DNA of 64,000 nt from Sphagnum magellanicum. Taxonomy: Eukaryota > Streptophyta > Sphagnopsida > Sphagnales > Sphagnaceae. The DNA is taken from contig CM038910.1 in NCBI GenBank assembly GCA_021904315.1, positions 18,910,001 to 18,974,000 on the forward strand, given 5' to 3'. Under the pieces are notes generated by a model. That model saw only the letters and a program-made list of their open reading frames with translations, ran no database searches and had not been told where the DNA came from. The first letter of the stretch is position 1, and every line of letters begins with the position of its first letter. Shown one piece after another: positions 1 to 64,000 of the stretch. The position numbers and the translations under genes were made by a program.

Positions 1-2410
1 GAAATGGCTAACCGTGTTGCCACTTCCTGCACATCATCGTCATCGTGAACAACACCATTTACTGATTGGGCAAATGGTATTGCAGACGCTCAACGGTAGG
101 AAACCGCTCATGCATATCAAACTTGAAGATGCGCCACGCTGCTTCCGATGCAGATACATAGCGACAGTCAAGATATTTTTTAATTTCATCAATATCGACC
201 ACATTTCCTTTGGTGACATTGTCGCTCTGGCGCGAGATCTCAACAGTCGCACGATCATGTCCTTTATATACATACTTGAATAGATACTTGACTGCACGAA
301 TATTGTTGTAGACCTCAACGTTGATGTGCACATCGTATTTGGTCAATAAATAGACATTGTGCGGTACCACCCAACGATTGTCCAATTCAATGCCATGAAC
401 CACAACTGTGTTCCCCGTATCTCTATGCCAATAAATAGGGTATTCGTTTACATCCGTCACCGTTTCGGATTAGAACTTGCGTGGATATTGTTTTTTGCAT
501 TTGCCTTCTTCCATGCATAGGGCATTTGGAAACGCAGCTCCACATGGACCGTGCATCGTGCATCTGGCAACCGTCTCGTGGGCCAACTTGTTCGTTTTTG
601 AATTTAGGAATTCAACACTGATCATGCGGTCTACATCCTCAACCGTGTGTGGCTTGCAGTCTTCGGTAAAAAAAATGAGACTGTGTGCATGCGACAGCCC
701 ATGCTTTTGAAACTCAACGACATAGATTCCCGCAATCGTGCATCCCAAAATATGGTTCTTGTGAATGTCATTGATCAACTCCTTCAACTTGATTTTGAAC
801 ATTCGGGTTACCAAATCCGGTCGATCCTCAGGTTGCTGTCCGAGCAATAACGCTCTTCTGATTTCAAGCCATTGGGATTGCAAGTGAATGTAACAAACGC
901 ATCCGGATAGCCGGTCCATCTACAAATTGCCATGGCATCTTGATAATTCTGAACCATGTGATGTGGACCTACTATGAAAGAAGATGGCAGAATGATCCTC
1001 TGTCCGATGGCAACAACGCTAGTGTCACCTGCAGCGATGGCATCTTGAAGGGCTTGATAAAGATTCGCACGAAGTTTTTTTTGATTCAGGCGTAGATACT
1101 TCAAGTGATTTTGTTCTATAACCGCATAAGCATCCACAATGTATTGTTGCTACAATCGGCCACCCCGAAGCAACGCAATGCCATCGTTGTCTCAATGTTG
1201 AAGTCGATAACCATAAAATTCCGCCATTGTCACATTACAATGCTTTCTTTGAAGCTCAGATTCTTCCACATGGTCTTCATCCAAATCTGCATCAGCAATA
1301 ACACCATTGAGCTGAATATTCGGATGTCATCCATCTTCACCGTAAGGAAATAGCAACGGATAATGTAGAGCCATGTATCAGACATGTAGTTCAGAAATGC
1401 GCTGAAACGGGCCAGCTTGTTGAGCAAGGACGACGTCACGTCTGTCTACAGCCTCAGAACCATCTCCTACCATCAATTCAGCGACTTCATTAGCCATTGA
1501 CACATTGTATCGGCGGGCATCCTTTGTTCGAGAGGCAATGAGACGCCGTTTCAGATCCATGGGAACACCTTCTGTTGCCATCATATCCCTTGCCATTTTG
1601 AACACTTTAACATGGGGATTAATATTATACATCATGGTCAACAACCAATCCAACGTCGTTGGATCAAGCGAGGGCATAACAGCATGTCGGTTTTGATGTT
1701 CGCATTTCGTATCATGAATGTACAACTGTGCAAACTATGGCCGTTGTCCTTCGACAGGACATAGGGATCAATTTTGTGATAAAGTTCACCTTGAATGCAA
1801 AAGGAGTACGGTCCAGGCCCTCTTGTTACCGACTCATCAACTTTGGCACCAAGCGAAGTGAATGCCAACACCGAATTATACATGCGAATCTAATCTCGAA
1901 ATTTGACGACATTGTTCTCTTTGCTGGTTAAAAGAACTTCCAGTTCTTGTGGTGTTGTAGGAAGATTCAGTAACAGAACTTTGCCATTTTCATAACACAG
2001 AAAAAATTGTGGGTGGTTGTTCGACTTTGCCGATCGTTCTTTGATCCACATTTTCACGTTGCAAAATCCACATATTGTGTCCATTTCTCCACAATCCCAT
2101 CGTCCCGGGGTTGACGCATCTTTGTCTCCAAACAATTGTAACGCGTCATTGCGAAGAGAAGGGCGTTCACGTTGCTTAGCACGGTTTTCTCTCCGTAGGC
2201 GATTGCGACGTTCATGTGCAGATTCTGACGTGCTTTTAGCTGACGCATCTCCGTCTCCAAACAATTATAAGGCATCATTGCGAAGAGAAGGTTGTTCACG
2301 TTGTTTAGCACGCCGTTCCCTCCCTAGGCGATTGCGACGTTCATGTGCATATTTTGACGTGCCTTGAGCTGACGCATCTCCATTTCCAAACAATTCGAGC
2401 ATCTTGGGGC
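1..2410 (-). pseudogene. Helitron Rep (rolling-circle replication initiator), N-terminal part, decayed
   Basis: Read on the minus strand, this is the N-terminal half of a plant Helitron Rep/helicase. The order is a basic Arg-rich leader (about 2410-2110), a Cys-pair segment with CGFC and FFLCYENGKV (about 2080-1960), FTSLGAKVDESV (about 1855), the conserved FTCNP block (about 890), the HUH nuclease motif SHAHS (about 690), and the KYLFKYVYKG block that supplies the catalytic tyrosine region (about 280). The family nicks and joins DNA ends during rolling-circle transposition. The frame is broken by an apparent one-base deletion near 882, an in-frame TAA near 467-469, a stop near 59 and another shift near 50. 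The PIF1-like helicase half would lie beyond the left edge. Family assignment is firm. The protein cannot be made from this copy. Confidence 0.88.
2113..2410 (-). repeat. 129-bp in-frame tandem repeat in the Helitron Rep leader
   Basis: Units begin at 2113 and 2242, with a partial third at 2371, each opening with GACGCATCT on the plus strand. The period of 129 bp is 43 codons, so duplication keeps the reading frame. It repeats the basic minus-strand peptide block containing AHERRNR and LFGDKDAS. The units have diverged by scattered substitutions. Confidence 0.85.
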
Positions 2411-3272
2411 GAGGGGTTTCTCCTGCACATTTGATTATTCATTTTGTTTTCTTGTCAAAATTATTTGGAGCAAAATTTGATAATTTGAATAGAACAGAAC
2501 ATAATATACATATAAGAAAAATAAGCTCTCTGTTTTGTTTCTTATTTTTTGTCATCTATTTTTTAAACGTTTTTAAATATTATTTTATTGCATTTCCCTT
2601 TTTTGTTTCATGTTTATCTGTTTAAAAAGAGTTCTAAATTAAAAAGCTACTAAGGGAGGACTCACCCAAGAGCGACGGATCCAAGCCGGAACCGTCTGAG
2701 GAGGACATCAAGTCGAAGGGTGGAATGTCAAATGTCCGTCCGGTAATAGATGCAGGTTACGCTTCTACTTTTGGCCCAAAATTTGTTGGAGACGCTTCAC
2801 CCAACCCAAGTCCAGTAATTAGATGCAGGTTTGAAGTTTGGAAAAAGAAGACAAACCTCATTTTTTTTTCAAGTATGGTTTTTTTTCTCTTCTTTTGTTC
2901 TCTGTTTTGCAATGTCAGAAATAGTTTGAGCCCTGCGCATAATGCATAGATGTGTGTATCCTATTGTGTAATACCTACTTGAACCATATATAGTATAGAA
3001 TCTGGCCATTTTTATATAAAAAATTGAATATTTTTCTCAAATTTTTGGTGATTATTTAAAAAATTAAAATGAACTTTGTAATGACTTAAAAAATTCGAAC
3101 TGAGGTGTCTGCTCTGTTCTTCAGACAAAAGTGTGAGCCCCGTGCTTAATGCACAGGTGTAGCACCCTCTTATAGGCACTTCCATTCTTGTAAGTTGCCA
3201 CTACCACCTTTCCCCACCTTCTCAATCAAAAATATTCATAAGAAAAAATGGACTTTGTGCTATGTTGTATAG
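2411..3272. other. AT-rich stretch with one Lys/Ser/Glu-rich exon-like segment
   Basis: This is mostly AT-rich with no long reading frame. At 2653-2734 the plus strand is abruptly GC-richer and reads as a charged peptide with SPKSDGSKPEPSEEDIKSK. It looks like a fragment of a disordered protein region. Two related non-coding motifs (GAGCCCTGCGCATAATGCAT near 2929 and GAGCCCCGTGCTTAATGCAC near 3133) form a loose direct repeat. No function is assigned. Confidence 0.35.
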
Positions 3273-3414
3273 GTATTGTATGCTTTGAGTGACTCTCATG
3301 TTGGCAAGCCATTTGGGTGGACAGTGGAGGCCTTGGTCAAATTTCCCAATCCAAAGATTGCAGAAACAACAGTTCGGGAAATGCAGGAAAAGTGCTTAAT
3401 TATGGGTGACATGT
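3273..3414 (+). pseudogene. Exon-like fragment of unknown gene
   Basis: The frame opens directly after an AG acceptor-like site (TTGTATAG) and runs to a GTATAT donor-like site. It encodes a peptide containing HVGKPFGWTVEALVKFPNPK and a following acidic/basic stretch. Composition and splice-like borders suggest a former exon. I do not recognise the family. A TAG sits immediately upstream in the same frame, so it cannot extend left as one exon. It lies next to the Helitron Rep, in a zone with other exon-like pieces, so gene capture by the Helitron is a reasonable inference; a decayed resident gene is the alternative. Confidence 0.35.
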
Positions 3415-3485
3415 ATATGAGTCTTCTTCCAGTGTTGATTTTGTTTGCATTTTAAAATTGCTCCCACTATTTCAATCACAGTGTA

Positions 3486-3599
3486 ATGGATTATACAGGC
3501 CAGTGGCAGTAGGTTTAGCATCAGCAACGAACCTGTTGGATTTACTCAACTGATCAGTTGCTGATGCTAAACTTACTGCCACTGGCCTGTACAATCCAT
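3486..3599. repeat. 43-bp inverted repeat with 28-bp spacer
   Basis: The left arm (3486-3528) and right arm (3557-3599) are reverse complements with two mismatches by eye. The core is CCAGTGGCAGTA on the left. RNA from either strand would fold into a long hairpin. The right arm overlaps the end of the minus-strand exon-like piece at 3573-3790, so the left arm looks like an inverted duplicate of that coding segment. Confidence 0.85.
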
Positions 3600-3790
3600 A
3601 ACAATGTTAATCTTCCCACCATTCTGAGTGAGAGGTTGGAGATCACTCTTCTCAGGTCTAAAACAACCTTCCAAACCATTTGTTCCAGAATCTCCACATG
3701 AGCCCTCCAAATCTACAACAGAAAGCCTTCTAACCTGAATGGCCTTACTATCCTTCATTACTGTATGTACAGGAGAATCAAAATGTAACA
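3573..3790 (-). pseudogene. Exon-like fragment of unknown gene (minus strand)
   Basis: This is an open frame of about 61 codons from the first Met. Its peptide includes MKDSKAIQVRRLSVVDLEG and ends in MDCTGQWQ. The frame stays open upstream of that Met (residues SPVHTV), and an AG precedes it, so the Met need not be a start. The C-terminal eight codons lie in the right arm of the inverted repeat at 3557-3599. I do not recognise a family. It is probably a gene fragment, given the neighbouring exon-like pieces on both strands. Confidence 0.3.
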
Positions 3791-3803
3791 GAAAATTAAG
3801 CTA

Positions 3804-4238
3804 CTAATTTGACACTGATCTCAGTTTTTTTGCAAAGGGTTTTTGTGTTGTGCAAACCGTGGAGACAGCAGCAGGTGGTGCTGCTGATGCAAGAGGAAGA
3901 AGAAGAGCAGCATTAACCGAGAAAGCTATGTTGTTGTTGATGAGTCCATGTTGTTGTGCTTGAATCTGTTGTTCACCATCCTCGTTGTTGCCCACTCTCC
4001 CCGTAGCAGCCTCTTCTGGTTCCTCCCGTGTCTCTTGCATCCCTCTGTCTCTCTCTTCTATCTCGCGCCAGCCACAAAGAAGATCAGCAACAATGTTCAG
4101 CCGATCGTGGCCCCATAAAATGGCAACAGCTTTGCCTTTAGGATCAAGAACTTGAAATGTTGGTGCTCCAATGCCACCAAGTTCCTGCACCTGCCATCCC
4201 TCCCAAATCGGTTCCAGGCACCATTGTTTTAGACTCAA
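3804..4238 (-). pseudogene. 144-codon open frame of unknown origin, probable gene fragment
   Basis: The first half reads like folded protein (EPIWEGWQVQELGG, FQVLDPKGKAVAILWG, LNIVADLLCGWREIEERDRG). The second half is low-complexity, Glu/Gln-rich then Ala/Pro-rich, and ends at KKLRSVSN. This mixture suggests a real exon end rather than random sequence. I do not recognise the family and see no promoter or partner exons in order. It sits between Helitron Rep and the MITE, among other exon-like pieces on both strands. Confidence 0.35.
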
Positions 4239-5124
4239 TGCCCAAATAAAATGCCAGACTCTAGGACCTCTTCATATGGTTCTTCAAAGGCAGCAATGTA
4301 GAATTATATAGACATGCTGAACTGTATGGTTCATGAACTGCTGCAATGTCTCTAGCAAGGACATCTTGCTGCTTAGAACCTCAAGGAGTCCGTTATGCTC
4401 CAAGTGATGCTAGACTCTGGCTGCTGCTAGGCTTAAAGGATAGGTTGGAGTTTTTTTCCTAATATGATCTCCTGCATTTCAGTGCAGCAGGAGGAGCAGC
4501 AACAGCTGGTGGCATCTCAAATATTAACTGGCTAGCAGATTTACATGCAATATGGTTTTGGAAGTCGTTGAAACCTGCAATACACAAAGCCTCTTTTCAT
4601 GGAACCCCTGTACAGGTTGATGGATGCAGGAGAACAGATTTGTCTCATCATGCATGATCTGCTGCAAACCATCTGCCAGTATGAATTGGACCATAGTGAT
4701 TATTCTTTGATTTCTGACGGAGTTTTGTTGGCAGCTCACTCATAATATGAGCTGGATCAAACTCTGTAACGCAATTGTGAAATATTTAAGATTTCAAAAT
4801 TTGCATTAAGGAAAGTAGAAGATTTTACCTGGCCAAATTTTTTTGCAACTGCTCTACTCAGTGGGTCGATAACATACACTGATCTTTGAAATTGAAACTG
4901 GATCCAAGAAACCTTTGATGGTGCTCTGTCTGATTCTATGTGTGTAGAAGATTCTCAGAGTCTAAATTGCCAGGTTGCTCCTTTCTGTTATTAAATTTCA
5001 GGGACTTACAGGCCTTCTGATCCATTCGGCAATTGTGGCTTGGAAGCAAGCACATCATGGAGAACAACCAACTGATGTGCATCATCAAACTCTGCCATGG
5101 ACGGAAGACGGATTGTCTCTCTGA

Positions 5125-5301
5125 TATCAGACAATAACGGCTACAGATCGTCCGTCGGTCCTCACGATCATAGAGAATTACACGATTTTGCGAAAGCTGA
5201 GAGCAGAAGGCCCGGATGGATTCCTGAGGGAAGAACCATCTGCTGCGCGGGAGCTCGCGAGGGCGGTTGAGAGGATTCTTTTGCCTCGCTATATTTAGCT
5301 A
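5125..5301 (+). pseudogene. Exon-like Arg/Glu-rich fragment of unknown gene
   Basis: This open plus-strand frame reads VLTIIENYTILRKLRAEG, then EEPSAARELARAVERILLPRY before TAG. It is predicted helical and markedly more GC-rich than the flanks, which is typical of coding DNA embedded in AT-rich DNA. A second weaker piece lies upstream at about 4485-4640 (NINWLADLHAIWFWKSLKPA). Neither is recognised. The TAG overlaps the start of the 147-bp tandem repeat. Confidence 0.35.
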
Positions 5302-5585
5302 TATTTAACTTGCTTGCAGAGACATCAAGTTCACTCCAGGTTCTGGACATGCCGCTTGTTGAAATTGATGATGAGGACATGAGGGTTTTGTTCAACCTGG
5401 CTACGCGCTGGCACACTTCGCATCTACGAGTCCATGTATATTTAGCTATATTTAACTTGCTTGCAGAGACAGCAAGTTCACTCCAGGTTCTGGACATGCT
5501 GCTTGTTGAAATTGATGATGAGGACATGAGGGTTTTGTTCAACCTGGCTACACGCTGCCACACACTTCGCATCTGCGAGTCCATG
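5291..5585 (+). repeat. 147-bp tandem duplication of an intron-end plus exon-like unit
   Basis: Unit 1 (5291-5437) and unit 2 (5438-5585) are nearly identical; unit 2 has two extra bases near its end. Each opens with an AT-rich stretch ending TTGCTTGCAG, a good splice acceptor, followed by a frame reading SSLQVLDM..LVEIDDEDMRVL and ATRCHTL. The regular leucines resemble one leucine-rich repeat of a plant F-box protein, but this is only a resemblance. The duplicated acceptor-plus-exon layout suggests local exon duplication before or after capture. Confidence 0.6.
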
Positions 5586-5746
5586 AAAATAGACCAAACC
5601 TTACCCTTTCTAAAGGCGACTATCCGTCCACGGCTTCAGGGGCGGCTTCATTGTCAGTACCATTGTCGGTACCATTGTTCCTTTACTATATGTAATGTGT
5701 CACATCACAGGAACAGTCTTGATTGACGACTTACTCAACAAAATGG

Positions 5747-6185
5747 CGAGATGCTAAATACCCCGCCCCCACCTTCTCCCCCCATCAAGCACTGTCTGGC
5801 GCCCTTTCTGGGCCTGACAGTGCAGTCCTGCGGAGGAGAACCGTGTGGTTCTGCCGCAGGGTTTGACTTTTTGACTGTAGAAGTTATTCAAATAAAGAAA
5901 AGGCATTTTCTCAGTGTCTGTAGACCATTGGAATCTATGCCCATGGTCTGTGGCATGTTCTATACCTGGAAGATTTGGGTTTTGAATCCGGTGAGCTGCT
6001 GCAATACATGAAATTGTTCTTAAAGTTAGTAGAACATTGCTAAGTTGTTTTGCAGAATTAAAAAAATGTAGAACCATGCTGCGTGGTTTTATGCAGAACC
6101 ATGCAGGGCCAAAAAACACGTGACAAGAAAAACAGGCGCTGGACAGCGCTCGAGGGGGGTGGGGGGCGGGGTATTTAGCGTCTCG
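5747..6185. mobile_element. MULE-like MITE, 439 bp, with terminal inverted repeats and 11-bp target duplication
   Basis: The left end reads CGAGATGCTAAATACCCCGC and the right end is its inverse with one early mismatch (CGAGACGCTAAATACC when reversed), extending about 28 bp. Flanks are CAACAAAATGG (5736-5746) and CAACCAAATGG (6186-6196), an 11-bp duplication with one mismatch. Duplications of 9-11 bp with long inverted ends are characteristic of Mutator-like elements. There is no transposase, so the element is non-autonomous. Its centre has a short open segment (HVLYLEDLGFESGELLQYMK, about 5950-6010), which might be captured host sequence, as in Pack-MULEs. Confidence 0.8.
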
Positions 6186-6196
6186 CAACCAAATGG

Positions 6197-9100
6197 GCAG
6201 CAGCTTGACCAGTCCAAAATATATTGACAAACTTGAAAGCTGAGCACTGACAAATGAAGAGCAGAAATTTGTTAATTACAAAATCAAGTACTTCCCCTGG
6301 CTTTTTGCAGATATAAAGGACAATCTTGCGTTACTTTCTGCAAGTATCATGCCTTCAGACTCTACAATGTTGGTATGTTCACAATCAGCGGGTGTACTAT
6401 TCACCTCTCCTATTAATTAGTGGGTGCATTAAATTTTTCAAGTTTTTCCTTCTAGGTATTTCATGTTGTAGTCATTGGCCAATCACCCAAAACAAAAATA
6501 AAAGTCTTAAAACTTTAGGACATCTTAAAATTAGCAAGTGTTTATTTTCTCTCTTTTTCAAAGGCTGAGACTACACAAATCTAAGACTAGAACCAAAGTT
6601 GTTCAGTACCATTACCTCAAGAGAACTTGTCAAAAGAGGATAAAGTTCTTCAAAAGACAAATGCAATTTTACCAAAAAAATCCAAAATATGCCATGAGTT
6701 AACTACTTCTTCAAATATAGGTTTGCAAAAAATTCAAAAAATTGCATGAGTCAGTTAACTGTCACTTAGAAGAGAGGCTGCCCAATAGAATTGACTCCCT
6801 CTCTTCCTCCCCACTCCAAAAAAAAAAACTCAGACCCTTCCTCCCCGCAGACCCTCCTCACCAACGCCAAAACCCATGGGCCTCTTGGGTGCATGCTGCA
6901 TTGCCTCATTGGCTGAGCAGAATTTCTAAACGTAGATCTATTCATCACTATTTTTGACCTATGGTAATGCCCTTTCCTAAAAACACCCTACCCTATTCTG
7001 GGGTACTTATTCTGTTTCATATTAATAAGTTGGGGTGCCTCACAAGTCCAACCTTTTCCTTTTTTTGGCAATGAGCCAATTTGACTGGCCCATCACCAAA
7101 AGAAAATAGAAACTATGGAGGCTCCCCAAAATAGAAGATTCCATGGAAAGATGGAGTGCCTCCCCCTTTGGCTCACCTATATAGGTGAGAAGGGGAGGAC
7201 TTTGGGCAAAATATAGGGGATTAAAGCGAGGTGCTATTGGTAACACCCTTGGGGAACACATGGGGAACCTAGGGAACATATTGGGAACTTGAAGGAAACA
7301 TGTTAGGAACAAAGGAAAAAATAAAATAAAAACCTCCCTCTCTCACATTGGGAACCTTGGGAACTTGAAGGGAATATGTTGAGAACAAAGGAAAAAAGCA
7401 GAAAATCCTCCCTCTTCCCCCACCCAGATAAAAATCAAGGAACTTCGAATGTATGCTGAGCCTTCCCATTGGCTACATGAAATATCTATTTCCAAAACTG
7501 TCCCGTCACCATTTTTGGCATGGGCTAACACCCCATTATAAACTGGGGGCAGATATTTATTCTGGAATTGGGTTTGTTTAGCTTGTTTTTGCACATTCTT
7601 CCTTTAGATAATAATTTCCTCAAATGCAGTCGGTTCATTAGGGAAACATGTCAGTCTTGTTTTTGCATGATCTTGTTACTACGTATTCCCTCAAAAAACA
7701 CTACAGGCCACTTCACACTAGAGCTGATGGCCCACATACCTTGTAAATAAAAGATTCCTGATTGGAGGAAAGGGCTGTCTCTCTTTACAACAACAAGAGC
7801 TGAGGGCTTGAGGACCCACCAAAATCAAAATGGATGAAAATTTTACACGGAATCCTCCATGCCTGCAAAAAGATAATGTTCACTAATCCCTCAGCAATTT
7901 TTCTTGGGTTTCTCTGAAATCGCAGGGAGAGCATGAAACCAAAATATTTCATTGGTTGGGCATCTTTTTTTTAAATCAAATTTTTTTTTTTGAAAGAGCT
8001 CCTTTTGGCAACTTTGGTCCATATTTTGTTCCTATATTATATAAAGGTGATTTTTCTCATATTGTTTTCTTCTCAAGCTTTTTCACATGTTTGTTGCTTA
8101 GTTGGTATTTTGATATATTTTTCTGTTTTCACAATGAAAAAGCTACTCAGAAGATCGAATTTTTTCTCACGCAGAGGAGCCAAGATATGGCTTGGATGTA
8201 GTTTTTCAACCTCAACCCCAAGATGGGGCCCTCACCATGGTCCATTCTCACTTTAGCTGCAATTGAGAGCTCATGCCAACTCTAAATTAATTTTTCATAA
8301 TCCATGTTTTGGCCTTTGGGAGTTCATAGCACTAATTTATGGTCTATGGGCCCTCAGCTCTAGTGCAAAGTGACCCTAAACATGTCAAATCTAATTTCTC
8401 CACAGTCTTCTTGTTGCTAACAATATCCTCTAAACAACACCCAGATCATCAAGGAAACATGTCAGTCTAATTTCTCCATAGTCATCTTGTAGCTAACGAT
8501 TTTCTGCAAACAGCACTCTTCTTCTCAGGGAAACATGACACTCTCTTGTAACTAATAATTTTCTGAAGCGAACCAGAGTTCTAATCATGAGTCCAGTACA
8601 TAACTTTTGTACTTGTACAGATCTTCTTTGGCAATGAGCATTGGAAGGTGGGGTTGTCCAAATCTTGAATTAGGATCATGTGTCACCTAAAAAGAAGGGG
8701 AGGCAATTCAGCCATGACATTCCCTAACATTTTGAATGTAAGTTCACCAAGTTTTATTGAAAGCTTCCAAGGAGCAGAAAGGAGGTTACAACAAATATTA
8801 TTCCTTATCCAAAGATCCTTCTAGCCAAACAATCTTTACAATTCTAAAATTATGGACCTCCAGGGATCAGACCTCTCTTGATTTGCACTCAAGGAGCCAA
8901 CTAGTTGTTAATGAGTGTGGCAACTCATCATTCAACAACAAAACTGCACAAATGCTACCCCATCATCATTTTGTAGTTCCATTTAGAAATTGGACAGAGA
9001 CTAAGAACAAAACAGGTAGTTGTGATAATCTAAACCTCATAGTTTCCTCTTGTTCCAAAATCCCTAGAGCTCCCACTATATCATAAGTATTTGTTTTTTA

Positions 9101-9422
9101 GAATAAACCACAATACACATTCACACTAAGTTCCTCGAAACCTAACATAGATGACCACCACCACAACCACTCTTGAAATTGCTAGACTCTTTCATCACTT
9201 CCCTTGAATTGGTCCCTAAATATAGACTCTAGACCTCCTACTCGCCTCCTAACATTCATGGCACAACAAAAAACATGTGCCAAGTTAAAGAGAAGAAAAC
9301 TCCATAGGGGCCTTCAACCCCAACTAATTACTATGCCAAATCCAAACAAGCTCAACAACTTCACAATTTGAAGAATTGGAACTTTGCTTCTTCCACCCAA
9401 AAAATGCCTCCTTTCTTCCTCC
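6197..9422. other. AT-rich intergenic DNA, no gene recognised
   Basis: Only short frames are present, none with recognisable motifs or coding-like composition. Homopolymer runs (A-runs near 6822, T-runs near 7980) and one local duplication at 7281-7414 occur. The 109-codon frame at 8757-9086 is Ser/Asn/Thr-rich and looks like chance in AT-rich DNA. Confidence 0.6.
7281..7414. repeat. 76-bp tandem duplication
   Basis: TTGGGAACTTGAAGG begins at 7281 and again at 7357. Both units continue through AACAAAGGAAAAAA to a CCTCCCTC tract, with small indels in the second unit. A related run of GGGAAC motifs precedes it. No coding role is seen. Confidence 0.7.
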
Positions 9423-9614
9423 TCAGCCAACTTCATATAGGTATTCTTGGTCCACATCCTTCCATTCCCTTGAAACAACCGTACTAATCATCTCCAAAAA
9501 TTGTGACTCACACTCACCATAAAGATTGTTAATCAAGCAGCAAGGATTATGCTCCATCACCGAAACTAGCTCACCAAAGCTACTCCATTGAATAACAACA
9601 TTAAACACAATAAC
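9423..9614 (-). pseudogene. Possible terminal exon of an unknown gene
   Basis: On the minus strand a long poly-T/pyrimidine tract (complement of 9620-9660) ends in TTTTGTAG, a strong splice-acceptor pattern. It is followed by 63 open codons reading NVVIQWSSFGELVSVMEHNP, CCLINNLYGECESQFLEM and SREWKDVDQEYLYEVG before TGA. The peptide looks protein-like rather than random. I do not recognise a family and find no upstream exon with confidence. It could be a remnant or a chance open frame. Confidence 0.3.
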
Positions 9615-12600
9615 CTACAAAACAACAAAACAAAACTAAAAGCAAAAAAAAAAAAAAACAAGAAATTGGACTTTCAGTGTCCTTGGAACATAATTGTTTT
9701 GTAATTTGGCATCATCTGCCACCCATTTGACTTAATTTTCCCACTTTCATTCATGTTCATCCACAAAATATGTTTGACATTGTTTTAAATCACACCTATA
9801 ATTAGTAGATCCCCATCCTTGTGTGGACTAGTAAATCTAGAATAGGCACCCACGATAACTTGGGTGATTATATATTACAAAAACACATTGAAGGCTCGTG
9901 AGTCTCTTAGGAAACATTTGTTAAAATTGAAGGCTCATGAATACATCCAGTTAGATTCAAACCGACAATGATGAACTCTCACAATTGGTTTGGTAGTTGT
10001 CATGCTAAATGTATTTGGAATTATCATGATTGTGATCTGCAATTATGTGTAAGGTATAATTTAGAATGCTTGAACAAACACAAAAAAGAATGTAACTAGC
10101 CTCTTAATTCAACCTCTTTTAAGTGATGACTTTGGAAAGTCTTCTGGAATTGAAAGGAATGGAGTTATTCACATCATGGTTATTTTTTAAGAATTTATTT
10201 TTGTAGCTAATTAAAAGTGGCAATCATCCCTAGAAGAAGAATTAGTCAAATATGGCTATAAATCAGAAATAAAGTCCAAATCTTTAATCATCCCTCTATA
10301 TGTTTGGCTACATAATGAAAATCATGTATATGAATGTTAATTAATATTTTTATTTTTTATTTTTTATTTTTTTAATCTATAATTACCATTTTATTTTTGA
10401 AGTATATTAATTAGTTACTAGTTATATTATCAACTAGTTAATATTTGAATTAGTTTACTAGCTAGTTAGTTTGTATTTGAATTTGAATTAGTTTACAAGA
10501 CATATGATTGTTATGTCATTGTTGTTGTTAGGTTATTAGTATTCATCACTAGTAGAACCTAAACATTACAATTGTTTTTCTAATATTATTTTATTCATTC
10601 AATGAAATACATTAATTGAATGTATAGAGAATTTAATATGTTAAAATTTCACACTAACATTTGGCAAGCATCCATAGGTCCAATTTTTTAGATTTTGTTG
10701 TTAAGACCACAATTTGATATGTAATGTTTTACAAAAGATTTGTATCTCAAAGACCATTCTTATTCATTGTAGTTTAATAGGACAAATTTCTATGTCTACA
10801 TATACTTACATCATAAATAAACTTCTTTTCTTGAACTTTTGCATGTAAGTTGCAAATCTAAGCCTTTCATGTGTGGACAATGCCTTTGAATTGTTCAATT
10901 TTTTAGGTTTTGGTAGTAAGTTGTTCCTTGAATTGAGTTTGGTATCGAATAGCTTCTAATTTATCCAATATCAAGTAACTAGCTCCTTTATCAAACTCTT
11001 AATGAGACCATTGAATTGAGTTGCAATTATTGTGAAAAGATTTGAAATCTTACTAATTAGTTGCACTTGCTCTTCATGTGTTTAATCGAAAATTGGTGAT
11101 TCAATACACAAACTAAGTGTTGTAAAAGAGCCATCTCCTCTTCTAATATTGAACACTCGTGAGATTTGTGATTGTGGTTGTACAATAATGGTCAATATTG
11201 ATACTTGCTATAGAATAGTATCAAGAGTTGGAGCTAGTGGATCTTGATTTTTGTCTTTTATGATCTATGGACAACTATAAACACATTGTTGCAACTGTTC
11301 TTTTGATTATTCTTCCTCATCTTCAAATTAGGAGTTGAACATTGATTGCTTATGTACTCATCTAATTGTTGGTGAATTCAATTGACTATGTGCTCCTTGT
11401 CAAGATTAAAATCTTATATAATAAATACTTGTACTAAGTAGTAACATTATGCCTAATGTACTTTTGAAAGCATTAATCAAATCTATACACAAATTTCAGT
11501 TGTAGTTGGTTTAATGTTACATCCACTAAAAACCACTTGTGCAACAATATGTTTAGAACTAATTCAACATAAAAGGTACTTAATTTTTTGGTCCTAGACA
11601 CAAGGCCTTTGGAAACCTTCTATTTATGCAATGCCCACCAATCATGGATGTTATTTGTTGAGTAAGGGAGCATAAGCATGAACAAATAAGAATGTTTTGT
11701 AGAATATTAAAAGGAATTTTTTTGACACGTTCAATTGACATGGATTGCATATTCATTGACATGTCCCAAGATGTCGCCACATCAAAAGAATATTCAAATA
11801 TTCCCTAACATGTAAACCACATCACAATGTACATGTGGACTATTTGCATAATCAAAAAATAATCATGTTTTAAAAAGAGCTTCAATGAGATGGGAACAAC
11901 ACAATAGATAAGAATTCATTCTTCCAACAAAATGCCTTAAATAACATTAAACATATTTGCTTTGACAAAATTATTGTGAAGACAAACTTTAATACACATT
12001 TGAAAAATAAATTTAAATGACATAGAGCGATCATTACAAAAGATTGAAAAATGTCGTCAAATGGAAGACCTTATTTTGAACAAAGTGTAACATGATTGTA
12101 ATCAAAAAATATAATGTTGAAAACTTGTTATGACAAAATCTTTTTCCAATCCCAATTAATGGGGAAAAACTTTCACACATATGACATTGTTGGAGGATTA
12201 TTTGGACTAACAACAAGATGTAATTTAATGGGTGTAGGGGACCCTGTAAAAGAAGCGAGCTATGAACAACACCATTTAAAAAAATTGTGTCATTTTTAAT
12301 ATATGAGATTTTATTAAAACATCAAATTGTTACATAAACTTCTTGGAAGTGACATTATTCGAATGTTTTTTGTCCACAACAAATCCATCAAGATCAATAA
12401 ATCCACTATAATGTTATGGAGAAAAAATGAGAAACAATTTGAACACATCTAATTCTAGATTCAATAAATCCACCATAAAATAAAGCTAGTAAAGATAGAT
12501 ATATTATTTGAACACATTGACTATTTAAGAACCAAATGGAATAATAATGGGTGGAGTTCATTTAGCTTATTTAATTTCATTAATTATGAAACGATTAAAA

Positions 12601-15600
12601 GAGGTTATAAAAGCATGTAATATAGAAACATCAATCCTTTCTTATGAATGTATTAGATATGTAAGGAGAAAATATCTTTTAATTGACCTAACTTTAATAA
12701 TTCTAAAACTATCGATGGAGGTTTAAATGTTTTGAACAAAGGTGCATAATGTAACAATGTATGATAGATTAAATCATTTTATTATCAGCATCCATCTAGG
12801 TAAACAAAGTTATCACAACCCCCAATAAGGAAAAAAAAAGTTCCACTATTTCATTACTGATTAGGTTAGTATCATTTGCATGTATAAGTAATGTTTTGCA
12901 TCAACAATGTGCAACCTATATAGTTTACAATTTTAGCTCTTCAAAGTAGGCATCATGAAAGCATTACAACCATGTCCATAGAAAGTGAACATAAATCAAA
13001 ATGAGTTGGTGAAGGTAGATGAAAAATATAAATTAGAAGTTGGATAATATTGGGCTTCAAACAATGGGTTGTAGGAGTAAAAAAATTATGCAATCATCAT
13101 TCATATATTAGAGTTATCCCTAAAGTAACCATGTTTTCACCTTGTCTTTGGGCCTCCTTTCACCCCCTGTCCCTCTTTTCAGTGGTATCCACAAAGTAAG
13201 GACATTTTATTCTCAATGGGCACATTCAAAATTAGGGTATCCAAAAGGATGGTCTATTAGAAAAATGATTGCAAAGGACTATTTTGGATTTTTATTACAT
13301 TCATTATCTCATGATTATAATGGATTTGTATATGATTATAACTAGAATAATATCATGTTAATCTAATAAAAAATCTAATAATAGATTAGATATAATATTG
13401 ATGTCCTTTTGAGTCCTTTTAAACAATTTGAATCCTTGTCTTATTTGTAATTTTCATCTTAAAGGAATCAAAAGGAATGTATTCAACAATGAAATTCACT
13501 TCAATTTTCTTTCATGGATAAATAATGATTACATCTATGTTTGGTAATGTTCATATAATGCATTTGCTTAAATAATGTAAAATATAATTTTTTTGAAAGC
13601 TACAGAATCCATTTTGAAAAGGCCTACAAGCAAAATGATTTTTTTTTCCCATTTGGTTGATTTTTTCTATTCACTAGGCTTAGAATTTGAAGCCCCAAGT
13701 GCCAACAAAATGTGCAATAAATTTTCATGCAAGGAAACATGTTAAATTGTATAAAAAACTTATGTATTCATTTTCTACATTTATAATTTATTAACAAAAT
13801 ATTTATGCATAATTACATACACATGTGAAAAACCACCACCACCATGAAAACTATCAAAATTTGAATTATCCAGTATCTCTCACTTAAATCTATTCCATTT
13901 ATATTTGTATTTGGAAGATAACAAAAAAAAAATCCTTGAATCCTGTGGCAAAAAAATGGTACCCTAATTGTGAATATGCCCTAGTATGAAATGCTACAAT
14001 TCAGTGTGAAATGCTGAAATTCAGCATTTAATGCACAAGATTTGAGACTAATTATAGTGGTTGTACATGTAATACTAATGAAAAAATATGTAACAGCAAT
14101 GGAGGCACTCATGAAAAAAGAAAGATAGGATGAAATTCAATTTACCACCAAAATTGATGGTTCACCCCCCGTTGAATGCTAATGTAATTTTTTATAGGTT
14201 TTTTAAAAAATCTCAACCTATATGTATGGCCTAGCTTCAAGGATGATGCTTCTTGTCTTGTTTTGTTCTAAAACTAACCTTGCCATGCCATTAGATAAAT
14301 TTTCCAAGACCAATCTATTGAAACAAACATTCTTGGAAATCTTTTTTATTCATTGATCTTCATCTATTTCTTAATGTTTATTGCAATTAGTTGTTTCAAA
14401 TAATTAGACTCAAAACATGCTCAAATAACTTACACAAATCTTTTTAAGCATTCAAATGCAATGGACTCACTTGATCTACAATACTCATCAATATAATATG
14501 TTGCCACACCATATTCTAACATTATGATTACAACTATGCATTTTTGGATGCTTGAGAGTAAAGCCTAGTAGCATCTCTCTTTTGTACAAAATAAGAATCA
14601 TGCACAACTACAACTTCCATAATTTTGAGAACCAATTATTTATGCATTTGAAAATGACATTTGAAAAATTGTCATTGTCAACATGCTACAATGCAAAGTA
14701 ATCACAAAAAGCTCAAAAGTGGCCTACCTTCCGACCTTTTTCCACATTGAATGAGCACCTAAGTTTGCTATCATTGTGACTCTTTTGTGCTTCATCCACA
14801 TTTTCACCTAGTTGTTTAGCCAAGATAACAAAAATGATTTGATCATCACCATCATCTTGCCACTTTTATTGCAATTGGGCATTGAGGTTATTTTACACTT
14901 ACTTCTAATGATCCCTAAGTTCAAGGAACCAAAAACATAGAGCTACAAGTTCAGACATTGGAGTTGAACTTAGAAAAACATGGCTATGGTGGATGGACTT
15001 GGGATGGACATGCAAGAAACCCAAGTTGCAATGCCCCCACAAGAAATGTTAAACAATTGGCATTGTGTGACATTTGGCACTCATGTGGCATGGTATATAA
15101 GAAAATGTTGGGCTTAATTTTGCATGCATGGTGGGGTATAAGAATGGGTCACATAATTTTTTACACCAAGGGCACATGGGTCTACAAATTGCCATTACCA
15201 AGCCATTTCCAACTTTGCCAATGGAGATGCTCTAAGAGTAGCTTGACCTATTTGGGCTTCTAAATGTATTTATCACATCCAACATAGTGTGTTGAATGTT
15301 CCCCAATCCTCACCCATAAGCATTAAAAAATGAGACAAAATGAGGTGGGAAATTATTTAAATGCAAATATCTAGGCCAATAGTTAATCGATCAATAGTAG
15401 TCATTTTCACATTCAATGTCTTTTGCAAACCATCATGAGTGTTAATAGCCTTCCCCATAATCAAACTTAATATACTTAATCCAAAATATGTTGTGCAAGC
15501 CAATTTCTTGCTAATGGTGGAGTTGCTTTAAAACATGTTTAAATTCAAAGGACTATGTGAGTTCTTAGGGTGTGGTAACACCATGGGCCAAGGGCCTTGC

Positions 15601-16797
15601 ACAACATAAAACATGATTCATTTTTTGTTTTTAAAAAAAAAATTGTACCATGGTACTAGATGGGTACCTACCAAGTATCATAGTAAAAAATGTAACATTT
15701 CAAAAAGCAAAATGTCCACAAAGAAAAAAAACATTAAATCTTTTTGTTTGCTAGCAATAGAAGTGAAGAAGGTGGCAAGGAGGGCCAAGTTGCATCAATT
15801 ATGTGTTTTCCAAATGGGTTTTTTTTTGTTTTGGCGGTTGCATTCTCCCCAAAGCAAGGGTTTCTTAAGAGTTCTTCGAATTATGTATGCCACTACCTTA
15901 TTGTTTGTTGTCTATAACATATTTTTTAATACTTTCCTTCTAAAGGTTTACAAAACCTCCAAGGGTTATGAGGTCCAAGGTTTTTTTTTCATATTTGTGA
16001 TGTTCCATAATACAGTTTAACCAGATTTGGCTAGAAACAAGATATGAAAATACAAAAGGTTTAAGATTCTTTCACATTTTTGGCTAGGTGTAGAACCCAA
16101 TAAAGAAATATGACAATATTTCCAAAAGAAATTGTTAAATTTTGGTGACTAGAAAACCAATATATATATAAAGCCATTTTGAGATTTATTTTAGTTAATT
16201 CCATGGGCCCTCTAGATACATTATAAAAAATTGTGTGGTCTTCATGTTTTTTTGACCTATTAGTTAATTGGTGGTTAGCCTAATTATCTAGTTATGCATA
16301 TGTATTAGAAATTTAAGTATTAGTTGTTAGTAAGTTCAATCAGAAGATTAATAAGCCAACTAGTATTAATAGGTTCAAAAAATTGAATTTATATGTAATA
16401 CATGAACTACTAATCAAGTGTGAAGGAATTTGAAGTGATGGATCCTTTCACACCATTGATATTTATTTTTTATAAAAAAAAGCTTAAAATTTATATGAGT
16501 ATTTTGTTATGACACCTTCCAATTATATAATTGGAAGATATGTAAAGTACATGGTATGTCAAAAAATAATAGTCTTATTGCATGGTCTTATCATGTTCAA
16601 TTGCATCCTCTTCACTCCTCACAACTTTAAATACTAAAACTAAATTTTAAAATAAATATAGAGTATCAAATTTTAATGTCAAATATATTATAAGTAAATT
16701 TAAGGTGGTTTAAATATGTGCATATTGAAGAATTGGGTAATAAAAAGGTGAAAACTAGGTAGTTAGGTACCTATTTTTAAATTTAATATGCACCATA

Positions 16798-16801
<4 letters not shown>
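9615..16801. other. Long AT-rich intergenic DNA, no gene recognised
   Basis: More than 7 kb is without a convincing reading frame on either strand. It contains A/T homopolymers, a TAG/TTA-rich patch at about 10330-10520 and scattered short direct repeats. A phrase near 15225 (CAATGGAGATGCTCTAAG) resembles ends seen in small plant DNA transposons, but no partner end was found. It is most likely old decayed transposon DNA. Confidence 0.6.
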
Positions 16802-16833
<32 letters not shown>

Positions 16834-16854
16834 CCATGATTGTAATCATGGAAA
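16802..16854. repeat. (TA)n microsatellite abutting a perfect 11-bp palindrome
   Basis: An uninterrupted TA run covers 16802-16830. It is followed directly by TTTCCATGATT (16831-16841), a GT loop, and AATCATGGAAA (16844-16854), an exact inverted repeat. The block could extrude as a cruciform. Confidence 0.9.
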
Positions 16855-18884
16855 TGGGATATGGAGTGGCATAAACACCTAGTGCCACCTTAGTGACTAG
16901 TGGCATTTAAGTGATGAGTTTGAATTGGAAACCAATTTTTGGCATAGTGAAAAGTACCCACCCAACAATGCTAAAAAAAACGACTACCTTGCATTGTAAA
17001 GTAAAAAGGAAGATCATTCACCCATGACCAATGGGATATGAAAGAAGGAATGCCAACATTGAATTGGAAGGGATTTTGAAACACATCTTTAGATACTATT
17101 GATGCTACATCCCATATTTGTCCAACATTCAATGAAGGCACAAGTAGTGAAAATCTTTTATGTGCAAATGGCACAAGTTGCACATCAATTGGTGTCCGTG
17201 AAAATAAATACAATACTAACATTGACCATAACAATCATAAATTAAAACTATTATTTTGCTCATTTACCTTTAAATCAACCATTGTTCTATACAAGGATGT
17301 TGTATTAGGGGATTAAAACAAAACACCATGGTTGGGGGTAGGTAATCAAGATTGTAAAATTCTTTTTGATTAAGTTATAGTTGGGAAATTCAACTCCTTT
17401 GTGAAAAATGTTTGCATGTTTTACATTAAAATCAATGTGCATGATATGAAAAATACATCTTTGACACCATTGAAATCTATCATGAAAAACAATTTTATGT
17501 GCCTTAATGTTTTTGTTATGGATTTTCATTCAAGTTGCTATCACATGTTCATGAAATGATAGTGTTCTAGCAAAAAATGGGTGCATGTGTAAAACATACA
17601 CATTCACAACATTCATTTGGTGTACTATCACAACAAAATTTGCATGATATAAAAAATTATGGTGTAATTTTTTTTTCCAAAATAGACAACATAGAATCTA
17701 CAAGTATGTTTTTGTCATCAAATCTTAATCAATACAAATTAATAATGCCTAATCTATAATTGGGGTAGATTGAAATCATATTGTTCTTGAACATGTTCAA
17801 TGAACTTTTGTTTGGGAAATGGCCTACACCCACCTTCTAAACCACTTTGAAATTGAAATCCCAAATCTCTATTATATCCGAATGTTTGTTGATTCCTTAA
17901 AACCACTTGGAAACCTAAATGAACCCAAAATCCCAATGACCATGACTCATGCTTCTCATGATAATTTTTATGTTTTCACTTCTTCATTAGGGCATCCAAA
18001 AATCCCCTTTACTTATAGTTTTCCTAGCAAATGTGATATATTAAAAATGCATCCTAGCATTGGCTTTTCACAACATAATTATTAGAACTTCATGGATTTT
18101 CATTATCTTTCAACCCTTCCTGTCTTGATTTAAAATCAAAGTATGGTCAAGATGTTAATTCATTAATGTGTAGTATCAAGTTCTTGATGACCTAATTGAG
18201 CTTCCACATTAATAAACAACACAATTGTCACAAAGAAATCTCCCTTGTTCTATGACTTATTACACATCACTTCATAGGCAACATACAACCTTATATTTAA
18301 TGCATGAGTATGTTTAATTAACTTTTTCAAATGCCTTAATTCACTCTTCAACTACATGCCATTTTGCCCACTTCAATTCAACATTCTTGTATAAATTTTC
18401 ATCCTCTTTCAACCCTTACCACTTAATTTAAAATTAAGCATGGTCAAGATATTAATTAATTGCTAACACTAGAAAAAAAGAAGGGATTTTGAACTGGTTT
18501 TTGTAACTAATTTTTAATTACAAACAACATTTGCAACTTTTTTTCCTTTAGTTGCATTAGACAAGTTGTAAGTGACAATTATAGATGGATGGAAAAGAAA
18601 GTCAGCAAAATATTGGTTCATCTGTTGACTAACTATATACATATAACAATGCCTACAATTAATTTGGAATTAAATTATCAAACTTTTTGTTCCTATGGTA
18701 TGTTGCCACATATCACCAACATAATATATTATCACTATTATTAGTTTATTTATGCAATTATCTTGAATGTGGAAGAGGAGAGGTTGGGATTTGGTTACGT
18801 GGATGTACACATCTTTGTTCACATGCTTTAACATTGTGTGGCCTCCAACAACCCACATGTGATAATAGACAACAAATGTGATAA
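16855..18884. other. AT-rich intergenic DNA, no gene recognised
   Basis: Short frames only, with ordinary AT-rich composition. Recurrent phrases such as CATGTTCATGA and TTTCAACCCTTCC (near 18107 and 18408, each followed by TTTAAAATTAA-like text) suggest an old dispersed duplication. Nothing is assignable. Confidence 0.5.
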
Positions 18885-19150
18885 TGACATGTGGCATAAT
18901 GGAAAATTAAATGGAATGCTTTATTCCTATTTTTACTCAATCTAAACCATTCATTTGGACTAGTCACAATGTTGACAAGTGGCATAATATCAATATTATT
19001 TTGAATGTTTAAATTCATATTATTATTTGGTCTAAGCAAGTTAATTAGACTAGTCACAATGCTAACATGTGGCATAATATCATAATATCTTAGGAATGTT
19101 TTAGGCAAATTATTATTCAAACTAAATCGTTCATTTTGATTGGTCACAAT
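18885..19150. repeat. Diverged ~90-bp tandem repeats
   Basis: GTGGCATAAT occurs at 18891, 18979 and 19069 (spacings 88 and 90 bp), each following an ACAAT/GACA-type lead-in. The last two follow ACTAGTCACAATG. A fourth, weaker unit begins near 19139 (TTGGTCACAAT). The units are well diverged and non-coding. Confidence 0.65.
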
Positions 19151-19440
19151 TAATATCAATCTATTAAAATATTTTCGCGGAGCAAATTGGACATGCTTGG
19201 GGGAAATTTTTTCCCTAGGGGAGCAAATGTCCTTAGGGAGAAAAGTTCCAATCAACCTACACAACCAAGGAAATAGGGTGATTAATGCAAGTTGAATGTA
19301 AATGGTGCAACAAACTTAGTAAGGACAACTCCAAGCATAAGCTTTACATGGCCTGCAACCTTCGGGAGGAGGCACCACTCCCCTCCCTCTAATATACTCT
19401 ATGACTCTCCATGAAGGCTACATTCAAATGGCATTTTTTT

Positions 19441-20660
19441 TAGGACTCCCAAGTGGGAGTCCCAAAATTGTGACTTTTGATGTTTTGAAACTTTTGATAT
19501 TTTCCTCAAATTAAGTTTTTTTTGGAACATGGAAAAATATATATCTTATAGCGCTCAAAAAGACCTTTCTAATGGTGTATAACATGCCCCAATCAAAGAT
19601 CATTTGACCCTTATTCTAAAGGGATTTATGGTCGAAAGTCAAATTCCCAATTTAATCATGGCCTTTCTTTTGATCATAATTCATGAATTTCAAGTCTAAA
19701 TGAACAATATAAGGGCACTTTAAGCATCTACACTTCAAGACTTTCCCAATGGTATCTTGGGGGCCCAATTTAGCATTTGTAACCAAGGTTTTAAACATTC
19801 AAGATTCCTACATGAGTGTAACTATCGCAACCCTACTTTGAGGGAGTGTGAGGATGAAACTCACACTTCCAAAATTGGGACTTGGGAATCCTCAGGGACT
19901 CCCGAAACTTCAGAGTTCGATTGCAGAGGTCAAAACACCTCGCATTGGGGTATTCTTTATATCATTGGAAAGCTATCAAAGTTTAGATGTCGAAAATGGG
20001 TTCGCATGGGCCATTTGGACATCTGCAACATAAGTTATGGTAAAAAGAAGGGCCGAAAATCAAATTGGTAGTTTGACTCCTAACCACTAAAAGTTGGGAA
20101 TTGACCCGACCTCGATGTGTGCAAGGGGAGTGTGATACACCGTTGGAAAGCTCTTGACGAAAGCTAAAAGTTTTCTTGAAATCTCATCCCAATTAGAGGT
20201 TTGAGCAAAGAGTTATGACCTCACAAAGTCCTAGGAGTCCAAATCGGGACAGTTTCGGGACTCCTCCTTGGGAGTCCCAGGACAAAAAGCCATTCGGATG
20301 TGGGTGCCGCGGAGAAGCACATAGTATACTATATGGGGGAAAGTGGTGGCTTCCCCCGAGTTCAAGCCGTGGTGAGTCATGTGAGTCCATAATTGCTCGT
20401 GGCTTATCCTAGCACCAAGGGTGCTCAAGAAAGTGACCTAACCAACTTGTTGGTTGATTTGATGTAGGTTCGAGTAAATAAAGCTTGTTACTCTTCCTAG
20501 TCCCATCCCGAAGCTTCAGCACGCCCCTCTACCCCTTCTAATGTTGAGACTTAGGAACGTGCTTTGAGTTCCTCACAATTCCGCTGTTAAATAAGTTAAA
20601 CCCAACTTGGGTCTAACTAAGAACTTGGGAGCGCTTCAGTAACTCCCAAAGTGGGAGTGC
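19441..20660. repeat. Unassigned repeat-like region with three GACTCCC/GGGAGTC hairpins
   Basis: The region is richer in GC than its surroundings. Three small hairpins share one theme: 19443-19462 (8-bp stem, AAGT loop), 20257-20278 (GGGACTCC/GGAGTCCC) and 20642-20658 (7-bp stem, ACTCCCA/TGGGAGT). Phrases such as CATTGGAAAGCT recur (about 19963, 20143). It reads like non-coding sequence of an LTR retrotransposon (LTR or leader), but no ends or coding domains were found. Family unknown. Confidence 0.4.
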
Positions 20661-22253
20661 ATTTGGAGTCATAGGGCTCCATCTCATACATTTTCCCTCA
20701 TTTGTGACAATGTGTTTCACACCCAAAAACACTCTCTTGGCCTCATGGGCATTTGCACTCCACACTTAGACACAAACCCAATGTTAAGGTTACAACAATA
20801 TTGCACTAATGTGTTTCAATTATTGACAAACTACATAATTTGATGTTGTGCCTTGGATAATGATGCACAACCCCCATTAATAGCTCTAAATACAAGGAAG
20901 ATGTTTTTCTTTGCCATCTTCTCAAACATGACCACAATTTAGTATGAAAAATTAACTAGAAAATAAACAACAAAAAACACTATATGTATAAATAAAAAGA
21001 TAGTGAATTCCACATACCATTGCAGGATGTGTTTTCTGCTACCTTTTACTTTCCCTTTTTCAAGCGCAACGTCCTTATATACCATTTCCATCTATGACTC
21101 CAATGTTGCAACCTCCCCTTGTGCAATTGAGCATGACTCATCAACCATTTATGTATTTTTATACAAAGTCATCTAACACAATGACTAGCATGTCATATTT
21201 TTCCACAATTTGCAAATGCGTGCAACCATAATTATAAGGACCTTCTCATCAAATTGTTCTTCACATGCTTGCTACAAATCCTTCTCCATTTTAGCAAGCC
21301 TATGTATGGGTGATTCCAAAGTTCACCCCAATTAGTGCGACATATATGATGCCTCATCATATAATACATAATTTGGACAAAATAATTCGAAAATTATATT
21401 TATGTTGTTGTTTTTAGTCTAAATGATTTTTTTTACCACCAAGACCACATCTTCAACTTGCTAATAATATGTTAACAAGGTTGTTGTTACTATTCACCTT
21501 TAGAGAATTAACATTAAAGATCTTCTGCTTTTGGAGTTGAGCTTCCAAATGGCACTCTTTTTGTTCAATAATAACAATTGTTGCCTTCTTTGTCTCTTAT
21601 CACCCATAAATTAGATCTTAGCAAAAATTGAAATCATCATTTCCTACAGATATTTAACAACTCCATGCCCCTCATGTTAGGATAGTCCACACAAAGCACA
21701 ATATGTTCACCCAAATGGAATAATTTCATATATGTGTAGCTAATTTGTGCAATGTAACTCAACTATTGAGAAAGGTAGTTTCAAAGGGTTGAACAATAAC
21801 TACTATAATAACTATTTTATGACTCAATATAGACCACTTTTCTTCACACCACATTCTTTGTAACAACAGCCAGCTGTTATGTTAGATCTTTTATGTTGTT
21901 TTGCTATTGTACAATCATGGCAACAAACTCTTCCACCTCTTTTGTTGTAACACAAAGCTCTATTCACATTTCCTTAATTTGTTTGACATATTTATGAATC
22001 ATTAATGCCCACTCCTCATTTAACTCATTTGTAGCAATGCGGGATGATGTTGCAATCTCTGCCCCACAACACCAATTGGGAGCCTTTTCCCATGTCTACC
22101 CTATTTTACACAATGTCCAATCAACCAATTCCCTATGGTTGTGAGTGAGGAACTTGGATGCATTAAAATAGGGAGAAGACAACAAATCGAGGTGAACTTG
22201 CCAAACTATTATTTTTCAATGGTGTGACTATGTGTCTATGGTTGATGATGAAG
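20661..22253. other. AT-rich intergenic DNA, no gene recognised
   Basis: No convincing frames, RNA genes or element ends were seen. The stretch ends at CTCCT (22254-22258), the left target duplication of the family A retrotransposon. Confidence 0.6.
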
Positions 22254-22258
22254 CTCCT

Positions 22259-22471
22259 TATTGGAAACAAGTTGAAAACAAGCAAGAAATGGAACGCTCA
22301 AGGTTCATGAAATAGAACAATTGTATTAACTAACAAGAACAATACAAAGGTTGTATGCTTTCAATTGATGTAATCACAAAACTATGGCTTGCAACAACTA
22401 ACAAAGCTTGAAGGTTCTATGTGCACTCAAAAACCATGAAAGGAAGGAATGAAAGACAACTCAAAACCACT
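22259..22471 (-). repeat. Family A 3' LTR, truncated
   Basis: This matches the distal 213 bp of the family A LTR (TATTGGAAACAAG at the left edge through CAAAACCACT). The upstream part of the LTR, the polypurine tract and the last part of RNase H are missing. The sequence jumps at about 22471 straight into RNase H coding, marking one internal deletion. Confidence 0.85.
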
Positions 22472-25400
22472 GCGAACAAAGTGATGTTGGACATCAATGT
22501 GCTTTGTTCGAACATGTTGCGTGGGATTCTTCGTCAATGATATTGCACCTTGGTTATCACATCGAATCACCATTGCCTTCTTCTCTTTCATGTACCTTAA
22601 TTCTTTCATGAGTTTTGTCATCCATATGGTTTCCTTGGTAGCTTGTGTACTTGCCATGTATTCGGCCTCCATTGTTGACAAGGCGATTGTGGGTTGTCGT
22701 TTGCTACTCCACGAAGTGGCTCCACCTCCCATCATGAATACAAACCTTGTGGTGGATCTCCTATCCTCAAGGTCACCGGCCCAATCCGCATCACAATATC
22801 CGACCACATCTTGGGGTGATAATCCTCCGAAGCGTAATTTGAATTGCAATGTGCCTTGCAAGTATCGAAAAATGTGCTTCACCGCAATCCAATGTTCTAG
22901 GCTTGGATTGGCCATGTGTTGATTCACCACGCTTATTGGGTATGCCAAATCGGGTCGAGTACACAACATGGCATACATCAAGGATCCCACAACTTGTTGA
23001 TAAAGAACCTTCACCATTTCGTCATCCTTGTTCACATTCTTTTTCAACTTCGTCTTGAGATCAAGTGGCACTCCGATGGCTTTGTAATCTTCCATGTGAA
23101 AGCGTTTGAGAATCTCCTTGAGATACCCAATTTGGTTCATGTAAAGAAGACATTGTGCACGGTCCCTTTCCACTTCCATGCCAAGGAAAAAATGTAAATC
23201 ACCAAGATCTTTCATTTCGAACTTTCGATAAAGTTCTTCCTTCACTTGCAAAAGCTTGTCCTTATTATTGCACACCAAGATGAGATCATTGACGTAGATG
23301 ACGATGAAAAATTTCACATCCTCAATTTGCGCAACATACACAGAAAAGTCCGCATCACTTCTAGTAAACTCGATGCTTTTCAAGAAAGTGTCTAGATTTT
23401 GGTTCCAAGCCCTTGGAGATTCTTTCAAGCCATATAATGATTTGTGAAGCTTACACACAAGATGTTCGCCTTCATGTGTGAATCCTTCGGGTTGCTCCAT
23501 GTAGATCTCTTCTTCAAGGTCACCATTGAGAAATGCGGTTTCGACATCCATTTGATGAATTTCCATGTCTTCAATGGCCGCTAATGCAAGGATACAACAA
23601 ATTGACACAAACTTTGCAATGGGTGCAAAAGTTTCATTGTAATCGACTCCAAATGTTTGGGTGAAACCTCTTGCCACAAGTCTCGCCTTGTACCGTTCGA
23701 CTTCACCATGGACCCCATGTTTGATTTTGAACACCCATTTGCAAGAAATGGGTTTTCTACCCTTGGGGAGTGGCACCAAGGACCAAGTGTTGTTGACAAG
23801 AAGAGAGTCGTATTCTTCTTGCATGGCAATCTCCCACTTCTTTACATCTTCGCCATTTAACGCCTTTTCCACGGTTTGGGGTTCTTCCGAAAATGCCATG
23901 GTGGCTCGTTCCACCTCTTTGGTGGCGACCCACCAATCACGAGGCCACTCCTTATGTTGTGTTTGGGGCCTTTCTCTTGGTCCATCTTGTTGTGGTTCAT
24001 TCAAACCCTCATCTTGTGATGAAGCAAATTCTTCCTCCAAAGAAGAGTTTGTTGTAGATTCATCACCTTCCATGTCTTCCGCTGGTCTTGCCTTCAAAGA
24101 TATAGGATTAACATCCTTCACAAGTTCATCGACTTCATCCACAACAAGGTGTTCTATTTGGTTTGAAAGGGGTCTCTTATCACAAACACCTTCTACTTCT
24201 TTCGTCCCTTCAAGGAACAACACATCTCGACTCTTAATGATCCTTTTGGTTTGGTCCCTTCATAATACCCTAGAAACACACAAGGTATGGATTTGGACTC
24301 TAATTTGCTTCTCTTTTCATATGGAATGTGTGCAAATGTTTTGCAACCAAAAACTCTCAAATGAGATACATCCGGCTTCGTACCGGTCCACGCTTCTTAT
24401 GGGGTCTTTGAATTAAAAGCTTTAGTTGGGCATCGATTCTTGATGTAAACCGCCGTGTTCACCGCCTCCGCCCAAAACTCCAAGTCAAGTCCTTCTGCAC
24501 GAATCATGCTTCTAGCGCATTCCATGATGGTCCTATTGGCTCGTTTCGCAACTCCATTTTGTTGTGGTGTGTAAGGTGCACTTGTTTGACGTTCGATTCC
24601 ACATTCATGCAAAAATTCATCAAACTTTTTGGACACAAATTCTCTTCCATTGTCGGATCGCAAGGTTTTGATCTTCATGCCGGTTTGATTCTCCACTAAG
24701 GCCTTGTATGCCTTGAATTTGTCAAACACTTCTCCTTTCGCTTTCAAAAGGTAAACATGAGTTTTTCTTGAAAAGTCGTCAATGAAGGTGACAAAGTATC
24801 GTGCTCCACCAGGAGATGTGGTCTTCATCGGTCCACACACATTGCTATGCACTAGTTCCAAAAGCTTGGAAGCCCTACTTGCTTCATCTTTAGGAAAAGA
24901 TGTCCTTTGATGTTTGCCTTCAATGCAAGATTCACACACATGGTGCAATGGCACTTCTTTCAAATTCATGCCATTGACCATATTCTCCAACTTCTTAAGA
25001 CTCGCCGTGTTGAGGTGGCCAAGTCTTTGGTGCCAAAGTGTAACTCCTTCGTTCAAAGACTTTGTCACATTCGCACTCTCCTTTCGAACATTGACGTTGA
25101 AAAGATACAAGTTCTTCTCCTTTTGTGCTTGCACCACAACGGTTCCATGGACATTGTTGACCTTATAACCATCCTTGTCAAACTCCACTTTCAAGCCCTC
25201 CGAAATGAGTTTGCTAATAGAAATGAGACAATTCTTCATCTTCGGAACATCAAGAAGTTGTGTGATGGTTGTAAGTAACATTTTGCCTCCAACTTGCATT
25301 GTGGCCTTGATGCTCCCTTTGCCAATGGCGTCCAAAATGGTGTCATCTCCCATGTACACCTTTCGTGCAACAATGGATTTGTAGGTGGTGAATCACTCTC

Positions 25401-26200
25401 GTTCGAATGTCATGTGTTGCGTTGCACCCGAATCGATGATCCAATCATTTCTCACATGATCATTAGCACTCAAGGCGGTAACAAACATTTGTTCTTGGTC
25501 ATCACAAGCTTGGTTTGCTTTTTCTTTCTCATCACTCTTCTTCTTCAAACAATTCCTCACAAAGTGTCTAGGTTTTTTACAATAAAAGCAAAGCTTTTCA
25601 TTTGCCTTATGGGTTTTGTTAAGCAATGCGGCATTCTCTTTACTTTCACTTTCTTTTCTTTTGGAAACTTCATGAAGCAATCGAGCAACGATGAATTGAA
25701 GGTCAACATCCTTGGTTGACATGGACTCCAAACTCGTGACCAAGTTATCAAAAGATGGGGGAAGGCTCATGAGAAGTACCATGTAGACGTCCTCATCTTC
25801 AATGTTCACCTCAATGGAACGTAATTGATCCGCAAGCGCCTTCACCATGTTAATGTGCGTAAGCAAGTCCTCCCCTTCTTGCATTTTGATGGTGAAGAAC
25901 CTCCTTCGAAAAAACAACTTGTTTCCGATGGTCTAGGCTTCATGGACATCGCAAAGTGTTTCCCAAGCGCTTTTGACATTTTCGCAATATTGAATGTGTG
26001 CAAGTTGTGCATCCGTGAGATGCTCACAAAGTACTGCAAATGCCTTGGTCGCCTTTTCGTTATAATCCGTGATTTTGATCTTTATCATGGGGAATTGTTG
26101 CACTCCCATCAACAAACTTCCAAAGCCCGTGCTTAGAAAGCATCATGCGCATCTTGAACTTCCAAAGGCGAAAGTTGCCACCAAACAAAAATCCGTCTCT
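22472..26200 (-). pseudogene. Family A Gag-Pol polyprotein, dead
   Basis: Domains in order from 26200 leftward: Gag (FGGNFRLWKFKM; GEDLLTHINMVKALADQL), a zinc knuckle CFYCKKPRHFVRNC, protease DSGAT, the pre-integrase HxxxxH...CxxC finger, integrase core, reverse transcriptase and RNase H (YCDADW, MEAEYMA, CDNQG). Damage: frameshift near 26076; in-frame stops near 25931, 25391 and 24395; deletion near 24240; RNase H cut after HHFVR. Catalytic losses: integrase HSD is HSN (about 24862), integrase NGVAER is NGVAKR (about 24540), and RT YVDD is YVND (about 23290). No ATG precedes the Gag motif. The zinc knuckle lacks the usual glycines. It acted as copia Gag-Pol does, in cytoplasmic virus-like particles, but this copy cannot. 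Confidence 0.9.
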
Positions 26201-26303
26201 CAAAAAGATTATCTCCCTTTTTCTATGCAATACAAGTTGAAAACCTTTCACTATTTCTTGTTCTAACACAATATTTTTTCTCTTGCTTGGTGTGGGCCCA
26301 TAA

Positions 26304-26595
26304 TGTTGAAGATTATGATGTAGATGAAACATAGATAGTGGTGTGATAGATATTAGAAACTATGTGGTAGATAAGTGTTGCAAGTAATCAAAGACATAGG
26401 TAGATTGAAGATATGTTAGTACCACCAATATGTTAGAATAAGGAGGGAGAGAAATAGTTATCCCATATGGTTTGTAAATGTGGTGGTACAAGGAAGGGAA
26501 TAAAGAGCAACGTTGGAACTCTCACTCCAAGCATTGTTCACATACTTGTGTGATTTGAATGTGCAATCTCTCCTCTAATCCTATTGTTTTCAACA
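26304..26595 (+). repeat. B1 5' LTR
   Basis: 292 bp, opening TGTTGAAGAT and closing TTTTCAACA, so it has TG...CA ends inside a 7-bp inverted repeat. It carries GGAATAAAG, a possible polyadenylation signal, in its middle third. The divergence pattern matches B3 rather than Bm/Bp. Confidence 0.93.
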
Positions 26596-26609
26596 GGTTA
26601 TGGGCCCAC
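26596..26609 (+). other. B1 primer-binding site, half-tRNA-iMet type
   Basis: GGTTATGGGCCCAC follows the LTR directly. It is the reverse complement of the anticodon arm of plant initiator tRNA-Met (GUGGGCCCAUAACC, recalled sequence), not of the tRNA 3' end. The same 14-mer sits at the same place in family A and in E1, Bm and Bp, and with one change (GTTTATGG) in B2. Confidence 0.85.
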
Positions 26610-26865
26610 TCATGCAAATTGAATCATTAGAGGTTTGATTGCTTATGTGCATTGAGAGAGATCTTGAGGGTTTGTGTGTTGGAGGTGTAATTTTTGCACT
26701 GTTGGAGGTGCTTTTGGAGCCTTGGAGGAGTTTTGACGAGCTTTGGAGGAGGTTCGAGGTTTTGGAGGCCATCTCCAGTTTGGAGGTGCACAAGTGCTAG
26801 ATTGGTGCTCTTTGGAGGTCTTTCGAAACATTGGATGTGCATGTGTCCACATTCCAGCATTGTAA

Positions 26866-27140
26866 CTCTTGATTTGAGTTGGTTGAGTGCATTTTGAGTG
26901 TGTAAGGAGAGCACTTGATTTGAGTTGGTTGAGTGCATTTTGAGTGTGTAAGGAGAGCACTTGATTTGAGTTGGTTGAGTGCATTTTGAGTGTGTAAGGA
27001 GAGCACTTGATTTGAGTTGGTTGAGTGCATTTTGAGTGTGTAAGGAGAGCACTTGATTTGAGTTGGTTGAGTGCATTTTGAGTGTGCAAGGAGAGCACTT
27101 GATCTGAGTTGGTTTAGTGCATTCTGAGTGTGTAAGGAGG
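26866..27140 (+). repeat. 46-bp leader minisatellite, about 5-6 copies
   Basis: GAGCACTTGATTTGAGTTGG starts at 26909, 26955, 27001, 27047 and 27093, an exact 46-bp period, with partial units on each side. Early units are identical; the last carries substitutions. It lies in the untranslated leader between primer site and gag. B2 has about one unit, E1 has three or more, and Bm/Bp have diverged partial units. Long antisense frames across it are products of the repeat and are not genes. Confidence 0.93.
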
Positions 27141-27335
27141 CATTGATGCAAGTGGGAGCCATTAAGGGCTGAATTTGTGATTGGAGGTGCATTGGTGCAC
27201 AATTGAGCCATCTAGGGGCTGGAGTGTGTTTATGAGAGTGCATTGAGGCAAATTGCATGTAAGAGTGTTCCTTAGGCACTAATTAGCATCTGGTTGAGCA
27301 CATAAGTGGGTAGAGAGGTCGGATTTGAGTGCAAA

Positions 27336-30300
27336 ATGGCATCCTTTGAGGGAGAGAGTGCTGGAGTCATTGACAAGTTCAATGGGGAGAACTTCAACCT
27401 CTGGAAGTTCAAGATGGAGATGGTGTTGGCCTCCATGGACCTTTGGGAGATTGTCGACGGGTCTGAGGAGGCTCCCCATCTAATTCAGACCCCAAAGTCA
27501 TCAAGGAGTACCAACGGCGTGCAAAGAAGGCCATGTCCACCATTGCCATCAACTTGGTGGATAGTCAACTTCACCACATCAAGAGGTGCAAAGGACCAGC
27601 GGAGGCATGGAACACACTTTGCAACATCCATGAGACATGGAGCTTGTCCAACATCCTCTTCATTCGACGTAAGTTCTTCACGTGTAAGATGCAAGAGGGA
27701 GCAGACCTTCTAGACCACATCAACAAGGTAAAGGCACTTGCTGATCAACTTGCTTGCTTGGAGGTGCCCGTGAGGGATGAGGATGTTGTCATGACCTTGC
27801 TTGAGAGCTTGCCACCCTCCTACAAGTACCTCATCACCGCCTTGGAGACCCTGCCCATGCAAGACCTCACAATGGAGTTTGTTACCGCACGATTGATGCA
27901 TGAAATGTCCAAGAGGAAGGAGAAGGAGCCCCAAGGTGATGATGCAACCATGGTGTCAATGCAAGGAAGAGGAGGGACCACATCTACACGCAAAGACACC
28001 AAGACATGCTACTATTGTGGCAAACCAGGCCACATTGCACGATTTTGCTTCAAGGCCAAGAATAACAAGGAAAAGGAGAATGCCAACAAAGCCAAGGATG
28101 ATGATGACTATGCCTTTGCAACAAAGGATGGAGACAATTGCAAGGCCATACGCAAGTGGATCATGGACTCAGGAGCCACCAAGCATATGACCCCTCATAA
28201 AGCCGCATTTGACATGTATGAGGTAATTCCAACACGCAATGTGCATATGGGTGATGATAGCATTGTTGAGGCAATTGGAATGGGGTCCGTCCTTGTGGAA
28301 GTAATGGTGAAAGGGCGAACCAAGAGGATCAGAATCAAGGACGTGCTCCATGTGCCAAAATTGCATGCCAACTTGCTTTCCGTGAGCAAAATCTTGTCAA
28401 GTGGGTGCAAAGTGCAATTCAACATGAATGAGTGCATTGTGAGGGCATTTGATGGAGAGGTGATTGTAATAGCCTTACGCGAAGGCAACTTGTATCAGAT
28501 GACCTTCACCAAGGTGTGTGAGATGCATGTGGCCAACCTGGCCCAAACTTCAACAATTGATGGTGCATTAGAGCTTTGGCATCGTCGCCTAGGTCATTTG
28601 AACATCAAAGGTGTGCATGCGCTCCAAAACATGGTGAGTGGTATGAACCTTGCAAACATCACCTGCCCTACATCTTCATTTGTTTGTGAAGGGTGCATTG
28701 AGGGAAAATAACATTGCAAACCATTTCCAGGAAGGTGTGGGTGTACTTGTTAAACTCCAAAGGGGAATGCTTGGAGAAGTTCAAGGAATTCAAGGGACTT
28801 GTAGAGACACAATCAGAGCACAAAATCAAGGTGTTTAGGTCGGATAATGGAGGGGAGTACATTTCAAGGGGATTCCAGCGCTTCTTGAAGGCACATGGCA
28901 TTGAGAAGCAAACCTCCACACCATATAGGCCTCAACAAAATGGAGTGGCAGAGCGTGCAAACCGCACCCTTGTGGAGATGGCAAGGAGCATCCTTCATGC
29001 TCAGAACCTCAAGAAGTCACTTTGGGCGGAAGCGGTGGTGAATGCGGCCTACACAAGAAATCGATGTCCATCAAGAGCTTTGCTCTCCATCACACCAGAG
29101 GAAGCGTGGAGTGGGAGAAAGCCTTGCATTTCACACATGCGTGTGTTTGGATGCATTGCATATGCCATGGTGCCGGATGAGAAGAGGGGTAAGCTTGATG
29201 CAAAGGGCACAAAATGCTTGTTTCTTGGGTATTGTGAAGGCACCAAGGCATATAGGCTCATGTGTGTGCAATCCAAAAAGATCATCAAGTGTAGGGATGT
29301 TGAGTTCATGGAGGATAGCACTAGTGTCGGCAATGATTTGGAGATGCATCCAAGTGGGAGAAATGAGACCCCTAATGCGGTGATTGTGGACACATCTTCC
29401 AAATCGCCCTTTGTGGATGATGATGAGCTCACAAGTGATGTCAAAGAGTATCCAAGCAATCAAGAGGCACCGCCAACCCTGGGCCATTCATCAACACCTT
29501 CATCACCATCTAAGGATGCAAGCACAAATGGTGAACAAGAGGGGCAGACCTTGGAGGAGCGTAGGTACTCCTTGAGGGATCGGCGACCGCTTGGAGAATG
29601 GTGGAAGAACCACATCCTACCCCAACAAGATGTGGAACGTGCTAATGTTGCTTGTCTTGATGATCCATTCAATTTGTGCGATGCAATGCGTTCGGAGGAT
29701 GCAAGCAAGTGGGAGGCGGCCATGCAAGAGGAATATGCCTCACTCATGGCAAATGGCACGTGGGAATTCGTCCCCCTTCCAAAGGATCGCAAGAGTGTGG
29801 GATGCAAGTGGGTGTTTCGCACAAAAAGGGATGCATCAGGCCATGTGGTGAGGCACAAGGCAAGGTTGGTGGCCAAGGGGTACTCTCAAGTTGAGGGTGT
29901 GGACTTCAATGAGACATTTGCCCCGGTGGCCAAATTCACCACCATTAGATGCATGCTTGCAATTGGATCTGCCATGGACTTAGAGATCCACCAAATGGAT
30001 GTGAAGACCGCATTCTTGAATGGGGAATTGGAGGAGGACATCTACATGGACCAACCGCAAGGATTTGTGCAAGATGGCAAGGAGCACCTGGTGTGTAAGT
30101 TGAAGAAGTCCTTGTACGGGCTCAAGCAATCACCAAGAACATGGTACCAACGCATTGACATGTTCTTCACCCATGAATGCTTTTCTAGGAGCCAAGCGGA
30201 CCATTCATTGTATGTCAAGCAAACGGGTGAGTACTTGTTGATAGTGATTATCTATGTGGATGATCTGATCATCTTAGCAAGCAATGTGAACATTTTGAAA

Positions 30301-31269
30301 TGGTTGAAGTCAAGGCTTGAAGATGAATTTGAGATGAGTGATCTTGGAGAGTTGCACTATTGCCTCGGTGTGGAGCTTGAGAGAGACCGTGCAAATCACA
30401 CCATAACCATGAGCCAAGGAAAGTACATTGAGGAGGTGCTCAAGCGCTTCAACATGGAGGAGTGCAAGCCCATTGGAACTCCGCTTGATGTGAATTCCAA
30501 GCTCTTGAAACTCACGGAGGAAGAGTTTCAAGGCATTCAAGAGGAGATGCAAGGCATTCCATATAAGGCAGCGGTGGGATCACTGATGTATGCCATGGTG
30601 GGCACACGGCCAGATCTTGCATTTGCGGTGAGCATGGTGAATCAATTCATGACAAGGGCTGGTCCTTTCCATTGGATGGCGGTGAAACGCATCATGCGCT
30701 ACTTGAAGGGAACTTTGGATTTGAAATTGTGCCTTGGAGGCAAGGATGTTAGTTTGAGAGGATATTGTGATGCGGATTGGGGTGGAGATGCAAATGAGAG
30801 ACGTTCCACCATAGGGTATGTGTTCTTTGTTGGAGTTGGAGCCATTTCATGGAATTGCAAGAGGCAACCTACAATTGCCTTGTCTACCACAGAGGCCGAA
30901 TACATGGCCACTAGTCAATGCACCAAGGAGGCCATATGGTTGAGGAAGTTGATGGCAGATGTGGGACTTGTGCAAGTTGGAGCAACAACCATCATGTGTG
31001 ACAATCAGGGATGCATTGCACTTTCAAAGAACCCAACCCACCACTCTCGCACAAAGCACATTGACATACAACACCATTTCATTCGAGAGAAGTTGGAGAG
31101 TGGAAAAATAGGCCTGAAGTATTGCCCAACTCAAGATATGGTGGCAGATGTGTTGATAAAGGCATTGGCAAAGGAGCGGCATCAGAACCTTACAAGAAGC
31201 ATGGGATTGGGAGTCTTAGATTACTTGCAAAGTGGGAGTGTTGAAGATTATGATGTAGATGAAACATAG
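27336..31269 (+). pseudogene. B1 Gag-Pol polyprotein, defective
   Basis: The start is the ATG of MASFEG, conserved in all B copies. Gag, the zinc knuckle CYYCGKPGHIARFC, protease DSGAT and the pre-integrase finger are present. Breaks: a one-base deletion near 27475; CAA-to-TAA stop at about 28709 after CIEGK; and a deletion of about 124 bp near 28730 that removes the integrase HSDVCGP segment with the first catalytic Asp and shifts frame. From 28714 on, 851 codons stay open, with integrase RSDNGGEY and NGVAER, RT YVDD (about 30258), and RNase H YCDADW, TEAEYMA and CDNQG. The reading frame ends inside the 3' LTR. No full polyprotein is possible. Confidence 0.93.
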
Positions 31270-31541
31270 ATAGTGGTGTGATAGATATTAGAAACTATGT
31301 GGTAGATAAGTGTTGCAAGTAATCAAAGACATAGGTAGATTGAAGATATGTTAGTACCACCAATATGTTAGAATAAGGAGGGAGAGAAATAGTTATCCCA
31401 TATGGTTTGTAAATGTGGTGGTACAAGGAAGGGAATAAAGAGCAAGGTTGGAGGAGAGTTGGAACTCTCACTCCAAGCATTGTTCACATACTTGTGTGAT
31501 TTGAATGTGCAATCTCTCCTTTGATCCTATTATTTTCAACA
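31239..31541 (+). repeat. B1 3' LTR
   Basis: 303 bp, TGTTGAAGAT to TTTTCAACA. Its first 31 bp encode the last codons of the polyprotein and its stop. The CATAA target duplication follows. Confidence 0.93.
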
Positions 31542-31548
31542 CATAACC

Positions 31549-32001
31549 TATTGGAAACAAGTTGAAAACAAGCAAGAAATGGAACACTCAAGGTTCATGA
31601 AATAGAACAATTGTATTAACTAACAAGAACAATACAAAGGTTGTATGCTTTCAATTGATGCAATCACAAAACTATGGCTTGCAACAACTAACAAAGCTTG
31701 AAGGTTCTATGTGCACTCAAAAACCATGAAAGGAAAGAATGAAAGACAACTCAAAAACCACTCCATTATATACTATCTCCTAACCCTAAAGTAGCCACCA
31801 CTTAACCCTAACCTAGCCGCCACCAAAGCCTAACCTTAGCCGCCACCAAACCCTAACCCTAACCGTCGCCAAACCCTAAGTAGTCTCCACTTCTAAACCC
31901 TAACCTAACTATTACAAGGATGTGAATACTATTCATCCTTTTGATGAATGTTTAACACATTTATCGACATTGGGAATTAGAAACGAATAATATTTCTAAC
32001 A
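31549..32001 (-). repeat. Family A 5' LTR
   Basis: 453 bp, minus strand, starting TGTTAGAAATA (at 32001) and ending CCAATA (at 31549). It contains CCCTAACC/GCCGCCACC-type minisatellite units at about 31790-31880. The target duplication CTCCT follows at 32002-32006. Confidence 0.92.
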
Positions 32002-32045
32002 CTCCTAGTCCTACTTCACAAACAAGTGTGCATGAGTAAGATAAC

Positions 32046-32647
32046 TCTTAGAAATACTATTCGTTTCTAATTCCCAATGTTGATGAATGTGTTAAACATT
32101 CATTAAAAGGATGAATAATATTCACATCCTTGTAGTAGTTAGGTTAGGGTTTAGAAGTGGAGACTACTTAGGGTTTGGCAACGGCTAGGGTTAGGGTTTG
32201 GTGGCGGCTATGTTTAGGCGGCTGCTAGGGTTAGGGTTTGGCGGCAACTAGGTTAGGGTTAAGTGGCGGCTACTTTAGGGTTAGGAAATAGTATATATTG
32301 GAGTGGTTTTTGAGTTGTCTTTCATTCTTTCCTTTCATGATTTTTTAGTGCACATAGAACCTTCAAGCTTTGTTAGTTGTTGCAAGCCATAGTTTTGTGA
32401 TTGCATCAATTGAAAGCATACAACCTTTGTATCGTTCTTGTTAGTTAATACAATTATTCTTTTTCATGAACCTTGAGTGTTCCATTTCTTGCTTGTTTTC
32501 AACTTGTTTCCAATAGGTTATGGGCCCACACCAAGCAAGAGAAAGAATATTGTGTTAGAACAAGAAATAGTGAAAGGTTTTGAACTTGTATTACATAGAA
32601 AAAAGGAAAGAATCCTTTTGAGAGACGGATTTTTGTTTGCACAATAA
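32046..32647 (+). mobile_element. Family A fragment, plus strand: 5' LTR, primer site and leader
   Basis: LTR 32046-32515 (starts TCTTAGAAATAC, so the canonical TG is changed or lost; ends CCAATA), primer site GGTTATGGGCCCAC at 32516-32529, then a leader that matches the family A leader up to GACGGATTTTTGTTTG near 32640, where B2 begins. The rest of the element is not found to the right. It faces away from the family A 5' LTR across only 44 bp. Confidence 0.88.
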
Positions 32648-32960
32648 TGTTGAAGATTATGAAGTAGATGAAACATAGATAATGGTGTGATAGATATTAG
32701 AAACAATGTGATAGATTAGTGTTGCAAGTAATCAAAGACATAGGTAGATTTGATATATGTTAGTACCACCAACATGTTAGAATAAGGAGGGAGAGAAATA
32801 TTTATCCCATATGGTTTGTCAATGTGGTGGTACAAGGAAAGGAATAAAGAGCAAGGTTGGAAGAAAGTTGGAAATCTCACTCCAAACATTGTTCACATAC
32901 TTGTGTGATCTATGTGCTTTTGAATGTGCAATCTCTCCTCTGATCCTATTGTTTTCAACA
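32648..32960 (+). repeat. B2 5' LTR
   Basis: 313 bp, TGTTGAAGAT to TTTTCAACA. It shares the B layout with substitutions (GATGAAGTAG near its start). AATAA precedes it at 32643-32647; the matching right-hand duplication is lost. Confidence 0.9.
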
Positions 32961-33508
32961 GTTTATGGGCCCACACATGTGAGTTACATGATTAGAGGTT
33001 TGATTGCTTATGCATTGAGAGAGATCTTGAGGTTTTGTGTTTGTTGGAGGTGCAAGTTTTCACTTCTGGAGGGTTCTTAGAGGCGCTTTTGGAGCCTTGG
33101 AGGAGCTTTGAGGTTTTGGAGGCCATCTCGAGTTTGGAGGTGCACAAGTGCTGAATTGGTGCTCTTTGGAGGTACTTCGAAGCATTGGATGTGCATGTGT
33201 GCACATTCCAGCATTGTAAGTCTTGATTTGAGTCATTAAGTGTACTTGTGCACATTCGATTCATAGAGCACTTGATTTGAGTTGGTTGAGTGCATTATGA
33301 GTGTGTAAGGAGGCATTGATGCAAATGGGAGCCATTAAGGGCTGAATTTGTGATTGGAGGTGCATTGGTGCACAATTGAGCCATCTAGGGACTGGAGAGT
33401 GTTTATGAGAGTGCATTGAGGCAAATTGCATGTAAGAGTGTTCATTATGCACTAATTAGCATCTGGTTGAGCACATAAGTGGGTAGAGAGGTCGGATTTG
33501 AGTGCAAA

Positions 33509-36500
33509 ATGGCATCCTTTGAAGGAGAGAGCGCTAGAGTCATTGACAAGTTCAATGGGGAAAACTTCAACCTCTGGAAGTTCAAGATGGAGATGGTGTT
33601 GGCCTCCATGGACCTTTGGGAGATTGTTGACGGGTCAGAGGAGGCTCCACAATCCGATTCAGACCCCAAAGTCATCAAGGAGTACCAACGGCGCGCAAAG
33701 AAGGCCATGTCCATCATTGGCATCAACTTGGTGGATAGTCAACTTCACCACATCAAGAGGTGCAAAGGACCAGTGGAGGCATGGAAGACACTTTGCAACA
33801 TCCACGAGACACGGAGCTTGTCCAACATCCTTTTCATTTGCCGCAAGTTCTTCACGTGCAAGATACAGGAGGGAGAGGACCTTCTAGACCATATCAACAA
33901 GGTCAAGGCACTTGCAGATCAACTTGCTTGTTTGGAGGTGCCCGTGAGGGATGAAGATGTTGTGATAACTTTGCTTGAGAGCTTGCCACCCTCCTATGAG
34001 TACCTAATCACCGCCTTGGAGACCCTACCCATGCAAGATCTCACCATGGAGTTTGTGACCGCACGATTGATGCATGAAGTGTCCAAGAGGAAGGAGAAGG
34101 AGCCCCAAGGTGATGATGCGGCGATGGTGTCAATGCAAGGAAAAGGAGGCACCAGATCTACACGCAAAGACACCAAGACATGTTACTATTGTGGCAAACT
34201 AGGCCACATTGCACGATTTTGTTTCAAGGCCAAGAACAACAAGGAGAAGGAGAATGCCAACAAAGCCAAGGATGATGATGACTATGCATTTGCAACAAAG
34301 GATGGAGACCATTGCAAGGCCATATGCAAGTGGATCATGGACTCAAGAACCACCAAGCATATGACCCCTCATAGAACCGCATTTGACATGTATGAGGTAA
34401 TTCCAACACGCAATGTGCATATGGGTGATGATAGCATTGTTGAGGCAATTGGAATGGGGTCCATCCTTGTGGAAGTGATGGTGAAAGGGAAAACGAAGAA
34501 GGTCAGAATCAAGGACGTGCTCCATGTGCCAAAATTGAATGCGAACTTGCTTTCCGTGAGCAAAATCTTGTCAAGTGGGTGCAAAGTGCAATTCAACATG
34601 AATGAGTGCATTGTGAGGGCATTTGATGGAGAGGTGATTGCAATAGCCTTACGCGAACGCAACTTGTATCAAATGACCTTCCCCAAGGTGTGTGAGATGC
34701 ATGTGGCCAACCTGGCCCAAACTTCAACAATTGATGGTGCATTAGAGTTTTGGCATCGTTGCCTGGGTCATTTGAACATCAAAGGTGTGCATGCGCTCCA
34801 AAACATGGTGAGTGGTATGAACCTTGGAAACATGCCCTGCCCTACATCTTCATTTACTTGTGAAGGGTGCATTGAGGGAAAACAACATTGCAAACCATTT
34901 CCAAGTGATGGAGGGATGCGTGCCACCAAGCCCCTGGAGATTGTGCATTCGGATGTATGCGGCCCCATGAGGACCACATCCTTGGGTGGTGCAAGGTACT
35001 TTGTGATGTACATTGACGACTTTTCAAGGAAGGTGTGGGTGTACTTGTTGAAGTCCAAAGGGGAGTGCTTCGAGAAGTTCAAGGAATTCAAGGCACTTGT
35101 GGAGACACAATCAACGCACAAGATCAAGGTGTTTCGGTCGAATAATGGAGGGGAGTACATTTCCAAGGGATTCTAGGGCTTCTTGAAGGCACACGGCATT
35201 GAGACGCAAACCTCCACACCATATAGGCCTCAACAAACTGGAGTGGCAGAGCGTGCAAATCGCACCCTTGTGGAGATGGCAAGGAGCATGCTTCATGCTC
35301 AAAACCTCAAAAAGTCACTTTGGGCGGAAGCGGTGGTGAATGCGGCCTACACAAGAAATCGATGTCCATCAAGAACGTTGCCATCCATCACACCAAAGGA
35401 AGCGTGGAGTGGGAGAAAGCCTTGCATTTCACACATGCGTGTGTTTGGATGCATTGCATATGCCATGGTGCCGGATGAGAAGAGGGGTAAGCTTGATGCA
35501 AAGGGCATAAAATGCTTGTTTCTTGCGTATTGTGAAGGCACCAAGGCATATAGGCTCATGTGTGTGCAATCCAAAAAGATCATCAAGTGTAGGGATGTTG
35601 AGTTCATAGAGGATAGCACTAGTGTGCGCAATGATTTGGAGATGCATCCAAGTGGGAGAAATGAGACCCCTAATGTGGTGATTGTGGACACATCTTCCAA
35701 ATCACCCTGTGTGGATGATGATGAGGGCACAAGTGATGTCAAAGAGTATCCAAGCAATCAAAAGGCACTGCCAACCCTGGGCCATTCATCAACACCTTCA
35801 TCAACATCTATAGATGCAAGCACAAATGGTGAACAAGAGGGGCAACCCTTGGAGGAGCGTAAGTACCGCTTGAGGGAGCGGCGACCGCTTGGAGAATGGT
35901 GGAAGAACCACATCCTACCCCAACAAGATGTGCAACGTGCTAATGTTGCTTGTCTTGATGATCCATTGAATTTGTGCGATGTAACGCATTCGGAGGATGC
36001 AAGCAAGTGGGGGACAGCCATGCAAGAGGAATATGCCTCACTCATTGCAAATGGCACATGGGAATTGGCCCCTCTTTCAAAGGATCGCAAGAGTGTGGGA
36101 TGCAAGTGGGTGTTTCGCACAAAAAGGGATGCATCAAGCCATATTGTGAGGCACAAGGCAAGGTTGGTGGCCAAGGGGTACTCTCACGTTGAGGGTGTGG
36201 ACTTCATTGAAACATTTGCCCTGGTGGCCAAGTTCACCACCATTAGATGCATGCTTGCAATTGGATCTGCCATGGACTTAGAGATCAATCAAATGGATGT
36301 GAAGACCGCATTCTTGAATGGGGAATTGGAGGAGGACATCTACATGGACCAACCGCAAGGATTCGTGCGAGATGGCAAGGAGGACCTGGTGTGTAAGTTG
36401 AAGAAGTCCTTGTACGGGCTCAAGCAATCACCAAGAGCATGGTACCAACGCATTGACATGTTCTTCACCCATGAATGCTTTTCTAGGAGCCAAGCGGACC

Positions 36501-37173
36501 ATTCATTGTACGTCAAGCAAACGGGTGAGTACTTGTTAATAGTGATTATCTACGTGGATGATCTGATCATCTAAGCAAGCAATGTGAACATTTTGACATG
36601 GTTGAAGTCAAGGCTTGAAGATGAATTTGAGATGAATGATCTTGGAGAGTTGCACTATTGCCTCGGTGTGGAGTTTGAGAGAGACCGTGCAAATCACACC
36701 ATAACCATGAGCCAAGGAAAGTACATTGAGGAGGTGCTCAAGCGCTTCAACGTGGAGGAGTGCAAGCCCATTGGAACTCCGCTTGATGTGAATTCCAAGC
36801 TCTTGAAACTCACGGAGGAAGAGTTTCAAGGCATTCAAGAGGAGATGCAAGGCATTCCATATAAGGCAGCGATGGGATTATTGATGTATGCCATAGTGGG
36901 CACACGGCCGGATCTTGCATTTGCGGTGAGCATGGTGAGTCAATTCATGTCAAGGGCTGGTCCTTCCCATTGGATGACGGTGAAACGCATCTTGCGGTAC
37001 TTGAAAGGCACTTTGGACTTGAAATTGTGCCTTGGAGGCAAGGATGTTAGTTTGAGGGGATATTGTGATGCTGATTGGGGTGGAGATGCAAATGAGCGAC
37101 GTTCCACCACGGGGTACGTGTTCTTTGTTGGAGTTGGAGCGGTCTCATGGAATTGCAAGAGGCAACCTACAAT
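33509..37173 (+). pseudogene. B2 Gag-Pol polyprotein, defective and truncated
   Basis: Gag from MASFEG, zinc knuckle CYYCGKLGHIARFC, protease changed from DSGAT to DSRTT (catalytic-loop Gly lost), and integrase with HSDVCGP kept but RSDNGG changed to RSNNGG (second catalytic Asp lost, about 35138). Stops: CAG-to-TAG at 35174-35176 and TTA-to-TAA at 36572-36574, just after YVDDLII. RT and early RNase H (YCDADW) follow in the same frame until the E1 junction at 37173. Several independent lesions show long decay. Confidence 0.92.
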
Positions 37174-37491
37174 TATTGAAGTTTTGAAGAACAATGGGAT
37201 CAGAGGAGAGATTGCGCAATCACAAGCACATAAGACACACAAGTATGTGAACAATGCTTGGAGTGAGATATCCAACTCCCCTCCAGCCTTGCTCTTTATT
37301 CCCTTCCATGTACCACTACATTGACAAACCATATGGGATAAATCCTTCCTTATTCTAACATGTTCGTGGCACTTACATATTTCAAATCTACCTATGTCTT
37401 TGATTACTTGCAACACTTGACTACCACATTGTTTGTAATATCTACCACACCATTTCTAATGTTTCTAACATCTACATCATAATCTTCAACA
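37174..37491 (-). repeat. E1 3' LTR
   Basis: 318 bp. In element orientation it starts TGTTGAAGATTATGATG and ends CTTCAATA, so it has TG...TA ends. It is close to B LTRs for the first 20 bp but distinct in the body. Confidence 0.9.
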
Positions 37492-40400
37492 CTCCCACTT
37501 TGCAAGTAATCTAAGACTCTCAATCCCATGCTTCTTGTAAGGTTTTGATGTCGCTCCTTTGCCAATGCCTTTGTCAACACATCCGCGACCATATCTTGAG
37601 TTGGGCAATACTTCAGGCCTATTTCTCCACTCTCCAACTTCTCTCGAATGAAGTGGTGTTGTATGTCAATGTGCTTTGTGCAAGAGTGGTGTGTAGGGTT
37701 CTTTGCAAGTGCAATGAATCCTTGATTGTCACACATGATGATTGTTGCTCCATCTTGCACAAGTCCCACATTCGCCATCAACTTCCTCAACCATATGGCC
37801 TCCTTGGTGCATTGACTAGTGGCCATGTATTCGGCCTCTGTGGTAGACAAGGCAATTGTAGGTTGCCTCTTGCAATTCCATGAGATGGCTCCCACTCCAA
37901 CAAAGAACACCTACCCAGTGGTGGAACGCCGCTCATTTGCATCTCCACCCCAATCGGCATCACAATATCCCCTCAAACTAACCTCCTTGCCTCCAAGGCA
38001 CAATTTCAAGTCCATAGTGCCCTTCAAGTATCGCAAGATGCGTTTCACCGCCATCCAATGGGAAGGACCAGCTCTTGACATGAATTGACTCACCATGCTC
38101 ACCGGGAATGCAAGATCAGGCCGTGTGCCCACCATGGCATACATCAATGATCCCACCATCGCCTTGTATGGAATGCCTTGCATCTCCTCTTGAATGCCTT
38201 GAAACTCCTCCTCCGTGAGCTTCAAGAGCTTGGAATTCACATCAAGGGGAGTTCCAATGGGCTTGCATTCCTCCATGTTGAAGCGCTTGAGCACCTCCTC
38301 AATGTACTTGCTTTGGCTCATGGTTATGGTGTGGTTGGCACGGTCTCTCTCAAACTCCACACCAAGGCAATAGTGCAACTCTCCAAGATCACTCATCTCA
38401 AATTCATTTTCAAGCCTTGACTTCAACCACTTCAAAATGTTCCCATTGCTTGCTAAGATGATCAAATCATCCACATAGATTATCACTATCAACAAGTACT
38501 CACCCGTTCGCTTGATGTACAACGAATGGTCCGCTTGGCTCCTAGAAAAGCCTTCGTGGGTGAAGAACATGTCAATGCGTTGGTACCATGCTCTTGGTGA
38601 TTGCTTGATAAGGACTTCTTCAACTTACACACCAGGTCCTCCTTGCCATCTTGCACGAATCCTTGGGGTTGGTCCATGTAGATGTCCTCCTCCAATTCTC
38701 CATTGAAGAATGCGGTCTTCACGTCCATTTGGTGGATGTCCAAGTCCATGGCGGCTCCAATTGCAAGAATGCATCTAATGGTTGTGAACTTGGCCACCGG
38801 GGCAAATGTCTCATTGAAGTCCACACCTTCAACTTGAGAATACCCCTTGGCCACCAACCTTGCCTTGTGCCTCACGATATGGCCTGAGGCATCCCTTTTG
38901 GTGCGAAACACCCACTTGCATCCCACACTTTTGCGATCCTTTGGAAGAGGGACCAACTCCCATGTGCCATTGGCCATGAGTGAGCCATACTCCTCTTGCA
39001 TGGCCGCCTCCCACTTGCTTGCATCCTCCGAACGCATTGCATCACACAAATTCAATGGATCATCAAGACAAGCAACATTAGCACATTCCACATCTTGTTG
39101 GGGTAGGATGTGATTCTTCCACCATTCTCCAAGCGGTCGTCGCTCCCTCAAGGGGTACCTACGCTCCTCCGAGGGCTGCCCATCTTCTTCATCACTTGTG
39201 CTTGCATCCTTAGATGGTGTTGGGGTTGGCGGTGCCTCTTGATTACTTGGATACACTTTGGCATCACTTGCGCCCTCATCATTATCCACATAGGGCGATT
39301 TGGAAGATGTGTCCACAATCACCACATTAGGGGTGTCATTTCTCCCACTTGGACGCATTTCCAAATCATTGCCCACATTAGTGCTATCCTCCATGAACTC
39401 AACATCCCTACACTTGATGATTTTCTTGGATTGCACACACATGAGCCTATATGCCTTGGTGCCTTCACAATACCCAAGAAACAAGCATTTTGTGCCCTTT
39501 GCATCAAGCTTACCCCTCTTCTCGTCTGGCACCATGGCATATGCAATGCATACAAACACACGCATGTGTGAAATGCAAGGCTTTTTCCCACTCCATGCTT
39601 CCTCGGGTGTGATGGATGGCAATGCTCTTGATGGACATCGATTCCTTGTGTAGGCCGCATTTACCACCGCTTCCGCCCAAAGTGACTTATTGAGGTTTTG
39701 AGCATGAAGGATGCTCCTTGCCATCTCCACAAGGGTGCGGTTTGCACACTCCGCCACTCCATTTTGTTGAGGCCTATATGGTGTGGAGGTTTGCTTCTCA
39801 ATGCCGTGTGTCTTCAAGAAGCTCTGGAAACCCTTGGAAAAATGTACTCCCCTCCATTGTCCGACCGAAACACCTTGATCTTGTGTTCTGATTATGTCTC
39901 CACAAGTGCCTTGAATTCCTTGAACTTCTCGAAGCACTCCCCTTTGGACGTCAACAAGTACACCCATACCTTCCTTGAAAAGTCATCAATGTACGTCACA
40001 AAGTACTTTGCACCACCCAAGGATGTGGTCCTCATGGGGCCACATACATCCGAATGCACAATCTCCAAAGGCTTGGTGGCACGCATCCCTCCATCGCTTG
40101 GAAATGGTTTGCGATGTTGTTTTCCCTCAATGCACCCTTCACAAAGAAATGAAGATGTAGGGCAGGGCATGTTTCCAAGGTTCATACCACTCACCATGTT
40201 TTGGAGCGCATGCACACCTTTGATGTTCAAATGACCCAGGCGACGATGCCAAAGCTCCATTGCACCATCAATTGTTAAAGTTTGGGCCACGTTGGCCACA
40301 TTCATGTCACACACCTTGTTGAAGGTCACTTGATACAAGTTGCCTTCACGTAGTGCTATTGTAATCACCTCTCCATCAAACGCCCTCACAATGCATTCAT

Positions 40401-41484
40401 TCATGTTGAATTGCACTTTGCACCCACTTGACAAGATTTTGCTCACCGAAAGCAAGTTGGCATGCAATTTTGGCACATGGAGCACGTCCTTGATCCTAAT
40501 CCTCTTGGTTCGCCCTTTCACCATCACTTCCACAAGGATGGACCCCATTCCAATCGCCTCAACAATGCTATCATCACCGATATGCACATTGTGTGTTGGA
40601 ATTACCTCATACGTGTCAAATGCGGCTCTATGCTTGGTGGTTCCCGAGTCCATGATCCACTTGCATATGGCCGTGCAATTGTCTCCATCCTTTGTTGCAA
40701 AGGCATAGTCATCATTGTCCCTTGCTTTGTTGGCACTCTCCTTCTCTTTGTTGTTGTTCTTGGCCTTGAAGCAAAATCGTGCAATGTGGCCTGGTTTGCC
40801 ACAATAGTAACATGTCTTGGTGTCTTTGCGTGTGGATGTGGTCCCTCCTCTTCCTTGCATTGACACCATCGCCGCATCCTCACCTTGCGGCTCCTTCTCC
40901 TTCCTCTTGGACACTTCATGCATCAATCGTGCGATCACAAATTCCATGGTGAGGTTTTGCATGGGCAAGGTCTCCAAGGCGGTGGTTAGGTATTCGTAGG
41001 AGGGTGGCAAGCTCTCAAGCAAGGTCATCACAACATCTTCATCCCTCACGGGCACCTCCAAGCAAGCAAGTTGATCCGCAAGTGCCTTGACCTTGTTGAC
41101 GTGCTCTAGAAGGTCCTCTCCTTCTTGCATCTTGCACGTGAAGAACTTGCGGCGAATGAAGAGGATGTTAGACAAGCTCCGCGTCTCATGGATGTTGCAA
41201 AGTGTGTTCCATGCCTCCGCTGGTCCCTTGCACCTCTTGATGTGGTGAAGTTGACTATCCACCAAGTTGATGCCAATGATGGACATGGCCTTCTTTGCGC
41301 GTCGTTGGTACTCCTTGATGACTTTGGGGTCCGCATTGGATGGTGGAGCCTCCTCAGACCCGTCAACAATCTCCCAAAGGTCCATGGAGGCCAACACCAT
41401 CTCCATCTTGAACTTCCAAAGGTTGAAGTTCTCCCCATTGAACTTGTCAATGACTCTAGTGCTCTCTCCCTCAAAGGATGCCAT
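37404..41484 (-). pseudogene. E1 Gag-Pol polyprotein, defective
   Basis: Starts MASFEG at 41484. Gag, the zinc knuckle, protease DSGTT with a 12-bp loss removing the usual MTPH, integrase HSDVCGP, RSDNGG-equivalent region, RT YVDD and RNase H are recognisable. Lesions: two-base insertion near 39838; CAA-to-TAA stop at 39892-39894; net 7-base loss in RT at about 38605-38611 (destroys SLYGLKQSP); TAG replacing the Tyr of TTGYVFF at 37911-37913. The last two are shared exactly with E2. The C-terminus reads about 33 codons into the LTR. No functional Pol can be made. Confidence 0.92.
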
Positions 41485-41849
41485 GTTGCACTCAAATCCG
41501 ACCTCTCTACCCGCTTATGCGCTCAAACAAATGCTAATTAGTGCCTAATGTGCACTCTTAGATGTAATTTCCTCAATGCACTATCAAATGTGCTTCAATC
41601 ACTCAAATGCACACGAATGCACGTCACAAACACACTCTGGCCCCTAGAAGACTGAATTGTGCACCAATGCACCTCCAATCACAAAATTCAGGCCTTAATG
41701 GCTCCCACTTGCATCAATGCTTCCTCACACACTCGAAATACACTCAAGCAACTCAAATCAAGTTCTTCCTCACACATTCGAAATGCACTCTACCAACTCA
41801 AATCAAGTGCTTCCTCACACACTGGAAATGCACTCAACCAACTCAAATC
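41485..41849 (-). other. E1 untranslated leader, first part
   Basis: A non-coding leader with three 46-bp-type units (for example near 41760-41849, CTTCCTCACACA...CAACTCAAATC). It stops at AAATC, the E2 target duplication, and resumes at 56836. Confidence 0.85.
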
Positions 41850-42167
41850 TATTGAAGTATTGAAGAACAATAGGATCAGAGGAGAGATTGCGCAATCACA
41901 AGCACATAAGACACACAAGTATGTGAACAATGCTTGGAGTGAGATATCCAACTCCCCTCTAACCTTGCTCTTTATTCCCTTCCATGTACCACTACATTGA
42001 CAAACCATATGGGATAAATCCCTCCTTATTCTAACATGTTCGTGGTACTTACATATTTCAAATCTACCTATGTCTTTGATTACTTGCAACACTTAACTAC
42101 CACATTGTTTCTAATATCTACCACACCATTTCTAATGTTTCTAACATCTACATCATAATCTTCAACA
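41850..42167 (-). repeat. E2 3' LTR
   Basis: 318 bp, TG...TA ends, nearly identical to the E1 LTRs. The AAATC duplication fixes its outer base as the T at 41850. Confidence 0.92.
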
Positions 42168-44548
42168 CTCCCACTTTGCAAGTAATCTAAGACTCTCAAT
42201 CCCATGCTTCTTGTAAGGTTTTGATGTCGCTCCTTTGACAATGCCTTTGTCAACACATCCGCCACCATATCTTGAGTTGGGCAATACTTCAGGCCTATTT
42301 CTCCACTCTCCAACTTCTCTCGAATGAAGTGGTGTTGTATGTCAATGTGCTTTGTGCGAGAGTGGTGTGTAGGGTTCTTTGCAAGTGCAATGCATCCTTG
42401 ATTGTCACACATGATGATTGTTGCTCCATCTTGCACAAGTCCCACATTCGCCATCAACTTCCTCAACCATATGGCCTCCTTGGTGCATTGACTAGTGGCC
42501 ATGTATTCGGCCTCTGTGGTAGACAAGGCAATTGTAGGTTGCCTCTTGCAATTCCATGAGATGGCTCCCACTCCAACAAAGAACACCTACCCAGTGGTGG
42601 AACGCCGCTCATTTGCATCTCCACCCCAATCGGCATCACAATATCCCCTCAAACTAACCTCCTTGCCTCCAAGGCACAATTTCAAGTCCATAGTGCCCTT
42701 CAAGTATCGCATGATGCGTTTCACCGCCATCCAATGGGAAGGACCAGCCCTTGACATGAATTGACTCACCATGCTCACCGGGAATGCAAGATCAGGCCGT
42801 GTGCCCACCATGGCATACATCAATGATCCCGCCGCCGCCTTGTATGGAATGCCTTGCATCTCCTCTTGAATGCCTTGAAACTCCTCCTCCGTGAGCTTCA
42901 AGAGCTTGGAATTCACATCAAGCGGAGTTCCAATGGGCTTGCATTCCTCCATGTTGAAGCGCTTGAGCACCTCCTCAATGTACTTGCTTTGGCTCATGGT
43001 TATGGTGTGGTTGGCACGGTCTCTCTCAAACTCCACACCAAGGCAATAGTGCAACTCTCCAAGATCACTCATCTCAAATTCATTTTCAAGCCTTGACTTC
43101 AACCACTTCAAAATGTTCCCATTGCTTGCTAAGATGATCAAATCATCCACATAGATTATCACTATCAACAAGTACTCACCCGTTCGCTTGATGTACAACG
43201 AATGGTCCGCTTGGCTCCTAGAAAAGCCTTCGTGGGTGAAGAACATGTCAATGCGTTGGTACCATGCTCTTGGTGATTGCTTGATAAGGACTTCTTCAAC
43301 TTACACACCAGGTCCTCCTTGCCATCTTGCACGAATCCTTGGGGTTGGTCCATGTAGATGTCCTCCTCCAATTCTCCATTAAAGAATGCGGTCTTCACGT
43401 CCATTTGGTGGATGTCCAAGTCCATGGCGGCTCCAATTGCAAGAATGCATCTAATGGTTGTGAACTTGGCCACCGGGGCAAATGTCTCATTGAAGTCCAC
43501 ACCTTCAACTTGAGAATACCCCTTGGCCACCAACCTTGCCTTGTGCCTCACGATATGGCCTGATGCATCCCTTTTGGTGCGAAACACCCACTTGCATCCC
43601 ACACTTTTGCGATCCTTTGGAAGAGGGACCAACTCCCATGTGCCATTGGCCATGAGTGAGCCATACTCCTCTTGCATGGCCGCCTCCCACTTGCTTGCAT
43701 CCTCCGAACGCATTGCATCACACAAATTCAATGGATCATCAAGACAAGCAACATTAGCACGTTCCACATCTTGTTGGGGTAGGATGTGGTTCTTCCACCA
43801 TTCTGCAAGCGGTCGTCGCTCCCTCAAGGGGTACCTACGCTCCTCCGAGGGCTGCCCATCTTCTTCATCACTTGTGCTTGCATCCTTAGATGGTGTTGGG
43901 ATTGGCGGTGCCTCATCATCATCCACATAGGGCGATTTGGAAGATGTGTCCACAATCACCACATTAGGGGTGTCATTTCTCCCACTTGGACGCATTTCCA
44001 AATCATTGCCCACATTAGTGCTATCCTCCATGAACTCAACATCCCTACACTTGATGATTTTCTTGGATTGCACACACATGAGCCTATATGCCTTGGTGCC
44101 TTCACAATACCCAAGAAACAAGCATTTTGTGCCCTTTGCATCAAGCTTACCCCTCTTCTCGTCCGGCACCATGGCATATGCAATGCATCCAAACACACGC
44201 ATGTGTGAAATGCAAGGCTTTTTCCCACTCCATGCTTCCTCGGGTGTGATGGATGGCAATGCTCTTGATGGACATCGATTCCTTGTGTAGGCCGCATTCA
44301 CCACCGCTTCCGCCCAAAGTGACTTATTGAGGTTTTGAGCATGAAGCATGCTCTTGGCCATCTCCACAAGGGTGCGGTTTGCACGCTCCGCCACTCCATT
44401 TTGTTGAGGCCTATATGGTGTGGAGGTTTGCTTCTCAATGCCGTGTGTCTTCAAGAAGCTCTGGAATCCCTTGGAAATGTACTCCCCTCCATTATCCGAC
44501 CGAAACACCTTGATCTTGTGTTCTGATTGTGTCTCCACAAGTGCCTTG

Positions 44549-44873
44549 TGTTGAAACAATAGGATCAGAGGAGAGATTGCACATTCAAAGCACATAGATC
44601 ACACAAGTATGTGAACAATGCTTGGAGTGAGATATCCAACTCTCCTCCAACCTTGCTCTTTATTCCCTTCCCTGTACCACCACATTGACAAACCATATGG
44701 GATAAATATCTCTCTCCCTCCTTATTCTAACATGTTGGTGGTACTAGCATAAATCAAATCCACCTATGTCTTTGATTACTTGCAAGACTAATCTATCACA
44801 TAGTTTCTACCAGATTGTTTCTAATATCTCTAACACTATTAACTATGTCTCATCTACATCATAATCTTCAACA
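44549..44873 (-). repeat. Bm 3' LTR
   Basis: 325 bp, TG...CA ends. It reads GCAAGACTAATC near 44782 where the 5' LTR and B4 read GCAACACTAATC, the only difference seen. Confidence 0.95.
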
Positions 44874-47800
44874 CTCCCACTTTGCAAGTAATCTAAGACT
44901 CCCAATCCCATGCTTCTTGTAAGGTTTTGATGTCGCTCCTTTGCCAATGCCTTTGTCAACACATCTGCAACCATATCTTGAGTTGGGCAATACTTGAGGC
45001 CTATTTCTCCACTCTCTAACTTCTCCCGTATGAAGTGGTGTTGTATGTCAATGTGCTTTGTGCGAGAGTGGTGGGTTGGGTTCTTCGCAAGTGCAATGCA
45101 TCCTTGATTGTCACACATGATGGTGGTTGCTCCAACTTGCACAAGTCCCACATCTGCCATCAACTTCCTCAACCATATGGCCTCCTTGGTGCATTGACTA
45201 GTGGCCATGTATTCGGCCTCCGTGGTAGACAAGGCAATTGTAGGTTGCCTCTTGCAATTCCATGAGATGGCTCCAACTCCAACAAAGAACACATACCCTG
45301 TGGTGGAACGTCTCTCATTTGCATCTCCTCCCCAATCCGCATCACAATATCCCTTCAAACTAACATCCTTGCCTCCAAGGCACAATTTCAATTCCAAAGT
45401 GCCCTTCAAGTACCGCATGATGCGTTTCACCGCCATCCAATGGGAAGGACCAGCCCTTGACATGAATTGACTCACCATGCTCACCGGGAATGCAAGATCT
45501 GGTCGTGTGCCCACCATGGCATACATCAATGATCCCACCGCCGCCTTATACGGAATGCCTTGCATCTCCTCTTGAACGCTCTGAAACTCTTGCTCCGTGA
45601 GTTTCAAGAGCTTGGAATTCACATCAAGCGGAGTTGCAATGGGCTTGCACTCCTCCATGTTGAAGCGCTTGAGCACCTCCTCAATGTACTTCCTTTGGCT
45701 CATGGTTATGGTGTGATTTGCACGATCTCTCTCAAACTCCACACCGAGGCAATAGTGCAACTCTCCAAGATCACTCATCTCAAATTCATCTTCAAGCCTT
45801 GACTTCAACCATTTCAAAATGTTCACATTGCTTGCTAAGATGATCAGATCATCTACATAGATTATCACTATCAACAAGTACTCACCCGTTTGCTTGACAT
45901 ACAAGGAATGGTCCGCTTGGCTCCTAGAAAAGCATTCATGGGTGAAGAACATGTCAATGCGTTGGTACCATGCTCTTGGTGATTGCTTCAGCCCATACAA
46001 GGACTTCTTCAACTTGCACACTAGTTGCTCCTTGCCTTCTTGCACGAATCCTTGCGGTTGGTCCATGTAGATGTCCTCCTCCAATTCCCCATTCAAGAAT
46101 GCGGTCTTCACATCCATTTGGTGGATCTCTAAGTCCATGGCAGATCCAATTGCAAGCATGCATCTAATGGTGGTGAATTTGGCCACCGGGGCAAATGTCT
46201 CATTGAAGTCCACACCTTCAACTTGAGAGTACCCCTTGGCCACCAACCTGGCCTTGTGCCTCACAACATGGCCTGATGCATCCCTTTTTGTGCGAAACAC
46301 CCACTTGCATCCCACACTTTTACGGTCCTTTGGGAGAGGGACCAATTCCCATGTGCCATTTGCCATGAGTGAGGCATATTCCTCTTGCATGGCTGCCTCC
46401 CACTTGCTTGCATCCTCGGAATGCATGGCATCGCACAAATTCAATGGATCATCAAGACAAGCAACATTTGCGTGTTCCACATCTTGTTGGGGTAGGATGT
46501 GGTTCTTCCACCACTCTCCAAGCGGTCGCCGCTCCCTCAAGGGGTACCTACGCTCCTCCAAGGTCTGCCCCTCTTGTTCACCATTTGTGCTTACATCTTT
46601 TGATGGTGATGAAGGTGTTGATGAACGCCCCAGGGTTGGCGGTGCCTCTTGATTGCTTGGATACTCTTTGAAATCACTTGTGAGTTCATCATCATACACA
46701 CAAGGGGATTTGGAAGATGTGTCCACAATCACCACATTAGGGGTCTGATTTCTCCCACTTGGATGCATCTCCAAATCATTGCCCACACTAGTGCTATCCT
46801 CCATGAACTCAACATCCCTACACTTGATGATCTTTTTGGATTGCACACACATCAGCCTATATGCCTTGGTGCCTTCACAATACCCAAGAAACAAGCATTT
46901 TGTGCTCTTTGCATCAAACTTACCCCTCTTCTCATCCGGCACCATGGCATATGCAATGCATCCAAACACACGCATGTGTGAAATGCAAGGCTTTCTCCCA
47001 CTCCACGCTTCCTCTGGTGTGATGGATGGCAAGGCTCTTGATGGACATCGATTCCTTGTGTAGGCCGCATTCGCCACCGCTTCCGCCCAAAGTGACTTCT
47101 TGAGGTTTTGAGCATGAAGCATGCTCCTTGCCATCTCCACAAGGGTGCGATTTGCACGCTCTGCCACTCCATTTTGTTGAGGCCTATATGGTGTGGAGGT
47201 TTGCTTCTCAATGCCATGTTCCTTCAAGAAGCCCTGGAATCCCTTGGAAATGTACTCCCCTCCATTGTCGGACTGAAACACCTTGATCTTGTGGCCTGAT
47301 TGTGTCTCCACAAGTGCCTTGAATTCCTTGAACTTTTCCAAGCACTCCCCTTTGGACCTCAACAAGTAAACCCACACCTTTCTTGAAAAGTCGTCAATGT
47401 AGGTCACAAAGTACCTTGCACCACCCAAGGATGTGGTCCTCATGGGGCCGCATACATCCGAATGCACAATCTCCAGGGGCTTGGTGGCACGCATCCCTCC
47501 ATCACTTGGAAATGGTTTGCAATGTTGTTTTCCCTCAATGCACCCTTCACAAACAAATGAAGAAGTAGGGCAGGGCATATTTCCAAGGTTCATACCACTC
47601 ACCATGTTTTGGAGCGCATGCACACCTTTGATGTTCAAATGACCTAGCCGACGATGCCAAAGCTCCAATGCACCATCAATTGTTGAAGTTTGGGCCACGT
47701 TGGCCACATGCCTCTCACACACCTTGGTGAAGGTCATTTGATACAAGTTGCCTTCGCGTAGTGCTATTGCAATCATCTCTCCATCAAATGCCCTCACAAT

Positions 47801-48901
47801 GCACTCATTCATATTGAATTGCACTTTGCACCCATTTGACAAGATTTTGCTCACCGAAAGCAAGTTGGCATGCAATTTTGGCACATGGAGCACGTCCTTG
47901 ATTCTGATCCTCCTGGTTTGCCCTTTCACCATCACTTCCACAAGGATGGATCCTATTCCAATTGCCTCAACAATGCTATCATCACCCATATGCACGTTAC
48001 GTGTTGGAATTACCTCATACATGTCAAATGCGGCTTTATGAGGGGTCATATGCTTCGTTGCTCCTGAGTCCATGATCCACTTGCATATGGCCTTGCAATG
48101 ATCTCCATCCTTTGTTGCAAAGGCATAGTCATTATCATCCTTGGCCTTGTTGGCATTCTCCTTCTCCTTGTTATTCTTGGCCTTGAAGCAAAATCGTGCA
48201 ATGTGGCCTGGTTTGCCACAATAGTAGCATGTCTTGGTGTCTTTGCGGGTAGATGTGGTCCCTCCTCTTCCTTGCATTGACACCATGGCCGCATCATCAC
48301 CTTGGGGCTCCTTCTCCTTCCTCTTGGAAACTTCATGCATCAATCTCGCGGTCACAAATTCCATGGTGAGGTCCTTCATGGGCAAGGTCTCCAAGGCGGT
48401 GATCAGGTACTCGTAGGAGGGTGGCAAGCTCTCAAGCAATGTCATCACAACATCTTCATCTCTCACGGGCACCTCCAAGCAAGCGAGTTGATCAGCAAGT
48501 GCTTTTACCTTGTTAATGTGATCTAGTAGGTCCTCTCCCTCTTGCATCTTACATGTGAAGAACTTGCGGCGAATGAAGAGGATGTTGGACAAGCTCCTCG
48601 TCTCGTGGATGTTACAAAGTGTCCTCCATGCCTCCACTGGTCCCTTGCACCTCTTGATGTGGTGAAGTTGACTATCCACCAAGTTGATGGCAATGGTGGA
48701 CATGGCCTTCTTTGCGCGCCGTTGGTACTCCTTGATGACTTTGGGGTCTGAATTGGATGGTGGAGCCTCCTCAGACCCGTCCACAATCTCCCAAAGGTCC
48801 ATGGAGGCCAACACCATCTCCATCTTGAACTTCCAGAGGTTGAAGTTCTCCCCATTGAACTTGTCAATGACTCTAGTGCTCTCTCCCTCAAAGGATGCCA
48901 T
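44843..48901 (-). CDS. Bm Gag-Pol polyprotein, intact, 1,352 residues
   Basis: A single unbroken frame. The start chosen is the Met of MASFEG, since E1/E2 lack the Met ten codons upstream (48931). Order: Gag, zinc knuckle CYYCGKPGHIARFC (225-238), protease DSG (278), pre-integrase finger H416/H421/C451/C454, integrase Asp482, Asp545 and Glu581 (35 residues between the last two), RT with YVDD (1015-1018), RNase H Asp1187, Glu1228 and Asp1264. All catalytic positions are present. It differs from Bp at two residues seen: Gln rather than Arg at 543, just before SDNGG, and Arg rather than Ser at 1329. The last ten residues are LTR-encoded. The protein packages and copies element RNA in virus-like particles and integrates the DNA in the nucleus. 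Confidence 0.95.
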   Translation of the reverse strand: MASFEGESTRVIDKFNGENFNLWKFKMEMVLASMDLWEIVDGSEEAPPSNSDPKVIKEYQRRAKKAMSTIAINLVDSQLHHIKRCKGPVEAWRTLCNIHETRSLSNILFIRRKFFTCKMQEGEDLLDHINKVKALADQLACLEVPVRDEDVVMTLLESLPPSYEYLITALETLPMKDLTMEFVTARLMHEVSKRKEKEPQGDDAAMVSMQGRGGTTSTRKDTKTCYYCGKPGHIARFCFKAKNNKEKENANKAKDDNDYAFATKDGDHCKAICKWIMDSGATKHMTPHKAAFDMYEVIPTRNVHMGDDSIVEAIGIGSILVEVMVKGQTRRIRIKDVLHVPKLHANLLSVSKILSNGCKVQFNMNECIVRAFDGEMIAIALREGNLYQMTFTKVCERHVANVAQTSTIDGALELWHRRLGHLNIKGVHALQNMVSGMNLGNMPCPTSSFVCEGCIEGKQHCKPFPSDGGMRATKPLEIVHSDVCGPMRTTSLGGARYFVTYIDDFSRKVWVYLLRSKGECLEKFKEFKALVETQSGHKIKVFQSDNGGEYISKGFQGFLKEHGIEKQTSTPYRPQQNGVAERANRTLVEMARSMLHAQNLKKSLWAEAVANAAYTRNRCPSRALPSITPEEAWSGRKPCISHMRVFGCIAYAMVPDEKRGKFDAKSTKCLFLGYCEGTKAYRLMCVQSKKIIKCRDVEFMEDSTSVGNDLEMHPSGRNQTPNVVIVDTSSKSPCVYDDELTSDFKEYPSNQEAPPTLGRSSTPSSPSKDVSTNGEQEGQTLEERRYPLRERRPLGEWWKNHILPQQDVEHANVACLDDPLNLCDAMHSEDASKWEAAMQEEYASLMANGTWELVPLPKDRKSVGCKWVFRTKRDASGHVVRHKARLVAKGYSQVEGVDFNETFAPVAKFTTIRCMLAIGSAMDLEIHQMDVKTAFLNGELEEDIYMDQPQGFVQEGKEQLVCKLKKSLYGLKQSPRAWYQRIDMFFTHECFSRSQADHSLYVKQTGEYLLIVIIYVDDLIILASNVNILKWLKSRLEDEFEMSDLGELHYCLGVEFERDRANHTITMSQRKYIEEVLKRFNMEECKPIATPLDVNSKLLKLTEQEFQSVQEEMQGIPYKAAVGSLMYAMVGTRPDLAFPVSMVSQFMSRAGPSHWMAVKRIMRYLKGTLELKLCLGGKDVSLKGYCDADWGGDANERRSTTGYVFFVGVGAISWNCKRQPTIALSTTEAEYMATSQCTKEAIWLRKLMADVGLVQVGATTIMCDNQGCIALAKNPTHHSRTKHIDIQHHFIREKLESGEIGLKYCPTQDMVADVLTKALAKERHQNLTRSMGLGVLDYLQSGSVEDYDVDET

Positions 48902-49519
48902 TTTGCACTCAAATCCGACCTCTCTACTCACTTATGTGCTCAACCAGATGCTAAATAGTGCCTAATGACACTCTTACATGCAATTTGCCTCAATGCACTC
49001 TCATAAACACACTTCAGCCCCTAGATGGCTCAATTGTGCACTAGTGCACCTCCAATCACAAATGAGCCCTTAATGGCTCCCACTTGCATCAATGCCTCCT
49101 TACACACTCAGAATGCACTCAACCAACTCAAATGAAGTGTTCTCCTTACACACTCACAATGCACTCAAGCAACTCTTGCATGAATACCTTCTTTACACTC
49201 AGAATGCACTTATCCAACTCAAATCAAGTGCTCTATGAATCAAGTGCTCTATGAATCAAATGTGCACAAATACACCTTAGTAACTCAATCAAGACTTACA
49301 ATGCTGGTTTGCACATCCAATGCTTCGAAACACCTCCAAATAGCACCAATCCAGGACTTGTGCACCTCCCAACTCCAAATGGCCTTCAAAATCGCCTCCA
49401 AGAACCTTCTAGAAGTGAAAACTTGCACCTCCAACAAACACGAAACCTCAAGATCTCTCTCAATGCACACAAGCAATCAAACCTCTAATGATGCAACTCA
49501 CATGAGTGGGCCCATAACC

Positions 49520-49844
49520 TGTTGAAACAATAGGATCAGAGGAGAGATTGCACATTCAAAGCACATAGATCACACAAGTATGTGAACAATGCTTGGAGTG
49601 AGATATCCAACTCTCCTCCAACCTTGCTCTTTATTCCCTTCCCTGTACCACCACATTGACAAACCATATGGGATAAATATCTCTCTCCCTCCTTATTCTA
49701 ACATGTTGGTGGTACTAGCATAAATCAAATCCACCTATGTCTTTGATTACTTGCAACACTAATCTATCACATAGTTTCTACCAGATTGTTTCTAATATCT
49801 CTAACACTATTAACTATGTCTCATCTACATCATAATCTTCAACA
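49520..49844 (-). repeat. Bm 5' LTR
   Basis: 325 bp, identical by eye to the B4 LTR. As the 5' LTR it holds the promoter for leftward transcription. The primer site lies immediately inside at 49506-49519. Confidence 0.95.
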
Positions 49845-51500
49845 CCTTGAATTCCTTGAACTTCTCGAAGCACTCCCCTTTGGACTTTAACAAGTACACC
49901 CATACCTTCCTTGAAAAGTCATCAATGTACGTCACAAAGTACTTTGCACCACCCAAGGATGTGGTCCTCATGGGGCCACATACATCCGAATGCACAATCT
50001 CCAAAGGCTTGGTGGCACGCATCCCTCCATCGCTTGGAAATAGTTTACGATGTTGTTTTCCCTCAATGCACCCTTCACAAAGAAATGAAGATGTAGGGCA
50101 GGGCATGTTTCCAAGGTTCATACCACTCACCATGTTTTGGAGCGCATGCACACCTTTGATGTTCAAATGACCCAGGCGACGATGCCAAAGCTCCATTGCA
50201 CCATCAATTGTTAAAGTTTGGGCCACGTTGGCCACATTCATGTCACACACCTTGTTGAAGGTCACTTGATACAAGTTGCCTTCACGTAGTGCTATTGTAA
50301 TCACCTCTCCATCAAACGCCCTCACAATGCATTCATTCATGTTGAATTGCACTTTGCACCCACTTGACAAGATTTTGCTCACCGAAAGCAAGTTGGCATG
50401 CAATTTTGGCACATGGAGCACGTCCTTGATTCTAATCCTCTTGGTTCGCCCTTTCACCATCACTTCCACAAGGATGGACCCCATTCCAATCGCCTCAACA
50501 ATGCTATCATCACCCATATGCACATTGCGTGTTGGAATTACCTCATACGTGTCAAATGCGGCTCTATGAGGGGTCATATGCTTGGTGGCTCCCGAGTCCA
50601 TGATCCACTTGCATATGGCTGTGCAATTGTCTCCATCCTTTGTTGCAAAGGCATAGTCATCATTGTCCTTGGCTTTGTTGGCACTCTCCTTCTCTTTGTT
50701 GTTGTTCTTGGCCTTGAAGCAAAATCGTGCAATGTGGCCTGGTTTGCCACAATAGTAACATGTTTTGGTGTCTTTGCGTGTGGATGTGGTCCCTCCTCTT
50801 CCTTGCATTGACACCATCGCCGCATCCTCACCTTGCGGCTCCTTCTCCTTCCTCTTGGACACTTCATGCATCAATCGTGCGGTCACAAATTCCATGGTGA
50901 GGTTTTGCATGGGCAAGGTCTCCAAGGCGGTGATTAGGTATTCATAGGAGGGTGGCAAGCTCTCAAGCAAGGTCATCACAACATCTTCATCCCTCACGGG
51001 CACCTCCAAGCAAGCAAGTTGATCCGCAAGTGCCTTGACCTTGTTGACGTGCTCTAGAAGGTCCTCTCCTTCTTGCATCTTGCACGTGAAGAACTTGCGG
51101 CGAATGAAGAGGATGTTAGACAAGCTCCGCGTCTCATGGATGTTGCAAAGTGTGTTCCATGCCTCCGCTGGTCCCTTGCACCTCTTGATGTGGTGAAGTT
51201 GACTATCCACCAAGTTGATGCCAATGATGGACATAGCCTTCTTTGCGCATCGTTGGTACTCCTTGATGACTTTGGGGTCCGCATTGGATGGTGGAGCCTC
51301 CTCAGACCCGTCAACAATCTCCCAAAGGTCCATGGAGGCCAACACCATCTCCATCTTGAACTTCCAAAGGTTGAAGTTCTCCCCATTGAACTTGTCAATG
51401 ACTCTAATGCTCTCTCCCTCAAAGGATGCCATGTTGCACTCAAATCCGACCTCTCTACCCGCTTATGCGCTCAAACAAATGCTAATTAGTGCCTAATGTG

Positions 51501-51825
51501 TGTTGAAGATTATGATGTAGATGAGACATAGTTAATAGTGTTAGAGATATTAGAAACAATCTGGTAGAAACTATGTGATAGATTAGTGTTGCAAGTAATC
51601 AAAGACATAGGTGGATTTGATTTATGCTAGTACCACCAACATGTTAGAATAAGGAGGGAGAGAGATATTTATCCCATATGGTTTGTCAATGTGGTGGTAC
51701 AGGGAAGGGAATAAAGAGCAAGGTTGGAGGAGAGTTGGATATCTCACTCCAAGCATTGTTCACATACTTGTGTGATCTATGTGCTTTGAATGTGCAATCT
51801 CTCCTCTGATCCTATTGTTTCAACA
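51501..51825 (+). repeat. Bp 5' LTR
   Basis: 325 bp, TGTTGAAGAT to TTTCAACA. An ATATTTAT box-like sequence (51665-51672) and AATAAA (51710-51715) are candidate promoter and polyadenylation signals. Their order, with 110 bp or so downstream to the LTR end, fits a usual copia LTR, but the transcription start is not shown. Confidence 0.94.
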
Positions 51826-51839
51826 GGTTATGGGCCCAC
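51826..51839 (+). other. Bp primer-binding site, half-tRNA-iMet type
   Basis: GGTTATGGGCCCAC abuts the LTR. It pairs with the anticodon arm of plant initiator tRNA-Met, which contains the CAU anticodon. Pairing stops after 14 bases (the next bases, TCATG, do not match), as expected if the primer is a tRNA cut in the anticodon loop region. Confidence 0.85.
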
Positions 51840-52427
51840 TCATGTGAGTTGCATCATTAGAGGTTTGATTGCTTGTGTGCATTGAGAGAGATCTTGAGGT
51901 TTCGTGTTTGTTGGAGGTGCAAGTTTTCACTTCTAGAAGGTTCTTGGAGGCGATTTTGAAGGCCATTTGGAGTTGGGAGGTGCACAAGTCCTGGATTGGT
52001 GCTATTTGGAGGTGTTTCGAAGCATTGGATGTGCAAACCAGCATTGTAAGTCTTGATTGAGTTACTAAGGTGTATTTGTGCACATTTGATTCATAGAGCA
52101 CTTGATTTGAGTTGGATAAGTGCATTCTGAGTGTAAAGAAGGTATTCATGCAAGAGTTGCTTGAGTGCATTGTGAGTGTGTAAGGAGAACACTTCATTTG
52201 AGTTGGTTGAGTGCATTCTGAGTGTGTAAGGAGGCATTGATGCAAGTGGGAGCCATTAAGGGCTCATTTGTGATTGGAGGTGCACTAGTGCACAATTGAG
52301 CCATCTAGGGGCTGAAGTGTGTTTATGAGAGTGCATTGAGGCAAATTGCATGTAAGAGTGTCATTAGGCACTATTTAGCATCTGGTTGAGCACATAAGTG
52401 AGTAGAGAGGTCGGATTTGAGTGCAAA

Positions 52428-55400
52428 ATGGCATCCTTTGAGGGAGAGAGCACTAGAGTCATTGACAAGTTCAATGGGGAGAACTTCAACCTCTGGAAGT
52501 TCAAGATGGAGATGGTGTTGGCCTCCATGGACCTTTGGGAGATTGTGGACGGGTCTGAGGAGGCTCCACCATCCAATTCAGACCCCAAAGTCATCAAGGA
52601 GTACCAACGGCGCGCAAAGAAGGCCATGTCCACCATTGCCATCAACTTGGTGGATAGTCAACTTCACCACATCAAGAGGTGCAAGGGACCAGTGGAGGCA
52701 TGGAGGACACTTTGTAACATCCACGAGACGAGGAGCTTGTCCAACATCCTCTTCATTCGCCGCAAGTTCTTCACATGTAAGATGCAAGAGGGAGAGGACC
52801 TACTAGATCACATTAACAAGGTAAAAGCACTTGCTGATCAACTCGCTTGCTTGGAGGTGCCCGTGAGAGATGAAGATGTTGTGATGACATTGCTTGAGAG
52901 CTTGCCACCCTCCTACGAGTACCTGATCACCGCCTTGGAGACCTTGCCCATGAAGGACCTCACCATGGAATTTGTGACCGCGAGATTGATGCATGAAGTT
53001 TCCAAGAGGAAGGAGAAGGAGCCCCAAGGTGATGATGCGGCCATGGTGTCAATGCAAGGAAGAGGAGGGACCACATCTACCCGCAAAGACACCAAGACAT
53101 GCTACTATTGTGGCAAACCAGGCCACATTGCACGATTTTGCTTCAAGGCCAAGAATAACAAGGAGAAGGAGAATGCCAACAAGGCCAAGGATGATAATGA
53201 CTATGCCTTTGCAACAAAGGATGGAGATCATTGCAAGGCCATATGCAAGTGGATCATGGACTCAGGAGCAACGAAGCATATGACCCCTCATAAAGCCGCA
53301 TTTGACATGTATGAGGTAATTCCAACACGTAACGTGCATATGGGTGATGATAGCATTGTTGAGGCAATTGGAATAGGATCCATCCTTGTGGAAGTGATGG
53401 TGAAAGGGCAAACCAGGAGGATCAGAATCAAGGACGTGCTCCATGTGCCAAAATTGCATGCCAACTTGCTTTCGGTGAGCAAAATCTTGTCAAATGGGTG
53501 CAAAGTGCAATTCAATATGAATGAGTGCATTGTGAGGGCATTTGATGGAGAGATGATTGCAATAGCACTACGCGAAGGCAACTTGTATCAAATGACCTTC
53601 ACCAAGGTGTGTGAGAGGCATGTGGCCAACGTGGCCCAAACTTCAACAATTGATGGTGCATTGGAGCTTTGGCATCGTCGGCTAGGTCATTTGAACATCA
53701 AAGGTGTGCATGCGCTCCAAAACATGGTGAGTGGTATGAACCTTGGAAATATGCCCTGCCCTACTTCTTCATTTGTTTGTGAAGGGTGCATTGAGGGAAA
53801 ACAACATTGCAAACCATTTCCAAGTGATGGAGGGATGCGTGCCACCAAGCCCCTGGAGATTGTGCATTCGGATGTATGCGGCCCCATGAGGACCACATCC
53901 TTGGGTGGTGCAAGGTACTTTGTGACCTACATTGACGACTTTTCAAGAAAGGTGTGGGTTTACTTGTTGAGGTCCAAAGGGGAGTGCTTGGAAAAGTTCA
54001 AGGAATTCAAGGCACTTGTGGAGACACAATCAGGCCACAAGATCAAGGTGTTTCGGTCCGACAATGGAGGGGAGTACATTTCCAAGGGATTCCAGGGCTT
54101 CTTGAAGGAACATGGCATTGAGAAGCAAACCTCCACACCATATAGGCCTCAACAAAATGGAGTGGCAGAGCGTGCAAATCGCACCCTTGTGGAGATGGCA
54201 AGGAGCATGCTTCATGCTCAAAACCTCAAGAAGTCACTTTGGGCGGAAGCGGTGGCGAATGCGGCCTACACAAGGAATCGATGTCCATCAAGAGCCTTGC
54301 CATCCATCACACCAGAGGAAGCGTGGAGTGGGAGAAAGCCTTGCATTTCACACATGCGTGTGTTTGGATGCATTGCATATGCCATGGTGCCGGATGAGAA
54401 GAGGGGTAAGTTTGATGCAAAGAGCACAAAATGCTTGTTTCTTGGGTATTGTGAAGGCACCAAGGCATATAGGCTGATGTGTGTGCAATCCAAAAAGATC
54501 ATCAAGTGTAGGGATGTTGAGTTCATGGAGGATAGCACTAGTGTGGGCAATGATTTGGAGATGCATCCAAGTGGGAGAAATCAGACCCCTAATGTGGTGA
54601 TTGTGGACACATCTTCCAAATCCCCTTGTGTGTATGATGATGAACTCACAAGTGATTTCAAAGAGTATCCAAGCAATCAAGAGGCACCGCCAACCCTGGG
54701 GCGTTCATCAACACCTTCATCACCATCAAAAGATGTAAGCACAAATGGTGAACAAGAGGGGCAGACCTTGGAGGAGCGTAGGTACCCCTTGAGGGAGCGG
54801 CGACCGCTTGGAGAGTGGTGGAAGAACCACATCCTACCCCAACAAGATGTGGAACACGCAAATGTTGCTTGTCTTGATGATCCATTGAATTTGTGCGATG
54901 CCATGCATTCCGAGGATGCAAGCAAGTGGGAGGCAGCCATGCAAGAGGAATATGCCTCACTCATGGCAAATGGCACATGGGAATTGGTCCCTCTCCCAAA
55001 GGACCGTAAAAGTGTGGGATGCAAGTGGGTGTTTCGCACAAAAAGGGATGCATCAGGCCATGTTGTGAGGCACAAGGCCAGGTTGGTGGCCAAGGGGTAC
55101 TCTCAAGTTGAAGGTGTGGACTTCAATGAGACATTTGCCCCGGTGGCCAAATTCACCACCATTAGATGCATGCTTGCAATTGGATCTGCCATGGACTTAG
55201 AGATCCACCAAATGGATGTGAAGACCGCATTCTTGAATGGGGAATTGGAGGAGGACATCTACATGGACCAACCGCAAGGATTCGTGCAAGAAGGCAAGGA
55301 GCAACTAGTGTGCAAGTTGAAGAAGTCCTTGTATGGGCTGAAGCAATCACCAAGAGCATGGTACCAACGCATTGACATGTTCTTCACCCATGAATGCTTT

Positions 55401-56486
55401 TCTAGGAGCCAAGCGGACCATTCCTTGTATGTCAAGCAAACGGGTGAGTACTTGTTGATAGTGATAATCTATGTAGATGATCTGATCATCTTAGCAAGCA
55501 ATGTGAACATTTTGAAATGGTTGAAGTCAAGGCTTGAAGATGAATTTGAGATGAGTGATCTTGGAGAGTTGCACTATTGCCTCGGTGTGGAGTTTGAGAG
55601 AGATCGTGCAAATCACACCATAACCATGAGCCAAAGGAAGTACATTGAGGAGGTGCTCAAGCGCTTCAACATGGAGGAGTGCAAGCCCATTGCAACTCCG
55701 CTTGATGTGAATTCCAAGCTCTTGAAACTCACGGAGCAAGAGTTTCAGAGCGTTCAAGAGGAGATGCAAGGCATTCCGTATAAGGCGGCGGTGGGATCAT
55801 TGATGTATGCCATGGTGGGCACACGACCAGATCTTGCATTCCCGGTGAGCATGGTGAGTCAATTCATGTCAAGGGCTGGTCCTTCCCATTGGATGGCGGT
55901 GAAACGCATCATGCGGTACTTGAAGGGCACTTTGGAATTGAAATTGTGCCTTGGAGGCAAGGATGTTAGTTTGAAGGGATATTGTGATGCGGATTGGGGA
56001 GGAGATGCAAATGAGAGACGTTCCACCACAGGGTATGTGTTCTTTGTTGGAGTTGGAGCCATCTCATGGAATTGCAAGAGGCAACCTACAATTGCCTTGT
56101 CTACCACGGAGGCCGAATACATGGCCACTAGTCAATGCACCAAGGAGGCCATATGGTTGAGGAAGTTGATGGCAGATGTGGGACTTGTGCAAGTTGGAGC
56201 AACCACCATCATGTGTGACAATCAAGGATGCATTGCACTTGCGAAGAACCCAACCCACCACTCTCGCACAAAGCACATTGACATACAACACCACTTCATA
56301 CGGGAGAAGTTAGAGAGTGGAGAAATAGGCCTCAAGTATTGCCCAACTCAAGATATGGTTGCAGATGTGTTGACAAAGGCATTGGCAAAGGAGCGACATC
56401 AAAACCTTACAAGTAGCATGGGATTGGGAGTCTTAGATTACTTGCAAAGTGGGAGTGTTGAAGATTATGATGTAGATGAGACATAG
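52428..56486 (+). CDS. Bp Gag-Pol polyprotein, intact, 1,352 residues
   Basis: One open frame with every catalytic residue of a functional copia Pol. Numbered from MASFEG: zinc knuckle 225-238; protease Asp278; pre-integrase H416/H421/C451/C454; integrase Asp482-Asp545-Glu581 with the expected 35-residue gap; RT from about 848 with KWVFRTKRD, SLYGLKQSP and YVDD at 1015-1018; RNase H Asp1187, Glu1228, Asp1264 and the TKHID block near 1285. The upstream in-frame ATG at 52398 would add ten residues but is not conserved in E1/E2. There is no gag-pol frameshift, so Gag excess must come from processing or RNA control. The stop lies in the 3' LTR, 31 bp past its start. Residue 1329 is Ser, shared with B4 and not with Bm. 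Confidence 0.95.
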   Translation: MASFEGESTRVIDKFNGENFNLWKFKMEMVLASMDLWEIVDGSEEAPPSNSDPKVIKEYQRRAKKAMSTIAINLVDSQLHHIKRCKGPVEAWRTLCNIHETRSLSNILFIRRKFFTCKMQEGEDLLDHINKVKALADQLACLEVPVRDEDVVMTLLESLPPSYEYLITALETLPMKDLTMEFVTARLMHEVSKRKEKEPQGDDAAMVSMQGRGGTTSTRKDTKTCYYCGKPGHIARFCFKAKNNKEKENANKAKDDNDYAFATKDGDHCKAICKWIMDSGATKHMTPHKAAFDMYEVIPTRNVHMGDDSIVEAIGIGSILVEVMVKGQTRRIRIKDVLHVPKLHANLLSVSKILSNGCKVQFNMNECIVRAFDGEMIAIALREGNLYQMTFTKVCERHVANVAQTSTIDGALELWHRRLGHLNIKGVHALQNMVSGMNLGNMPCPTSSFVCEGCIEGKQHCKPFPSDGGMRATKPLEIVHSDVCGPMRTTSLGGARYFVTYIDDFSRKVWVYLLRSKGECLEKFKEFKALVETQSGHKIKVFRSDNGGEYISKGFQGFLKEHGIEKQTSTPYRPQQNGVAERANRTLVEMARSMLHAQNLKKSLWAEAVANAAYTRNRCPSRALPSITPEEAWSGRKPCISHMRVFGCIAYAMVPDEKRGKFDAKSTKCLFLGYCEGTKAYRLMCVQSKKIIKCRDVEFMEDSTSVGNDLEMHPSGRNQTPNVVIVDTSSKSPCVYDDELTSDFKEYPSNQEAPPTLGRSSTPSSPSKDVSTNGEQEGQTLEERRYPLRERRPLGEWWKNHILPQQDVEHANVACLDDPLNLCDAMHSEDASKWEAAMQEEYASLMANGTWELVPLPKDRKSVGCKWVFRTKRDASGHVVRHKARLVAKGYSQVEGVDFNETFAPVAKFTTIRCMLAIGSAMDLEIHQMDVKTAFLNGELEEDIYMDQPQGFVQEGKEQLVCKLKKSLYGLKQSPRAWYQRIDMFFTHECFSRSQADHSLYVKQTGEYLLIVIIYVDDLIILASNVNILKWLKSRLEDEFEMSDLGELHYCLGVEFERDRANHTITMSQRKYIEEVLKRFNMEECKPIATPLDVNSKLLKLTEQEFQSVQEEMQGIPYKAAVGSLMYAMVGTRPDLAFPVSMVSQFMSRAGPSHWMAVKRIMRYLKGTLELKLCLGGKDVSLKGYCDADWGGDANERRSTTGYVFFVGVGAISWNCKRQPTIALSTTEAEYMATSQCTKEAIWLRKLMADVGLVQVGATTIMCDNQGCIALAKNPTHHSRTKHIDIQHHFIREKLESGEIGLKYCPTQDMVADVLTKALAKERHQNLTSSMGLGVLDYLQSGSVEDYDVDET
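56446..56455 (+). other. Bp polypurine tract
   Basis: AAAGTGGGAG lies directly 5' of the 3' LTR, the position and composition used for plus-strand DNA priming in copia elements. The identical tract abuts the 3' LTR of B1, B3, Bm, B4, E1 and E2. It is also coding (residues of LQSGS). Confidence 0.85.
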
Positions 56487-56781
56487 TTAATAGTGTTAGA
56501 GATATTAGAAACAATCTGGTAGAAACTATGTGATAGATTAGTGTTGCAAGTAATCAAAGACATAGGTGGATTTGATTTATGCTAGTACCACCAACATGTT
56601 AGAATAAGGAGGGAGAGAGATATTTATCCCATATGGTTTGTCAATGTGGTGGTACAGGGAAGGGAATAAAGAGCAAGGTTGGAGGAGAGTTGGATATCTC
56701 ACTCCAAGCATTGTTCACATACTTGTGTGATCTATGTGCTTTGAATGTGCAATCTCTCCTTATGATCCTATTGTTTCAACA
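56456..56781 (+). repeat. Bp 3' LTR
   Basis: 326 bp. It matches the 5' LTR except near its right end, and is followed by a 49-bp E2 LTR remnant instead of a target duplication. Confidence 0.94.
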
Positions 56782-56830
56782 TACCACACCATTTCTAATG
56801 TTTCTAACATCTACATCATAATCTTCAACA
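56782..56830 (-). repeat. E2 5' LTR remnant
   Basis: 49 bp matching the first 49 bases (element orientation) of the E1/E2 LTR, ending CTTCAACA on the plus strand. AAATC (56831-56835) then resumes E1. The other 269 bp of this LTR are gone. Confidence 0.9.
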
Positions 56831-56835
56831 AAATC

Positions 56836-57261
56836 AAGTGCTTCCTCACACACTCGAAATGCACTGAGCCAACTCAAATCAAGTGCTTCCTCACACACTC
56901 GAAATCCACTCAGCCAACTCAAATCAAGTGCTCTACAAATCAAATGTGCACAAATACACCTCAAGGATTCAAATCAAGACTTACAATGTTGGAATGTGCA
57001 CAGATGCACATCTAATGCTTCAAAACACCTCCAAAGAACACCAATCAAGAACTTGTGCACCTCCAAGCTCCAAATGGCTTGCAAAACCTCAAAGCTCCTC
57101 CAAAGCTCTTCAAAAGTCCTCCAAGGCTCCAAAAGCGCCTCCAAAACCCTCCAAAAGAGCAAACTTGCACCTCCAATACACACAAATCCTCAAGATCTCT
57201 CTCAATGCATACAAGTAATCAGACCTCTAATCATGCAACTTGCATGTGTGGGCCCATAACC
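56836..57261 (-). other. E1 untranslated leader, second part, with primer site
   Basis: Continues the 46-bp leader repeat (AAGTGCTTCCTCACACACTC at 56836 and again near 56881), then a run rich in CTCCAAA motifs, and ends with GTGGGCCCATAACC (57248-57261), the complement of the half-tRNA primer site. No coding is seen. Confidence 0.85.
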
Positions 57262-57579
57262 TATTGAAGTATTGAAGAACAATAGGATCAGAGGAGAGAT
57301 TGTGCAATCACAAGCACATAAGACACACAAGTATGTGAAAAATTCTTGGAGTGAGATGTCCAACTCCCCTCCAGCCTTGCTTTTTATTCCCTTCCATGTA
57401 CCACTACATTGACAAACCATATGGGATAAATCCCTCCTTATTCTAACATGTTCATGGTACTTACATATTTCAAATCTACCTATGTCTTTGATTACTTACA
57501 ACACTTAACTACCACATTGTTTGTAATATCTACCACACCATTTCTAATGTTTCTAACATCTACATCATTATCTTGAACA
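57262..57579 (-). repeat. E1 5' LTR
   Basis: 318 bp, TATTGAAG at the left edge and CTTGAACA at the right. It differs from the E1 3' LTR at about 14 positions by eye, mainly C/T and G/A changes. GGATG follows directly, inside B3 coding. Confidence 0.9.
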
Positions 57580-59570
57580 GGATGCAAGTGGGTGTTTCGC
57601 ACAAAAAGGGATGCATCAGGCCATGTGGTGAGGCACAAGGCAAGGTTGGTGGCCAAGGGGTACTCTCAAGTTGAAGGTGTGGACTTCAATGAGACATTTG
57701 CCCCGGTGGCCAAATTCACCACCATTAGATGCATGCTTGCAATTGGATCTGCCATGGACTTAGAGATCCACCAAATGGATGTGAAGACCGCATTCTTGAA
57801 TGGGGAATTGGAGGAGGACATCTACATGGACCAACCGCAAGGATTCGTGCAAGATGGCAAGGAGCACCTGGTGTGTAAGTTGAAGAAGTCCTTGTACGGG
57901 CTCAAGCAATCACCAAGAGCATGGTACCAACGCATTGACATGTTCTTCACCCATGAATGCTTTTCTAGGAGCCAAGCGGACCATTCATTATATGTCAAGC
58001 AAACGGGTGAGTACTTGTTGATAGTGATTATCTATGTGGATGATCTGATCATCTTAGCAAGCAATGTGAACATTTTGAAATGGTTAAAGTCAAGGCTTGA
58101 AGATGAATTTGAGATGAGTGATCTTGGAGAGTTGCACTATTGCCTCGGTGTGGAATTTGAAAGAGACCGCAAATCACACCATAACCATGAGCCAAAGAAA
58201 GTACATTGAGGAGGTGCTGAAGCGCTTCAACATGGAGGAGTGCAAGCCCATTGGAACTCCGCTTGATGTGAATTCCAAGCTCTTGAAACTCACGGAGGAA
58301 GAGTTTCAATATTGGACATAACTTGAAAACAAGCAAGAAATGAAAGCTTCAAGGTTCATGAAATGGAACAATTGTATTAACTAACAAGAAGATTACAAAG
58401 GTTGTATGCTTCAAATGCTACAATCACAAAACTATGGCTTGCAACAACTAACAAAGCTTGAAGGTTCTATGTGCACTCAAAAAAACATGAAAGGAAAGAA
58501 TGAAAGACCACTCAAAACCACTCCAATATATACTATCTCCTAACCTTAAAGTAGCCGCCACTTAACCCTAACCTAGCCGCCGCCTAACCCTAGCCGCCAC
58601 GAAACCCTAACCCTAGCCGCCACCAAACCCTAACCCTAGCCGCCACCTAACCCCAACCCTAGCCGCCGCCAAGCCCCAACCCTAGCCGTCCCCAAGCCCT
58701 AAATACTTTTCACTTCTAAACCCTAGCCGCCACTATTGAACCTAACCTAACTACTAGAAGGATGACAATACTATTCATCCATTTGATGAATGTTTAACAC
58801 ATTCATCAACATTGGGAATTAGAAACGAATAGTATTTCTAACATTCAAGGCATTCAAGAGGAGATGCAAGGCATTCCATATAAGGCAGCGGTGGGATCAT
58901 TGATGTATGCCATGGTGGGCACACGGCCGGATCTTGCATTCCCGGTGAGCATGGTGAGTCAATTCATGTCAAGGGCTGGTCCTTCCCATTGGATGGCGGT
59001 GAAACGCATCATGCGGTACTTGAAGGGAACTTTGGAATTGAAATTGTGCCTTGGAGGCAAGGATGTTAGTTTGAGAGGATATTGTGATGCGGATTGGGGT
59101 GGAGATGCAAATGAGAGACGTTCCACCACAGGGTATGTGTTCTTTGTTGGAGTTGGAGCCATTTCATGGAATTGCAAGAGGCAACCTACAATTGCCTTGT
59201 CTACCACAGAGGCCGAATACATGGCCACTAGTCAATGCACCAAGGAGGCCATATGGTTGAGGAAGTTGATGGCAGATGTGGGACTTGTGCAAGTTGGAGC
59301 AACCACCATCATGTGTGACAATCAGGGATGCATTGCACTTGCAAAGAACCCAACCCACCACTCTCGCACAAAGCACATTGACATACAACACCACTTCATT
59401 CGAGAGAAGTTGGAGAGTGGAGAAATAGGCCTCAAGATATGGTGGCAAATGTGTTGACAAAGGCATTGGCAAAGGAGCGGCATCAAAACCTTACAAGAAG
59501 CATGGGATTGGGAGTCTTAGATTACTTGCAAAGTGGGAGTGTTGAAGATTATGATGTAGATGAAACATAG
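57580..59570 (+). pseudogene. B3 Pol fragment: reverse transcriptase and RNase H
   Basis: RT from GCKWVF through SLYGLKQSP and YVDD (about 58038) to EEEFQ, then the solo LTR, then QGIPYKAAVGSLMYAM and the RNase H motifs YCDADW, TEAEYMA, CDNQG and TKHID. Lesions besides the LTR: a two-base loss near 58170 (GACCGC for GACCGTGC), and a 16-bp loss near 59436 between CTCAAG repeats, which removes YCPTQ and shifts frame. Gag, protease and integrase are absent. Confidence 0.92.
58310..58843 (-). repeat. Solo family A LTR inside B3
   Basis: 534 bp, minus orientation, from TATTGGAC at the left edge to TTTCTAACA. TTCAA flanks both sides (58305-58309, 58844-58848) and the RT reading frame rejoins exactly when the LTR and one TTCAA are removed. 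It is larger than other family A LTRs because of extra CCCTAACCCTAGCCGCC units at about 58560-58700. It is a product of recombination between the two LTRs of a full insertion. Confidence 0.95.
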
Positions 59571-59841
59571 ATAGTGGTGTGATAGATATTAGAAACTATG
59601 TGGTAGATAAGTGTTGCAAGTAATCAAAGACATAGGTAGATTGAAGATATGTTAGTACCACCAATATGTTAGAATAAAGAGGGAGAGAAATAGTTATCCC
59701 ATATGGTTTGTCAATGTGGTGGTACAGGGAAGGGAATAAAGAAGGTTGGAAGAAAGTTGGAACTCTCTCACTCCAAGCATTGTTCACATACTTGTGTGAT
59801 TTGAATGTGCAATCTCTCCTCTGATCCTATTGTTTTCAATA
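59540..59841 (+). repeat. B3 3' LTR
   Basis: 302 bp, TGTTGAAGAT to TTTTCAATA. It resembles B1 LTRs (GATGAAACATAGATAGTGG) but ends TA rather than CA. Family A RT coding follows at once. Confidence 0.88.
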
Positions 59842-59842
59842 T

Positions 59843-59934
59843 GGATTACAACGAAACTTTTGCGCCCGTCGCAAAATTTGCATCTATTCGTTGTATTCTT
59901 GCATTGGCGGCCTTGGAAGACATGGAGATTCGTT
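59843..59934 (+). pseudogene. Family A-like reverse transcriptase fragment
   Basis: The plus strand reads DYNETFAPVAKFASIRCILA, then LAALEDMEI, matching the family A RT (GVDYNETFAPIAKF...ALAAIEDMEI) and not the B version. It begins exactly at the B3 LTR edge, so B3 inserted into this RT. It is cut off after about 30 codons, with 23 bp of unassigned sequence before the next LTR. Confidence 0.85.
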
Positions 59935-59957
59935 GTAAGTTTTTCAAGTGTGAAAAA

Positions 59958-60357
59958 TATTGGAAACAACTTGGAAACTAGCAAGAAATGAAAGCTTTAA
60001 CAATTGTATTAACTAAAAGAAGATTACAAAGGTTGTATGCTTCAAATGCTACAATCATAAAACTATGGCTTGCAACAACTAATCAAAGCTTGAAGGTTCT
60101 ATGTGCACTCAAAAACCATGAAAGGAGAGAATGAAAGACAACTCAAAACCATTCCACTATATATTATCTCCTATACCTAAAGTAGCCGCCACTTAACCCT
60201 AACCTAGCCGCCGCCAAACCCTAACCCTAGCCGCCCCCAAACCCTAAGTAGTCTCCTAACCTAACTACTACAAGGATGTGTATACTATTCATCCTTTTGA
60301 TGAATGTTTAACACATTCATCAACATTGGGAATTAGAAACGAATAGAATTTCTAACA
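59958..60357 (-). repeat. Family A LTR, solitary
   Basis: 400 bp, TATTGGAAACAAC to TTTCTAACA, minus orientation. It has fewer CCCTAA/GCCGCC units than other copies and a small deletion in the promoter-proximal part. Flanks AAAAA and TCCTT do not match, so there is no visible target duplication. Confidence 0.85.
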
Positions 60358-61680
60358 TCCTTTAGGATACACTTTAAACATGTGCACATCCTCATAAGCT
60401 CACCTTGCTTGCCTCTTCTTTTGGGGCCAAATTTTCTCTAAGCCCCAAAGTGGGAGTATAATTTTGATTTGAGCTTACTTAAGAAAGTTCCATTTGTCCC
60501 ATGCAAGTTGCCTTGTTCTTGCCCCATTTTGTTGATTATGCCTATTGCCCATCTCTACATAATGTTGATGGACCCCAGTGATCTAACCCCGATATTACAC
60601 TGGTATTAGTACAAATCACTAAAGGTGATCACCACACTTTAATACTAGGTGATGCCTTTGAAAGACGTGCACAATAGGAAGGGCATTATGACCCATGACT
60701 TGGTAGATCGAAACATTTAAGTTATATACATTATTCCCACCTTCCTTAAATGCATATGGTAAGGTCAATTCAACCATATGGATAGTTCACTTGACATACA
60801 TATATATGGTTTTTGACAATTGTCAAGTTTTTGGTACTATACTGGAACCTACCCCACCATGAACCTATTCTTCCCTCTCTACATAATGCAAGAAATGTTG
60901 AGACTTAGGAGATATCATTTGGATTGTAATAGAATGGAATAAAGGATGAACACCATTGTCTTCTTTTTACAGTGTTTTTGCAAGGTGGTTGTTAGTGGTT
61001 TCTTTTGTGACCTATTTTTCTTCAATAGATGTTCACGTAATTGTCTAATCACCTTAGTTATAGTTGTTTGTAGAGTGCTGACTTGCACACAATATTGGAT
61101 TACAGGTTGACTCATGTCCCAAAAAACATAAAATCACAAAGAAAAACATATAGTGAGTTTAGATGGATACAATGCAATTGCCTAATTGTAATGGATTGCA
61201 GATCTTAGCAAAGAGGTAATGGGTTATAAAGATCACCATAATTATGTTGAGATCTACAACTAATCTCTACAAAGAACCTAGATCTTGGTCTATAATAGAT
61301 ACACACATCTAACTAGAAAAAATTCTTTGTTCATCCTTTGTTGTTGAAGAAAGGGACTAACACAAATATGTGAAATGGGAAGATCAGATGTGTGAGAGAG
61401 GACTAGGAAGAGCAATGAAAACAAACTCCATGAAAACAAAGACTCACATGAAAGCATTGTAGATGTGAGCAAAATCTTGGTGACCATTAGCTCTTTGTTA
61501 AGGTCCTCATAAACTTTAACATTTGACTTTAGTCGTGGTTAATATGTTACCACTAGTGGTGCACAATGTTCTCCATCCTCCTCTAACCAGCAACCTCCAA
61601 GTAAAACTACAACAACTCTACATCAATGCTAAAAGTTGCAATTGATCTTTGTAAAAACCTTGGATTGTGGTTGCAATAAA
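60358..61680. other. Intergenic DNA, no gene recognised
   Basis: No coding motif is visible. CCAAAGTGGGAGTATA near 60445 resembles a copia polypurine tract with an LTR start, but no LTR follows. The stretch ends ATAAA (61676-61680), the probable left target duplication of B4. Confidence 0.55.
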
Positions 61681-62005
61681 TGTTGAAACAATAGGATCAG
61701 AGGAGAGATTGCACATTCAAAGCACATAGATCACACAAGTATGTGAACAATGCTTGGAGTGAGATATCCAACTCTCCTCCAACCTTGCTCTTTATTCCCT
61801 TCCCTGTACCACCACATTGACAAACCATATGGGATAAATATCTCTCTCCCTCCTTATTCTAACATGTTGGTGGTACTAGCATAAATCAAATCCACCTATG
61901 TCTTTGATTACTTGCAACACTAATCTATCACATAGTTTCTACCAGATTGTTTCTAATATCTCTAACACTATTAACTATGTCTCATCTACATCATAATCTT
62001 CAACA
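61681..62005 (-). repeat. B4 3' LTR
   Basis: 325 bp, TGTTGAAACA to CTTCAACA on the plus strand, identical by eye to the Bm 5' LTR. Confidence 0.93.
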
Positions 62006-64000
62006 CTCCCACTTTGCAAGTAATCTAAGACTCCCAATCCCATGCTACTTGTAAGGTTTTGATGTCGCTCCTTTGCCAATGCCTTTGTCAACACATCTGC
62101 AACCATATCTTGAGTTGGGCAATACTTGAGGCCTATTTCTCCACTCTCTAACTTCTCCCGTATGAAGTGGTGTTGTATGTCAATGTGCTTTGTGCGAGAG
62201 TGGTGGGTTGGGTTCTTCGCAAGTGCAATGCATCCTTGATTGTCACACATGATGGTGGTTGCTCCAACTTGCACAAGTCCCACATCTGCCATCAACTTCC
62301 TCAACCATATGGCCTCCTTGGTGCATTGACTAGTGGCCATGTATTCGGCCTCCGTGGTAGACAAGGCAATTGTAGGTTGCCTCTTGCAATTCCATGAGAT
62401 GGCTCCAACTCCAACAAAGAACACATACCCTGTGGTGGAACGTCTCTCATTTGCATCTCCTCCCCAATCCGCATCACAATATCCCTTCAAACTAACATCC
62501 TTGCCTCCAAGGCACAATTTCAATTCCAAAGTGCCCTTCAAGTACCGCATGATGCGTTTCACCGCCATCCAATGGGAAGGACCAGCCCTTGACATGAATT
62601 GACTCACCATGCTCACCGGGAATGCAAGATCTGGTCGTGTGCCCACCATGGCATACATCAATGATCCCACCGCCGCCTTATACGGAATGCCTTGCATCTC
62701 CTCTTGAACGCTCTGAAACTCTTGCTCCGTGAGTTTCAAGAGCTTGGAATTCACATCAAGCGGAGTTGCAATGGGCTTGCACTCCTCCATGTTGAAGCGC
62801 TTGAGCACCTCCTCAATGTACTTCCTTTGGCTCATGGTTATGGTGTGATTTGCACGATCTCTCTCAAACTCCACACCGAGGCAATAGTGCAACTCTCCAA
62901 GATCACTCATCTCAAATTCATCTTCAAGCCTTGACTTCAACCATTTCAAAATGTTCACATTGCTTGCTAAGATGATCAGATCATCTACATAGATTATCAC
63001 TATCAACAAGTACTCACCCGTTTGCTTGACATACAAGGAATGGTCCGCTTGGCTCCTAGAAAAGCATTCATGGGTGAAGAACATGTCAATGCGTTGGTAC
63101 CATGCTCTTGGTGATTGCTTCAGCCCATACAAGGACTTCTTCAACTTGCACACTAGTTGCTCCTTGCCTTCTTGCACGAATCCTTGCGGTTGGTCCATGT
63201 AGATGTCCTCCTCCAATTCCCCATTCAAGAATGCGGTCTTCACATCCATTTGGTGGATCTCTAAGTCCATGGCAGATCCAATTGCAAGCATGCATCTAAT
63301 GGTGGTGAATTTGGCCACCGGGGCAAATGTCTCATTGAAGTCCACACCTTCAACTTGAGAGTACCCCTTGGCCACCAACCTGGCCTTGTGCCTCACAACA
63401 TGGCCTGATGCATCCCTTTTTGTGCGAAACACCCACTTGCATCCCACACTTTTACGGTCCTTTGGGAGAGGGACCAATTCCCATGTGCCATTTGCCATGA
63501 GTGAGGCATATTCCTCTTGCATGGCTGCCTCCCACTTGCTTGCATCCTCGGAATGCATGGCATCGCACAAATTCAATGGATCATCAAGACAAGCAACATT
63601 TGCGTGTTCCACATCTTGTTGGGGTAGGATGTGGTTCTTCCACCACTCTCCAAGCGGTCGCCGCTCCCTCAAGGGGTACCTACGCTCCTCCAAGGTCTGC
63701 CCCTCTTGTTCACCATTTGTGCTTACATCTTTTGATGGTGATGAAGGTGTTGATGAACGCCCCAGGGTTGGCGGTGCCTCTTGATTGCTTGGATACTCTT
63801 TGAAATCACTTGTGAGTTCATCATCATACACACAAGGGGATTTGGAAGATGTGTCCACAATCACCACATTAGGGGTCTGATTTCTCCCACTTGGATGCAT
63901 CTCCAAATCATTGCCCACACTAGTGCTATCCTCCATGAACTCAACATCCCTACACTTGATGATCTTTTTGGATTGCACACACATCAGCCTATATGCCTTG
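61975..64000 (-). CDS. B4 Gag-Pol polyprotein, C-terminal part (partial at window edge)
   Basis: An open frame of 670 or so codons from the window edge (MCVQSKKIIKCRDVEFMED) through the linker, RT (KWVFRTKRD, SLYGLKQSP, YVDD at about 62990) and RNase H (YCDADW, TEAEYMA, CDNQG, TKHID) to a stop inside the LTR. No lesion is visible in this part. It is the same protein as in Bm and Bp, so the complete element may also be intact, but gag, protease and integrase lie outside the window. Confidence 0.93.
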   Translation of the reverse strand, partial: KAYRLMCVQSKKIIKCRDVEFMEDSTSVGNDLEMHPSGRNQTPNVVIVDTSSKSPCVYDDELTSDFKEYPSNQEAPPTLGRSSTPSSPSKDVSTNGEQEGQTLEERRYPLRERRPLGEWWKNHILPQQDVEHANVACLDDPLNLCDAMHSEDASKWEAAMQEEYASLMANGTWELVPLPKDRKSVGCKWVFRTKRDASGHVVRHKARLVAKGYSQVEGVDFNETFAPVAKFTTIRCMLAIGSAMDLEIHQMDVKTAFLNGELEEDIYMDQPQGFVQEGKEQLVCKLKKSLYGLKQSPRAWYQRIDMFFTHECFSRSQADHSLYVKQTGEYLLIVIIYVDDLIILASNVNILKWLKSRLEDEFEMSDLGELHYCLGVEFERDRANHTITMSQRKYIEEVLKRFNMEECKPIATPLDVNSKLLKLTEQEFQSVQEEMQGIPYKAAVGSLMYAMVGTRPDLAFPVSMVSQFMSRAGPSHWMAVKRIMRYLKGTLELKLCLGGKDVSLKGYCDADWGGDANERRSTTGYVFFVGVGAISWNCKRQPTIALSTTEAEYMATSQCTKEAIWLRKLMADVGLVQVGATTIMCDNQGCIALAKNPTHHSRTKHIDIQHHFIREKLESGEIGLKYCPTQDMVADVLTKALAKERHQNLTSSMGLGVLDYLQSGSVEDYDVDET

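Follow-up and report, generated by a model that had tools for sequence, protein, structure and literature searches.

The question raised by this locus is which molecule primes reverse transcription in its copia elements. The canonical primer-binding site is TGGTATCAGAGC; the 14 bases that directly follow one LTR of the window (the whole 64-kb stretch of DNA analysed here) read GGTTATGGGCCCAC. The element to which this LTR belongs is made up of the following parts:

51501..51825, + strand: 5' LTR of a B-type copia element, 325 bp, TGTTGA...TCAACA
51826..51839, + strand: predicted primer-binding site GGTTATGGGCCCAC, complementary to tRNA-iMet nt 26-39 by sequence match
52398..56486, + strand: open gag-pol frame of 1362 aa with Retrotran_gag_2, zf-CCHC, gag_pre-integrs, rve and RVT_2, in copia order
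56456..56781, + strand: 3' LTR of the 51501-56781 element, with purine-rich AAAGTGGGAG just upstream

The two LTRs of this element differ by one mismatch and one gap. As its outer flanks, viz. ATGTG (51496-51500) and TACCA (56782-56786), show no target duplication although the LTRs are nearly identical, a rearrangement after insertion is suggested. Other elements and element parts in the window are:

44549..49844, - strand: complete B element flanked by CCTTG on either side, with an open frame of 1362 aa and LTRs that agree at 324 of 325 positions
26304..31541, + strand: B-related element with the duplication CATAA, lying within the primer-binding site of a family A element
31549..32515, no strand assigned: pair of family A LTRs in head-to-head arrangement, the left ending at the split site and the right at 32516-32529
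58310..58843, - strand: solo LTR of family A with the duplication TTCAA, 534 bp long and reading TG...TA when taken in its own orientation
22427..25932, - strand: fragmented family A-type gag-pol remnant, compared with B over its RT part
26868-27147, 41713-41849, 49096-49234, 52095-52233 and 56831-56932: leader repeat of 45-46 bp

That these are Ty1/copia elements is indicated by rve preceding RVT_2 in one frame, by direct LTRs and by 5-bp duplications (CCTTG, CATAA and TTCAA). Over its RT part, the A-type remnant shares 49% identity with B (311 of 630 aligned columns), and by their sequences families A and B are distinct. Several further features of these elements were observed. The leader repeat forms a tandem array between the primer site and gag, and its copy number differs among copies. 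Family A and some B-related LTRs (those at 32516, 57262 and 58310) terminate in TA instead of CA, and the solo A LTR ending in this manner nonetheless has a clean 5-bp duplication. The head-to-head A LTRs at 31549-32515 each have a primer-binding site at their outward end. Outside the copia cluster, there is a run of open frames at 59-2264 (-), which by eye we take to resemble a Helitron-type replicase.

Exact matches to the 14-mer were found at five places in the window, viz. the one given above and the four marked as exact below, in addition to which there are two near-matches:

26596..26609, + strand: primer-binding site of the 26304-31541 element, exact 14-mer
32516..32529, + strand: primer-binding site beside the family A LTR ending in ...CCAATA, exact 14-mer
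49506..49519, - strand: primer-binding site of the 44549-49844 element, exact 14-mer
57248..57261, - strand: primer-binding site of a B-related LTR (57262-57579) ending in ...TTCAATA, exact 14-mer
32961..32974, + strand: one-base variant with T at position 2 (1 mismatch), following a B-related LTR
26292..26303, - strand: 12 bases of a split family A primer-binding site, the other two lying at 31547-31548, recognised from the joined flanks

With up to 2 mismatches allowed, the window holds 7 matches; in 100 shuffles the mean was 0.41, and a count of 7 was never reached (0/100). At all five exact sites and at the one-base variant, the first base of the site comes directly after the LTR end (...CAACA or ...AATA). 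The remaining, two-mismatch match (26292-26305, - strand) is the left part of the family A site, which has been split by the insertion of the 26304-31541 element, with CATAA duplicated where this element entered (26292-26303 / 31542-31548). When the flanks of this insertion are joined, an intact 14-mer flush to the A LTR is restored. Hence, the statement in the earlier note that both family A copies carry the 14-mer is right when the split copy is read across the insertion, and its broader statement that the 14-mer adjoins 5' LTRs applies to five exact places, to the one-base variant and to the copy that an insertion later split.

The identity of the putative primer was examined by comparing the 14-mer with the tRNA-iMet genes of the same assembly (438,994,042 bp in 31 contigs), which were searched for with a plant tRNA-iMet sequence as the query. 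Six full-length genes were found, three identical to the query and three at 97%, and all six were called tRNA-Met by ARAGORN with the anticodon at nt 33-35. In each of the six, the 14-mer is exactly complementary to nt 26-39, which comprise the 5' strand of the anticodon stem, the loop and the first two bases of the 3' strand; given the location of the anticodon, these nucleotides correspond to standard positions 27-40. The earlier note had described the 14-mer as the reverse complement of the anticodon arm of plant tRNA-iMet and proposed its alignment to the tRNA of the source species, and in this alignment the description proves to be accurate. What is found beside the LTRs is thus a site that would pair with the anticodon arm of tRNA-iMet instead of the 3' end.

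A primer of another kind should nevertheless be considered. It could be envisaged that intact tRNA-iMet pairs internally with the site, or that the site is a relic, the real primer being the 3' end of another tRNA or the element itself, as other copia lineages are described as using either the complete 3' end of tRNA-Met or self-priming (PMC6317226), and the primer here is predicted from sequence rather than from direct primer mapping. However, the site at 51826 lacks an initial TGG, and comparison of the sequence next to the LTR with the complement of the tRNA-iMet 3' end (the one tRNA 3' end examined) showed no match, due to which priming of this element from that end was rejected. Self-priming of the same element was likewise rejected, as no stretch of more than 6 nt among its first 20 bases is complementary to its own LTR. 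Further, in two over-extended copies described below the LTR is joined to nt 39 of the tRNA, a junction that an uncut tRNA cannot give. A primer other than the 5' half of tRNA-iMet is, therefore, very improbable.

Across the genome there are 417 exact copies of the 14-mer (216 + 201), and its reversed but not complemented form, used as a control, gave 0 matches. Six of the copies are the tRNA genes, and an LTR-type end, AYA, precedes 403 of the other 411. Among the 100 matches listed, 98 are non-tRNA sites, and 96 of these show the AYA end, the exceptions being L071 and L098; four of the 98 were examined separately, and the other 94 fall by shared 8-mers into 11 groups of LTR ends, which by these 8-mers alone comprise 48 B-like sites, 35 A-like sites, one group of 3 and 8 single sites. 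The proposal that half-tRNA priming serves two distinct families is in this light supported as to the priming, but not as to the number, since the site is present in more than two LTR types. Among the matches listed, most sites on a contig fall in one stretch, and this was the case for 6 of 6 contigs. The complementarity to the tRNA is also sharply limited. The next tRNA-complementary base (C at position 15) is absent from 404 of the 411 non-tRNA sites and present at 7, two of which are the over-extended copies; the other five were rejected as copies of the tRNA, as they depart from its complement at position 16.

The two over-extended copies, which carry tRNA sequence beyond the 14-mer (from nt 39 to 5 and from nt 39 to about 8, respectively), are located as follows:

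C3 near 12,230,609: over-extended copy 1, in L016 (C3:12223001-12233000, reverse complement 2067-5881)
C4 near 18,980,578: over-extended copy 2, of family A, the other main family

In both of them, the tRNA-bearing segment has an LTR on one side, joined exactly at nt 39, and an inverted LTR on the other. In copy 1, the sequence next to a B LTR is complementary to tRNA nt 39 to 5 over 35 bases, the single mismatch falling opposite G9; after it come one extra base and the inverted B LTR. The composite continues through the inverted 3' end of the element into a plus-oriented body and a third LTR, the switch from inverted to plus orientation taking place at a 7-base shared stretch, CAAGGCA. CTATG is present on both outer sides of the composite as a perfect 5-bp target duplication, and its three LTRs are identical over 325 bases; the inverted and plus body arms differ at 2 of 693 compared positions, despite the identical LTRs. 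This structure fits one aberrant cDNA that was integrated as a unit. In copy 2, a family A LTR adjoins a segment complementary to nt 39 to 10, in which there are three transitions, and next comes AAA, of which the first A lies mismatched opposite G9 and the second fits nt 8. After these come positions 178 to 1 of the inverted A LTR and further inverted sequence, and about 3.5 kb on there is a minus-strand A LTR with its own 14-mer, which is taken as the 5' LTR. The left end of this copy adjoins a B LTR. The break in its LTR at 177/178 was considered as a strong-stop end and rejected, as the TATA box of the solo A LTR is at position 312 and the B LTR end abuts the break. A genome search with a 23-mer (up to 3 mismatches) gave nine places, viz. 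the six genes, the two over-extended copies and one different sequence; the last, a match with 3 mismatches on C20, was considered as a third copy and rejected, as it proved to be another sequence, carrying a variant site. Scanning the window for the complement of the tRNA body (up to 3 mismatches) gave no match. The over-extended copies thus number 2 among 411 sites, a count in which tRNA-bearing copies with a mutated site could be missed outside the window. In the texts available to our literature search, no report of such tRNA-bearing copies in plants was found.

Since in both copies the tRNA segment starts at nt 39, joined to the LTR, and extends across the 5' half, their likely template, judging from these junctions, was a tRNA ending at nt 39 and attached to minus-strand DNA at the LTR. 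The junctions thereby bear on the mapping of minus-strand strong-stop DNA that the earlier note proposed. The same segments could have arisen by DNA recombination of an element with a tRNA-iMet gene at their common 14-mer, without any copying of a primer, and the 14 bp of identity and the presence of six such genes would permit this. However, the tRNA part of each copy stops inside the tRNA (at nt 5 and about nt 8), with no flanking sequence of a gene; opposite nt 9, which is G in all six genes, both copies carry an A; and each segment lies between an LTR and an inverted LTR, one of them within a composite bounded by a normal 5-bp duplication. Recombination with a gene is, hence, an improbable origin for these segments, although not quite so improbable as a primer other than the tRNA half, and a copied primer is the explanation that we adopt. 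The most probable reading, which we hold with high confidence on the basis of these sequences, is that the Ty1/copia elements start minus-strand DNA from the 5' half of tRNA-iMet and that overrun plus strands would give rise to LTR-tRNA-inverted-LTR copies.

The steps by which this would occur may be set out as follows. A nuclease would cut tRNA-iMet on the 3' side of nt 39 (standard position 40). Through its last 14 nt (nt 26-39), the resulting half would pair with the site that directly follows the 5' LTR, and its extension by reverse transcriptase would lead into U5. Plus-strand strong-stop DNA would then copy the LTR and normally 14 bases of the tRNA before its transfer. Occasionally, the plus strand may run on into the body of the tRNA, to G9 and just beyond, and such over-long strands, failing to transfer properly, may become acceptors for template switching and yield the LTR-tRNA-inverted-LTR copies. 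For copy 1, the overrun plus-strand strong-stop DNA would have been the acceptor to which a nascent strand switched end to end, a route with which the structure of this copy is consistent. RNAfold on the 39-nt half gave z -0.08 and a structure in which no free 3' tail was seen, and neither this fold nor that of the full tRNA was informative. The fold of the half counts against the reading, as do the differences between the body arms of copy 1 and the small number of over-extended copies.

The A opposite G9 in both over-extended copies deserves separate consideration. G9 is present in all six tRNA-iMet genes, so the A does not reflect a gene variant. The chance of such a common mismatch is 0.011 if nt 9 is named beforehand, 0.0035 if the base must also be the same, and 0.19 for any position; the mismatch at nt 9 of copy 1 had drawn attention before copy 2 came to light. 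The coincidence is modest evidence, and the As of copy 2 could be untemplated additions. By analogy with other eukaryotes, this tRNA-iMet may carry m1G9. G9 is methylated in many eukaryotic tRNAs. The enzyme making m1G9 is described as Trm10, and in mice tRNA-iMet is among the affected m1G9 tRNAs (PMC11347157). Misincorporation at G9 is described in fission yeast (PMC4697793), about half of m1G is lost in Arabidopsis TRM10 mutants (PMC2956550), and reverse transcription truncations in Arabidopsis tRNAs adjoin m1G and m2,2G (PMC11658184).

Priming by half-tRNAs has known counterparts. In the primer half of Drosophila copia, which is 39 nt long, the length equals the nt 39 end found here. Both Drosophila copia and yeast Ty5 are described as using half tRNA primers, as proposed here, and in Ty5 it is likewise tRNA-iMet that is cut internally, by a cut described as RNase P-mediated (PMC5371799); however, the hosts of these elements are an animal and a yeast, whereas the present elements reside in a plant. 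Among plant elements, Neumann et al. 2019 describe half-tRNA-Met sites in Osser, Bryco (of moss) and part of Gymco-II copia, and half-tRNA-Ile sites in Bianca (PMC6317226). As half-tRNA-Met sites have already been reported in moss copia, the present finding is a further case of a known priming. Bryco resembles the present elements, which probably likewise belong to a moss, in being a moss copia with a site complementary to a half-molecule of tRNA-Met, but the available text on it mentions no primer-containing copies, of which there are two here (PMC6317226). RLC5 copia of Physcomitrium, Ceratodon and Sphagnum forms dense clusters that are proposed centromeres (PMC9946827, PMC7466625), and the confinement of 14-mer sites to one stretch on each of the six contigs listed is similar. 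The present elements may be identical with RLC5, to which they are likened by their clustering; the available accounts of RLC5 contain no discussion of priming (PMC9946827, PMC7466625). Trapping of a copied primer tRNA after faulty primer removal or transfer, similar to that seen here, is described for two-LTR junctions of HIV-1, and the extra base on the inverted LTR of copy 1 is reminiscent of the final ribonucleotide that the RNase H of HIV-1 leaves in place (PMC5618025). The present copies differ from those junctions in the inverted arrangement of the LTRs around the tRNA, in that this tRNA is a 5' half, and in that the product has become integrated and inherited.

A final aspect is what sets the limit of 14 nt. 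In HIV-1, plus-strand strong-stop DNA is described as ending before m1A58, and as reaching the tRNA 5' end when the tRNA is unmodified (PMC13191261). As position 58 is not contained in a 5' half, elements primed by half-tRNAs need another stop, and the sharp limit of complementarity suggests one just before standard position 26. We propose only tentatively that in the absence of m1A58 a stop at this point sets the 14-nt site, and that its failures run to m1G9, misread G9 and end as inverted-LTR insertions. The length of the site could instead reflect the pairing strength needed and nothing more, with no stop of plus-strand copying at position 26, and to this we give somewhat less than an even chance. 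It agrees with the correct copying of position 26 (C opposite G) in both over-extended copies, and the texts available to our literature search yielded no statement of m2,2G26 on plant tRNA-iMet. However, the limit is sharp across families, with 404 of 411 sites lacking the next matching base and five more departing one base later, and run-on copying followed by transfer would presumably keep overwriting the next base with tRNA sequence.

In the published text available, half-tRNA priming in plants rests on sequence complementarity (PMC6317226), and it is for this reason that the two tRNA-bearing copies matter. A genomic copy in which the LTR is joined to nt 39, with the 5' half following, comes close to showing both the primer and its cut end directly. 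The finding also raises the question of how elements primed by half-tRNAs end their plus-strand strong-stop DNA without the retroviral m1A58 block. Genomes rich in such elements are a possible source of more copies recording tRNA cuts and methylated bases, and, if the tentative proposal of a stop just before position 26 with misreading at m1G9 is true, inverted-LTR insertions would keep a readable record of tRNA methylation.
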